Virus record (IMG/VR): IMGVR_UViG_3300046683_000304
Location: 1-43,204 of that record
Direction: 5' to 3' (one strand)
DNA from: a virus
Length of the DNA: 43,204 nt
Below, one piece after another: positions 1 through 43,204 of the stretch. The notes beneath the pieces are model-generated. The model worked only from the letters and a program-made list of their open reading frames with translations. It was not told where the DNA came from and ran no database searches. Position 1 is the stretch's first letter. Every line of letters begins with the position of its first letter. The position numbers and the translations under genes are program-made.

Positions 1-741
1 AGCAGTGGCGGCTCTTGGAACCTGACTGACGGCACGCATACCATAACCGGCGTTACCACGGTAACGACCCCGATCGGGTCGCTCATAGTGGGCGGCGCTG
101 GAACCAATGCAACCCTGACGCCGGCTGCAAATACACGCACTGCCGCATCGCCTACTGTAACCACGGCTGATATGGGCGGCACGATATGGATCTCCAGCGG
201 CGGTCTGACTGTCCCCGTGATCAGTTCTGGTCTGTTCGACGCCAAGCAAACCCTGCTGGCGGTCAACTATGCCGCAACCCCGTCAACCGTGACGAACAGC
301 AGCGGCCAGACCATCAACTCAACGGGAGGGTGTTCAACCGCGATTCCGCCTGGTGGCTTCTGGCAGCTTCAGCCGAACGGGACATCGATCGACTGTGTCC
401 AAGGCGGCGGCAACACCCCAACCACGTCCGGCACGAACGTCACCCTGGCCGGCTCCCGCGCTTATTATGCCTGCACGGGGACTTGCACGGTCACGTTGCC
501 GGTTCCCGTTGCCGGTGCGGAATTTTGCATCAGGAATGCGAACAACGTGGCGACCGTGATCACCCTCGCGGCACTAGGGTCCAGTGCGAGATACGAGGCG
601 ACGGCGCGGACGTCCTACGGGAGCGCCGGTACGGGGACATTCGTTTCTGGGGGTGCCGTAACTGACCAGGTGTGCGTAGTGGGCCTGGACTCGACTCACT
701 ATATGACGATGAGTTCAACCGGCACCTGGACAGCGAGTTAA
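1..741 (+). CDS. Tail-fibre protein, C-terminal part (5' end cut by window)
   Basis: The frame is open from the first base, so the N-terminus lies outside the window. The visible 246 residues are rich in Gly, Ser and Thr, poor in charge and beta-prone, as in distal parts of phage fibres. A cysteine-marked stretch (AYYACTGTC, near residue 155) opens a compact final domain of about 90 residues, resembling C-terminal domains of fibre or decoration proteins. The stop lies 3 nt before the next fibre gene, so both probably share one late transcript. An internal GTG at 88 is not taken as the start because the frame continues upstream. The exact family is not recognised; the structural role is inferred from composition and context. 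Confidence 0.7.
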   Translation, partial: SSGGSWNLTDGTHTITGVTTVTTPIGSLIVGGAGTNATLTPAANTRTAASPTVTTADMGGTIWISSGGLTVPVISSGLFDAKQTLLAVNYAATPSTVTNSSGQTINSTGGCSTAIPPGGFWQLQPNGTSIDCVQGGGNTPTTSGTNVTLAGSRAYYACTGTCTVTLPVPVAGAEFCIRNANNVATVITLAALGSSARYEATARTSYGSAGTGTFVSGGAVTDQVCVVGLDSTHYMTMSSTGTWTAS

Positions 742-744
742 CTG

Positions 745-1947
745 ATGCGCTGGTTCCTTCTCGCATGCGCGCTGCTTTGCGGCTCCGCGCATGCCAACAT
801 GCTTCAAGGTATCGTTGGCGCAAGTGCGCCCGCCGCTGGCAACACGGTGTCTTTCTCGTGTCCCGGCACAGGATCGCCCAGTTCCACGATCACGTGCACC
901 GGCTCTTACGCTGGCACCGCGCCATCCACGAGTAGCTGGACGTATTCCTGGAACACAACCTGCACCGGCTCCGGGTCCGTTACCTCGGTGGCCAGCGTTG
1001 GAGGCGGCTCGATCACTGGCATCGTCGTGCCGACACCATCCAGCGTGTGTACCGGAACCGTCACCATCACGACCAATATCCCGACGAGTAATTCGTCTGG
1101 TAGCGTAGCGATAGGCTACCAAGGCCCTGGAGACGTGGCTTCTGGTTGGGCCGCGTGGTGGGGAATGCGGGCGTTCAGCGATGCTACTGCTGGTAATAAC
1201 GCGATGGATATACTGAGGGCCTCTGACAGCGCGACTTGTACTGTTAAAACAGTCGGATCTGGTGCGAACAAGGGCGATCTCGATATCACCACTACCGCTT
1301 TGTGCACTGGCGGCACGCAGACCGTAACGGCGTTCTGCAACGCAACGACGTGCAAGATCGGGAAGTTCTATGACCAGTCTGGCAACAGTCGGGACGTTAC
1401 GGATATATCAGGCTCTCCCACTGTTGTTCTTTCATTGAGTTGTCAAAACTCTAAGCCGTGCGCGCTGCCGACAGGTGGCTCAACTAATTTTGTTACGTCT
1501 ACAAGCTGGACGCAGGCTCAACCATTTTCGGCTGAGGTGGTTGTTCAACGGACTGCCTCTTTTACTTCGACACAATCCACAATGACCATGGATCAGGGAG
1601 GAGCAAACGTCGGGGCTGCCATTAATTTCACCACATCCGCCAACAATGTGAATCTATATGATGGGTCAGGTAGCTCTAGCGTTACAGCAAGTGACGCTTC
1701 AGCACATATGCTTCTGGCAGTTTTCAATGGAAGTTCATCGATTCTCACTGTGGACGCAACCGATACGACTGGGCTGAACGCAGGAACCAGATTTCCAGCA
1801 GCCAACCAGATTTCGCTTTTTATCGATGGGTTCGGGAGTAATCTTAAAGCAAACTGGATGGAGGCTGGGTATCAAGGCGGGGGCTTCACCGGGACACAGA
1901 GAACAGACCTCCACACGATTGCGGCAGCTTATTGGGCTACCCCGTGA
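745..1947 (+). CDS. Tail-fibre protein with signal peptide and AbfB-like/LamG-like fold
   Basis: This 400-residue protein starts with a Sec-type signal peptide (MRWFLLACALLCGSAHA, AHA cleavage site). An Ig-like Ser/Thr-rich stretch of about 110 residues follows. Around residues 196-225 the pattern AFCNATTC...KFYDQSGNSRD matches the conserved FC-x4-C...YDQSGN motif of GH54 alpha-L-arabinofuranosidase B catalytic domains, which also occurs in phage fibres. The last ~170 residues look like a concanavalin/LamG-type beta-sandwich. A glycan-binding or glycan-cleaving adhesin is the best guess. The stop overlaps the next start (GTGA). A signal peptide on a virion protein is unusual; see findings. 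No strong Shine-Dalgarno sequence precedes the ATG, so coupling to the upstream gene is likely. Confidence 0.75.
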   Translation: MRWFLLACALLCGSAHANMLQGIVGASAPAAGNTVSFSCPGTGSPSSTITCTGSYAGTAPSTSSWTYSWNTTCTGSGSVTSVASVGGGSITGIVVPTPSSVCTGTVTITTNIPTSNSSGSVAIGYQGPGDVASGWAAWWGMRAFSDATAGNNAMDILRASDSATCTVKTVGSGANKGDLDITTTALCTGGTQTVTAFCNATTCKIGKFYDQSGNSRDVTDISGSPTVVLSLSCQNSKPCALPTGGSTNFVTSTSWTQAQPFSAEVVVQRTASFTSTQSTMTMDQGGANVGAAINFTTSANNVNLYDGSGSSSVTASDASAHMLLAVFNGSSSILTVDATDTTGLNAGTRFPAANQISLFIDGFGSNLKANWMEAGYQGGGFTGTQRTDLHTIAAAYWATP

Positions 1948-3710
1948 GGAGGTGGTTCGCGTTCTTCGCGCTCTTGCTATGCGGTGTTTTTGTATCAAGC
2001 ACCGAGGCGCGTTTTCCTCCGCGTGGGATGGGCGGATCTCCCCCCGGCTACCAGGGGATATGCGATGTCATCAGCGGCGGTTGTCCCGAGGTCTACGGGC
2101 TGCAATGGGCAGAAGCCGCCGCCTATGCCGGACCATTATTAAAGATCACCAATACGTCAAACGCCACGACGATGGATATTGTTCAGGACGGCGCGCACAA
2201 GGCCGATATGAGTACATGGGCAGCATTCTGCGGAGGAAGCAATTCAACGGTAAACGGAATCACGACCAATTCCCATTGCGTGGTCAGCAAGATATACGCG
2301 GAGGTTCAGGGCAGTTCGAACGATCTGGTTCCTGGTGTTTTTAATGGGCCGTTTGGTCCTGATTGCACTGCCGGTGGGAATGCTTGCGCCTGTCCATTCG
2401 CCATCGAGGTCGCGACCGGACTACCAATTCTGCATGCCACGGCGCCCTGTGAATACACTCTCGTCGGAGATGGCAATGCGACAGGCGTCACAGCGGGAAC
2501 AAGTTCGCTGAGTTTGTTTTACGAAGGACTTGCCATAGGTACGACCTATTGTTGCGGTCCTGCCGGTATCGGCCACGCATACAATGTCTCGGATGTTATT
2601 GGCACGACATTTTACCTCTCGGTCGCGGAAGGCCAGTTCTCCATCCCTGCTGGAAACGCATGCCAGACATCGACATCTTATTGTTCCGGTCTTGATGAGG
2701 AAAGCATCGGAGATCTGGTTGATTACAGTCCATCGAATGTTGGGCCGGTATTCGCCGCAGGCGCTTTCAACGGAAGCACAAACAAGGTCTCCAGCTATAT
2801 CAACGGCGGCTTACTGAGAAGCGCGGTCACGCCAGCGGCAGCGCTCTGCACGGGATGCGCGGGGATCAACCTTCCCGGCTCTGTGCACGTTGGCGGTGGC
2901 GGTGATCTGAGCCAGCCTACTCCCGCTCTGATGCGGCATTTCGGCTTTACGAACACGGCTATCAGCCAGAGTGACGTGACCGCCGCGTATAACCTGATCA
3001 AGGCTCGCACTTCGGGTTTCCTGACCTGGACTGATTTCACCGCGCCATCGACCGCCGTTACCGTCGTTCAGACGGCGCCTGGAGCGCAGAATGGCAGCGG
3101 TGGGGCAACGTCAAAGAGCATCAGCTTCAGCGCCCCTACCGGCACGGGCAGGCGCGGCGTGCTCGTGGGTTTGTTCTGGTGCGCGGCAGCGGGTTGTGCG
3201 TCGAATACCGCTAATGTGTTTGCCGCCGGTTCAGTCGCGGTTGGAAGCAACACGTGTGCCGAGGTGCCAAATTCATTCCTTGCTGGCCCGAACGGATTTC
3301 AGACCGAAGTGTGGGAATGCGCGAACCTGACCAACGCCACGACCAGCGTCACAGTGACGACGGATGGAACCTCTGTGGCATTTCTTGGGGTGTTGGCAAC
3401 GGAAATCGCGTGTCCGACTTCAGGGTGTGTGGTCGATCAGGGCGGAAACGGATCGGCTGGGGGGACTGGCTGGTATTGTAACGCGACAACGAATGGAAAT
3501 ACCACGGTGGCTGGCGAGTTCTTGTATTCAATAGGTGCTGCTTCAACGAATATATTCGCACGCGGCACAAGTCTGAATGCGACTCTGAGCGCGACACTCC
3601 GAGACGAATATTCCGCGACCGGGCCATCAGGACAGAAATACTCCGTCAGTTGGCTCCAGGGTGCGACTACGGAAAAGATAATTTGTTCCGGGGCAGCGAT
3701 ACAACCATGA
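1944..3710 (+). CDS. Secreted-type fibre protein with GH54 arabinofuranosidase-B-like domain
   Basis: GTG at 1944 overlaps the previous stop by 4 nt and is preferred over an in-frame TTG at 1932. The product has 588 residues. Residues 1-22 form a signal peptide ending TEA, then RFPPRG. Residues ~38-355 follow the GH54 AbfB catalytic domain: CDVISGGCP at the start, a vicinal Cys pair (C203-C204) like the consecutive-cysteine disulfide known in fungal AbfB, E229 in a position comparable to the nucleophile, and D321 in GGGGDLSQ comparable to the acid/base Asp (alignment by eye). The C-terminal ~220 residues are a separate beta-rich domain with paired cysteines. Probable role: binding or cutting arabinose-containing surface glycan. 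The glycosidase activity is inference. Confidence 0.75.
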   Translation: MRRWFAFFALLLCGVFVSSTEARFPPRGMGGSPPGYQGICDVISGGCPEVYGLQWAEAAAYAGPLLKITNTSNATTMDIVQDGAHKADMSTWAAFCGGSNSTVNGITTNSHCVVSKIYAEVQGSSNDLVPGVFNGPFGPDCTAGGNACACPFAIEVATGLPILHATAPCEYTLVGDGNATGVTAGTSSLSLFYEGLAIGTTYCCGPAGIGHAYNVSDVIGTTFYLSVAEGQFSIPAGNACQTSTSYCSGLDEESIGDLVDYSPSNVGPVFAAGAFNGSTNKVSSYINGGLLRSAVTPAAALCTGCAGINLPGSVHVGGGGDLSQPTPALMRHFGFTNTAISQSDVTAAYNLIKARTSGFLTWTDFTAPSTAVTVVQTAPGAQNGSGGATSKSISFSAPTGTGRRGVLVGLFWCAAAGCASNTANVFAAGSVAVGSNTCAEVPNSFLAGPNGFQTEVWECANLTNATTSVTVTTDGTSVAFLGVLATEIACPTSGCVVDQGGNGSAGGTGWYCNATTNGNTTVAGEFLYSIGAASTNIFARGTSLNATLSATLRDEYSATGPSGQKYSVSWLQGATTEKIICSGAAIQP

Positions 3711-6112
3711 AGTTCCGTCTCCTCTTCGCACTCTTGCTGTGCGGCGTTCTGATATCAAGCGCCGATGCGCGATTTCCTCCTCGCGGAGGGGCTGGAGGTG
3801 GGGGCAGTGGGCATTCCATCGCCTTCACTACGCTCGCTGGGGGCACTATTGGCGGCTCTCCCATCGCCGGAAGTGGCACCTACACGGGAACCGCGCCGAT
3901 CAACCTAAGCGGTGCGACGTGGGGCGGGACGGGGTGTTCTGGAGCCTCGACGCCCGCTGGGTTCAGTGCGGGCTCGGGCACATGGAGCGCGACGTTTACC
4001 GTGCCAGGTGCCGGTGCTGGTGGCTCAACCTGCACGATCGCGATCACGGATGATCTGGGCGACACAGCGACATCACCGGACGTCACGATCGCACCGGCCA
4101 GCGGCGGCGCCCTGTCGTTGCTGACGCTGGACCCTGGCCTCGTGGGGCAGTCCACGGCAGGGTCAGGCGACACGCGTGCCTATTCGATGTGGGCCAACGG
4201 CACGTTCACCGGCTCCACCCCGACCAGCGTCACCAGCGCGTCATGGACAGGCTGCGGCGGCGGCGCGGCGACCGTGACGGGCTTCCACACCAATATCTAC
4301 CCAGCGGGCACGTATGGGGCCAACACGTTCACCGTGGGCGTGAATGCGCCTTCGACGGCCGGGTCGTGCACTCTTACGGTCACGACCAACCTTGGGGATA
4401 CCGCGACAAGTCCCGCCACGACCGTCAGCAATCCGACCGGCAACCCGGATGTCGTCTTCAATGTTCACAATGCCCCTGGCTGGATACATTCGCACAGCTA
4501 TACGGTGGCGAGCGGGCCGCACACCCGCGTCGTCAATGGTGCCGGATGGACGGAATCCACAGGCGTCTGGAATCCAGGCTCCGCGCTCAACGCCTATGAA
4601 CTCAGGTCGGACAGCACCAGCCCATGCACGACGGCGGGGAGTGTAGGGCCGTCCGGCACGGGATCGTCAATTAGTGACGGCACATGCACATGGAAATATC
4701 TCAGCGCTGTTGACTATGTCACGTTCACTGGGTTTTATCTTGATGGGCCTCCGTGGTCAGCTAAGACGTACGTCTACGGGGAACAAATCACGACGAACGT
4801 CAGCAATAACCTTCGTGCGTATGCCTTGGAGTCGGCTGGTGGTGTCTCAGCGAATGCCCTTGCGTTCTGCACATCGACAGTCGCGCCTTCCGGCGTTGGA
4901 GGTGGTTCAGTTGGCTGGGCACAGGGCCTCATAACAACGGCGGATGGCTGCGTATGGGCGTATGTCGGGGACGTGGTCTACTCATCTCAGACAGCGACCA
5001 TACCGTATAACACCTTCACAAATGCGGCTTCGTTTCCAACAAGAACGTCTCATCTGTCTCGGAATTACACCGCAAAACTGTGGAATGATCGCGAGTATCT
5101 GGCGGGAACGAACGGTGAGTTTCCCGGCTATCTTTTGTTTGCCGACCATCAGATGGGCGGTCATTGTTGCGGCGGAGAGACAAGTTACGCTGGATGCGTC
5201 GGGGCGTCTTGGTCAACCGATTGTCCGCTCATCACCATTGAGCCCGCGACTGGAGAAGGGTTCGGGAACACGATAACGCCCTCCGTGCCGCTTACCGGCT
5301 ACGATGCGACGAAAGGAGTTGCCCTGCGTTCCGCCGCGAGTGGCTTGTCGCCGGGATTAATTATTGGCGATTTTAGTATTAAAATCAATGGCCTGCAAAT
5401 AAAGAGCGAGCACAGCGTTGGATTGTGGGCATTCAATTTTGTAACCGTGATGAACAACATCATAGACGGTGGGTGGACCGGGGCGGGAGGAGATGACCCC
5501 AGCGGCTCAGCTCTTTCTCTGGATGTTCCAGATCTCATTGCCAATAACCTTATATTCACGCATGGCACTCAAGGAATTGCCGTGAAATATGGCAGTTTCT
5601 TCGTGCTTAATAATACGATCGTAAATCTGGGCAGCATGGCGAATGTCGCGGCGATCAATTTTTCCTGGACATGGACATGGTTTGCGCCCGTCATAGCGAA
5701 CAACGCCATTTATGGATTCCCACACGGTGGCGCGTATCTGACCGGGGAGACTGCCCCGCACGACTTCGACGCCAGTTCCGCGACAAACGTGACGGACACC
5801 ACCGGGCCGGATACCGGAACCGCCAACTGGGTCGGAGGAGACGTGAACAATGCGATGACCGTCATCACAATTCCAGGGACGACATACAACACATCGGGCG
5901 CGAGCATGTTTGTCTCCCCTGGATCGGATTGGCGCCCCGGTGCGGCGCTGATTGGAGCCGGTGCGGGATACGGCACTTTTGGGTGGGGATGCGCCGCGTC
6001 GTTCAGCGGTGGCTGTGTGCAATCCTCGCACAACTTCGACACGCCGGACTTCCTGGGCACAACGAGGCCTCAAGCGGGAAGCTGGACCGTGGGCGCGGAA
6101 CAACATCCATGA
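3707..6112 (+). CDS. Beta-helix tail-spike protein with signal peptide and Ig-like repeats
   Basis: The ATG at 3707 overlaps the previous stop (ATGA) and gives 801 residues; an in-frame start at 3650 would place 19 unrelated residues before the signal peptide. Residues 1-21 are a Sec signal peptide (core LLFALLLCGVLI, ADA cleavage), followed by RFPPRGG and a Gly run. Two Ig-like repeats follow, each ending in a phrase like LGDTATSP (about residues 120 and 230). From about residue 540 the chain has short polar rungs (NNIIDGG, ANNLIF, LNNTIVN) typical of a right-handed parallel beta-helix. The tail FLGTTRPQAGSWTVGAEQ resembles the end motif of many beta-helix proteins. A receptor-binding or depolymerase spike is likely; substrate unknown. 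Confidence 0.75.
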   Translation: MKFRLLFALLLCGVLISSADARFPPRGGAGGGGSGHSIAFTTLAGGTIGGSPIAGSGTYTGTAPINLSGATWGGTGCSGASTPAGFSAGSGTWSATFTVPGAGAGGSTCTIAITDDLGDTATSPDVTIAPASGGALSLLTLDPGLVGQSTAGSGDTRAYSMWANGTFTGSTPTSVTSASWTGCGGGAATVTGFHTNIYPAGTYGANTFTVGVNAPSTAGSCTLTVTTNLGDTATSPATTVSNPTGNPDVVFNVHNAPGWIHSHSYTVASGPHTRVVNGAGWTESTGVWNPGSALNAYELRSDSTSPCTTAGSVGPSGTGSSISDGTCTWKYLSAVDYVTFTGFYLDGPPWSAKTYVYGEQITTNVSNNLRAYALESAGGVSANALAFCTSTVAPSGVGGGSVGWAQGLITTADGCVWAYVGDVVYSSQTATIPYNTFTNAASFPTRTSHLSRNYTAKLWNDREYLAGTNGEFPGYLLFADHQMGGHCCGGETSYAGCVGASWSTDCPLITIEPATGEGFGNTITPSVPLTGYDATKGVALRSAASGLSPGLIIGDFSIKINGLQIKSEHSVGLWAFNFVTVMNNIIDGGWTGAGGDDPSGSALSLDVPDLIANNLIFTHGTQGIAVKYGSFFVLNNTIVNLGSMANVAAINFSWTWTWFAPVIANNAIYGFPHGGAYLTGETAPHDFDASSATNVTDTTGPDTGTANWVGGDVNNAMTVITIPGTTYNTSGASMFVSPGSDWRPGAALIGAGAGYGTFGWGCAASFSGGCVQSSHNFDTPDFLGTTRPQAGSWTVGAEQHP

Positions 6113-9100
6113 GGCGGCGCACACTACTCGGTGGTGCGTCGGCCCTGGCGCTGTTGACGAAGCCAGCGGCGGCGCGGTTCCCGCACGGGGGGGCGGGTAT
6201 CCCCCCGGCTGTTCTTACGATTACCGGGATCACACTGTCCAACGCCTCATTCACCGGAGGGTCATCGTCCGGAACCGTGGTCGGGAGCATCTCGGTCACG
6301 ATGACAGGCGGGTCGTTCTCGGGGTCGCTCTCGCTAACCGGGGCAGACGCCGCCAGTTTTCAGATCGTAGGCACGAACCTGGAAACAAATGGAGTCGTCG
6401 CGAACGGCAGTTACGCGATCAATATAGTCGCGACGCAGGGTGGGGCAATCGGATCCCCATTTAGTCAGCCTGAAACAATCACAGGCAGCAGTACCTCCAT
6501 AGCTGGCGCATTCTTCCCGACCACAAACGTCCTGGGGGGTGACTACATCTTTGTCGCCCTGCGCTTCACGGGGTCAGCCCCAGCATCGATCACGTCGGCA
6601 ACGTGGAGCGGCGGGGGAGGCAGTGGAACGGTATTGTCGGGGTCATTCTCCGTCACTGGCAAAGTCGCCAATGTCGCGATCTCCACGCCATCTCCTGGCA
6701 GCACGACATCCTATGATCTGGCTCTGACCACGAATCTCGGCACGACCGCGACACTGACCGGGATATCTGTCCTCAAGCCCGTGACCGATATAGCGACCGG
6801 GATATATGGCCCCACGGTAGTCTATTGGGATCTTGACCAGCCGTTCACTCAGAGATTCACGTTTTCCCAAATGGTGATAGCGACCTACTTCACGCGCGGG
6901 CTTTATGGGCCGCTTACAGTAACGTTAACGGACACGGTTGGTGGCTCTGGTGATGCGTTGGCTTTTTCCATGTCGTCCAAGTCTGGAGGGTTCCCTGGTG
7001 GTTTATCAACGGGCTTTAATCTGTGCGTGACCAACTACGGTCATAGCATTGTAGCACAACCCACTTTCGCGGTTACCGTTAACATCAGCAATGGCATAAC
7101 CACGCAGTCACTTGCCGTTACGATCAATAGACCGGCGACGAAGGCGGTGAGTGTTTATGCGTGGATGACGGTGGTGGGTGGCGCCTATTCCGTGCCATTT
7201 ATTACCAACCAACTTGTGCTTGACACCACACGGGCGAATTCCGGCACTACCTGTGACATCGTGCAGTTGTTGACGGGTGATACGGGGATAACATTCACGC
7301 CTGACTCGGGCGGTTTGTTCTCTTTCACAGGCGGCTCCAACGGCACGGTGCAGGTCGATACGGCCAGCCTTATCCCGGCGAACTACGGGCATCATACCTG
7401 CACGATAAAGGCGACAACAGGACCATCTCAAACGCTCGACTTCTGGATCGCGCACACGAAGGCGCCAGTCGTGGCGTGGCAGCCGAATGACATCATTTAC
7501 TCATCGACCCCGGCCACGACTGGCTTTCTCGGGTCCAACCTTATCGGCACGATCGCCGTGTATTCGGACGAACACGGTCAGATCACCACATCGTCTAGCT
7601 TCCGCTTTGAAATCATGTCGGACTCGTCGGGCGCTTTGGAGGTTTGGAATACCGGTCAGGTCTATCTGACGGCCCCGGTTTCTGTTGGCACGATCGACGC
7701 GGTAGTCCGCATCACCAGCCAGAGCGCCATCACGCAACTGATTACGTTGAGCCTACCGGTGCTTGCGGGAACGACACTGGCGTCGTCCAACATCACGCCG
7801 ACGATCAGCGGCGCGCTGACCAATTTCGTGCCCTACGCCAATCCGCAGCGGAACGGCTCAACATCCTTCCCATATGGCACGCCTGTATCGGTAGGCACGT
7901 TCACCGTCGCTGGGTTCAGCAACCCGATCGACTGGGGCAACGTCCAGACCGCGCTCGTGCTCGGGTCGACATTCGATAACGCACAGGTGTTTAACGGCGG
8001 GGATCTGGGCGCACCTGGAAATACCTATAACATCCCGCGCTATATCGTTGCGGGAAGCGGAACTAGCGGCACGATCACCGCGACCAATCTTTCAGCGATC
8101 AACAAGGACACCCCGCAAGTCGATACGCTACGGATCCAATTGACGGATGGCCTCGGCACCTATTGCACGAAGGACATTCCGATCACGGTGTCATGGAAAA
8201 CACCAACGACGCCGACGGTCACGGTAGGGTCTGGGGGTGACTTCGCGACTTTCAGCGACATGGGGTTGGCATTCTGGACGGACTTCAACGCCAACGGAGC
8301 CGCGTCAACGTATGCCGGCACGACGATAAAGGTGCTGGCGGGCGCGGATCCAAGTCTCCCGTGGTACGGCCCTGGAGGCGGCGGGAGCGGGTTCTCCAAT
8401 GGCTGGATGCCTTTCCCGGTTCAATGGCTCAACGACACCAGCACGCAGTGGACGGGCAACGGGACGATCTCCGGCACGACATTGACGGTCAACAGCACGT
8501 CGAGCGGCGCGCTCAAAGCGGGCGACTATCTCACGAGCGGCGTCGGCTCGAACAAAGTCATGATCATGTCCGGGTCGGGCTCGACCTGGACGGTTCACGT
8601 GGGTCCAGACCCAATCAGCCTGACATTGAGCGCTGGGCCAGCGTCGATGACGACGAAGACGCCGCGCACGTACCTGCCCTTCGCGCATACTACACCAGGC
8701 GGTGGCACCCAAGGGGGCCTGATAAAAGCCGGGTATGATACCGACATCAGGGGCTTTGAGATTGACGGCGTCACGCTCGCTTACGATGCCCCTCCCGGTC
8801 CAAATATCGTCCACTACGATACCAACGCGGCTGGAATCTACCTGGTCGCGAATCGAACCGGGAACCTCTGGGTCCAGGATTGCTATATCCACGAGTGTGA
8901 TGTCGGCATTCTGAACGGCGGTCCCGGTAACCAGGTTACCGTCACGAACACCATGATCATGCAATGCGGTAATCACACCGGCACGCAGCACAATATCTAT
9001 ACGGACACAATTGCGTATCTGACGTTCACTAACAATCAGTGCAGCGATACCCTGGTTGGCCACGAATTCAAAACACGCGCCATGCAGGCGATCATCACCG

Positions 9101-10032
9101 ACAATGTTTTCGGGGAAGGTCCGAACGGCGCGGCAAGTTGTCCGATAAATTACACGTTCGGCGGAAACATGCAGTTTCAGCGCAACATCGTGACCAAGAC
9201 CGTTAATGACAACGTGAACCGGAATTCGATCTATCACCAGATCCAAGATGAGCTAAATGGAGGGCAAGGCGACACGGGCGACTCGCTCGGTTGGACGTGG
9301 CCCTACCAAAACAACCTGATAGACTCCTGCACATACTTTAATCTGATCCCGAGGGCGACGGCACCGTTTCAAGATGTCCAGTTATTTACCGTTACCGGTA
9401 CACATCTGATTGACGTCAGCGGGCCTGCGGCAACGGGATTCAATGGAGATCCGATTCGCAACACACCGCTCCCCGCGTTGGTGACGAATAGCGCCTTTGG
9501 GAATTTCTCGTTCCCCACTGAATACGCAAAAGTCTCCGCTGGAGGCGTGGCGCCGACATTTGGTTCCGGCAACACCACGACAACGAACTTCCCCGCTTCC
9601 GCGATTCGGTTGATCGATCCAATTACCGGCACGCCGCCGTTCCGCCTCCCGAAACAAGGTCCGTGCTGGAGCGGGGTCGCGGTTTCGACCATAGGATCGT
9701 CACCCGATGTCTATTATATGTCACTTACGGTGCCGAGCGGTTCGGGCTCTGGGACGAACGTCATCGGCGGGCAACTCACGGCCTATGACCTGAACAAAGT
9801 TCCCATGACTGGCACTACTTATTCATTCGACAACACCTTTACGACGGATAACGCGAGCTTCACGTTCTCGACAACGGCGACTGGCATCCAATTGAAAACC
9901 AGCGGATCGCTCGCGGACGGTCTATACCTTGTGACGCTGCAATGCGTCGGAACGGGTTATGATGGCAGCAGTACGTCTGCCTCGATCACGTCTGTCACTT
10001 CATTCCGTATTTCCGTAGGTAATTATGTCTGA
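6109..10032 (+). CDS. Giant tail-spike protein with Tat-like signal peptide, Ig-like repeats and beta-helix
   Basis: With 1307 residues this is the largest protein of the window. ATG 6109 overlaps the previous stop (ATGA). The N-terminus MRRRTLLGG...AAA followed by RFPHGGAG resembles a twin-arginine signal peptide with an AAA cleavage site after residue 22; the RF-P-G motif is shared with the two preceding proteins. Several Ig-like beta-sandwich repeats cover roughly residues 35-700. A block starting VTVGSGGDFATFSDM (near 705) is the usual entry into a pectate-lyase-like right-handed beta-helix, with asparagine rungs such as VTNTMIMQC and FTNNQC. The last ~110 residues form a final beta domain. 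It probably works as a branched or long spike acting on surface polysaccharide; the enzyme type cannot be told. Confidence 0.75.
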   Translation: MRRRTLLGGASALALLTKPAAARFPHGGAGIPPAVLTITGITLSNASFTGGSSSGTVVGSISVTMTGGSFSGSLSLTGADAASFQIVGTNLETNGVVANGSYAINIVATQGGAIGSPFSQPETITGSSTSIAGAFFPTTNVLGGDYIFVALRFTGSAPASITSATWSGGGGSGTVLSGSFSVTGKVANVAISTPSPGSTTSYDLALTTNLGTTATLTGISVLKPVTDIATGIYGPTVVYWDLDQPFTQRFTFSQMVIATYFTRGLYGPLTVTLTDTVGGSGDALAFSMSSKSGGFPGGLSTGFNLCVTNYGHSIVAQPTFAVTVNISNGITTQSLAVTINRPATKAVSVYAWMTVVGGAYSVPFITNQLVLDTTRANSGTTCDIVQLLTGDTGITFTPDSGGLFSFTGGSNGTVQVDTASLIPANYGHHTCTIKATTGPSQTLDFWIAHTKAPVVAWQPNDIIYSSTPATTGFLGSNLIGTIAVYSDEHGQITTSSSFRFEIMSDSSGALEVWNTGQVYLTAPVSVGTIDAVVRITSQSAITQLITLSLPVLAGTTLASSNITPTISGALTNFVPYANPQRNGSTSFPYGTPVSVGTFTVAGFSNPIDWGNVQTALVLGSTFDNAQVFNGGDLGAPGNTYNIPRYIVAGSGTSGTITATNLSAINKDTPQVDTLRIQLTDGLGTYCTKDIPITVSWKTPTTPTVTVGSGGDFATFSDMGLAFWTDFNANGAASTYAGTTIKVLAGADPSLPWYGPGGGGSGFSNGWMPFPVQWLNDTSTQWTGNGTISGTTLTVNSTSSGALKAGDYLTSGVGSNKVMIMSGSGSTWTVHVGPDPISLTLSAGPASMTTKTPRTYLPFAHTTPGGGTQGGLIKAGYDTDIRGFEIDGVTLAYDAPPGPNIVHYDTNAAGIYLVANRTGNLWVQDCYIHECDVGILNGGPGNQVTVTNTMIMQCGNHTGTQHNIYTDTIAYLTFTNNQCSDTLVGHEFKTRAMQAIITDNVFGEGPNGAASCPINYTFGGNMQFQRNIVTKTVNDNVNRNSIYHQIQDELNGGQGDTGDSLGWTWPYQNNLIDSCTYFNLIPRATAPFQDVQLFTVTGTHLIDVSGPAATGFNGDPIRNTPLPALVTNSAFGNFSFPTEYAKVSAGGVAPTFGSGNTTTTNFPASAIRLIDPITGTPPFRLPKQGPCWSGVAVSTIGSSPDVYYMSLTVPSGSGSGTNVIGGQLTAYDLNKVPMTGTTYSFDNTFTTDNASFTFSTTATGIQLKTSGSLADGLYLVTLQCVGTGYDGSSTSASITSVTSFRISVGNYV

Positions 10033-11110
10033 TCTCGTCAATGTGCGCGAGGCCGGCGCCTGGGAAGGCATCGACTGCACAACGGTCCTCCGAGACATCC
10101 TCGCGAACGGAGCGCCTGGCTTGTTCTTCCCCCCTGGCGACTGGGTCGTGAACGACCTGGAACTCGCGCGGAAAGATAAACCTCGGATCACGATCAAGGG
10201 TGCCGGAGCGGGCGCGACACGGATCAGCACTTCGACGCCCAACGCCGGCATCTTTCTATATACCGCGCCATTCGCCCAAGAGACCTGGATAGAGGTTTCG
10301 TCGCTGGAGATGTGCAATGGGCCGGCATATCCAAGCAACGGCCAGGCGGGCATCGCGATCGCCGTGCGCGGGCCGGTTGGGGATGAGATTGGCAAAGGCA
10401 TCTACCGCGACCTATGGGCAAAAAACTGGTGGTCCGCGATTTACCTTGAGCGGCACAACGACGCGAGTGTGGTCGATCTCACGGCGGAATACTGCGCGCA
10501 TGGGTTATATGCCGTGGACTGCGGCGACCTCGAAGCCGATAGGGTCAAAACGCAGAACGGCCCCGAATGGGCGATCGAAATCCACGGCACATCAGACGGC
10601 CAAGCGACGCACCGGGCCGAGGGCGCACGGCTGGTGGGATGCTCCTCCAATGGCCAGCGCGGCGGCCTACTGATCCAGGATTATGCGTTCGCGCACGTGA
10701 GCGCATCGAGTTTTTCGAGCACGGAGTGGGGTGGGTTGGTGCTCGATGGCGTGCTTGAATCGAGCGTCACGGGCGGCGAGTGGCAGGCTGGCCAGAACGC
10801 CGCCGCGATCCGGCTCACCGATACCTGCGTCCGGAACCGGCTGGTAGGTGTCTTCGCTTACGACAGCGGCCGGGGGGTCGATCTCGCCGGCCGGAACCAT
10901 TCCGTGCTTGGGCTGCACGCAACGGGCAACACCGGAGAGGACGTGACCCTTCAGGCTGCGGATTCCGTCCTTATGGGTGGTCAATTGCTGTCTACCGGCG
11001 CCGCGCACAGTCTGATCGAACTCTCGCCTGCACGGAACAATCAGATCGCCAAATTATGCAACGCCCGTGGCATTCAGCTACTCGCCAACAGTGGCAGTAC
11101 GCAGAGCTAA
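10025..11110 (+). CDS. Pectate-lyase-3-like beta-helix tail-spike protein
   Basis: This 361-residue protein begins with VNVREAGAWEGIDCTTVLRD and continues with GLFFPPGDWVV and ITIKGAGAGATRI, the pattern of the pectate-lyase-3 (Pectate_lyase_3/GH28-like) superfamily seen in phage tail spikes, where the first strand reads N-V-x-x-F/A-G-A followed by a cap helix. The remainder is made of short beta-helix rungs (DLTAEYCAHGLYAVDC, ARLVGCSSNGQRGG). Unlike the four upstream proteins it has no signal peptide. The start overlaps the previous stop by 8 nt. Its stop overlaps, tail to tail, the minus-strand gene at 11107. Role: probable host-surface binding or degrading spike. Confidence 0.75.
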   Translation: MSDLVNVREAGAWEGIDCTTVLRDILANGAPGLFFPPGDWVVNDLELARKDKPRITIKGAGAGATRISTSTPNAGIFLYTAPFAQETWIEVSSLEMCNGPAYPSNGQAGIAIAVRGPVGDEIGKGIYRDLWAKNWWSAIYLERHNDASVVDLTAEYCAHGLYAVDCGDLEADRVKTQNGPEWAIEIHGTSDGQATHRAEGARLVGCSSNGQRGGLLIQDYAFAHVSASSFSSTEWGGLVLDGVLESSVTGGEWQAGQNAAAIRLTDTCVRNRLVGVFAYDSGRGVDLAGRNHSVLGLHATGNTGEDVTLQAADSVLMGGQLLSTGAAHSLIELSPARNNQIAKLCNARGIQLLANSGSTQS

Positions 11111-11355
11111 GGCATGAACCGAATGTTGGTGTAGGCTTTCCGGCGCCGCGTCGGCCCACCCCAGAAAAGGTAATCGGCCGCTCGTAGGAGCGCCCAAAGC
11201 GGCAGGACAGTCCACACGAACAGTCCTACGAAAATCCATAGCTTATCATGTAGATAGCGACTATCAGAAGCTAGGACCACCGCGACGAAAAACAGTCCTT
11301 CGGGCACGCAAAGGAATAAGCAGATGCGCTCCGGCCAGGCTACCCAACGCGGCAT
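11107..11355 (-). CDS. Small membrane protein, isolated on the minus strand
   Basis: The 82-residue product has two hydrophobic helices (about residues 11-29 and 40-59) and a basic C-terminal tail (PTRRRKAY). The ATG at 11355 follows an AGGAGG site at ideal spacing; the longer open frame upstream (to 11802) is antisense to a better-supported gene and is not used. It lies alone between two plus-strand operons and has its own predicted promoter at 11375-11403. A gene inserted like this behaves like a moron: expressed independently of lytic operons. Function not recognised; superinfection exclusion or membrane modulation are possibilities only. Confidence 0.65.
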   Translation of the reverse strand: MPRWVAWPERICLFLCVPEGLFFVAVVLASDSRYLHDKLWIFVGLFVWTVLPLWALLRAADYLFWGGPTRRRKAYTNIRFMP

Positions 11356-11374
11356 GACGGCCTCCTGATGCCGT

Positions 11375-11403
11375 ATCATACACAAATGGGTCATCGCATC
11401 CAA
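11375..11403 (-). promoter_or_regulatory. Predicted sigma70-type promoter for the 11107-11355 gene
   Basis: On the minus strand a TTGGAT box (11403-11398) is followed after exactly 17 nt by TATGAT (11380-11375). The predicted transcript starts about 13 nt before the ATG, leaving room for the AGGAGG site. The CATTTGT segment just before the -10 is shared with the promoter at 37769-37797, which drives the other well-supported isolated minus-strand gene. Confidence 0.6.
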
Positions 11404-11455
11404 CTGTATAATGACGGGGTCTGAAGACGGGTCGCGCAGTAGGTCTTTACAGGTC

Positions 11456-11779
11456 ATGTCTGGCAATGGATGGGATGGGAATGATCGGCGGTCACCGCCG
11501 ATGCCGCGCGAAGTAGGTCGCCACGACCGCCGCACGATCGACGCGAAAACAGAGGCATTGCTCGATTGCATTGAGTTTTCGGGTGTTGACCTCCTGGACC
11601 CGGACGACAAGCGGGAACTCACGGAACGCTTTGCGCGGGCACGCCGGATGGAAATCAGACGTAAGCGGTGGCAGGAAAAACGCGCGGCCACAGTGGTGTG
11701 GATCATATCGGCGTTTGGAACCGTTATCGTAAGCCTCTGGCTACCGGAGGCACTGAAATGGATAAGATCCAAACTATGA
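11456..11779 (+). CDS. Single-pass membrane protein with basic helix, unknown
   Basis: The 107-residue form starts at ATG 11456; an in-frame ATG at 11411 lacks any ribosome-binding site and sits inside a TATAAT (11407-11412) that may be the promoter of this cassette. A charged region rich in Asp, Arg and Glu (residues ~20-75, probably helical) precedes one transmembrane segment (TVVWIISAFGTVIVSLWLP, about 78-96). The N-terminus is therefore probably cytoplasmic. It is the first gene of a membrane-protein cassette reaching 13777 and overlaps the next gene by 22 nt. Function not recognised; a lysis-related role is possible from context. Confidence 0.6.
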   Translation: MSGNGWDGNDRRSPPMPREVGRHDRRTIDAKTEALLDCIEFSGVDLLDPDDKRELTERFARARRMEIRRKRWQEKRAATVVWIISAFGTVIVSLWLPEALKWIRSKL

Positions 11780-12246
11780 CTTGCCTTGAGTGGATCAAAC
11801 AATCCCCTGGACGCGCCGTGCGTGTCGCTTCGTCAGCGGTTCTGGTCACCCTTGTCCTGATTACCGCGTGGGAAAGTTTCTCGATTTACGTGCGTCCAGA
11901 ACCGCCAGTGCTGCTGAACTGGAAAGTGGAAAGAACATCGCCCGAGCACACGTGGCTGATCATGACTTACCAGTCGGCCGACGTGAAATGGTGTTCGAGG
12001 ATCGGGGCGTTGATGCTGACCAGGGCTGCCGCACCCCCAGAACGCGCTGTCTATATCCCGCTGGGAGGCGTTCTGAGCGGGCGAGGTCTAGGCAGCACAG
12101 CTGGCATCTTCGATGTTTGGGTTGATGTGTCGGGTGTTCCTGCTGGCCGATGGACGTATATCTACCGGGCGATGCATTATTGCGCGCCGTTCGCGACGAC
12201 CGAATGGCCGGATCCCGGCCACCGGGTGGAAATAGAAATCCCGTAG
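11758..12246 (+). CDS. Membrane-anchored protein with extracytoplasmic domain, unknown
   Basis: ATG 11758 is chosen because GGAGG lies at 11746-11750. The 162-residue product has one N-terminal transmembrane helix (about residues 21-40: VASSAVLVTLVLITAWESF) and a soluble C-terminal domain of about 115 residues with two cysteines (C51-like position WCSRIG and HYCAPF) that may pair. The layout is a signal-anchor protein with a periplasmic domain. It overlaps its upstream neighbour and precedes a 50-residue hydrophobic peptide. Family not recognised. Confidence 0.6.
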   Translation: MDKIQTMTCLEWIKQSPGRAVRVASSAVLVTLVLITAWESFSIYVRPEPPVLLNWKVERTSPEHTWLIMTYQSADVKWCSRIGALMLTRAAAPPERAVYIPLGGVLSGRGLGSTAGIFDVWVDVSGVPAGRWTYIYRAMHYCAPFATTEWPDPGHRVEIEIP

Positions 12247-12258
12247 TAGGATGAGAAA

Positions 12259-12411
12259 ATGAACCTGATCTTGTTGCTGGTCATCCTCCTGATCCTGTTT
12301 GGTGGACTTGGGGGATATGGATATTGGGGAGGAGGCCCGCACTTTGCATATGGCGGCGGTGGTATCGGGTTGATTCTGCTCATCGTCCTGATCGTGTTAC
12401 TAGTGCGATGA
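12259..12411 (+). CDS. DUF3309-like hydrophobic small protein
   Basis: This 50-residue protein is two hydrophobic segments (LILLLVILLILFGG and IGLILLIVLIVLLV) around a central YGYWGGGPHFAYGGGG. That plan, hydrophobic-GYG-hydrophobic at about 50 residues, is that of the DUF3309 family of small bacterial membrane proteins. An AGGATGAGAAA stretch upstream gives a weak ribosome site, and the stop overlaps the next ATG (ATGA). Such a protein inside a phage membrane cassette is uncommon; it may be host-derived. Function is unknown for the family. Confidence 0.65.
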   Translation: MNLILLLVILLILFGGLGGYGYWGGGPHFAYGGGGIGLILLIVLIVLLVR

Positions 12412-12713
12412 CCGACACTCCAATCGGAAACCGCCTTCTGACTCCACAGACCGTCATTGGCTACATCGGCATGACGATCGGCGGTGGCGTCGTGGCGGCT
12501 GTCATGATGTGGGGCGATCCGCAAACAAAAAGCCAGACCATCGGTCAGGTGCTTACGATCATGGCCATGATTGTTGGATTTTATTTTGGGTCATCGAGCG
12601 GATCGCAGGCGAAGGACGAAACGATAGCGCGCCGCGATCAACCGCCGCCGACCACGACCACCGTCAGCGCGCCGCCCGCCACCGTCACTACAACAACCGG
12701 AACGGCTCCATGA
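12408..12713 (+). CDS. Putative holin (two transmembrane segments)
   Basis: The 101-residue protein starts at the ATG overlapping the previous stop. It has two transmembrane segments (about residues 19-37 and 49-65) separated by a short polar loop, then GFYFGSSSGSQAKDE, a phrase found near the end of the last helix in many small phage holin-like proteins, and a Pro/Thr-rich tail. Size, topology and position directly before a lipoprotein gene fit a holin. No endolysin gene is visible nearby, which keeps the call provisional. Confidence 0.5.
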   Translation: MTDTPIGNRLLTPQTVIGYIGMTIGGGVVAAVMMWGDPQTKSQTIGQVLTIMAMIVGFYFGSSSGSQAKDETIARRDQPPPTTTTVSAPPATVTTTTGTAP

Positions 12714-12979
12714 ATCGCGCCATGCTGCTCCTCCTGTTCCTGCTCGCCGGCTGCGGCCAGCAAATCTCGACTACGTCGGGGTATTTCGCCACCCTCAAAA
12801 TGGACGTAGAACAGGTCCATGACCTTGAAGCACAGGCACTCCAGGCGGCTGCATGCAATGTCACCGTTGGCACGCTGCGCCGCAATACTACGGGCAACCC
12901 GTCTTTTGGCGACGGCGTGCTGCTTCTATGTCCGGCGCGGGCACCAGTGCCAATTCCAGCGGCGCTTGTGAGGCCGTGA
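12710..12979 (+). CDS. Small lipoprotein (possible outer-membrane spanin candidate)
   Basis: The 89-residue protein opens with MNRAMLLLLFLLAGCGQQ, a clear lipoprotein signal with lipobox LAGC (lipidated Cys at residue 15). The mature part has a short helical stretch and a Pro-rich end (PARAPVPIPAAL). The start overlaps the holin-like gene by 4 nt. Small phage lipoproteins next to a holin can be o-spanins (Rz1-like), but no embedded i-spanin partner was seen, so this is only one option. Confidence 0.65.
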   Translation: MNRAMLLLLFLLAGCGQQISTTSGYFATLKMDVEQVHDLEAQALQAAACNVTVGTLRRNTTGNPSFGDGVLLLCPARAPVPIPAALVRP

Positions 12980-12998
12980 TCAAATAGGATGGACTATA

Positions 12999-13253
12999 AT
13001 GCCTCAATACCGCACGAAACCAGTCTTGATTGACGCGTGGCAATTCCGGCGCGGCGAGCAGGAAAGCGATCTGGCCCCTTACGTCATGTCCGGCCATCTG
13101 CGCTACACGGATCAGGACACGATCTTGATTAAGACGTTGGAAGGCACGATGGAGGCCAGACCCGGAAACTGGATCATTCGCGGCGTGAAAGGTGAGATTT
13201 ACCCGTGTAAAGACGATATATTCAAAGCGACTTACGATCCTGTCGCATCGTGA
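12999..13253 (+). CDS. Conserved phage protein (RTKPV...IIRGVKGE type)
   Basis: The 84-residue protein has the signature of a widespread phage family: an N-terminal YRTKPVLIDAWQF, a middle IKTLEGTMEARPGNWIIRGVKGE and a final YPCKDDIFKATY. The family is common in phages of many hosts and has no assigned function that I know. It is soluble, small and beta-rich. The stop overlaps the GTG of the next small gene (GTGA). Start ATG 12999 lies 20 nt after the previous stop, with a weak AGGA site. Confidence 0.8.
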   Translation: MPQYRTKPVLIDAWQFRRGEQESDLAPYVMSGHLRYTDQDTILIKTLEGTMEARPGNWIIRGVKGEIYPCKDDIFKATYDPVAS

Positions 13254-13372
13254 TCCTTATCGCCCTCCTGGCCATCCTGGTCGTCTTTGGCGGGGAGGCG
13301 GCAATCGATGGCATCCTCGGGCTGTTACTGGTACTCGTGTCGGGTGCTTTCGCGCTGTTCGAGGAGCCTTGA
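13250..13372 (+). CDS. Tiny hydrophobic membrane peptide
   Basis: A 40-codon frame starts at a GTG overlapping the previous stop by 4 nt. It encodes MILIALLAILVVFGGE, a short link with Ala/Gly, then LGLLLVLVSGAFALFEE: two hydrophobic segments with acidic residues. The overlap pattern equals that of its confirmed neighbours, which supports translation. Function unknown; it adds to the set of very small membrane proteins in this cassette. Confidence 0.5.
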   Translation: MILIALLAILVVFGGEAAIDGILGLLLVLVSGAFALFEEP

Positions 13373-13417
13373 AACGGTCACTGGAACCAAAACCCGAACT
13401 GGCGCATAGTAGCAACC

Positions 13418-13777
13418 ATGAGCGATCTCCCTTGGCCCTGGACACCGCTACAACGCCACATAGACAGCAGTTTTGCGGCGTTACAAAAGCATGAAGACGA
13501 CCGATTCGCCGCGTTGCAACAACAAATCAAGGATCTGATAACCATGTCCCAAACGAACCAAGCGAAGGTCGATGCCGCCAACGCGGCCACCGCCGCAGCC
13601 CTCGACGCCATCCAGACCGATATTACTGCCATCGCGGCAGAACTCCAGGCAGCTATCCCGCAACCCGGTCAGGTGCCATCAGACGCTTCGCTCGCAGCCA
13701 TGCAAGCCGGCGTTGACCGACTGAACGCGGTTAAGACTGCGCTGGATGCGCTAGCCACGCCACCGCCCACGCCCTGA
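13418..13777 (+). CDS. Coiled-coil/helical protein, unknown
   Basis: The 119-residue protein is almost fully helical: an N-terminal WPWTPLQRHIDSSFAALQKHED stretch, shown here in outline only, leads into Ala/Gln/Asp heptads up to residue ~85 and a second helix with Pro-rich end. It is the last gene before a strong terminator. It may oligomerise. No family is recognised; start ATG 13418 lacks a clear ribosome site, and ATG 13544 is a possible internal alternative. Confidence 0.6.
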   Translation: MSDLPWPWTPLQRHIDSSFAALQKHEDDRFAALQQQIKDLITMSQTNQAKVDAANAATAAALDAIQTDITAIAAELQAAIPQPGQVPSDASLAAMQAGVDRLNAVKTALDALATPPPTP

Positions 13778-13850
13778 CACTTGCCGCGCGCCGCGTTGTG
13801 AGGTAGATCACAGGGGCGCCCGCAAACTCTTCGCCTTGGCAGACCAAAGA

Positions 13851-13884
13851 GCCCCGTCAGAGCAATCTGGCGGGGCTTTCGTTT
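13851..13884 (+). terminator. Rho-independent terminator after the membrane cassette
   Basis: GCCCCGTCAG (13851-13860), loop AGCAAT, and CTGGCGGGGC (13867-13876) form a 10-bp stem with one G-U pair, followed by TTTCGTTT. It lies between two convergent operons (last plus gene ends at 13777, last minus gene ends at 13919) and may work in both directions, though the U-tract is better for the plus strand. Confidence 0.85.
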
Positions 13885-13918
13885 GTCGGGAGACCTCGTC
13901 CTTAATTTGCCGCGCGAG

Positions 13919-14218
13919 TTACATCGAAAATGAAGCCACGGCCACAGGCGGAAATTCGCCAACATAGCCACCTTCGTGCCATTGGGTTCTCGAGCAACGA
14001 TTGGCATCCACATGCCACCCTGCTTCATCGCGCTTTATATACATCTCAACCGTCCCGCCTGGGTGAAGGCTAACGGTGTAGCTTCCATTCAGCCAAAGAC
14101 GGCGCTGTTTATCGTGATACATTGCCCATGGCACAGTCCACCCAGATTCGCCAATGTCCATGCTGGCGATGCTATGATCGGCGCCGGCCAATCCTCTAGG
14201 TAATGTCGCGTGCATCAT
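13919..14218 (-). CDS. Small protein of the minus-strand early operon, unknown
   Basis: ATG 14218 follows an AAAGGAG site; the longer frame upstream overlaps its neighbour without a ribosome site. The 99-residue product is rich in Trp, Tyr and His and reads as a beta-sheet domain (YHDKQRRLWLNGSYTVSLHP; VEMYIKRDEAGWHVD). It is the last gene of a nine-gene minus-strand operon and is followed by the terminator region. No family recognised. Confidence 0.6.
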   Translation of the reverse strand: MMHATLPRGLAGADHSIASMDIGESGWTVPWAMYHDKQRRLWLNGSYTVSLHPGGTVEMYIKRDEAGWHVDANRCSRTQWHEGGYVGEFPPVAVASFSM

Positions 14219-14255
14219 CGTCTCCTTTTGGGTTGGCGCCACGTGATTGTTCCGG

Positions 14256-14522
14256 TCACTTCTCAATCTCCCAGATCGCGGCATCGACAAGCAGGTCCAT
14301 GGCTTCTTGTTTTGTCGCACGCCAGCCGATCTCTTCTCCATCGATATCGGTCTGCAGCCACGCGCGCCACGGAGCTTCTTTTCGCCGCTCGCTCTTTAAC
14401 TCAATGACGCACCCAACGTACAAGCCGCCGATGTAGAGCGCCTGATCCGGATAGCCGTAGCCGTCATGGCACCAGTAGAGCCGACATTTGCCGCTCCAGA
14501 TTGGTGGTTTATCGTCCGTCAT
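14256..14522 (-). CDS. Small protein, unknown
   Basis: The start is ATG 14522, directly preceded by GTG, with the upstream stop inside this GTGATG; GGGGGGAAGG lies just before. The 88-residue product contains a short beta-rich core (LYWCHDGYGYPDQALYIGG) and a helical C-terminal half with ATKQEAMDLLVDAAIWEIE, as in small phage proteins with a double-stranded-RNA-binding-like or DUF551-like plan, but no family can be claimed. Its start region is part of a 41-bp direct repeat (see findings). Confidence 0.65.
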   Translation of the reverse strand: MTDDKPPIWSGKCRLYWCHDGYGYPDQALYIGGLYVGCVIELKSERRKEAPWRAWLQTDIDGEEIGWRATKQEAMDLLVDAAIWEIEK

Positions 14523-14839
14523 CACCTTCCCCCCGCGTCATAAGCCGCCGCCAGCGCGCGGGCCATCTTTTCATACCAGAGACGATCGTCGGGGGCTCCA
14601 TTCGCCCAACTCCTGCCGTCGTGATCAGGCCACCATGAATTAAGCGCCGCCTCAACCGCGTCCATCGATAGGGGCTGCCGCAGCGGATCAGGCTCGGCCA
14701 GCGCGGCGAGAAGAGCGCGGACTCGCTCAAGTGCAACAATCGCGTTGTTATGATCAGGTTCAACATGAACGAAGCGCAACGCACGCCGAACGATGTAGAT
14801 GTCGTCCATCATTCCCGTGACTGGCAACTCGTCCGCCAT
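14522..14839 (-). CDS. Small helical protein, unknown
   Basis: The 105-residue product starts at ATG 14839 inside a GTGATG junction. It has helices IVALERVRALLAAL and MDAVEAALNSWW and ends ARALAAAYDAGGR. The ending nearly repeats the ending of the upstream gene (AAAAYDARGR). The call as a gene rests on the two overlapping junctions, the GGGGAAGG site and natural amino-acid composition. Function unknown. Confidence 0.6.
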   Translation of the reverse strand: MADELPVTGMMDDIYIVRRALRFVHVEPDHNNAIVALERVRALLAALAEPDPLRQPLSMDAVEAALNSWWPDHDGRSWANGAPDDRLWYEKMARALAAAYDAGGR

Positions 14840-15033
14840 CACCTTCCCCTCGCGTCATAAGCCGCCGCCGCATCTTCCATATCCTGCATCGCGCGGGCCG
14901 CGAGCACGTACTCGTTCGCGAACATCGCGCACGCGAGGGCGTCTGCCGAGCGGTCTTGCGCTTGCAGTTCCCGCGCCATTGCCAGAACCTCGGCGGCCGC
15001 GCTGAGTAGTTTGGTGACGGCTGGGCTGGTCAT
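14839..15033 (-). CDS. Small helical protein, unknown
   Basis: ATG 15033 overlaps the upstream stop (ATGA); an upstream in-frame start at 15099 is antisense-free but lies within the neighbour and lacks a ribosome site. The 64-residue product is an Ala-rich helical protein (LSAAAEVLAMARELQAQ). It may form a helical hairpin. Family not recognised. Confidence 0.55.
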   Translation of the reverse strand: MTSPAVTKLLSAAAEVLAMARELQAQDRSADALACAMFANEYVLAARAMQDMEDAAAAYDARGR

Positions 15034-15263
15034 GTGGGCATCTCGCGGTGTTTTTGATGGGCCAATTTCTTCACGCGCTTCAATCCCGTCATGCTCCATC
15101 GGTCAAGAATGGCTTTGTTAACGCGCGGCCAATCGGCTGTCCACACGCCGGCAGCCTCCGCGCGCATTGCCAGCGCGTAAGTGACCGCGACATCCGCCTG
15201 TCTCGCTTTAGATGCGATTTCATCTTCAATCACGCGCGCGCAGTTCATTAGATAAATGGACAT
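15030..15263 (-). CDS. Small helical protein, unknown
   Basis: The 77-residue product starts at ATG 15263 behind GGGGGGAAGATAAG. It has a helical N-terminal half (ARVIEDEIASKARQADVAV) and a Trp-containing C-terminal half (WTADWPRVNKAILDRW) that looks like a small helical bundle with a basic tail. Its stop overlaps the next gene. Unknown family; DNA binding is possible from the basic tail but unsupported. Confidence 0.6.
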   Translation of the reverse strand: MSIYLMNCARVIEDEIASKARQADVAVTYALAMRAEAAGVWTADWPRVNKAILDRWSMTGLKRVKKLAHQKHREMPT

Positions 15264-15264
15264 C

Positions 15265-15402
15265 TTATCTTCCCCCCACCGCCGCCTCCGCCAGCATCGC
15301 GGCGGGTAAGTTGTCCATAAACCACCAATACGCGCAGGCGAGCACGACTCCGATCGCCACGGCGGCTACGAGACGCGGGAGCGGCGGGCCGGGGGTGGGC
15401 AT
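15265..15402 (-). CDS. Tiny single-pass membrane protein
   Basis: The 45-residue product begins at ATG 15402, sharing one base with the upstream stop (TGATG), with GGAGGAGG upstream. It has one transmembrane helix (LVAAVAIGVVLACAYWWFM, about residues 9-27) and a short Ala-rich tail. Function unknown. Confidence 0.6.
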   Translation of the reverse strand: MPTPGPPLPRLVAAVAIGVVLACAYWWFMDNLPAAMLAEAAVGGR

Positions 15403-15623
15403 CAGGCGTCCTCCTCCGCGAGAACCGGCGCATCGATCTCGATGTCCGTCAGCGCGACACCGAGTAACGCTTGGCGAATATCGCGAGTCCTGGAGAACGC
15501 ACACTCGCGGCACACCTCCCGCGCCGTTTCGGAATTGAGCGATTGCATCTGGGTGACGAACTGCTCGATTTCGGACAGTTGCCTGATGATGGCGGCGGTT
15601 TGGAATTTGGACAGAGTTGACAT
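15402..15623 (-). CDS. Small helical protein with two cysteines, unknown
   Basis: ATG 15623 sits in a GTGATG junction behind AAGGAGAGG. The 73-residue product is a long helix (FQTAAIIRQLSEIEQFVTQM) followed by SETAREVCRECAFSRTRDI, whose CxxC could bind metal or be structural, and an acidic tail. No family is recognised. It belongs to the same overlapping minus-strand operon. Confidence 0.6.
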   Translation of the reverse strand: MSTLSKFQTAAIIRQLSEIEQFVTQMQSLNSETAREVCRECAFSRTRDIRQALLGVALTDIEIDAPVLAEEDA

Positions 15624-15796
15624 CACGCCTCTCCTTCTTCTTTGGCTTCCGCTGATGACTTCACGATGTCCCAGTCATCGACATCCAACATTGAGAACAC
15701 ATCGGCCGCCGAAATTATGGCGTCATCTTCGTTTTCCGCATCGACCTCAATGCTGCCGTGACCGCTGATCCTGAAGAATACAGTCCAGGTTTTCAT
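15623..15796 (-). CDS. Small acidic protein with beta-alpha plan
   Basis: The 57-residue product starts at ATG 15796, overlapping the upstream stop (ATGA). The sequence MKTWTVFFRISGHGSIEVDA then a helix with ENEDDAI and a very acidic tail matches a small phage family with a first beta strand and an EDA-type helix. Strong acidity could suggest DNA mimicry, but nothing in the sequence proves this. Confidence 0.6.
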   Translation of the reverse strand: MKTWTVFFRISGHGSIEVDAENEDDAIISAADVFSMLDVDDWDIVKSSAEAKEEGEA

Positions 15797-16056
15797 GCCA
15801 CATTCTCCGACATCCACAACGCATCGGCACGCTGTTCCTCGGCGCATTCCGCGTGAAACGGCCAACGTCCGATGAACTCGGTCGCGCCGTAGTCACCGCA
15901 GAGTTCGCAGCACAATTCGCGGGTGCCGGTGCCATCGCACGCTTCGCAGAGGCCCACTGGCCACACATCAGGGTCATTCCCGCCGTACCGCGAGGTCCAG
16001 CGCGTGCCTTCCTCGCAGCGATCGCAGACGATGGTGAGGGGTTTGAGATAGGGCAT
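15793..16056 (-). CDS. Zinc-ribbon-like small protein
   Basis: This first gene of the minus operon encodes 87 residues with three Cys pairs: C11-x2-C14, C37-x2-C40 and C49/C50-x2-C53, plus H68 and C71. The CEACDGTGT phrase resembles DnaJ-type or rubredoxin-type zinc knuckles, so one or two zinc sites are likely. Such proteins often bind nucleic acid or tune a partner. The gene faces the HTH/Mom operon across a divergent control region. Function unknown. Confidence 0.65.
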   Translation of the reverse strand: MPYLKPLTIVCDRCEEGTRWTSRYGGNDPDVWPVGLCEACDGTGTRELCCELCGDYGATEFIGRWPFHAECAEEQRADALWMSENVA

Positions 16057-16082
16057 CGGGCGGCTCCGTTGGTGTTGGAGTG

Positions 16083-16111
16083 GTTATGGCATAGGGGAGG
16101 CGGAGACGCAA
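16083..16111 (-). promoter_or_regulatory. Candidate promoter of the minus-strand small-gene operon
   Basis: On the minus strand TTGCGT (16111-16106) and CATAAC (16088-16083) are separated by 17 nt, with the first gene starting about 27 nt downstream of the -10. The boxes match the sigma70 consensus in three and four of six positions, so the call is tentative and rests on spacing and location. Confidence 0.35.
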
Positions 16112-16137
16112 GGGATTTTTTCGCCTATTTTTTCTGG

Positions 16138-16172
16138 TTGACATCCTCGGCGCGGTCTGGCATTCATAGGTC
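16138..16172 (+). promoter_or_regulatory. Promoter and putative operator of the HTH/Mom operon
   Basis: A perfect TTGACA (16138-16143) lies 30 nt before the ATG of the HTH gene, with a weak -10 (ATTCAT or TTCATA, 16162-16168). The final bases CATAGGTC-ATG are nearly identical to those before the second HTH gene at 22254. The ATG follows the -10 so closely that a normal leader with ribosome site has no room; a leaderless or very short leader, or an operator overlapping the start, is implied. Confidence 0.6.
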
Positions 16173-16370
16173 ATGGCTGACATACACCTTCCGACGTGGG
16201 GCGAAATCGAAGCGGCATGCGACGCTGCGGGGCTCACTGTAGCCGCCATGTGCCGCCGGGCCGATATTGACCAGGCGGCTTTCTCGCGATGGAAGGGCGG
16301 CAAAGGCACGCCGTCGCTGCGGACAATCCAAAAGATGGTCGACGCTATTAAGAGAGAGGAAGCGATGTGA
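16173..16370 (+). CDS. Small HTH (XRE/Cro-like) regulator
   Basis: The 65-residue protein is one helix-turn-helix domain: helices around WGEIEAACDAAGLTVAAMC, the turn RADIDQAAFSRWKGG and a final GTPSLRTIQKMVDAI. The pattern (x-LT-x-A-x-MC-x-RA-x-ID-x-A-x-FSRWK) is typical of Cro/C1-like proteins that recognise operator DNA. It is the first gene of the plus operon and overlaps the Mom-like gene, so it probably regulates its own promoter and the divergent operon. In Mu, mom is also preceded by a small overlapping regulator gene (com), though Com is a zinc-finger protein and not an HTH. Confidence 0.75.
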   Translation: MADIHLPTWGEIEAACDAAGLTVAAMCRRADIDQAAFSRWKGGKGTPSLRTIQKMVDAIKREEAM

Positions 16371-16999
16371 TGCACTTCCGCGTCGGTCTAATCGGTGAGG
16401 CGTCTGATCTTGTGGAACAATTCCACTACAGCGGTCGCGTTCCATCCAACATCCAGTGCGTCGGGACATGGCACGCAGACGGCGGCTTGTTCGGTGACCA
16501 AGGCGCTGCGGTTGCCGCGTGTTTCTTCTCGATTCCGCCGACGCGATGGTCCGAGGACGTGTTGGAACTGTCGCGTCTGGTGCGGCACCCCGATGCAGCA
16601 GTTGCGCTCACGGGTCTGATTGGGGCCACCGTTCGGCATCTTTCGCGGCAACGTCTTACTGACCTTCTCGTTTCATTTGCTGACGCCACACACAAACACC
16701 ACGGCGGAATCTATCAGGCTGCGTCGTGGGCCTACGCGGGACAACGTGAACGCTGCATGGATGGTCTTATGATCGATGGTATGTTCGTGCCGGGACGCAA
16801 TGCCAATCATAGGTTCGGAACACGGTCTCCCACGAAACTCCGCGAACGCATGCCGGACCGTTCCATTGAACCTCACTTCGATGAAGGCAAACACCTTTAC
16901 TGGCGTCCACTAAACAAGGCCGGTCGCAGTAAAGCCGAGCGGTTGGGGCTGGATGCGCTTCCATATCCAAAGCCGTTGTTAGTGCGAGAAGCCGCATGA
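16370..16999 (+). CDS. mom: Mom-like DNA adenine-modification protein
   Basis: The 209-residue protein matches the Mom family, which in phage Mu converts adenine in DNA to N6-(methylcarbamoyl)adenine and protects phage DNA from restriction; the fold is GNAT-acetyltransferase-like. Visible signatures, numbered from ATG 16370: FHYSGRVP (H19, Y20), LELSRLV (about 66-72) and SFADATHKHHGGIYQAASW with D105 and Y115. The HY pair and a D and Y ten residues apart correspond to residues reported as essential in Mu Mom. GTG 16367 just before is an alternative start. The host stop overlap with the HTH gene indicates coupling. The call is strong at family level; the exact base product is inference. Confidence 0.8.
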   Translation: MHFRVGLIGEASDLVEQFHYSGRVPSNIQCVGTWHADGGLFGDQGAAVAACFFSIPPTRWSEDVLELSRLVRHPDAAVALTGLIGATVRHLSRQRLTDLLVSFADATHKHHGGIYQAASWAYAGQRERCMDGLMIDGMFVPGRNANHRFGTRSPTKLRERMPDRSIEPHFDEGKHLYWRPLNKAGRSKAERLGLDALPYPKPLLVREAA

Positions 17000-17088
17000 A
17001 ACCCTTCCTCCCCACATTCGGGTTCGCCCTTCTTCTCGCGTCGACGGCCGCGTTCGTCATGTGGGTCGCGATCGCGGTGCTGACGTGA
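16996..17088 (+). CDS. Micro-protein, one membrane helix
   Basis: A 30-codon frame starts at the ATG overlapping the Mom stop (ATGA) and ends overlapping the next GTG start. It encodes one hydrophobic helix (FALLLASTAAFVMWVAIAVL). The two 4-nt overlaps are the main support. Function unknown. Confidence 0.45.
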   Translation: MKPFLPTFGFALLLASTAAFVMWVAIAVLT

Positions 17089-17282
17089 CCGACATCCCAA
17101 AATCCGTCTGGTCCGGCTCGTTCAACGTCTTTGGCGTCGAGTTGAAGTGCCACGTTCTGGACAATGGGCAACGGGTCATCGACGCGGACTCCGTGGCAGA
17201 TTTCTTCAACCTCATGGCCGACGCGGAGGTGCCCGCCGAGGATCCGGATATGGACGAATTCGTTCGGTGGTTCCGGTCATGA
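17085..17282 (+). CDS. Small phage protein, unknown
   Basis: GTG 17085 overlaps the upstream stop and gives 65 residues; a start at 17061 would overlap more and lacks a ribosome site. The core WSGSFNVFGVELKCHVLDNG then QRVIDADSVADFF resembles the beginning of phage antirepressor-like or Bro-N-like proteins but is too short for such a call. The C-terminus is acidic. Function unknown. Confidence 0.6.
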   Translation: MTDIPKSVWSGSFNVFGVELKCHVLDNGQRVIDADSVADFFNLMADAEVPAEDPDMDEFVRWFRS

Positions 17283-17515
17283 CCGCGCTCCCCGCCTGCC
17301 TCATTCCGGCCCGGATGCCGCCGATCAGCATGCTCGAGCTTCGGTTCGCCTGCCAACTGCGCGTTGGCGATGTGGTGACGCTGCGGCACGACCTCACGAC
17401 CGACCTGATCGACGTCGAGATACTGCCGTGCGGCCTCGTGCGCCTGCGGTACGGCGTTGATGAACAGGACGCGATGGTCATCCCCGGTGGCACGGCGCTG
17501 ATGGTGTTCGCGTGA
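17279..17515 (+). CDS. Small beta-rich protein, unknown
   Basis: ATG 17279 overlaps the upstream stop (ATGA). The 78-residue product has a beta-barrel-like pattern (LRVGDVVTLRHDL, VEILPCGLVRLRYG, MVIPGGTALMVF). It may be an OB- or SH3-like domain, but no family is recognised. The stop is followed by a GTGATG junction into a micro-gene. Confidence 0.6.
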   Translation: MTALPACLIPARMPPISMLELRFACQLRVGDVVTLRHDLTTDLIDVEILPCGLVRLRYGVDEQDAMVIPGGTALMVFA

Positions 17516-17589
17516 TGACCGTCGCCCTCGTCATCGCCGCGTGGCTGCTGATATGTGCGGCGTATCCCGTCGTGATGTGGCGGCTGTGA
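17515..17589 (+). CDS. Micro-protein, one membrane helix
   Basis: The ATG at 17515 shares one base with the upstream stop (TGATG). The 24-codon frame MTVALVIAAWLLICAAYPVV then MWRL is one hydrophobic helix with a basic end. The support is the junction and composition only. After it, 17590-17818 contains two competing open frames and no clear gene. Confidence 0.4.
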   Translation: MTVALVIAAWLLICAAYPVVMWRL

Positions 17590-17818
17590 ACAAGCCGCTC
17601 GCCATCGAAGCCGAAGCAAACGGCTGCCGGCGAAATACCAGCGTGGGGGCGCCGATCGCGCAAGCGGTCGTAAGGCCACGCGAGCCGGGAATGATGGGCG
17701 CGAGCCTGCCCGGTTCACCGTCAGCAAATGGTTCGCGGCACCGGTTCGCCGGGGTAGTCCGTGGCCGTGCGTCCGTGCTGGCTGGCCTATCCCAAAGCCG
17801 GCGTCATGGGGAAGCAAA

Positions 17819-18040
17819 ATGGCGAAAGCACTCGATCCAGACCGCATGGAATATGCGCTGCGCTCCATCCTCGCCTGGGCGGAAGCCTATCCATTAGCCG
17901 TGTTTCCAGAGCCGGACCTGCACAAGGCGGAGGAGGCGCTGGAGGCCGCCGGGATATCCATGGGCGCGCTGCACGGAACGTGGGGGCGGCATCTGTTGAA
18001 CGGCATGGCGCGATACGCTCGGCAGGGATTGGGGAAGTGA
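17819..18040 (+). CDS. Small helical protein, unknown
   Basis: ATG 17819 gives 73 residues: helices MEYALRSILAWAEAYP and DLHKAEEALEAAGISM with a basic end. The same frame stays open upstream to about 17576 without any ATG, GTG or TTG, so an N-terminal extension or a lost start is possible (see findings). GGGGAAGC before the ATG could serve as ribosome site. No family recognised. Confidence 0.55.
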   Translation: MAKALDPDRMEYALRSILAWAEAYPLAVFPEPDLHKAEEALEAAGISMGALHGTWGRHLLNGMARYARQGLGK

Positions 18041-18044
18041 CCGC

Positions 18045-18356
18045 ATGAGCCTCCATCTAACTTCCTGTGAATACGCGCCGCCGGAGCCGCCTGTTGTCAA
18101 AGAATTGCATGTCGATGAGGATGGCATCGAAGCGATACTTGAGGGTCCGGTTGTTCGCATAGTCGCTGAAGGTTTGTTCGAAGAATTTCGAAATGCCAGC
18201 GGCGTGAACTACGTCGAATGGAATATCTCCGTTCCCGGAGAGGGATATTTTACATTGACGATGCAGCGTGTTGGCGCGTCCACCCCCGGAAAGTTGGCAG
18301 CCGAACGAGCGGTCAGGATTGCTGAACTGGAAGCGTTGCTGGAGGCGCGAGCATGA
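18045..18356 (+). CDS. Small protein, unknown
   Basis: The 103-residue product has a beta-rich first part (VKELHVDEDGIEAILEGPVV, YVEWNISVPGEGYFTLTMQ) and a C-terminal helix (RAVRIAELEALLEARA) that could be a short coiled coil. GGGGAAG precedes the ATG by 8-9 nt. The stop overlaps the VRR-NUC gene (ATGA). Family not recognised. Confidence 0.65.
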   Translation: MSLHLTSCEYAPPEPPVVKELHVDEDGIEAILEGPVVRIVAEGLFEEFRNASGVNYVEWNISVPGEGYFTLTMQRVGASTPGKLAAERAVRIAELEALLEARA

Positions 18357-18907
18357 CCGCCCCCGATCTCTACACGGACGACGAGACGCGAACGCTAAAG
18401 CCGAAGCGCAACTACGGTGAATGGAATTTGCAGCGCGCGATCGCCGCGTTCCTTTCCAAGGCGCTTCCCGAGACTGCCTACTGGACATCGATCGACATTG
18501 GTTCAGCCGGAGGGCTTCGCGGCGGACAATTGCGTAAAGCCAGAGGCGTGAAGCCCGGTATCGCGGATATCATGGTAGCGTGGCGTGGCATTTCTCATAA
18601 CGTGACCCTCTGGCTTGAGGTCAAGGCAGGCACGCAACTATCAGAGGCGCAGAAGTTGTTCCGCGATCAGATTACCGCAAACGGTCATCGATGGGCGTTG
18701 GTTCGGTCCCCTGAAGATGTAGAAGCGGCCTGCCTGGATGCTCGCATTCCGTTGCGAGCGAACCTTGGCGAAATCCGCCAGCGCATCGATGAACAGAACG
18801 AGCGGCTGCCGGTGAAGCGTAAGCGGGTCGCGCGGAGATCGGGGGAACCGCTCAACAGCATGTCGCTGGCGCAATACCGCAAACATAACGCGCTGAGGCG
18901 GATATGA
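18353..18907 (+). CDS. VRR-NUC domain nuclease
   Basis: This 184-residue protein is a VRR-NUC nuclease of the PD-(D/E)xK superfamily. Residues ~20-125 carry the motif set: E23 region in NYGEWNLQRA, D72 in KPGIADIMV, E89-x-K91 in LWLEVKAG, and Q100 in SEAQKLFRDQ, with GHRWALVRSPEDV closing the fold. A basic tail (about 145-184) may bind DNA. Phage VRR-NUC proteins commonly accompany replication or recombination genes and can cut branched or modified DNA. It lies two genes after the Mom-like gene region and directly before the radical SAM gene (ATGA overlap). Confidence 0.85.
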   Translation: MTAPDLYTDDETRTLKPKRNYGEWNLQRAIAAFLSKALPETAYWTSIDIGSAGGLRGGQLRKARGVKPGIADIMVAWRGISHNVTLWLEVKAGTQLSEAQKLFRDQITANGHRWALVRSPEDVEAACLDARIPLRANLGEIRQRIDEQNERLPVKRKRVARRSGEPLNSMSLAQYRKHNALRRI

Positions 18908-19920
18908 AAGTCCGCCTCACCCAGATCGACGGCAAGATGCCGAACCTCGCGCTGATGAAGCTGTCGCACTGGCACAAGGCGCTCGGGGACGATGTGTATT
19001 TCACGCATCAGGCTCACCGCGACCTGTGGGAGCCGGACTACGACGTCGTCTACGGTTCCGCGATCTTCAAATTCAGTTCCGACAAAACGCAGAGGTTCAT
19101 GACGGAGTGGCCCAGTGCCATTCTTGGAGGAACGGGCACCACCAACGGCCAAACGGTCGAGAGCCTGATGGAAATCTCGGAATACGAGCACTATGACTAT
19201 TCGATCTACCCAGATTTCATGCCGTCACTGGGCTTCACGGAACGCGGATGTCGTCTCTCGTGCAAATTCTGCGTGGTGCCGGCAAAGGAAGGAAAACCGC
19301 GATCAACCAACACAATCGCGGACATCTGGCGCGGCGGTGGCCATCCGAAAACATTGCACCTCCTCGACAACGATTTCTTCGGCCAGCCGGAAGAGTCCTG
19401 GCGCGCGAGGATCGAGGAAATCCGCAGCGGTCAGTTCAAGGTTTGTCTGAGCCAGGGAATCAATGTGCGGCACCTGACGCCAACAGCAGCGGCAGCGATC
19501 GCGACCGTCGATTACCGGGACGACTCGTTCAAGGACAAGCGTCTCTACACGGCATGGGATAACCTGAAGGATGAGGCAGTGTTCTTCCGAGGCGTCGATA
19601 TGCTGGAGGCCGCAGGCATCCCACCGCGCCACCTCATGGCCTACATGCTCGTTGGATATTGGAAGAACGAAACCTGGGAAAGCGTCCTCTACCGGTTCAA
19701 TCGCATGATCGCGCTCGGCATCAGGCCATTTCCGATGGTGTACGGCGACAAACGACGGCTGCTTCCCCTTGGCGGTTACAACGGGCGAGTTGGCCATAAA
19801 CCGCTGTGGGAGTTCGCGAAGTGGGCGATCAAACGCTACTACGAATTGATGCCGTTCGAGGCATTCGATAATAACGCTAAGAAGCGCGATCCCGCTGATT
19901 TGTTTGGGCGTGCAGCATGA
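18904..19920 (+). CDS. Phage radical SAM protein with B12-binding-like N-domain
   Basis: The 338-residue protein has the radical SAM cluster motif C116-x3-C120-x2-C123 (GCRLSCKFC), which binds a [4Fe-4S] cluster and cleaves S-adenosylmethionine. Residues 1-100 (VRLTQIDGKMPNLALMKLS...DYDVVYGSAI) look like a Rossmann-type, B12-binding-like domain without a clear cobalamin His motif. The C-terminal part (LMAYMLVGYW, GIRPFPMVYGDK) is the usual TIM-barrel end. Radical SAM proteins of this type occur in phages and prophages; their substrate is not known to me. Position in an operon with Mom and a nuclease suggests a DNA- or nucleotide-modifying role (inference). Confidence 0.85.
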   Translation: MKVRLTQIDGKMPNLALMKLSHWHKALGDDVYFTHQAHRDLWEPDYDVVYGSAIFKFSSDKTQRFMTEWPSAILGGTGTTNGQTVESLMEISEYEHYDYSIYPDFMPSLGFTERGCRLSCKFCVVPAKEGKPRSTNTIADIWRGGGHPKTLHLLDNDFFGQPEESWRARIEEIRSGQFKVCLSQGINVRHLTPTAAAAIATVDYRDDSFKDKRLYTAWDNLKDEAVFFRGVDMLEAAGIPPRHLMAYMLVGYWKNETWESVLYRFNRMIALGIRPFPMVYGDKRRLLPLGGYNGRVGHKPLWEFAKWAIKRYYELMPFEAFDNNAKKRDPADLFGRAA

Positions 19921-20084
19921 GTGCCCGCGCCCTATCAACGAATGCCGCGTTCCAGGTCGCGCGCTGGCGACACAATGCAGACTGGTGGAGCGGCAAGATC
20001 GTGCCGAGCGTGGTCGACGTGGAACGAGCGTGGCACGCAGTGGAACAAGTTCGGATTTGGACAGAAAGGCTTGCAATATGGTAA
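19917..20084 (+). CDS. Small Trp-rich protein, unknown
   Basis: The 55-residue product starts at the ATG overlapping the radical SAM stop and ends inside the start of the next gene. It is rich in Trp and basic residues (VARWRHNADWWSGKIV; VEQVRIWTERLAIW). The repeated WSGK/W-x-R pattern suggests a compact helical domain. Both overlaps support it; function unknown. Confidence 0.6.
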   Translation: MSARALSTNAAFQVARWRHNADWWSGKIVPSVVDVERAWHAVEQVRIWTERLAIW

Positions 20085-20899
20085 AGGCGACGTGGCATTC
20101 ACCAGAGAATTTCGCATTCATCCGAGCCAATTTCGCGGCAAGAAAACCGGATAGTTGGATCGCGGAACAACTCGGCATTACGAAAAGTCAGTGCATATCA
20201 TGGCGACACGCGAACGTTGGAACGCGACTTCAGCAAACGATCAGTCGAGGCGCACCGCGCAACACATCCCCCACGCGTCCGTCGATGACGGATATCCACA
20301 CGGGGGATGCGCCAGAGTGGCAATCGCAGGAAGGTCACGACCTCTTCCAAAAAGCATGGGAGGCTGATGTCCCTACTCGTGAAATCGGGGAATACTTTCA
20401 CGTCAACCCGGAACCGGTTCGACACCGGCGGATAAAGATGAAACTCGCGCCTCGCGGGTACCGTCCGGTCGGATACTCGGGGACCAATGGGTGGGCAACA
20501 CCACAAGGCGACGCGGATTTCATTCGCGCGTGGCAAGGAAAAGAACATGCCATTGATATCATGGCGCGCTACGGTGTTGGCGCGACCGCGTTCAAAACCC
20601 GGCGTTTGATGCTTGGCCTGGCTGACCGGAATGGTTCCGAGGTGCAGCGCCGGTCGCACACTCCCGTGGCGAAACCCGAACCATCTCCGGCCCCGGCTCA
20701 CGCGACACGCGGCACACGCGACGTCTCCGGGCGCGGCGGTTCGGTTTTCAATTTTCGTACGTTCACACGCGCCGCGTCGGGCATCGTCGTGTCGCATGAA
20801 GATGGGCGATGCCGTTGGCCGTTGACGTGCGGCGAACCGACCGCCGGGACGTTCTGCACAGAGCATGCCGGACTGCTGCGGGCGAGACGGGCGGCATGA
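20078..20899 (+). CDS. GcrA-like regulator with three HTH/SANT-like units
   Basis: ATG 20078 gives 273 residues; the open frame further upstream is antisense-like sequence within two other genes. Three successive units (about residues 5-45, 80-120 and 140-180) each have a Trp/Phe-led helix and a turn such as SWIAEQLGITKSQCIS, as in the DNA-binding part of GcrA, the alphaproteobacterial cell-cycle regulator that works with methylated DNA. The C-terminus has C245-x-W-P...C251...F259-C260-x2-H263, like the end of GcrA. A proline-rich linker joins the parts. A phage GcrA-type factor probably redirects host or phage transcription. Confidence 0.6.
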   Translation: MVKATWHSPENFAFIRANFAARKPDSWIAEQLGITKSQCISWRHANVGTRLQQTISRGAPRNTSPTRPSMTDIHTGDAPEWQSQEGHDLFQKAWEADVPTREIGEYFHVNPEPVRHRRIKMKLAPRGYRPVGYSGTNGWATPQGDADFIRAWQGKEHAIDIMARYGVGATAFKTRRLMLGLADRNGSEVQRRSHTPVAKPEPSPAPAHATRGTRDVSGRGGSVFNFRTFTRAASGIVVSHEDGRCRWPLTCGEPTAGTFCTEHAGLLRARRAA

Positions 20900-20900
20900 C

Positions 20901-21113
20901 ATGAGCGGTGGCGCAGCCCGTAACCCGGCCAGCCTCGCGAATCTGGTTCGTGGCGCTAGTTGCGGGTGGTTATCACACAAACAGGAGCCGCGTCTTGTTG
21001 CGCTGGCAGATAGTGGCTTGACGAGTGCTGTCATAGCCGAGCGGTTCGAGACAACCAGGAACGCGGTTATTGGAAAACTATGGCGCATGAAACGCTTAAC
21101 TCAAACAACCTGA
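20901..21113 (+). CDS. Small GcrA/HTH-like DNA-binding protein
   Basis: The 70-residue product starts at ATG 20901. The C-terminal half (LVALADSGLTSAVIAERFET then TRNAVIGKLWRMKRL) is the GcrA-type HTH with its AVIGKxxRxxL recognition helix. It follows directly after a larger GcrA-like gene. The N-terminal 30 residues are not assigned. A DNA-binding regulator is likely. Confidence 0.65.
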   Translation: MSGGAARNPASLANLVRGASCGWLSHKQEPRLVALADSGLTSAVIAERFETTRNAVIGKLWRMKRLTQTT

Positions 21114-21126
21114 AGGAACACACAAC

Positions 21127-21366
21127 ATGGACCGGTTAGTCATAGAAATCACGGGCACGCTGCCAGAGAAGATAAAATACTCGGCTATGGCGGCGGCTGA
21201 AACACTCGCTGATACGCTCGCTTTGGAGTTGCAACAAAACTGGAATATCGCGGCGAAAGTCTCGGTGCGCGCGGTGCGACATAAGGTCGTGGCGGCGAAA
21301 CCGAACGGCGCGGCGGTGGCCGTTGAGACCGTGCATGTGTCGTCAAGCGAGGCGGGACACGGGTGA
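21127..21366 (+). CDS. Small protein, unknown
   Basis: The 79-residue product follows an AAGGA site. It begins with a beta strand (LVIEITGTLPE), continues with a long helix (MAAAETLADTLALELQQNW) and ends in two beta strands. This alpha/beta plan is common among small phage proteins. No function can be assigned. The DHH gene starts 5 nt after the stop. Confidence 0.65.
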   Translation: MDRLVIEITGTLPEKIKYSAMAAAETLADTLALELQQNWNIAAKVSVRAVRHKVVAAKPNGAAVAVETVHVSSSEAGHG

Positions 21367-21370
21367 AAGT

Positions 21371-22204
21371 ATGAACAACACGCTTTGCATTTATCATGCG
21401 TTCTGCGCCGATGGTTTTGGCGCCGCGTGGGTCGTTCGTCGGGCGTTGGGCGATGTGGAATTCTTCGGCGCCAGCTATGGCCAGGAGCCGCCCGATGTAA
21501 CGGGTCGCGACGTGATCATGGTCGATTTCAGCTATAAGCGACCGGTGATCGAAACGATGCGGCGGACGGCCGCCTCAATCCTGATTCTGGATCACCACAA
21601 AACGGCACAAGAGGATCTTCGCGGCTTACCGACGCCTGATGACGAAAACATGGGTGTCGCCGCGTTGTTCGACATGGACCGCAGCGGCGCCGGAATCACG
21701 TGGGACTATTTCAACCCTGGTCAACCTCGTCCGCCGTTGATCAACCGCCTGGAAGACCGTGACCTCTGGCGGTTCAAATTCGCTGATACACGCGCGGTTC
21801 AGGCTAACGTGTTCTCGTACCCATACGAGTTCGATGTTTGGGACCGCCTGATGCAAACGGACCTAAGCGTCCTCCGCATCGAGGGAGAGGCGATCGAACG
21901 CAAACACCACAAGGATGTCGCGGAACTGGTCAGCGCATCCCAACGCACCATGGTCATCGGCGGACATACCGTGCCGGTGGCGAACCTGCCCTACACGCTC
22001 ACGAGCGACGCTGGGCATCTCATGTGCCAGGGCCAGCCGTTCGCGGCCTGCTACATCGACACGCCCAAGGGGCGCACATTCTCGCTCCGTTCAACGGACG
22101 CTGGCGTCGACGTTTCCGAGATCGCCAAGGCTTATGGCGGCGGCGGACATCGGAACGCGGCTGGATTCCTCCGGCCGATCGGGTGGGAGGGCGAAGGGGC
22201 CTGA
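21371..22204 (+). CDS. DHH-family phosphoesterase
   Basis: ATG 21371 gives 277 residues. The DHH motif set is visible: CADGFGAAW (D14), MVDFSY (D52), LDHHKT (D74-H75-H76) and a further D in FDMDRSG, together forming the two-metal site, and the DHHA1 signature GGGGHRNAAGF near residue 258. The family contains nanoRNA, pAp and cyclic-dinucleotide phosphodiesterases and RecJ exonuclease; this short two-domain form is closer to the NrnA/pAp type or to the common phage and bacterial DHH proteins of about 300 residues. Degrading short RNA or a signalling nucleotide is likely; the substrate is not determined by sequence alone. Confidence 0.8.
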   Translation: MNNTLCIYHAFCADGFGAAWVVRRALGDVEFFGASYGQEPPDVTGRDVIMVDFSYKRPVIETMRRTAASILILDHHKTAQEDLRGLPTPDDENMGVAALFDMDRSGAGITWDYFNPGQPRPPLINRLEDRDLWRFKFADTRAVQANVFSYPYEFDVWDRLMQTDLSVLRIEGEAIERKHHKDVAELVSASQRTMVIGGHTVPVANLPYTLTSDAGHLMCQGQPFAACYIDTPKGRTFSLRSTDAGVDVSEIAKAYGGGGHRNAAGFLRPIGWEGEGA

Positions 22205-22218
22205 TGCCACCGTTCCCC

Positions 22219-22247
22219 TTGACAGGGGTTGAATGTCCGCTTACATA
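22219..22247 (+). promoter_or_regulatory. Strong promoter giving a probable leaderless HTH transcript
   Basis: TTGACA (22219-22224) and TACATA (22242-22247) are separated by exactly 17 nt. The next ATG (22254) begins where the transcript should start, so translation is probably leaderless. The sequence CATAGGTCA across the -10 and start is shared with the promoter at 16138-16172 and may be a common operator. The -35 also sits inside a small inverted repeat CCCC-TTGACA-GGGG. Confidence 0.7.
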
Positions 22248-22253
22248 GGTCAC

Positions 22254-22463
22254 ATGACCGAAGCGAAGATACACGATATGCTGCGCCTTTCCATTGCCGC
22301 CGCCGGCTCACTACGGGCGTGGGCGCGCGAACATGGCTTGTCGGCTCCTTATGTCAGCGATGTCATGCGCGGGAACAGATCGTTTGGACCATCAATATGC
22401 GAGGCGCTGGGTATCGAGCGAGTGAATGGAACGGTGACATACCGGAGAAAGTCCAATGGTTGA
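22254..22463 (+). CDS. Small HTH regulator (YdaS/Cro-like)
   Basis: The 69-residue protein contains an HTH: AAGSLRAWAREHGLSAPYVS then DVMRGNRSFG, followed by GPSICEALGIERV and a basic end (VTYRRKSNG). This matches small Cro/YdaS-like phage regulators. ATG 22254 is preferred over 22233 because the latter lies upstream of the predicted transcription start. Likely regulates its own operon and, through the shared operator, the 16173 operon. Confidence 0.75.
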   Translation: MTEAKIHDMLRLSIAAAGSLRAWAREHGLSAPYVSDVMRGNRSFGPSICEALGIERVNGTVTYRRKSNG

Positions 22464-22671
22464 CCGTCTTATCACGAACACAGGCGAGGAAGGTCCGGTT
22501 GAAGGAAGCGTGGAAGGCTTCGACACTTATAACACTGAGTTCGTATATGAACACGGCGTTGGATTGACGGTTTATCCAAGGCAGCCTGCCGGATCGTGGC
22601 TTTCGTGGGACGAAACTGTCGCTTTTCACGAATGGCTTGGCCAGAAGATCAAGGAAGCAAACGATGGTTGA
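22456..22671 (+). CDS. Small acidic protein, unknown
   Basis: The 71-residue product overlaps the HTH gene by 8 nt (ATGGTTGA). It is acidic and beta-rich (FDTYNTEFVYEHGVGLTVYP) with a C-terminal helix (DETVAFHEWLGQKIKEA). No family is recognised. The stop overlaps the next start by the same ATGGTTGA pattern. Confidence 0.65.
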   Translation: MVDRLITNTGEEGPVEGSVEGFDTYNTEFVYEHGVGLTVYPRQPAGSWLSWDETVAFHEWLGQKIKEANDG

Positions 22672-22990
22672 CCGTTCGCAGCCCTCACGCCTGATCGACT
22701 CCCCTAAACCATGTTTCGTCCGCATGCAGGTTGTCCAGCATGGGCCGTTCGTTGGCGCTCGTATCTTCAACCGGCTCGGTATGCTGACGGCGGAGATCAA
22801 TGGCAAACCCGCTGATCCGTTCCAGGTCTGGCATGCCGGAGACCTGATCACCGAAGAGCAATACCAAATCCTGATGGAAGAACCCGAACCGAACCCGTAT
22901 CGCAGGGTCCACGTCACCGACGCGGGACTCGCTGATCGGATAAGGGAAGCTAACGAAAATGACTATTGGTTCATGAGGGAAATCAGATGA
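22664..22990 (+). CDS. Small phage protein, unknown
   Basis: The 108-residue product starts at ATG 22664 (8-nt overlap with the previous gene). Features: RMQVVQHGPFVGARIFNRLG, then ITEEQYQILMEEP and a helical end. The middle phrase (WHAGDLITEEQYQ) resembles small phage proteins of unknown function. The stop overlaps the next ATG. No role can be inferred. Confidence 0.65.
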   Translation: MVDRSQPSRLIDSPKPCFVRMQVVQHGPFVGARIFNRLGMLTAEINGKPADPFQVWHAGDLITEEQYQILMEEPEPNPYRRVHVTDAGLADRIREANENDYWFMREIR

Positions 22991-23181
22991 CGAAAAACCT
23001 CCAGAAAGGCATGTTCTATCGTGAATGGCCAACCGGGGCTGCTGGCATGTTTGAAGGCTTTCATGGTGGCATCGCTGTATTGCAAACAGGCGCGGATGGC
23101 CCCTTCATCTGGGTTCGGCCAGACAAACTGATCCTCATGACACGTGCCCAGGTCAGAGATTATGGCTGGGAGAGGGGGTAG
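22987..23181 (+). CDS. Small protein, unknown
   Basis: The 64-residue product begins at the ATG overlapping the previous stop. It has a short beta-sheet core (GMFEGFHGGIAVLQTGADG, FIWVRPDKLILM) and a basic C-terminus. Unknown. After its stop, 100 nt without a gene hold a stem-loop before the SSB-like gene. Confidence 0.6.
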   Translation: MTKNLQKGMFYREWPTGAAGMFEGFHGGIAVLQTGADGPFIWVRPDKLILMTRAQVRDYGWERG

Positions 23182-23233
23182 GCTGCATGGAACCTCCAGA
23201 ATAGCATACGCGCACCTCGCGCGGATGAGGGAC

Positions 23234-23255
23234 GCGACCGCCTCTGACGGGTCGC
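23234..23255 (+). other. Stem-loop upstream of the SSB-like gene
   Basis: GCGACC (23234-23239) pairs with GGTCGC (23250-23255) around a 10-nt loop, 25 nt before the SSB-like start. It has no U-tract, so it is not a terminator; a role in RNA stability or translation control is possible but unproven. Confidence 0.35.
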
Positions 23256-23280
23256 ATGTAACTGGTGAAGGTAAAGTGTG

Positions 23281-23979
23281 ATGGCATTCGGAATGAAAAC
23301 AACGTCGGGCGACTTCCTGCCAATCTGCAAGTACGACGCGCGGGCTGGCAAGTTCTTCAAGGTCGACAAGAGAATGGACGGCACGAGCGAACCGACCGAG
23401 TTGCCCTTGGGCACGAAGTTCGCGATCGATTTTGGCAGCTTTGAAGCTGGATACGTGTCGTTTGGCAAGCAGGGGCCAGTGCGGCACATGAAGCCCTATA
23501 TCGATGGCGAAGCAATGCCCGCGCAGCCGCAGGAGAAGGATGCAGAGGGCAAGCTTATGTTCCGCCCTGGCTTCTATGCCAAAATCTGCGGAAACGCCCT
23601 CGACGGTGTGCGAGAGTGGTGCAGCAACGCCGCCGTGCTTCTGAACGCAATGGACGATCTTTATCAGTCGTTCATTCGGGCACCGGAAGCAGCTTCGGGG
23701 CAAATCCCCATTATCTGCATCGCATCGACCGTCGCGGTGAAAAGCGGAACCGGAGCGCGCACGTCAACGAACTATGCTCCCGTGCTGCGGATCGAGGGAT
23801 GGACACAACGCCCCGAACTCCTCGGCCCCCGCACCGTGCCGGCACCCGCTGCCTCAGCACCCGCCATGAACGCACAGGCGGCACAGGCCATGGCGGCGAA
23901 ACCACCAGTTACCGAGACGCAGGGATGGGGCGCACCGTCCGCTGGCCCGGTGACGCCGCCCGTCGTCATGCCCTTTTAA
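23281..23979 (+). CDS. Putative single-stranded-DNA-binding phage protein
   Basis: ATG 23281 (GAAGG upstream) gives 232 residues. The N-terminal 160 residues are beta-rich (FLPICKYDARAGKFFKVD, VSFGKQGPVRHMKPYI) as expected for an OB-like domain, followed by a Pro/Ala-rich flexible tail that ends PPVVMPF, similar to the disordered tail and final Pro-Phe of SSB proteins, though not acidic. Its place just before the replication block supports a role with single-stranded DNA. Related proteins are common in alphaproteobacterial phages and are mostly unnamed, so the function is inference. A terminator follows directly. Confidence 0.5.
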   Translation: MAFGMKTTSGDFLPICKYDARAGKFFKVDKRMDGTSEPTELPLGTKFAIDFGSFEAGYVSFGKQGPVRHMKPYIDGEAMPAQPQEKDAEGKLMFRPGFYAKICGNALDGVREWCSNAAVLLNAMDDLYQSFIRAPEAASGQIPIICIASTVAVKSGTGARTSTNYAPVLRIEGWTQRPELLGPRTVPAPAASAPAMNAQAAQAMAAKPPVTETQGWGAPSAGPVTPPVVMPF

Positions 23980-24006
23980 CAAGGGGACTTCAGTTAACTG
24001 GGAAAA

Positions 24007-24026
24007 GCGCCTTCGGGCGCTTTTTT
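24007..24026 (+). terminator. Rho-independent terminator closing the 16-24 kb operon
   Basis: GCGCC-TTCG-GGCGC followed by six T residues (24007-24026), extended by an upstream A-run, is a textbook terminator with a stable tetraloop. It lies 27 nt after the SSB-like stop and separates this operon from the replication block. Confidence 0.9.
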
Positions 24027-24094
24027 CATGTCACACCACTATTGACGACTCACGTAGAATTATGGCACGAAGAATCTCCGTGAGGAAATACGTC

Positions 24095-24319
24095 ATGAAC
24101 GCACCCAACAAACGCATACGCGTCAACATCGACCTTCCATTGGAAGATGCCATCTTAGCGGATCAGATGGCGGCACGCAGATGCGTCAGCCGGTCGATGC
24201 TCTGCCGCATCGCGCTCAAGGTTCTCTATAGCACCGAGCAGGCACGCGAGCGCGGCGAGTTCGTGGGCAGCACGCCCGACAGAAAGGCTCTGAAACAGGT
24301 CTTTGAAGAAGCCGTCTGA
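24095..24319 (+). CDS. Ribbon-helix-helix (CopG/Arc-like) protein
   Basis: ATG 24095 follows AGGAAA at good spacing; ATG 24062 has no ribosome site. The 74-residue product starts with a beta strand (KRIRVNIDLPLEDAILAD) and two helices (ADQMAARRCVSRSMLCRIAL), the plan of RHH dimers that insert a strand into the DNA major groove. A TAGAAT at 24055-24060 could be its -10. As first gene of the replication block it is a candidate local regulator. Confidence 0.65.
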   Translation: MNAPNKRIRVNIDLPLEDAILADQMAARRCVSRSMLCRIALKVLYSTEQARERGEFVGSTPDRKALKQVFEEAV

Positions 24320-24333
24320 TCGGGGGTGCTGCC

Positions 24334-24741
24334 ATGGCACTCGAACAAAAACAGTTGCAGCGGCTGATCCATCTCCTTGGGATGATGGGCAGCGACCACG
24401 ACGGGGAAATCCTCGCCGCCGCGTTGGCGGCACAACGACTGGTAAAGGGAGCCGGAGAAACCTGGGAATCAATCCTGGCGCCACTGTCGCGGGATGAACA
24501 GCGAAGTTGGGCATCGTCCAGCAGGCCGGAACCCGAGCGGCGTTCCTACAAAAAGACAGAACCGGTTTACTTCGAAGAAGTCCGCGCATGTCTGGAACGG
24601 AAGAACCTTCTGTCGCAATGGGAGCGGGATTTTCTTGAATCCCTCCTGACACGAGACTGGCCGAACCTGACAGAAAAGCAACGAGCCATCGTGGACCGGG
24701 TCAAGGAAAAGCTGGCGACCTACGCGGACATGCACTGGTGA
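24334..24741 (+). CDS. Phage replication-associated protein, unknown
   Basis: The 135-residue product has an N-terminal helix block (QLQRLIHLLGMMGSDHDGEI then LAAALAAQRLVKGAG) of a type found in alphaproteobacterial prophages beside primase genes, and a C-terminal block LSQWERDFLESLLTRDWPNL followed by TEKQRAIVDRVKEKL resembling other phage replication helpers. GGGGGTG precedes the ATG. The stop overlaps the GTG of the primase-helicase (GTGA), which ties it to replication. Confidence 0.65.
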   Translation: MALEQKQLQRLIHLLGMMGSDHDGEILAAALAAQRLVKGAGETWESILAPLSRDEQRSWASSSRPEPERRSYKKTEPVYFEEVRACLERKNLLSQWERDFLESLLTRDWPNLTEKQRAIVDRVKEKLATYADMHW

Positions 24742-26888
24742 CAACGCCATGGCACGCCGATACCGGGCAGATCGCGGCCTTCATAGGCGCGCTGTTCCGC
24801 TACGCCGAGGAAGATACCTACATCAGCCTCCGCGCGTTCGACCAGTTCCGCCGCGATGTCCCACCTAAATTCGTGGTCGGCCTCCGCGTCAATGGCAGCA
24901 CGGACAACCTCATCCGCGAGGCCACCATACAGGCCGAGAACGCCGCGCAATCTTCCGACCCCGTCGTGTTCTGCCCGCCGATCGCCACGTTCCACGATAG
25001 CTATAAAGCCGATACCAGCAGCCTCGCCAACGGGCTCAGCCTGTCGATCGAACTGGACGACACGGACCCAGACGAAGCCCGCCTGCGCCTTGAAAGCATC
25101 CTCGGCCCCGTCACCGTCATGGTACGCTCGGGGTCGGACTGGGTCGACCCTGAGACAGGAGAGATCAAGCCCAAGATACATCTGCACTGGCGGCTGAACG
25201 AACCCACGGCGGCGCAGGAGGACCACGCCCGGTTACGCCACGCGCGGGTGCTGGCAGCCATGCTGGTGGGCGCTGACCCCACCGCCAAGCCCGTCGTGCA
25301 CCCCCTGCGCTGGCCTGGATCATGGAACCTGAAAGCCACGCCCAGAATGGCGGACATCGCCATCCTGAACGAAGCGGCGGAGATCGACCTCGCTTCAGTT
25401 CTGGAGCGGCTCGAGGCGGCGGTAGAGGCAGCGGGCCTTACGAAGCATGCCGAGATGCCGGGAGCCTCATCCACGCCGGAAGCACGCCTGTCAGACGTGC
25501 GATCGGCCATGGCCGCGATACCCAACGATGATGACGCCGGGTTTGGCTACGACGCCTGGATCAGGATGGGCATCGCCGTCTGGCGTGCGACCGGCGGCGC
25601 ACCGGAAGGCTTCGAGATATGGGACCGATGGTCCGCGCTGTCGGACAAGTATGAGGTGAAGGAAACGTGCGCCGATGCCTGGCGGCGCATCGGCGCATCC
25701 ATGAAAGGACCAACGCCAGAGCGCACGGTCGGCGCCGGCACCATCTTCTTCCTGGCCGCCAAGGCCGGGTGGGTGCGCCCTTTCCCTTTCAACTCAAGGC
25801 CCAACGGACACGCGGACGATTCGACTTTTGAAGAGGACGACAAAGCCGAGCCGCCGCGCGCCAAAATCCTGTCCATGCGCGACCTGGACGCGTTGCCACC
25901 TCCTGAATGGCTGGTGCGCGACCTGATCCCGGAAAAGTCCATGATCGTGCCGTTTGGCCCTCCGAAATCCGGCAAGACCTTTATCGTCCTGTCGTTTTGC
26001 CTGCATATCACGGCCGGCAAGGAATGGTTCGGCCATGCCGTCAAGCAAGGCGCCGTCGTCTATATCGCTGGCGAAGGAACCGGCGGCCTCTCCCTCCGGC
26101 TGCGGGCCATGCGAAGCAAATACGAGATCGATATCGACGCTCCGTTGTGGATCGTGCCGCGCGCCGTGAACTTCCAGAACCCCACCGAGGTGGACGAGTT
26201 GATACAACTTGTGCGTGCAACAGTCGGAACGCTGGAAGTTGCCGCCGTGGTCCTCGACACCCTCGCCAGGGCCATGCCCGGAGCCGATGAGAACAGCGCG
26301 CAAGAGGTCGGATTGGTCATCGCCGCGTGTGACAGGATGCGCGACGAACTCGACTGCTCAGTCATCCCGATCCACCACTCAGGAAAGGATGTCGCTCGGG
26401 GCGCCAGGGGAACCAGTGCCCTACGGGGCGCGCTGGACACCGCCATTGAGATCAGCGGCACCGGCAAGCGGTCCACAATGACCGTCGTGGACCAGAAAGA
26501 ATCCGAAGCGGGCCAACGTCTGGTGTTCAACATGGAACAGGTTTCGGTGGGAATCGGGCGGTCTTCCTTGGTTCCCATGATCGATGATACGCCTGATGAT
26601 ACGGATGATACGGGCAGCCGCTGGACACCCACCGGGCAGGCCGGGATGGCTCTTCAGGTGCTGAAGGACGCTCTGGCCGGACCTGAGTCCGCCATCCTGC
26701 CGCCCTTGGCGGGATTGCCATCGAGCGATCTGCGCGGGGTCAGTCACGAGGTATGGCGTCGGGGATTTTATGAAAAAATGCCTGGAGAACCACAACCAAA
26801 ACGCAAGCTGGCGTTCTATCGAGCTGTCCAAAAACTGATACAATATGGTCTGGTCGGGGTGCGTGACCCTTGGGTTTGGTTGACATGA
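24738..26888 (+). CDS. Primase-helicase: PrimPol-like, PriCT and RecA-like ATPase domains
   Basis: The 716-residue protein starts with GTG 24738. Residues ~1-220 look like an archaeo-eukaryotic-type primase/polymerase (SIELDD 103-108, HLHW 148-151, VHPLRWPGSWNLK about 187-199). Residues ~250-345 match the PriCT_2 linker (YDAWIRMGIAVWRATGG, WDRWSALSDKY). Residues ~385-640 are a RepA/DnaB-like RecA-fold ATPase with Walker A GPPKSGKT (407-414) and Walker B VVLDT (504-508), then HHSGKD. It probably primes and unwinds phage DNA. TGATAC repeats run into its 3' end, where they encode a DDT repeat (residues ~616-625), next to the proposed origin. Confidence 0.85.
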   Translation: MTTPWHADTGQIAAFIGALFRYAEEDTYISLRAFDQFRRDVPPKFVVGLRVNGSTDNLIREATIQAENAAQSSDPVVFCPPIATFHDSYKADTSSLANGLSLSIELDDTDPDEARLRLESILGPVTVMVRSGSDWVDPETGEIKPKIHLHWRLNEPTAAQEDHARLRHARVLAAMLVGADPTAKPVVHPLRWPGSWNLKATPRMADIAILNEAAEIDLASVLERLEAAVEAAGLTKHAEMPGASSTPEARLSDVRSAMAAIPNDDDAGFGYDAWIRMGIAVWRATGGAPEGFEIWDRWSALSDKYEVKETCADAWRRIGASMKGPTPERTVGAGTIFFLAAKAGWVRPFPFNSRPNGHADDSTFEEDDKAEPPRAKILSMRDLDALPPPEWLVRDLIPEKSMIVPFGPPKSGKTFIVLSFCLHITAGKEWFGHAVKQGAVVYIAGEGTGGLSLRLRAMRSKYEIDIDAPLWIVPRAVNFQNPTEVDELIQLVRATVGTLEVAAVVLDTLARAMPGADENSAQEVGLVIAACDRMRDELDCSVIPIHHSGKDVARGARGTSALRGALDTAIEISGTGKRSTMTVVDQKESEAGQRLVFNMEQVSVGIGRSSLVPMIDDTPDDTDDTGSRWTPTGQAGMALQVLKDALAGPESAILPPLAGLPSSDLRGVSHEVWRRGFYEKMPGEPQPKRKLAFYRAVQKLIQYGLVGVRDPWVWLT

Positions 26889-27038
26889 CAAAACGAACCG
26901 TATCACCGTATCATTGGCGTATCATGGCGTATCACTGATACTGACTCCAGGCGTATCATTCACCGTATCAAAATCCCCCCTTTAGGGGGGATTGATACGG
27001 GATGATACGGGTGCGACTTCGGGATCGTCAGGGTATCA
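26585..27038 (+). repeat. GTATCA/TGATAC iteron cluster (proposed replication origin)
   Basis: Seven GTATCA copies on the plus strand (26900, 26908, 26919, 26929, 26953, 26965, 27033) and six TGATAC copies in the opposite orientation (26585, 26597, 26606, 26936, 26993, 27003) were counted. Spacings of the first direct copies are 8, 11 and 10 nt, near one helical turn. GTATCA-C-TGATAC (26929-26941) is a perfect palindrome. The array starts inside the primase-helicase gene and reaches the ribosome site of the next gene. Repeats next to the primase suggest an origin bound by a phage initiator, or an autoregulatory operator. No function has been shown. Confidence 0.75.
26963..27000 (+). other. GC-rich hairpin within the iteron cluster
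   Basis: CCGTATCA-AA-ATCCCCCC, loop TTTA, GGGGGGAT-TGATACGG forms a 16-bp stem with a 2-nt bulge, so two iterons are part of the stem. No U-run follows, so a terminator is unlikely. A hairpin of this kind could be a nick or priming site, or stabilise an unwound origin. Confidence 0.7.
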
Positions 27039-27056
27039 TGGAAAGTGGAGAGTGAA

Positions 27057-27716
27057 ATGGACATCTTACCGCAGGGCCGCAAACTCCGGACCCCCGAGGA
27101 CTACGACCGCTTCCGCATGGCCATGGTCTCGGTCGACCAGGCGTTCTTCGCCAGCGAGACCAAATGGGGGGTCGGACGCCTGGAAAGGATTGTAAGCCTA
27201 TCAACCCTACAAGCCTACCGGCGCGGCTGGGATGCCTACCGAGTGGCGCTGGACGACTGCGACGGCGAAGCCCTGGAGCAGATCGGCCCCAAGATGATCG
27301 CCGCGCTCGCGTTCATGGACGCGGAAGCGTCGGCGGCTGGCCATCAGCCGCTCGCTCCCGACACCTGGGAGCATGCTCTACCGGACGGACGCGTTCTCGT
27401 GGTATGTCGGACCAGCGCTGAAGCGTCCGCCGTCCTGCGTGCCTCCAAGGGCCAGGAAACCGCATCATACGAAACCACCCTCCCGCCCGATCTCGCCGTC
27501 ACCGTCCGGAACCAACACGAAGGCCGCGCGCTCACGGTTGTCACCATGGCTGAAGTCGCGCGTCTGCTGACGATGGCGGAGGGGAAAGTCGCGGGGGTCG
27601 AATGGGAAGGGACTGCAACCTACAGTGGCAGACAAATGGATGAAGGCGCGGCGGCGGACCTCGTACGAACTGGCTACCCTCTCCCCGAGCCCATCGCCCC
27701 GGATCTTGGGTTTTGA
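27057..27716 (+). CDS. Conserved phage protein, unknown
   Basis: ATG 27057 with GGAGAG upstream is chosen over a GTG at 27045. The 219-residue product has a helical N-terminus (RTPEDYDRFRMAMVSVDQAF), a middle LQAYRRGWDAYRVALDDCDG then IGPKMIAALAFMDAEASAAG of a kind common in alphaproteobacterial prophages next to replication genes, and a beta-rich end. It begins right after the iterons. No function is known to me. It converges with the minus-strand XRE gene across a terminator hairpin. Confidence 0.65.
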   Translation: MDILPQGRKLRTPEDYDRFRMAMVSVDQAFFASETKWGVGRLERIVSLSTLQAYRRGWDAYRVALDDCDGEALEQIGPKMIAALAFMDAEASAAGHQPLAPDTWEHALPDGRVLVVCRTSAEASAVLRASKGQETASYETTLPPDLAVTVRNQHEGRALTVVTMAEVARLLTMAEGKVAGVEWEGTATYSGRQMDEGAAADLVRTGYPLPEPIAPDLGF

Positions 27717-27788
27717 CAATCCGTTTCGGGGCAGCGCATGATCCGCGTGCGTCTGGATGTCCAGGCGTTAGACACTCCCCTCAACTTG

Positions 27789-27837
27789 CCGGCCCGGTGC
27801 CATGCTCCTTGCCGAACATACCGGGCCGGACTTTTCC
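27789..27837 (+). terminator. Hairpin terminator between convergent operons
   Basis: CCGGCCCGGT (27789-27798) and ACCGGGCCGG (27820-27829) make a perfect 10-bp stem with a 21-nt loop, followed by ACTTTTCC. It sits between the plus gene ending at 27716 and the minus operon ending at 27888. The large loop and short T-run lower confidence. Confidence 0.5.
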
Positions 27838-27887
27838 TTGCGAAGGTGAAGAGGCAAGCGTGACCCCGTCCCGCCCGCCAGAGCGCG

Positions 27888-28127
27888 CTACGCGGCGCGG
27901 GGGCCTCGGTGCGATGCGTTTGCCCGTCCAGGCCGTGGCGCCTCTGAGAGCCACGCGGCGACCAAGGGGGCTTCCAGCCACGCCAGGACCGGCTCGGGGC
28001 ACGGATACTCCCCGCCGGTCCATCGACGCACCGTGCGCTCGTCCTGGGCCAATTGGCGGGCGAGTTCGCGTTGGGACCAGCCAAGGGCGTCCAGGGCGGC
28101 TCGGAGGCGGGTGGCGGGGGTTGTCAT
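27888..28127 (-). CDS. HTH (XRE-like) DNA-binding protein
   Basis: ATG 28127 gives 79 residues with a clear HTH: ALGWSQRELARQLAQDERTV then RRWTGGEYPCPEP, matching Cro/C1-type domains in which the turn precedes an RRW recognition helix. A basic tail follows. It is the last gene of the minus operon. Its first 33 bases are partly duplicated at 28369-28401 (see findings). Probably regulates this operon or the neighbouring late promoter. Confidence 0.75.
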   Translation of the reverse strand: MTTPATRLRAALDALGWSQRELARQLAQDERTVRRWTGGEYPCPEPVLAWLEAPLVAAWLSEAPRPGRANASHRGPRAA

Positions 28128-28133
28128 GTTCAA

Positions 28134-28331
28134 TCAGAACCTCCGCATGGAGGCATCAGGCCGTGAACTATGTGACACGGCGGCATAGGCGTGCCACCAA
28201 GCCAAGGATGCGGTGGACGACCGACGACCGACTATCGTGCCCCGGTCGTCCTTCACCACGTAAGTGCCTACGGGTTCCTTGATGCATCTCAAGGCGGGGT
28301 TCCAACGTAACGTGTCGTTTTTAAGGCTCAT
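28134..28331 (-). CDS. Small protein, unknown
   Basis: ATG 28331 behind GGAGAGAGACG gives 65 residues; the longer open frame upstream runs antisense to the neighbour and lacks a ribosome site. The product is mixed (RWNPALRCIKEPVGTYVVKD, then a helical end). The identical ribosome cassette is shared with other genes here. Function unknown. Confidence 0.6.
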   Translation of the reverse strand: MSLKNDTLRWNPALRCIKEPVGTYVVKDDRGTIVGRRSSTASLAWWHAYAAVSHSSRPDASMRRF

Positions 28332-28405
28332 CGTCTCTCTCCGTGCTTGGGGTTCATCTGAGCGAATACGTCCAGGGCGGCTCGGAGGCGGATGGCGCGG
28401 GTCAA
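28328..28405 (-). pseudogene. 25-codon remnant duplicating the start of the XRE gene
   Basis: A TTG start (28405) overlapping the upstream stop (TTGA) opens 25 codons that end in the ATGA of the next gene. Its TRAIRLRAALDV matches TTPATRLRAALDA of the XRE protein at 27888-28127, and the DNA is 31 of 33 identical. It is probably a leftover of a duplication that now serves as translational link; expression is not shown. Confidence 0.45.
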
Positions 28406-28623
28406 CGGGGCGCCTTGTAGGCCTCCAACTCACGCACGCAACGCGCCGCCAGCCCGACTGCTTTCTTCCAGTTCGCGGAGCCGGGTTTGAGCGTGCGGGT
28501 GAACTCAAGCCCGGTGTCACGCCGCACGCAAAGGGTCACGGCGACCGGTTGGGCGAACTCGCGGAGGTTCACCTCCCACCGAGTCCAGCCATTGTCGGGG
28601 GAAACAGCGATCCAGTTCGACAT
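28402..28623 (-). CDS. Small protein, unknown
   Basis: ATG 28623 follows AGGAGG. The 73-residue product has a beta-rich first part (WTRWEVNLREFAQPVAVTLC) and a C-terminal helix (WKKAVGLAARCVRELEAYK). The plan is that of many small phage proteins. No family recognised. Confidence 0.65.
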   Translation of the reverse strand: MSNWIAVSPDNGWTRWEVNLREFAQPVAVTLCVRRDTGLEFTRTLKPGSANWKKAVGLAARCVRELEAYKAPR

Positions 28624-28626
28624 GGT

Positions 28627-28911
28627 TCAGGCCTCCTGGGGACTGATGGCGACGACGTCGGGGCGATCCCTCCCGAGGTTCGCGTCCAGCAGCATGGCGC
28701 GGGTGATCAACTCTCTCGCTCTGGCTGTTTCACCCCTCTTCACCGCGAGTTTCGCGTCGAGCAATGTCATGTTGATCTGGTGCAATGTCGCGTCCGACTG
28801 CCGTATCCCTTTCCGGCGCATATGCTTCATCAGATCTTCCAACTGTTCAGCACCTTCAGGCAGCGACATTTTGTAGGCCTGTTGCGCGGGCGTCCATCCT
28901 GTTTCGCTCAT
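28627..28911 (-). CDS. Small helical protein, unknown
   Basis: ATG 28911 sits in the shared GGAGAGAGACGATG cassette. The 94-residue product is mostly helical (AEQLEDLMKHMRRKGIRQSD, TLHQINMTLLDAKLAVKRGE) with basic patches and may be DNA- or RNA-binding. No family is recognised. Confidence 0.65.
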   Translation of the reverse strand: MSETGWTPAQQAYKMSLPEGAEQLEDLMKHMRRKGIRQSDATLHQINMTLLDAKLAVKRGETARARELITRAMLLDANLGRDRPDVVAISPQEA

Positions 28912-28923
28912 CGTCTCTCTCCT

Positions 28924-29085
28924 TTACGAGGTCAGGCGGGCAATGGTGGCTTCCCACCGCTTGATGGCATCGCGGCAGTTGTCGCCGTAGGTGCCAAACC
29001 GGTTGTCCCCGGTGTTCATCGTTGCCGTCAGGCGAGCGATCGCCGCCCGCGCCTCGGCCAACAACTTCGTGTCCGCTTTGGTCAT
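28924..29085 (-). CDS. Small helical protein, unknown
   Basis: The 53-residue product starts at the shared GGAGAGAGACGATG cassette (ATG 29085). It contains two helices (TKLLAEARAAIARLTATM, then CRDAIKRWEATIARL) separated by a Gly-rich loop, a helical hairpin plan. It is a real gene by ribosome site and operon fit; function unknown. Confidence 0.65.
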   Translation of the reverse strand: MTKADTKLLAEARAAIARLTATMNTGDNRFGTYGDNCRDAIKRWEATIARLTS

Positions 29086-29097
29086 CGTCTCTCTCCT

Positions 29098-29361
29098 TTA
29101 GGCGGTCTTGATCTCATCCGCGTTCAGTTCCGCCGCCATGGTCTCGGCCTCGGCCAGTGCCACGCGGTAAGCGCAACGCTCTGTCTTTCCCGTTGCGCGT
29201 GGGCCGAAGTGGCGCACGATACGGCGGACGTTGCGTGCATGCTCACTGATCATCGCGGGGTAAATGGCCGGATCATCGACCTCGACAATCGCGACGTTCC
29301 GGTAGGGGTGCTTCACGCTGGAGGGCATTTTCGCGCTGGACGTCATTACGATGTAGGCCAT
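29098..29361 (-). CDS. Small protein, unknown
   Basis: ATG 29361 follows GGAGAG. The 87-residue product has a beta-alpha N-terminus (MAYIVMTSSAK, RNVAIVEVDD) and a basic helical end (RKxxRHFG-type charge, CAYRVALAEAETMAAEL). It shares the intergenic CCGTGCTGGGGTTCA tail with the 28331 junction. Function unknown. Confidence 0.6.
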   Translation of the reverse strand: MAYIVMTSSAKMPSSVKHPYRNVAIVEVDDPAIYPAMISEHARNVRRIVRHFGPRATGKTERCAYRVALAEAETMAAELNADEIKTA

Positions 29362-29382
29362 GTCATCTCTCCGTGCTGGGGT

Positions 29383-29562
29383 TCAGGTGGCCGCCGCGTT
29401 CAACTTCGCGGCGCGCTTCTTCGCTGCGTCGAGGGTGTAAAAGGCGCCGCAGACGTAGACGAACTCTCCATCCGCGAAGCGCAGCACCAACGCCTTACGG
29501 AGTGCCTTGATCGGCACCAAAGCGCCGGAAAGGTCCATCTTGGCTTCGTAAGTGATTTTCAT
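29383..29562 (-). CDS. Small basic protein, unknown
   Basis: The 59-residue product starts at ATG 29562 in the shared GGAGAGAGACGATG cassette. It is a compact alpha/beta domain (MKITYEAKMDLSGALVPIKA, then LVLRFADGEFVYVCGAF) with a basic C-terminal helix. Short enough to have been missed by length filters. Function unknown. Confidence 0.65.
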   Translation of the reverse strand: MKITYEAKMDLSGALVPIKALRKALVLRFADGEFVYVCGAFYTLDAAKKRAAKLNAAAT

Positions 29563-29586
29563 CGTCTCTCTCCCGGTGGGGTTGGT

Positions 29587-29600
29587 GGGGCCGAAGCCCC
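29587..29600 (-). other. Intergenic GC hairpin in the minus operon
   Basis: On the minus strand GGGGC-TTCG-GCCCC forms a tetraloop hairpin between two genes of the operon. No T-run follows, so it is more likely an RNA-stability or processing element than a terminator. Confidence 0.4.
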
Positions 29601-29604
29601 GGTT

Positions 29605-29832
29605 TCAGGCGGCGCGGTCGGCGCTGATGATGGCGGCCATCGAGTAGCTGCCGAACGGCTTGAACTGCTCGATGCCGTCGTAGACGCTGATGCCGCGCTT
29701 GGTGATCCGGTCGCGGCCGTTATTGATCGTGACGGTCTTCGCGGTGCGCGCGATGATCTCGAAAGAGAAAACGCAATCGTGATCACAGGCGCTGCGGGTC
29801 CAGTAGGTGCGGCCAACTTGGAACTGTGTCAT
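29605..29832 (-). CDS. Conserved small phage protein (RGISVYDGIEQFKPFGSYSM type)
   Basis: ATG 29832 gives 75 residues; the longer frame upstream overlaps the divergent control region. The sequence RTYWTRSACDHDCVF, then RTAKTVTIN and GISVYDGIEQFKPFGSYSMA matches a widespread small phage protein of unknown function whose C-terminal phrase is strongly conserved. It is the first gene of the minus operon. A TTGACA (29909-29904) upstream may be its -35, but no good -10 follows. Confidence 0.75.
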   Translation of the reverse strand: MTQFQVGRTYWTRSACDHDCVFSFEIIARTAKTVTINNGRDRITKRGISVYDGIEQFKPFGSYSMAAIISADRAA

Positions 29833-29917
29833 CTGTCTAATCCCATTCTCGGCTGGGCCAATTCCCTTGCCGTAAACACACATTGCCGCAAGAGTAGGGC
29901 GGCTGTCAACAGGGAAA

Positions 29918-30166
29918 ATGCACGTGGGTGAAAATAATCTGACGGCCCCCCACACCTGGCTGTGCATCGGCGGCCCACTCAACGGAATGCGCTATCAAGC
30001 GCCCCGCGCCTCGGGGTTTACGCTCACGATCCACGGCGCCGAAGACTTCGAATATCGCGCGGTTAAGGTGATGTCCCACGATGGCCCGGTCACGTTCTGG
30101 GTGCTGGCGGGTGAACGCGCTAATCCCTTGACACCGGAGGCCCCAGCATGTCAGACGCACAAGTGA
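29918..30166 (+). CDS. Small protein, unknown
   Basis: The 82-residue product starts at ATG 29918 and overlaps the NusG-like gene by 19 nt. It has a Cys/Gly-containing beta pattern (HTWLCIGGPLNGMRYQAP; DFEYRAVKVMSHDG). It opens the late plus-strand block, divergent from the minus operon across 85 nt. Function unknown. Confidence 0.6.
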   Translation: MHVGENNLTAPHTWLCIGGPLNGMRYQAPRASGFTLTIHGAEDFEYRAVKVMSHDGPVTFWVLAGERANPLTPEAPACQTHK

Positions 30167-30705
30167 CCGGACCATCTGCCCAGAATTCGGGTGATGAGAC
30201 GTGCGCGCGCAATTGGAACGTGGTCTACACCTACCCGCTCCGCGAGGGTGTGACAGACCGCCGAATCCGAGATGAAGGTCACACTGTGTGGCTCCCCCTC
30301 GAAGCCCCTCCGAAACGCCGAACGGTCGAGCGCGAACGCCTGATCCGTCCACTGTTCCCGAGATACATGTTTGCCATGGCTTATCCTTGGCTAGTGGTGC
30401 GCGACGCGGGCGGACAGGAACTGGCGCGGGTGTTGACCAACCCAACGACACGCAAGCCGCTGGTAATGCCCCCAGGCGCCGTAGAGGCGCTGATGGCCCA
30501 ATGCGGCACCGATGGGTTGATGCACCCGCCTGAACCGCGCGAGGCCCGCCGCGCCGATCACGTCAAGGTCGAGGAAGGCCCGTTCGTCGGCTTCAGTGGC
30601 ATTGTGCAACGCACCACCCGAGAACGGGTCTGGATCCTGCTCAATCTGTTCGGGCGGCAGTCCGAAGTCCCCTTTACCCGCGACCAGGTCGAGTTGATCG
30701 CGTAG
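30148..30705 (+). CDS. NusG-like transcription factor (NGN + KOW)
   Basis: The 185-residue protein matches the NusG/RfaH family: an NGN-like first part with WNVVYTYPLREGVTDRRIRD, LFPRYMFAM (a hallmark of the NGN beta-sheet) and LVMPPGAVEAL, and a KOW-like end HVKVEEGPFVGFSGIVQRTT followed by WILLNLFGRQSEVPF. GGAGG precedes the ATG. NusG-like proteins bind RNA polymerase and change pausing or termination. A phage-borne copy at the head of the late block is a strong candidate for controlling late transcription. Confidence 0.8.
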   Translation: MSDAQVTGPSAQNSGDETCARNWNVVYTYPLREGVTDRRIRDEGHTVWLPLEAPPKRRTVERERLIRPLFPRYMFAMAYPWLVVRDAGGQELARVLTNPTTRKPLVMPPGAVEALMAQCGTDGLMHPPEPREARRADHVKVEEGPFVGFSGIVQRTTRERVWILLNLFGRQSEVPFTRDQVELIA

Positions 30706-30713
30706 GAGTCCCC

Positions 30714-31175
30714 ATGGCCCTTCCCCCGCCCCCGATGCCACCCCCAGGCGCCGCCCCTCCCGGCGGAGGCATGGGCATGCCGCCTCCCGGTGTCGGAGGT
30801 GCCGCAGGCGCTCCACCACCGCCTGACGATACGTCGGACAGCGACGACAACGTCGTTCTCACGGTGACAATGGGCGCGGACGGGAGTTTCACCCTCTATG
30901 CGGGTGACGAGCCCGAGGAGGAAGGCGACACCGGGGACGAAGGCGATATGTCCTCTGACGATGTGGCCGCTATGGGTTCGGCCGGCGAGGGGCCGGCGCC
31001 GCAGACGGCGAACAGTCTGGGGGAGGCAGTCAAGATCGTGGCCGATATCCTGAAAGCCGCGCAGAGTAGCGCGGGCGGCGGGTCAGCGGAGAGCAACTTC
31101 GCATCAGGTTTCACGGGCGGGGCCGGTGCCATGGGTGGTCCGCCTGGGCCGATGGCAGGGCCTCCAGGAGGATGA
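30714..31175 (+). CDS. Pro/Gly-rich structural or assembly protein
   Basis: The 153-residue product begins with a Pro-rich stretch (PPPPMPPPGAAPPGGGMGMP), continues with an acidic block (about residues 38-85) and ends with a Gly-rich part around one helix (ANSLGEAVKIVADILKAA). Proteins of this composition occur near packaging genes of phages as head-associated proteins. TAGGAG precedes the ATG. No family recognised. Confidence 0.6.
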   Translation: MALPPPPMPPPGAAPPGGGMGMPPPGVGGAAGAPPPPDDTSDSDDNVVLTVTMGADGSFTLYAGDEPEEEGDTGDEGDMSSDDVAAMGSAGEGPAPQTANSLGEAVKIVADILKAAQSSAGGGSAESNFASGFTGGAGAMGGPPGPMAGPPGG

Positions 31176-31177
31176 CA

Positions 31178-31477
31178 ATGGGAAAGCGTCTTCGTAAGTT
31201 GTTGGGTCGCCAAACGTCCGGTGAACGCCGTCAGGAGATCGCAGTTCAACGCGGCGATCTCACCGATGCGGACATGGATGTAGCTTTGCGGATGCGTGAC
31301 AGGGGCTGGTCATGGGCAGGGATTGAAACGCATTTCCGCGAGGAAGGACGGCAATTCACCAACCTGCCACGCGCTGCCGGCTTCTACCTGCATGCGCGTT
31401 TCCCTTGGACATCTACGCCCTCAGAAGCCATCGGGGTGTTGGTTAATGGGTTGGGGCCGATCGGTTCACCGACATGA
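31178..31477 (+). CDS. Small basic protein with HTH-like helix, unknown
   Basis: ATG 31178 is preferred to 31172 because AGGAGG (31166-31171) leaves no space for the latter. The 99-residue product has a basic start (KRLRKLLGRQ), then DLTDADMDVALRMRDRGWSW and AGIETHFREEG, which is similar to HTH domains of small terminase-like or GcrA-like proteins. The end is a short Pro/Gly tail. Overlaps the next gene by 4 nt. Confidence 0.6.
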   Translation: MGKRLRKLLGRQTSGERRQEIAVQRGDLTDADMDVALRMRDRGWSWAGIETHFREEGRQFTNLPRAAGFYLHARFPWTSTPSEAIGVLVNGLGPIGSPT

Positions 31478-31776
31478 TGATCTCCGTCAAGGATTTCATT
31501 GAGCGGTTCAGGACGCCGACAACCCCAGAGCCAGTAGTGTACGACGATGCCACCCTACTGGACGCAAATTTGCGGCTGGCAAAAGCCGTGTCCTTGGGAC
31601 AACACCTGTCCATGCGGCTCGCTGACTGGGGGCAATTAGGCGACGGCACCCCCGAATTTCACCGGCAAATGGGCCGATACCTGTTCAAACGCTATCCAGA
31701 TATAACCCTCAAAGAAGCACTCCGCAGCATCATTCAGGAAGTCGAGGATGAACCAATCCTCGCGGAACTGGTGTGA
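31474..31776 (+). CDS. Small helical protein, unknown
   Basis: The 100-residue product starts at the ATG overlapping the previous stop. It is helical (SVKDFIERFR; LLDANLRLAKAVSLGQHLSM; LKEALRSIIQEVEDEP). It stands before the terminase genes and may be a packaging accessory; no family can be claimed. Confidence 0.6.
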   Translation: MMISVKDFIERFRTPTTPEPVVYDDATLLDANLRLAKAVSLGQHLSMRLADWGQLGDGTPEFHRQMGRYLFKRYPDITLKEALRSIIQEVEDEPILAELV

Positions 31777-32054
31777 TGTCTGAGTCCACTTACATCTGGG
31801 CCGCGCTCGATCCCGTCGAAGAGGAAATGCTGGCCATCATGGCGGCTGAATTCCCCGAAGATTTCGCGGACTTTATGCCAATACATAGGGGGGCGCGCTT
31901 CATGTTCGCGGTGGGGCGTTTTTTGCAGCTATACGGTGACCCAGGCATATCCCTGCGGCGGTGCGCGGGCGGCGACTTTGACTACAGGCTCGACCAATTG
32001 CGCCGCGCCATGAGAAACCACCGCGAAGGCGCTGAATCGAGAGTCTATGCCTGA
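31776..32054 (+). CDS. Small helical protein, unknown
   Basis: ATG 31776 shares a base with the previous stop (TGATG); GTG 31773 is an alternative. The 92-residue product is helical and acidic in the first half (EEEMLAIMAAEFPEDFADFM) and basic at the end. It overlaps the next gene by 8 nt. Function unknown. Confidence 0.6.
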   Translation: MSESTYIWAALDPVEEEMLAIMAAEFPEDFADFMPIHRGARFMFAVGRFLQLYGDPGISLRRCAGGDFDYRLDQLRRAMRNHREGAESRVYA

Positions 32055-32286
32055 GTTCACCACCACCTCCGTCCCCGAGCGCATCGGAAAATCCACGGGA
32101 GGCAAGATGCCGCCAGTTTCACAGGCCCAGAGACGCTTGGTTTACGCTGCCGCATCTCACAAAGGTGGTGTCGGTGGCATGCCGCAATCCGTGGCCAAGG
32201 AATTCGTCGCGACCGACAAACCAGGCAAGTTGCCCGCGCGTAAGAAGGCGAAGCGGGTTGGGTTGATCAATCAGGCAGTGAGGTAA
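32047..32286 (+). CDS. Small basic phage protein (SQAQRRLVYAAASHKGG type)
   Basis: The 79-residue product contains VSQAQRRLVYAAASHKGG, then GMPQSVAKEFVATDKPGKLP, the pattern of a small phage and prophage protein family found close to terminase and portal genes. It is basic, possibly DNA- or capsid-associated. The start overlaps the previous stop by 8 nt. Confidence 0.7.
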   Translation: MPEFTTTSVPERIGKSTGGKMPPVSQAQRRLVYAAASHKGGVGGMPQSVAKEFVATDKPGKLPARKKAKRVGLINQAVR

Positions 32287-32290
32287 GTGC

Positions 32291-32761
32291 GTGTCGCTCG
32301 GTCGCGGTCGCCCATCGACATATAATGCTGATATCGCGTCTGAAATATGCCGACGAATGGCGGAAGGCGAGAGTTTGAACGAGATCAGCCGATCAGAAGG
32401 AATGCCGCCGGCCAGCACTGTTCGTGGGTGGGTCTTGGACGATCAAGAGGGATTTTCCGCGCGATACGCGCGTGCGCGTGAACTTCAGGCTGAGTATTGG
32501 GCTGATGAAATTCTTGAAATCTCGGATGATGGCGTGAACGATTGGATGGAACGCGCGTTGGCAAATGGGCAGACTGAGGCTGTCGTTAATCACGAGCATG
32601 TAACGCGCTCTCGGTTGCGCGGAGACAGTCGGAAGTGGTTGCTGGCTAAACTTCGTCCTGGAACCTATGGCGACAAAATCCAACATGCTAATGCGGCTGG
32701 TGACGGGAATGCCAGTATCAACGTCTATCAATGGGCCAAACCTGAAGAGGAGTCCAAGTGA
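32291..32761 (+). CDS. terS: Terminase small subunit (Sf6 gp1-like)
   Basis: GTG 32291 with GAGG upstream gives 156 residues. The N-terminus GRPSTYNADIASEICRRMAE, then GESLNEISRSEGMPPASTVR and YARARELQAEYWADEI is the HTH and coiled-coil region of Sf6-type small terminase subunits, which form rings that recognise phage DNA for packaging. The C-terminal half is the typical variable end. Six small genes separate it from the large subunit, while in many phages these two are adjacent. Confidence 0.85.
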   Translation: MSLGRGRPSTYNADIASEICRRMAEGESLNEISRSEGMPPASTVRGWVLDDQEGFSARYARARELQAEYWADEILEISDDGVNDWMERALANGQTEAVVNHEHVTRSRLRGDSRKWLLAKLRPGTYGDKIQHANAAGDGNASINVYQWAKPEEESK

Positions 32762-33064
32762 ATGTCAGACGTCGTTGACCGCATTGCCCATATCCTCGGC
32801 CACAGTCGCGCGGCTGGCGGGTTGTCTGATCATGACGTTGCATTGAATATCGCGCGGGATTTGGATCTGGTGCCGCACGATCCGCCCACGGCGCGTAAGG
32901 CGGTGGAGTACAATGTTTTGGTTGATCCGCCGCAGAAGGCCGAGGAGCGGAAGTTCACCCCCTCTGATTCGCCATTGATGAAACAAGCTGAACGACGCGC
33001 TGCTGCGAAGCCGGACGAAACGGTGACGAGCGGCGGACGTACGACGAAGGCGAAAGAGGCGTGA
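32762..33064 (+). CDS. Small protein, unknown
   Basis: ATG 32762 lies next to the small terminase stop, with GAGGAG upstream. The 100-residue product has a helical start (VVDRIAHILGHSRAAGGLSD) and a charged, probably disordered end (KPDETVTSGGRTTKAKEA). Position suggests packaging accessory or assembly role only by neighbourhood. Confidence 0.6.
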   Translation: MSDVVDRIAHILGHSRAAGGLSDHDVALNIARDLDLVPHDPPTARKAVEYNVLVDPPQKAEERKFTPSDSPLMKQAERRAAAKPDETVTSGGRTTKAKEA

Positions 33065-33357
33065 CTGTTACCATTGGTCTCCTGATGCAGTTCTCAGGCG
33101 AAGAGTTGCAAGACCATCTAAGGACGCGCGTCGAAGCTCTCGCAAATCATATTGCTAAATATCAGACGCACTTGGAAGGGAAAACCTCAGATCAAATTGA
33201 TAGTTCGGGTCAACTGTCAGCGTTTGTCCAATCAATTAGGAGTGTGCAGCAGCGGATTAAGCGGCACCATTTCATGGCCAGCCGTCTGGACCGCCACGGG
33301 ACATACCTTCTGACACCCGCCGAGTTGCAATCCATTGAGATGGAACCGTTCGGATGA
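33061..33357 (+). CDS. Small helical protein, unknown
   Basis: GTG 33061 overlaps the previous stop. The 98-residue product is a long helix with coiled-coil character (GEELQDHLRTRVEALANHIA, then SIRSVQQRIKRHHFMASRL). It may oligomerise. Function unknown. Confidence 0.6.
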   Translation: MTVTIGLLMQFSGEELQDHLRTRVEALANHIAKYQTHLEGKTSDQIDSSGQLSAFVQSIRSVQQRIKRHHFMASRLDRHGTYLLTPAELQSIEMEPFG

Positions 33358-33584
33358 CCGTTAGTGCCCATACAGACGATACGGACACTCGTGATCACGC
33401 TCATGCCAGAGAGGTGGCGTTAACGCTTTCTCTGAAAACAGGCAAGGTGAACGAGAGCAATGAAGAGATCATCGCCCGCGCGGCCGCGTTCCTTGCATTC
33501 CTTGAGCCAGTGACCCCCGATGAGGCTCCGCATGTTGTGTATAAATGGAGCAAGCCGTGGGACAAGCTGCCGGAGGCGCAATGA
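33354..33584 (+). CDS. Small protein, unknown
   Basis: The 76-residue product begins at the ATG overlapping the previous stop. Helices ARAAAFLAFLEP and VALTLSLKTGKVNESNEEI can be seen; the end is VVYKWSKPWDKLPEAQ. It overlaps the next gene by 4 nt. Function unknown. Confidence 0.6.
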   Translation: MTVSAHTDDTDTRDHAHAREVALTLSLKTGKVNESNEEIIARAAAFLAFLEPVTPDEAPHVVYKWSKPWDKLPEAQ

Positions 33585-33820
33585 CCATGCTCGCCCGCCT
33601 CACCGAAGTCCTGCGCCGCGCTCGGATGCGTGGCGACTGGGATGATGAGCGTGTGGTGTTGGAAGTGCTGGCGGAGATGCGAGAGCCGACGAACGAGATA
33701 TATGCCGCCGCTGTCGATAACGGAGACCAATCCGCTACAGAGGTGTGGCGCCCAATGATCGACGCCATCCGCGCCGATGCCACCGAGCCTGCGGAGACGT
33801 CGGAACTCGAGTGCGAGTAA
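33581..33820 (+). CDS. Small helical protein, unknown
   Basis: ATG 33581 overlaps the upstream stop (ATGA), and the 12-residue extension from 33545 is not needed. The 79-residue product is a helical, acidic protein (TEVLRRARMRGDWDDERVVL then EVLAEMREPTNE). No family recognised. Confidence 0.6.
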   Translation: MTMLARLTEVLRRARMRGDWDDERVVLEVLAEMREPTNEIYAAAVDNGDQSATEVWRPMIDAIRADATEPAETSELECE

Positions 33821-33821
33821 G

Positions 33822-34046
33822 ATGTCAGGCCTTGCATTAATTTACACGGCGATTCGAAAGCTAAGTGACGACGCGTCGCGCGGTGCCGTCACAACTATTG
33901 ACCATCCTAGGGAAACGCCAGTCTTTAACTGGGACACCACACCTTGGGCAGAGATCAATGAGATGGTGCGCCTGACGTTGTCCCGCCGAGACTATGCGGA
34001 ATGGCTGAAGCGTCCTGATGTTCAGGAACGCAAGGCGCGCGAGTAA
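33822..34046 (+). CDS. Small protein, unknown
   Basis: ATG 33822 gives 74 residues. It contains LALIYTAIRKLSDD, a Pro/Trp middle (FNWDTTPWAEINEMV) and a basic end (LSRRDYAEWLKRPDVQERKA). The preceding longer frame (33777) overlaps the neighbour without a ribosome site. Shares a base with the next ATG (TAATG). Confidence 0.6.
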   Translation: MSGLALIYTAIRKLSDDASRGAVTTIDHPRETPVFNWDTTPWAEINEMVRLTLSRRDYAEWLKRPDVQERKARE

Positions 34047-34234
34047 TGGAGCGTGAGATTAACCTCTCCACGCTTCCGATGACTGGCGATTTAGAAGCGG
34101 CGCTGAAGGCTGAATTGTTGGCCTCTGGCTTTCCTGAAGACTTCGCAAACCAAGCCGCGCATCAAATGGCTAAGGATGCGAAGGTGCAGGCGGAAGTCAG
34201 GCGTTTAGGCACAACTTGCCCATCAACCGGATAA
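34046..34234 (+). CDS. Small protein, unknown
   Basis: The 62-residue product shares one base with the previous stop and overlaps the large terminase by 19 nt. It has one helix (LEAALKAELLASGFPEDF) and another (AAHQMAKDAKVQAEVRRL). It may be a packaging accessory, but that is inference. Confidence 0.55.
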   Translation: MEREINLSTLPMTGDLEAALKAELLASGFPEDFANQAAHQMAKDAKVQAEVRRLGTTCPSTG

Positions 34235-35547
34235 TCCTGCCGTTCGCTCCGCGCGAGTGGCAGATTCCCCTCATCGAAGACCGCAAGCGATCCATGGTCG
34301 CGGTCGTGCATCGTCGGGCCGGCAAGTCGACCGCGTTCGTGTGGCGTGGATTGAAGAAGGCGCTCACCGAGGACCGGGCACACATCCCCGAACGCCGCCG
34401 CAACCTGAAGGCGGATCCGCCTCGCGTTGTTCATGTTCTGCCGGCGCAGGTTATGTGGCAACGAACGGGATTGTGGGACAAGGTCGCCAGAGCGGCAGAG
34501 ATGATCCCCGGCGCTGTGGCATTTAAGTCGGTGCTCCGCGTCGAACTTCCGAATGGCGGGATTTATCAATGTGGGGGTATGGACAAGCCTGATTCTTGGC
34601 GTGGTGGCTACGCCGACGAGGTGGTCGAGGACGAGGCAGACGACGTTATCGCATCCGGGCTCGACATGGTTGTTGAACCGATGCTGGCGGACTACAGCGG
34701 GTCTCGTATCAAGATCGGCACCCCAAAGGGCAATGGGCGCCTTGCCGCTGCTTATGACGCCGCCGGCCATGACGATAACTCCTCACGATACCTCCTTCCC
34801 TGGCAAGAGACCGGCGCGCTCGATACGGCCCAGGTGCAGCGCCTTCGCGAAACACTTGACGAGGAAGAGTTCGCGCAGGAGTTGGAATGCAGCTTCAACG
34901 CCCCAAATTCCGGCTCCTACTACGGCCGCTGGCTCGATGACGCACTGAAGCAGGAGCGCATTACCCGCGTCACCTATGACCCCAAGCTGCCGGTCTACAC
35001 GTGCTGGGATCTTGGTATGGACGACTACACCGCGATCTGGTGGTTCCAGAGGTCACCGGGCGGCGAGTGGCGGTGGTTGGAGTATTTCGAGGACAACCGC
35101 AACGGCTTGGATTATTATGCGAGGATCATCCACCAGAAGCCATACGTTTACGGGCGCCACTTCCTACCGCACGACGTCGAGGTGCAAGAGATGGGCACGG
35201 GAAAATCGCGCCGCGCGATGCTTCAAGGTTTGAATGTGCGACCGATTAAAGTCGTTCCGGCTGCCAATCCATCTGAGCGCGTCTCAGCCATGCGCGCGAT
35301 CTTGCCGCGCTCGTTCTTCGATTCAAAGGGATGCGAGATCGGATTGAAACGTCTTCGTGCCTATCGCCGGCAGTGGAACGAGCACATGGGCGTGTGGCGC
35401 CCTGTGCCGATCCACGATGAAGCGAGCCACGGCGCGGACGCGGCGGGCGTTGGTGTTCAGGGCTCGAACGACCCAGACCGCGAGGTTTTTACCCCACACG
35501 TCTCCGCCTTCCGCCAGCCGACACGCGGGATGGGGTTGTTGGGTTAG
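34216..35547 (+). CDS. terL: Terminase large subunit
   Basis: The 443-residue protein has TTG 34216 as the only start compatible with the fold: the in-frame stop at 34171 lies upstream and the next ATG would remove the Walker A region. It has a Walker A-like HRRAGKST (32-39), Walker B-like region GYADEVVEDEAD (131-142), and nuclease motifs CWDLGMDDYTAIWW (about 263) and HDEASHGADA (near residue 400). The enzyme translocates DNA into the procapsid and cuts the concatemer. It overlaps its upstream gene by 19 nt and ends convergent, by 4 nt, with the minus-strand gene at 35544. Confidence 0.9.
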   Translation: MPINRIILPFAPREWQIPLIEDRKRSMVAVVHRRAGKSTAFVWRGLKKALTEDRAHIPERRRNLKADPPRVVHVLPAQVMWQRTGLWDKVARAAEMIPGAVAFKSVLRVELPNGGIYQCGGMDKPDSWRGGYADEVVEDEADDVIASGLDMVVEPMLADYSGSRIKIGTPKGNGRLAAAYDAAGHDDNSSRYLLPWQETGALDTAQVQRLRETLDEEEFAQELECSFNAPNSGSYYGRWLDDALKQERITRVTYDPKLPVYTCWDLGMDDYTAIWWFQRSPGGEWRWLEYFEDNRNGLDYYARIIHQKPYVYGRHFLPHDVEVQEMGTGKSRRAMLQGLNVRPIKVVPAANPSERVSAMRAILPRSFFDSKGCEIGLKRLRAYRRQWNEHMGVWRPVPIHDEASHGADAAGVGVQGSNDPDREVFTPHVSAFRQPTRGMGLLG

Positions 35548-35825
35548 AGTCTCAGGGCCTCGTCGACCATCGTTTGCCAACATTCCCTCGCGGCAAGATC
35601 ACCGATCCGTTTCATGGATCGTGCTTTCCCTAAGTGGTCGCGGCCTTGGTTTGATGGTGGAGTGTTCCCGCCCTTCATAAACATCATGTCATCGGGTTCA
35701 CGCATTGCTTTGATGGCGGCACAGGCTACCTCGTCCAACTCACTTTTCAGAAAACCATCCTGGTTGCCATTCTTGGCTAAAGCCTCAAGGATGGCGTCAG
35801 CCACCCGCTCAACCATCTCACCCAT
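35544..35825 (-). CDS. Small helical protein, isolated on the minus strand
   Basis: ATG 35825 stands behind a perfect AGGAGG and gives 93 residues. The frame upstream (to 36680) is antisense to other genes and not used. The product is a helix (VERVADAILEALAKNG) followed by a mixed region and a helical end (RECWQTMVDEALRL). It interrupts the late operon between large terminase and structural genes. No strong promoter was seen nearby. Function unknown. Confidence 0.65.
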   Translation of the reverse strand: MGEMVERVADAILEALAKNGNQDGFLKSELDEVACAAIKAMREPDDMMFMKGGNTPPSNQGRDHLGKARSMKRIGDLAARECWQTMVDEALRL

Positions 35826-35882
35826 TTTGACCTCCTTTGATCCGCCAATCCTGCGCCGCTTCGGCATGAAACGGAAGACCTC

Positions 35883-36065
35883 ATGACTGGGTTGAGCGAT
35901 GCTGACGAAGACGTCTACATGCCGCCAGGACCACATTACCGTCCTTGCCGACGCTGCGGTGCTAAGGCCCATTGTGCCTGCTATCATTCCGCCTGCTGCT
36001 ATTGCGGCAGCAAGGAACACCGCGCATCGGCCGAGGAACACGGTTCCGAATATAAGGACGAGTGA
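35883..36065 (+). CDS. Small Cys/His-rich (zinc-binding) protein
   Basis: The 60-residue product has C22-x2-C25, H30, C31, C33, H35, C38, C39, C41 and H46 in its centre (RPCRRCGAKAHCACYHSACC). It could bind one or two zinc ions. GGAAG precedes the ATG by 5 nt. Position within the late operon suggests a regulatory or assembly role, but there is no family match. Confidence 0.65.
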   Translation: MTGLSDADEDVYMPPGPHYRPCRRCGAKAHCACYHSACCYCGSKEHRASAEEHGSEYKDE

Positions 36066-36665
36066 ATGAGCATATTCCAATCCTTCCGTTCGACGGTGAC
36101 CGGCTTCGTGCGAGGCCAGCGAGCGGGAAATTACCATGTGCTCGCGGACCCGATCACCGGTTCGCCGGTTGGCCTCCAGCACACGAATGGCAGCGGTCCC
36201 GATGGGATCTGGGTGCCGATCGACCTGACGGCTGGGCAGATCGCGAGCCCCACGGCGGAGATGATCGCGGATCTCAACGCGCAATTCCGGCTGAACGTGG
36301 CCCCATACACACGTTACCAAAGTAATGGCACTACGTTGGTCGCTGTGTCCGCCGCCGGCAATGCCACTTTGAGCGCGACGCAGACGTTTACGGGCAACAA
36401 CACATTCTCCGGCACGACCACGGCCACCACGCTGGTAGCGACCACTGCGACTGTGACGACTGAGACCGTCACGACCCTGACAGCCACCACAGCGACCGTG
36501 AGCGGCGTGCTGACGGCCAGTGGAACTCTGGTGGTGGCGACGGCCACGCCCGCCTCCGCCGCCGCTGCCGGCACGGCTGGGACGATCGCATGGGACGCGG
36601 GGTTCCTCTACGTGTGCGTGGCTACGAATACGTGGTGCCGCGTAGCCATCGCGACATGGCCATGA
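36066..36665 (+). CDS. Structural protein with Thr/Val repeat (fibre- or needle-like)
   Basis: The 199-residue product has an N-terminal domain (about residues 1-85) and then a stretch of repeated Thr/Ala/Val patterns (TFTGNNTFSGTTTATTLVA then TTATVTTETVTTLTATTATV), typical of fibrous phage head or tail fibres, and a conserved-type end (GTIAWDAGFLYVCVATNTWC). Such C-terminal knobs occur in short fibres and head fibres. ATG 36066 follows AAGGACG. It overlaps the next gene by 4 nt. Confidence 0.75.
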   Translation: MSIFQSFRSTVTGFVRGQRAGNYHVLADPITGSPVGLQHTNGSGPDGIWVPIDLTAGQIASPTAEMIADLNAQFRLNVAPYTRYQSNGTTLVAVSAAGNATLSATQTFTGNNTFSGTTTATTLVATTATVTTETVTTLTATTATVSGVLTASGTLVVATATPASAAAAGTAGTIAWDAGFLYVCVATNTWCRVAIATWP

Positions 36666-36859
36666 CCGATAGCGAAGCAATTTCGACTGCTCGCGTGCAT
36701 CGTTCGCGGGCCGGTAAAGCGTTCCCTTGGGTATATATCGAGGAACCCGCAGTCTGTCGTGAATGCGTCATCATGGTAGATTTCGGGGACGACCGTTCGC
36801 CGGTAGTATCCAGGGTATACGACCAAACGAAGCGGTGGCTCGGGGAACGTAACGCATGA
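36662..36859 (+). CDS. Small protein, unknown
   Basis: The 65-residue product starts at the ATG overlapping the previous stop. It contains a CxxC (AVCRECVIMV) and a beta-rich core (FPWVYIEEP, VVSRVYDQT). It may bind metal. The stop overlaps the next ATG. Function unknown. Confidence 0.6.
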   Translation: MTDSEAISTARVHRSRAGKAFPWVYIEEPAVCRECVIMVDFGDDRSPVVSRVYDQTKRWLGERNA

Positions 36860-37044
36860 CCGAGCCCGTCCCTCACGCCATGTACCAGGCTGTCACTGAC
36901 AAGTTGACGGGTGAAATACGCGAGAATCTGACGTTACGCGCCGAGGTCATCGCGTTGACCGCCGAAGTCGCGCGGTTGAACGGTGAATTGGGCGATGTGT
37001 TCGTGACTAAAATAGGCGCCGGCCTCAGGGGCGCCGCCGCGTAG
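36856..37044 (+). CDS. Small coiled-coil protein, unknown
   Basis: The 62-residue product has a heptad-like helix (LTLRAEVIALTAEVARLNGE) and a short C-terminal tail. It starts at the ATG overlapping the previous stop. It may oligomerise or bridge virion parts. It is convergent with the minus-strand gene that ends at 37070. Confidence 0.6.
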   Translation: MTEPVPHAMYQAVTDKLTGEIRENLTLRAEVIALTAEVARLNGELGDVFVTKIGAGLRGAAA

Positions 37045-37069
37045 TGAACGCCACTTACCGCACGAACGA

Positions 37070-37744
37070 TCAGAATTCTTTATATACCGTCACAAAGTCA
37101 GGGCCTTTGACGAGTCGCGCGGAGGTTGCGTTCGCGCCGCCATATTTAGCATCCCTGGCGACTACTCTGGCGTGTCTATGGTGGTTAGGATCAGCGCGGG
37201 CGCGACTGTCACGCCGCGCTTCACGCTCCCTTTCGTATCGTCTTTTTTCTTCATCGGAGAGATGTGATTCCTCCTTCTTCGGTCTTGTCTCTTCCGTCAA
37301 GAGAGTTGGGTCTGCCAGAGCCTCTCTCGTTGATCTCAGGATAGCGTCGTATTGCTCGACGGTCAGCATCTTCCTGGCGGCGTCCATAAAGCATTCACCC
37401 AAGGATGCCTTGCGGGCGGTGTCGACGTCTTTTCGTAGACTTTCCGCTTGCTTCTGGGCGTCCATCAACTGCTTGACGAAGACCTCCCGCTGTTTCGTCG
37501 CATGGAGGAACTCATTTCGAGGCAATGTCATTTTCAAATCGTCATTGCATACGGCGATCTTTTCGTGAATCCGGACGATGTTCGCGGCAAGAATGTCGCG
37601 CTGTTCTCTGAGGCCGTTCCACACGACTTCCCAAGGTTTGGCGTTGACCGGAAGCACGTCAACGCGCCCACCACCAAACGGCTTGGTCGAGTGGCTTCCG
37701 GTTCTGGTGATGTCTGCTTGTTTGTCGGCTGATTTCGCATACAT
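37070..37744 (-). CDS. Charged helical protein, moron-like gene with own promoter
   Basis: The 224-residue product is highly charged and helical, probably coiled-coil in its middle (FVKQLMDAQKQAESLRKDVD) and rich in Glu/Arg later (SHLSDEEKRRYEREREARRD). AAGGAG lies 9 nt before the ATG. It is transcribed against the late operon from its own near-consensus promoter at 37769-37797. No family is recognised. A gene with its own promoter inserted between late genes fits a moron, possibly acting on the host (inference). Confidence 0.7.
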   Translation of the reverse strand: MYAKSADKQADITRTGSHSTKPFGGGRVDVLPVNAKPWEVVWNGLREQRDILAANIVRIHEKIAVCNDDLKMTLPRNEFLHATKQREVFVKQLMDAQKQAESLRKDVDTARKASLGECFMDAARKMLTVEQYDAILRSTREALADPTLLTEETRPKKEESHLSDEEKRRYEREREARRDSRARADPNHHRHARVVARDAKYGGANATSARLVKGPDFVTVYKEF

Positions 37745-37768
37745 TTTGGGTTCTCCTTACGTGAAGGA

Positions 37769-37797
37769 ATTATAGACAAATGAGCGTTGTTTTCCAA
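37769..37797 (-). promoter_or_regulatory. Near-consensus promoter of the 37070-37744 gene
   Basis: On the minus strand TTGGAA (37797-37792) is followed after 17 nt by a perfect TATAAT (37774-37769). Transcription should begin about 18 nt before the ATG, upstream of the AAGGAG site. The sequence CATTTGTCTATAAT is nearly repeated at the 11375-11403 promoter (CATTTGTGTATGAT). Confidence 0.75.
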
Positions 37798-37802
37798 CCC
37801 TG

Positions 37803-40229
37803 ATGAGCGCCACCCTCGAAGACCTCGACGGCCTACCGCCGGAACTCTTGGAGCTTGTCAAGCCCCACATGGAGCCCGACGAAGCGACGCTCAACACCAT
37901 CGGCATCGAGATCGCCGCGAAACGCGACGAAGCGGTCGCGGCGCGCAAATCCAGTGGCATCGAGGACGTTTGGCGAGAGGCGGACGAAGCCTATCTCGGG
38001 ATTGACGATGCGAACAGGCACGAATGGGTGGATGCGAAGTGGGCCAAACCCATGACGATGTCGGGTCCGCTCACCAGCAATCGCGCGGATGACAATGCGG
38101 ACAAGCAATCGACCATATTCCTACTGCTGACCGCGCGTTACGTGGATGCCGGCGCGGCGAAGTTGGGTGAAATCCTGCTTCCGGCGGATGACAAGGCGTT
38201 TTCCTTTTCCGAGATGCCGGTTCCTGAACTGATCGACGCGAAAGAGGATGAGCGCGAGGTCATCCACAGCCAGATGGGCGTCCCGCTGACTCGTGAGCCG
38301 GGGCCTGATGACCCCGCCTCACCGGACAGCACGCAACCAGGGCAGGGGCCTGGAGCCGCACCCAAGGCCGTGCCGGTCAAAGTGAAGGACTTCGCTAACG
38401 AGGCCATCGAGATCGCCCGCAACGACGCCAAGGCGGCCGAGACGCGCATCTATGACTGGCTTGTCGCGAGCAAATACACCGCCGAGGCGCGCAAGGTCAT
38501 TTTCGATGCGGCGCGGATTGGCGTGGGCGTGATCAAAGGGCCGGTTCCGAAGTCGCGGAAGTTCACCGCTCTGACGAAGACCGACGATGGGGTCAAGGTC
38601 TTTTTCAAGGAAGAAATCAAACCAGCGGTTACGTGGGTGGACCCATGGAACTTCTACCCTGACCCAGCTTGCGGCGAGAACATTCAGGACGGCAGCTATA
38701 CCTTCGAATGCGACTTCTTCTCGGCCCGCAAAGTCGAGGGCCTGAAGAAGGAACCCGGCTACATCAAGGCGCAGATCGACGCGGTGCTTGAGGAAGGCCC
38801 CGGCAAGATCCGGGAGAACGGTTCGGAGTGGGAACGACGCGATAAAACAAAGGACCAATACCAACCTTGGTTTTTCTATGGCGTGCTGACGAAGGACCAG
38901 ATGGAGGCAATCGACGCGGCGGCGAACAAAAAGCCGCCGGCTGCCGGCTACACCGAGAACGTCTACGCGATTGTGACGTTGATCAATGACCGAGTGGTCA
39001 AGGCCGTGCTCAACCCGCTGGACAGCGGTTTGTTCCCTTACAGCATCATGCCATGGCAGCGCCGTTCTGGTAGCTGGGCAGGCAGAGGCGTTGCCGAGCA
39101 GATGAAGTCGGCACAACGCATGGTGAACGGCGCCGTTAGAGCGATGCTCAACAACGCAGCCATGAGCGCGGGGCCACAGATCATCATCGACCAACGCGGG
39201 TTGCGGCCGGCCGATGGAAGCCGGGATTGGACGTTGTACGCCTGGCGGATTTGGCTCACCACCGAGGACGCACCCGAGGGTGATGTCCGACAACTGATCA
39301 GCAGTGTCGAGTTTCCCAGCACGACCGAGGAACTGGAGCGCATCATCCAACTCGGCGAACGCATGGCCGAGGAGACGACATCCATACCCCTGATCTCGCA
39401 GGGGCAGTCGGGCGCCACGACACCGGACACGTTCGGAGCGGCGCAGCTTCAGAACAACAACGCGAACCAGTTGCTACGCTCGATCGGGTATTCATACGAC
39501 GATTGTGTGACCGAGCCTCTGATCCATCGTTACTACGAGTGGCTGCTGCTCGATCAGGATGTGCCAAATGTAGAAAAAGGCGAGTGGCAAATCAACGCGC
39601 ATGGTTCGGTGGCTTTGGTTGAGCGCGCCATTCAAGACCAGACGATCGGGCAAATGGGCCAGTTGGTCGCCAATCCAATCTACGAATTCGATCCTGCTTT
39701 GTGGGCCGAGCAATGGGCGAAGTCAAAACACCTTAACCCGAAGGATTTCAAATATACCCCTGAAAAGTTGGCGAAGATGCAGTCGGCGCCTCCACCTGAG
39801 GCGCCACAGGTCACAGCGGCGAAGATCAACGCGGACACCGCGCTCAAGGTCGCGGAACTAGGCGCCACCGCTGACCAGCAGAGTGTGGCGTCGTCCGAGC
39901 GCATCAAGCAGGCGGCGAATGTGCTCGAACAGGGCCGCATCCAGAGCGACCAGCACGCCACGGTAGTCGACGCGACGGTGCGGCTGCATGAGATCCAGGC
40001 CGAAGCGGAGAACACGATTAACCAATTGAAGGCGCAACTCGCTGAAACGACCATGAAGTTGCAGGTAGAGCAGAGACTGAACGCCGCCAACCAGGCTGTT
40101 GACGTGCACAAGCACACGGTTGACAAGCGGGTGGACCTGCACAAGCACTTCAACCCCCAGCCGAAGCCAGAGGTTCAAGTGCCGGGTCGGGCGCGGAATG
40201 GGCAGGCGGCAAGTCAGGCGGGAGCGTAG
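37803..40229 (+). CDS. Portal protein
   Basis: The 808-residue protein has the size and composition of podovirus-type portal proteins, which form the dodecameric DNA gate of the capsid. Markers: an N-terminal helical part, WVDPWNFYPDP (about residue 280, a typical portal phrase), RRSGSWAGRGVAEQMKSAQR and MVNGAVRAMLNNAAMS (about 417-451), and a C-terminal coiled coil (QAEAENTINQLKAQLAETTM) near residues 735-775. A start at ATG 37803 lacks a ribosome site. It begins the portal-scaffold-capsid cluster. The 808-residue length matches P22-like and N4-like portals. Confidence 0.85.
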   Translation: MSATLEDLDGLPPELLELVKPHMEPDEATLNTIGIEIAAKRDEAVAARKSSGIEDVWREADEAYLGIDDANRHEWVDAKWAKPMTMSGPLTSNRADDNADKQSTIFLLLTARYVDAGAAKLGEILLPADDKAFSFSEMPVPELIDAKEDEREVIHSQMGVPLTREPGPDDPASPDSTQPGQGPGAAPKAVPVKVKDFANEAIEIARNDAKAAETRIYDWLVASKYTAEARKVIFDAARIGVGVIKGPVPKSRKFTALTKTDDGVKVFFKEEIKPAVTWVDPWNFYPDPACGENIQDGSYTFECDFFSARKVEGLKKEPGYIKAQIDAVLEEGPGKIRENGSEWERRDKTKDQYQPWFFYGVLTKDQMEAIDAAANKKPPAAGYTENVYAIVTLINDRVVKAVLNPLDSGLFPYSIMPWQRRSGSWAGRGVAEQMKSAQRMVNGAVRAMLNNAAMSAGPQIIIDQRGLRPADGSRDWTLYAWRIWLTTEDAPEGDVRQLISSVEFPSTTEELERIIQLGERMAEETTSIPLISQGQSGATTPDTFGAAQLQNNNANQLLRSIGYSYDDCVTEPLIHRYYEWLLLDQDVPNVEKGEWQINAHGSVALVERAIQDQTIGQMGQLVANPIYEFDPALWAEQWAKSKHLNPKDFKYTPEKLAKMQSAPPPEAPQVTAAKINADTALKVAELGATADQQSVASSERIKQAANVLEQGRIQSDQHATVVDATVRLHEIQAEAENTINQLKAQLAETTMKLQVEQRLNAANQAVDVHKHTVDKRVDLHKHFNPQPKPEVQVPGRARNGQAASQAGA

Positions 40230-40232
40230 GAT

Positions 40233-40913
40233 ATGGACGCAACTTATACGATCACAAATAACGGAAACAGGGCGTTACTCTTGGATAATGGCGAAAGGAT
40301 AGCCCCTGGAGAGTCCGCAACGTTTCAGATCCTATCTCCCGGACACACCAGCTTTTCCGTGGTTGAGCAGTGGACCCAATACCGCGCCATGGACGCGCAC
40401 CGGCCCGTGGAGTTGATCAGTGAGGCGGAGGAGCGGATCGCGTGGCTGGAACGGGAATGTAAGCGCCTTGCTGATGGACCGCCGACGCAGCACCCGCCAG
40501 AGTTTGTCGCCAAAGTCCTGATGGATCGCGAGGGGCGTCACGATCCCATGGAATTGGCACGACTGACCGAGGTCATCCGCTGCGCGCGTTTGGATGGCCG
40601 CAAGTTGGCACGAGACCATGTAGCGGCGTTGGAAGCCGAGATCGCCCGCCTCCACGACGAGTTGAACGCGCGGACGGATGAGCGGGACGAAGCCATTGCT
40701 GATGCGGTGGGCCGCCTCGCGGCTGATGGGGCTGTAGAGGTCTTGCTGGATGAAGCAAACGCCCTCCGCTCACTTCTGGCCGCCCGCGACGCGCGCATCC
40801 GCGAACTGGACGACATCCTCGCCCAACGTCCCGCGCCCGTTCCCGATACCCCGAAGCCGGTGCACGATTTTACGCGCCCACCATCGACCGACCGCCGGAG
40901 AATGGGCGCCTAA
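40233..40913 (+). CDS. Coiled-coil structural-type protein, unknown
   Basis: The 226-residue product has a beta-rich N-terminal domain (about 1-50: ITNNGNRALLLDNGERIAPG) and then long coiled-coil stretches (RDHVAALEAEIARLHDELNA). Located between portal and scaffold it is probably a virion or assembly protein; function not recognised. GGGAG is placed 8 nt before the ATG. Confidence 0.65.
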   Translation: MDATYTITNNGNRALLLDNGERIAPGESATFQILSPGHTSFSVVEQWTQYRAMDAHRPVELISEAEERIAWLERECKRLADGPPTQHPPEFVAKVLMDREGRHDPMELARLTEVIRCARLDGRKLARDHVAALEAEIARLHDELNARTDERDEAIADAVGRLAADGAVEVLLDEANALRSLLAARDARIRELDDILAQRPAPVPDTPKPVHDFTRPPSTDRRRMGA

Positions 40914-41135
40914 TTGTCCTCCAGCGTCCCACCACCCTTCACCCTCACCGCCGAAGATCGCCATTCCGCCCTCTGGCGCCGGCTTGAGGCCCATCTCACC
41001 GATAAACTGGCACGTGCGCGCGGTCGCAACGATCACCCCATGCCAGAAGCCAATACCGCATCGATACGCGGTGAAATCAAAATCCTGAGCGAACTCATCA
41101 AACTTGGGAAACCCGGCCAACCGACCGGGGAATAA
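40914..41135 (+). CDS. Small helical protein, unknown
   Basis: A TTG at 40914, directly after the previous stop, is the only early start of this 73-residue frame. It has a helical core (RHSALWRRLEAHLTDKLARA) and RGEIKILSELIKLG. Proteins with this ending occur in phage structural clusters. Without a clear ribosome site, coupling to the upstream gene is assumed. Function unknown. Confidence 0.6.
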   Translation: MSSSVPPPFTLTAEDRHSALWRRLEAHLTDKLARARGRNDHPMPEANTASIRGEIKILSELIKLGKPGQPTGE

Positions 41136-41179
41136 CGGGGCGACCGCGAGGCCATACCCGACTGATGGAGTAACCACCA

Positions 41180-42007
41180 ATGAGCGAGACGACAACGAGT
41201 GACACCTCGCAGGCCGATGCCGCGTTCGGCGCGGGCTTCGAGGGCAAGGAAACTGCCGCACCTGTCAAGGGAACCCCGGATGCTGGCCAACCGACCGGTG
41301 TGAAGGATGATCCGAAACCGGAATACGTGCAGATCAGCAAGGCCGAGTGGGACAAAGTCATAGCCGCCGCCGAGAAGACGGCTGCTCATGAAAAACAGTT
41401 CTCCACGGTCTTTGGCACGATCGGCAAGACAAAGCAGACCCTTGAACAATCAGTCGCTGAAGTCCGGGCGCTTATTGGCGGACGCAAGGACGAATTGTCG
41501 ACGGCGGCTTACACCAAGCTGAAAGACCAGTTCCCAGAACTGGCCGAAATGACGAAGGAAATGGTGGAAGCCAGACTCGCGGGACTTCCTCCGCCGCAAC
41601 AGCCGATCGATGACGATACGTTCCAGAAGAAGGTCTCGGAAGCCGCCGACAAGCGGGAGATGATCTATCTCCTGGAGGACTACCCAGACTGGCAACAGAT
41701 CGTTGGCTCCCCGCCAACACCAGGTCATGCGCCTGTCGAAACGCCGTTCCGCAAGTGGCTCGCCGGAAAAGACGAGGCTTACAAGGCGCGGCTTCTCGAA
41801 ACAGACTCTCCGGCTGACGTCGCACGCGCGATCCGCCGGTTCCAACGCGAAACAAAAACGCCCGCGAGATCGACTCCGCGACCCGTCACCGATGACAGGG
41901 CCGAGCGGCTGCGAGACGCGGTGCAACCCCGTGGCGACAGTGCCGCCGCCCCAACAACCAACCCGCGCGAGGACGCCTTCGCGGCCGGATTTCGCGGGCC
42001 ATCCTGA
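41180..42007 (+). CDS. Scaffold-like capsid assembly protein
   Basis: The 275-residue product lies directly before the major capsid gene and is acidic and helical with an extended Pro/Thr-rich tail, as expected for a scaffolding protein. It has a middle helix (AAEKTAAHEKQFSTVFGTIG) and a helix-rich C-terminal half. Similar phrases AFGAGFEG at the N-terminus and AFAAGFRG at the C-terminus frame the protein. Such short repeats could contact the coat protein. The role is inferred from position and composition. Confidence 0.65.
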   Translation: MSETTTSDTSQADAAFGAGFEGKETAAPVKGTPDAGQPTGVKDDPKPEYVQISKAEWDKVIAAAEKTAAHEKQFSTVFGTIGKTKQTLEQSVAEVRALIGGRKDELSTAAYTKLKDQFPELAEMTKEMVEARLAGLPPPQQPIDDDTFQKKVSEAADKREMIYLLEDYPDWQQIVGSPPTPGHAPVETPFRKWLAGKDEAYKARLLETDSPADVARAIRRFQRETKTPARSTPRPVTDDRAERLRDAVQPRGDSAAAPTTNPREDAFAAGFRGPS

Positions 42008-42020
42008 CAGGTAAACCCCA

Positions 42021-43091
42021 ATGTCTATGCAAACCTATTCCTCCCAGCAAGCCCGAATTGACAAGTTCAAAGGGGCTATTCTCCGCCATGCGACGCCACG
42101 CGAAGTGCTCTCCAAGATGGGGCGTCAGGTGCGGATGCCGCAGAACAACTCCAAGACGTACGTCGCGCGCCGCTGGCTGCCATATGGCGCCACGTCGACG
42201 GACGCGAACACGATCAACCGATTCTTCGCTGATGCCAACGGCGATCGCGGAAACGTAATGGTGCAAGCGCATCAGACACAGGAAGGCGTGACGCCGCCGC
42301 CAGATAGCATCACGGCGCAGGACTATTCGGTCGTCATCCAGCAGTATTCCTGTCTGTATGGCTTCACCGACCAGACCTACGATATGTACGAGGACGACAT
42401 CCCGGAAGCGATGTCGAAACAGATTGGCGAGCGCGTTAATCTCGTCAACGAAATGATCATTTATGGCGCGTTGCGTGCTTGCACCAATCAGTATTTTGGT
42501 GGGACCGGCACGACGATCGCCACGGTGAACGGCGCGTTGACCCTCAATCTCGTGCGGAAAATCGCGCAAGGTCTGATGGCCAATCACGCGGACATGATGA
42601 ACACCGTTCTGAAGCCGTCACAAAACTTCGCGACGGAAGCCGTGCCGCCTGGTTTCACCGTGGTGTGCCATACGGACTTGGAACCCGACATTCGTGATAT
42701 GCCCAACTTCACCCCGGCTGAGCGATATGCGTCCGGCACGCCGATGCCGAACGAGATCGGCGCGGTGGAACGGTTCCGGTTCATTACGACCCCGGACTTA
42801 CCGTCGCTCCAGAATGCCGGCGCGGCCCAGGGTTCGACGGGCCTCTACTGCACGACCTCGACAACCGCTGTTGACGTGTATCCGGTCATCGTTTTTGGGC
42901 AGGACGCATGGTCGCAGATCGCGATTCGCGGCATCGGCGCGCTGGACACGACGTTCATTCTCCCGAGCGAAAAGTCCAAGTCCGATCCGCACGGCCAGCG
43001 CGGCTACAGTGGCTGCAAATGGTACAAGGCGGTGCTGTTGGAGAATCAGGGGTGGATGGCGATTGCGAATGTCGGCCGGAAGGCTCTGTAA
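42021..43091 (+). CDS. Major capsid protein (N4 gp56 family)
   Basis: The 356-residue protein matches the N4 gp56 family of HK97-fold capsid proteins: QEGVTPPPDSITAQDYSVVI, QYSCLYGFTDQTYDMYEDDI, VCHTDLEPDIRDMPNFTPA, GAVERFRFITTPDL and a C-terminal SKSDPHGQRGYSGCKWYKAV. Length and motif order fit the family well. It forms the icosahedral shell. The gene follows the scaffold gene after 13 nt and precedes the next structural gene. Confidence 0.9.
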   Translation: MSMQTYSSQQARIDKFKGAILRHATPREVLSKMGRQVRMPQNNSKTYVARRWLPYGATSTDANTINRFFADANGDRGNVMVQAHQTQEGVTPPPDSITAQDYSVVIQQYSCLYGFTDQTYDMYEDDIPEAMSKQIGERVNLVNEMIIYGALRACTNQYFGGTGTTIATVNGALTLNLVRKIAQGLMANHADMMNTVLKPSQNFATEAVPPGFTVVCHTDLEPDIRDMPNFTPAERYASGTPMPNEIGAVERFRFITTPDLPSLQNAGAAQGSTGLYCTTSTTAVDVYPVIVFGQDAWSQIAIRGIGALDTTFILPSEKSKSDPHGQRGYSGCKWYKAVLLENQGWMAIANVGRKAL

Positions 43092-43103
43092 AGGAGACCT
43101 TCC

Positions 43104-43204
43104 ATGATCGACACAATCACGCACTTTCTGGCGGCAATCACGGAGGGGGGGTGGCGTAATGCCATTCGCTCCGTCCTGGTGCCTATTGGTGATCGGTATT
43201 CGAC
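43104..43204 (+). CDS. Structural-region gene, 3' cut by window
   Basis: ATG 43104 stands behind AAGGAG at good spacing after the capsid gene. The visible 33 residues start MIDTITHFLAAITEGGWRN and continue basic and hydrophobic. It may be a small head or connector protein; the window ends before any domain can be recognised. Confidence 0.5.
   Translation, partial: MIDTITHFLAAITEGGWRNAIRSVLVPIGDRYS

Follow-up and report, generated by a model that had tools for sequence, protein, structure and literature searches.

A candidate phage replication origin at the 3′ end of a primase-helicase gene, with iterons that co-vary with the C-terminal winged helix of the helicase

The primase-helicase gene and the adjoining repeats

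The DNA analysed (the window) is the entire virus record IMGVR_UViG_3300046683_000304, 43,204 bases in length. At positions 24738–26888 on the plus strand lies a gene for a primase-helicase of 716 aa, comprising an N-terminal primase region, PriCT_2, an AAA_25 ATPase and a C-terminal winged helix. The protein matched AAA_25 (2.7e-40) and PriCT_2 (2.8e-16) in Pfam and DNA polymerase/primase in PHROG (2.6e-52), and the profile of the helicase family matched the RSF1010 RepA structure 1g8y (E=7e-9). The codons of the C-terminal domain (26634–26885, plus strand) encode a predicted winged helix, which is a putative iteron-binding domain. An AlphaFold2 model of this domain (110 residues) had a pLDDT of 83 and showed its elements in winged-helix order, with a predicted recognition helix at residues 686–702 (codons 26793–26843, plus strand) and a predicted wing formed by residues 706–709 and 712–715. 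The best Foldseek matches to the model were CAP/CRP-type winged-helix proteins, none of them significant (best E 0.076), and a comparison of the domain sequence with solved structures found no meaningful match. The model of the full-length protein was poor (pLDDT 57) and was used only for the low-confidence linker, in which residues 621–628 are located.

Downstream, the next gene (27045–27716, plus strand; possible ATG at 27057) encodes 223 aa without a family match. Upstream of the replication gene are genes for a Mom-like DNA modification protein (16367–16999), a radical SAM protein (18904–19920) and a DHH phosphoesterase (21323–22204), which are possible DNA modification or counter-defence genes. 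Five long ORFs without PHROG matches occupy 745–11110, the longest encoding 1453 aa (5671–10032).

The end of the primase-helicase gene and the gap behind it are filled with copies of GTATCA/TGATAC. The original prediction had described thirteen copies in 454 bases; the density was confirmed, but the number was not, as 14 exact copies were found within 26585–27038. Four of these are intragenic and all on the minus strand, reading TGATAC (26585, 26597, 26606 and 26836). The remaining ten lie between the stop codon and the next gene, in an intergenic array (26900–27038) that uses both orientations, with copies at 26900, 26908, 26919 and 26929 (plus), 26936 (minus), 26953 and 26965 (plus), 26993 and 27003 (minus) and 27033 (plus). 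This array begins 12 bp past the helicase stop codon (26886–26888) and stops just upstream of the next gene. The heptamer CGTATCA accounts for 11 of the 14 copies, and no copies with a single mismatch were present within the array. Inside clusters, adjacent copies are 7–12 bp apart, and for adjacent same-strand copies the spacing is 8–12 bp, close to one helical turn. The AT content over the array is 0.45–0.55 compared to 0.41 for the whole record, and a pronounced AT-rich block is absent.

Because the window is the whole record, the hexamer could be counted across it. It occurred 25 times against 11.4 ± 3.2 in dinucleotide shuffles, none of which reached 25. The hexamer is not equally frequent elsewhere, since only 11 of the 25 copies lie outside 26585–27038, scattered over ~42.7 kb. 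With a Markov expectation of 0.13 copies per 500 bp (log10 p ~ -17.5, corrected for k-mers and positions), the array is the top 6-mer cluster of the record. It also contains one hairpin that is not itself made of iterons (26972–26993), whose arms AATCCCCCC and GGGGGGATT enclose a TTTA loop, placed between the facing iterons 26965–26970 (plus) and 26993–26998 (minus).

Related loci and covariation with the C-terminal domain

We examined 110 loci with RepA-like (AAA_25) helicase genes, a set that includes near-identical contigs and reduces to 39 after de-replication. A significant repeat cluster was detected near the helicase gene in 75 of the 110 loci, and at its 3′ end in 69 of these 75. The position is shared and the motif is not: CGTATCA, CGGGACA, CCGGACA, CGTGACA, CTACAAA, TATAAA and others were found at helicase 3′ ends. 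Among close relatives, all viral contigs, dense arrays of CGTATCA (L003), CGGGACA (L002) and CCGGACA (L006) occupy the same place. More distant RepA-like helicases carry GCGGAGAT, CGTGACA, ACTACAAA, CGGTACA, GGTTCA or CGGAAGTA at the same position; this set includes phages recorded from Rhizobium, Sinorhizobium, Roseobacter, Idiomarinaceae and Alteromonas, as well as the partial EBPR siphovirus 5. Arrays at helicase 3′ ends were also seen in many metagenomes. The genes downstream of the arrays vary among phages, leaving the helicase as the sole common neighbour; the RHH protein, which had been suggested as a binder, is therefore not needed. In L003 and L006 the primase part of the protein is unlike that of the present one, and the ATPase, winged helix and array are common to all three. 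This kept origin layout beside differing primase parts (24738–26888 compared with L003 and L006) points to primase swapping.

In the relatives, most arrays close with a hairpin flanked by facing iterons; its loop is TTTA or TATA, and its stem varies (for example AAATGCCCCC, CACTCC, CACCCC, CCCCTTTC or AAACCC). L002 has another, AT-rich stem and another loop at the corresponding place. Stem pairs were counted on stems that had been required to pair, so that the counts show variation and are not an independent test of covariation. A strict expression for the CCT-W-GG core matched 26 of 39 arrays compared to 108 of 2010 control windows (5%). The strict form of the hairpin is enriched in arrays, but it is not universal.

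All viral and genome contigs were searched for GGGACA-hairpin(TTTA)-TGTCCC, a DNA-only pattern that draws on no protein data. The 3′ end of a RepA-like helicase gene was located within -100 to +700 bp of the match in most of the matching contigs (22 of 26 bacterial, 50 of 72 viral), many of the viral matches being near-identical to one another. Matches without a helicase are explained in part by cut contigs or by arrays inside the coding end. The bacterial matches include Alpha-, Beta- and Gammaproteobacteria, a deltaproteobacterial bin and a Synergistetes bin; a first protein scan of genome contigs had found no relatives. The GTATCA version of the pattern was present in three contigs, all already-known relatives.

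Arrays were absent beside the gene in a closely related helicase subgroup (L099–L120), whose origin must lie elsewhere or work differently, and beside the more distant helicases of Caulobacter RW, Microcystis Mae-JY30, Gordonia Gustav, mycobacteriophage Vortex and Rhodococcus Shagrat. Other arrangements were also observed. In L016 and L022, GGGACA and CGGACA arrays do not adjoin the helicase but lie 0.85–1.6 kb further downstream. A marine group (L017, L047, L054, L066 and L090) has a second conserved element, ~TTTCAATGGGTTA, which lies between iteron blocks no more than 260 bp 3′ of the helicase and may be an unwinding site or a target for a host factor. In L129, L147, L189, L195, L196, L221 and L224, the iterons and hairpin lie inside the helicase coding end, giving protein-tail repeats such as GQGDMGQGQTHPFRG.

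Across the 39 non-redundant loci, we asked whether similar motifs go with similar proteins. In partial Mantel tests, the motif correlated with the C-terminal domain when the ATPase was controlled for (r=0.215, p=0.0002), a modest partial correlation, and not with the ATPase when the C-terminal domain was controlled for (r=0.02, p=0.28). We then scored the 419 columns that vary over the last 480 residues, with overall identity regressed out. The five columns most associated with the motif correspond to residues 691, 695, 712, 694 and 693, and matrix permutation gave p=0.0005 both for the maximum and for enrichment in the recognition helix. Since four of them (691, 693, 694 and 695) belong to the predicted recognition helix and the fifth to the predicted wing (712–715), the C-terminus of the primase-helicase itself is the likely reader of the iterons. 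Within the family of the present protein, FYR accompanies GTATCA (this record and L003), FQR accompanies GGGACA (L002 and L013) and FVR accompanies CGGACA (L006), in domains that are otherwise similar. A one-residue code, in which the residue between F and R sets the iteron, appeared perfect in the first set of loci and failed later. Among the GGGACA arrays located by the DNA pattern, some accompany N, S, R, G or still other residues at this position, and the code was therefore replaced by covariation of the whole helix.

Alternative explanations for the repeats

The original prediction named a large operator as one of two readings of the array. An operator as its main function, bound by a phage regulator or by an autorepressing helicase to control transcription into the downstream genes, seems improbable to us. 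The array does occupy the intergenic gap ahead of 27045, and weak promoter-like matches overlap the iterons, but in other phages the arrays stay 3′ of the helicase in front of differing genes, and the motif changes follow the helicase C-terminus. Moreover, 10–16 copies together with a hairpin between facing iterons would be unusual for an operator, and the copies inside the coding end would have no obvious use. Operator activity is possible as a second function, with the comparative evidence favouring an origin.

It is very unlikely that the hairpin works as a transcription terminator, with the surrounding repeats incidental. Its stem is GC-rich and is followed by a short T run on the minus strand; however, no T run is present on the plus strand, from which the helicase is transcribed. 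In addition, the stem in L002 is AT-rich, the loop reads TTTA in either orientation to the gene, and facing iterons flank the hairpin in most families. At gathering score, Rfam gave no match in any of the 14 relatives that were compared, and its matches in this record stayed below threshold.

We give an equally slight chance to a partition centromere or packaging site, either of which can be a cluster of short repeats in phages. The genes for the small and large terminase subunits (32291–32761 and 34216–35547) are 5–8 kb away, the proteins scanned included no ParA/ParB-like neighbour, and the covariation is with a helicase domain.

The coding copies raise the question of whether protein or DNA dictates the repeats. 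Three minus-strand copies (26585–26611) lie in the linker that precedes the winged helix and translate to D-D-T-P-D-D-T-D-D-T, as the original prediction had stated; besides these three coding copies, which were confirmed, there is an isolated fourth at 26836–26841 (minus strand), inside winged-helix codons, which may be fortuitous. The linker of L003 has TGATAC copies as in this record, and that of L006 has CGGACA copies instead, with the protein reading DDNPDPDMAG compared to DDTPDDTDDT. Because the spelling of the linker copies shifts along with that of the array, the DDT repeat is probably dictated by selection at the DNA level for additional iterons in the linker, and the intragenic copies would be extra iterons embedded in its codons. 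The reverse, that the repeats are a by-product of coding DDT-P-DDT-DDT or of low-complexity expansion, is scarcely credible given that ten copies lie outside coding sequence and occupy both strands, and that the linker repeats of relatives switch to their own iteron with the protein changing along.

Proposed origin function and comparison with known systems

Collectively, the conserved position of the array, the turnover and covariation of its motif with the winged helix, the hairpin, and the outcome of the DNA-only search strongly support the reading as an iteron-type origin. We consider it very probable that the array is a replication origin of the phage, bound by the adjoining primase-helicase via its own C-terminal winged helix; origin activity is inferred here from anatomy and from known systems. 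GC skew, which had been proposed as a check, gave no support for an origin, with its minimum near 15.5 kb and no turn at 27 kb. Similarly, the circular phage CRP-811 showed no turn at its array, and no mapped replication origin for phage 16-3 was found in the open-access literature.

In the proposed mechanism, the winged helix of the primase-helicase would bind the CGTATCA iterons, which would concentrate the RepA-type ATPase and load it at the site without a separate loader. The hairpin between the last facing iterons may be exposed when the duplex opens, or be extruded, and could then provide the fused primase with a site of entry or priming. This role of the hairpin, suggested by the anatomy of the site, is the least certain step, and its chances of being right are about even.

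Parts of this arrangement are known from other replicons. The alpha protein of P4 is a primase and a helicase in one, and its C-terminal winged helix binds the origin (ori/crr) by reading iterons; a winged helix is predicted at the same end here (pLDDT 83 model); in contrast, the P4 helicase is of the SF3 class and its iteron is unrelated to the present one. Alpha and its cognate ori are mentioned in PMC6092414. The pRN1 protein ORF904 and that of phage BIP-1 are likewise primase-helicase-winged-helix proteins, with a stem-loop just 3′ of the gene that is essential in pRN1 and is kept in shape, not in sequence (PMC4234260). However, their helicase is of the SF3 class and pRN1 uses a large stem-loop of ~100 nt without iterons, compared to an AAA_25/RepA-class helicase and iterons here.

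In SaPIs and PICIs, a self-loading initiator helicase, in some cases fused to a primase, recognises iterons directly downstream of its gene through its C-terminal domain (PMC7581432, PMC6092414). In the present loci the repeat clusters lie 3′ of the helicase gene (69 of 75) and covary with its C-terminal domain, which may reflect a comparable arrangement. In contrast, SaPI Rep belongs to the DUF927 or D5/Primase_Cterm class, and the present protein to the RepA/AAA_25 class (AAA_25 and PriCT_2 being its only Pfam matches). The PICI origin has two iteron sets around an AT-rich region, an arrangement said to be in 'no other known bacterial replicon' (PMC6092414); here, the clearest conserved landmark is the hairpin between facing iterons, and a similar layout is seen in ordinary phages.

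The oriV of RSF1010 pairs a RepA-class helicase and iterons with two hairpins, ssiA and ssiB, that are recognised by the primase (PMC4234260). The helicase here is apparently of the same class (1g8y, E=7e-9; AAA_25), but there is one hairpin rather than two, and the tasks of the separate RepC, RepA and RepB′ would all be performed by one polypeptide; no homologue of RepC, the iteron-binding protein, was recognised among the proteins scanned, a subset of the ORFs. Finally, the DNA-binding domain of Vibrio cholerae PLE RepA covaries with its origin and the modules swap (PMC8263062). That protein is a RepA_N initiator with an N-terminal DNA-binding domain and without a fused primase-helicase, unlike the C-terminal domain and fusion described here.

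The principle is thus known from SaPI/PICI, P4 and pRN1, and what appears new is the RSF1010-RepA-type helicase with an iteron-hairpin architecture. On balance, we favour the view that the arrays represent a widespread origin family, apparently undescribed in the open-access literature, of phages and other mobile elements. Its members would combine a primase, an RSF1010-RepA-type helicase and a winged helix in one protein, with a diversifying iteron array and a TTTA hairpin at the 3′ end of the gene that encodes it, and co-evolution of recognition helix and iteron would create mutually distinct replicons in related phages. Origins are known experimentally in few phages. If the proposal is correct, the origins of many phages with RepA-like primase-helicases, together with the domain that recognises them, would be readable from sequence. 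With the natural domain/iteron pairs, it would be possible to test directly how replicon specificity evolves, and likewise incompatibility between co-infecting phages. The layout described as unique to PICIs (PMC6092414) would then extend to phages.
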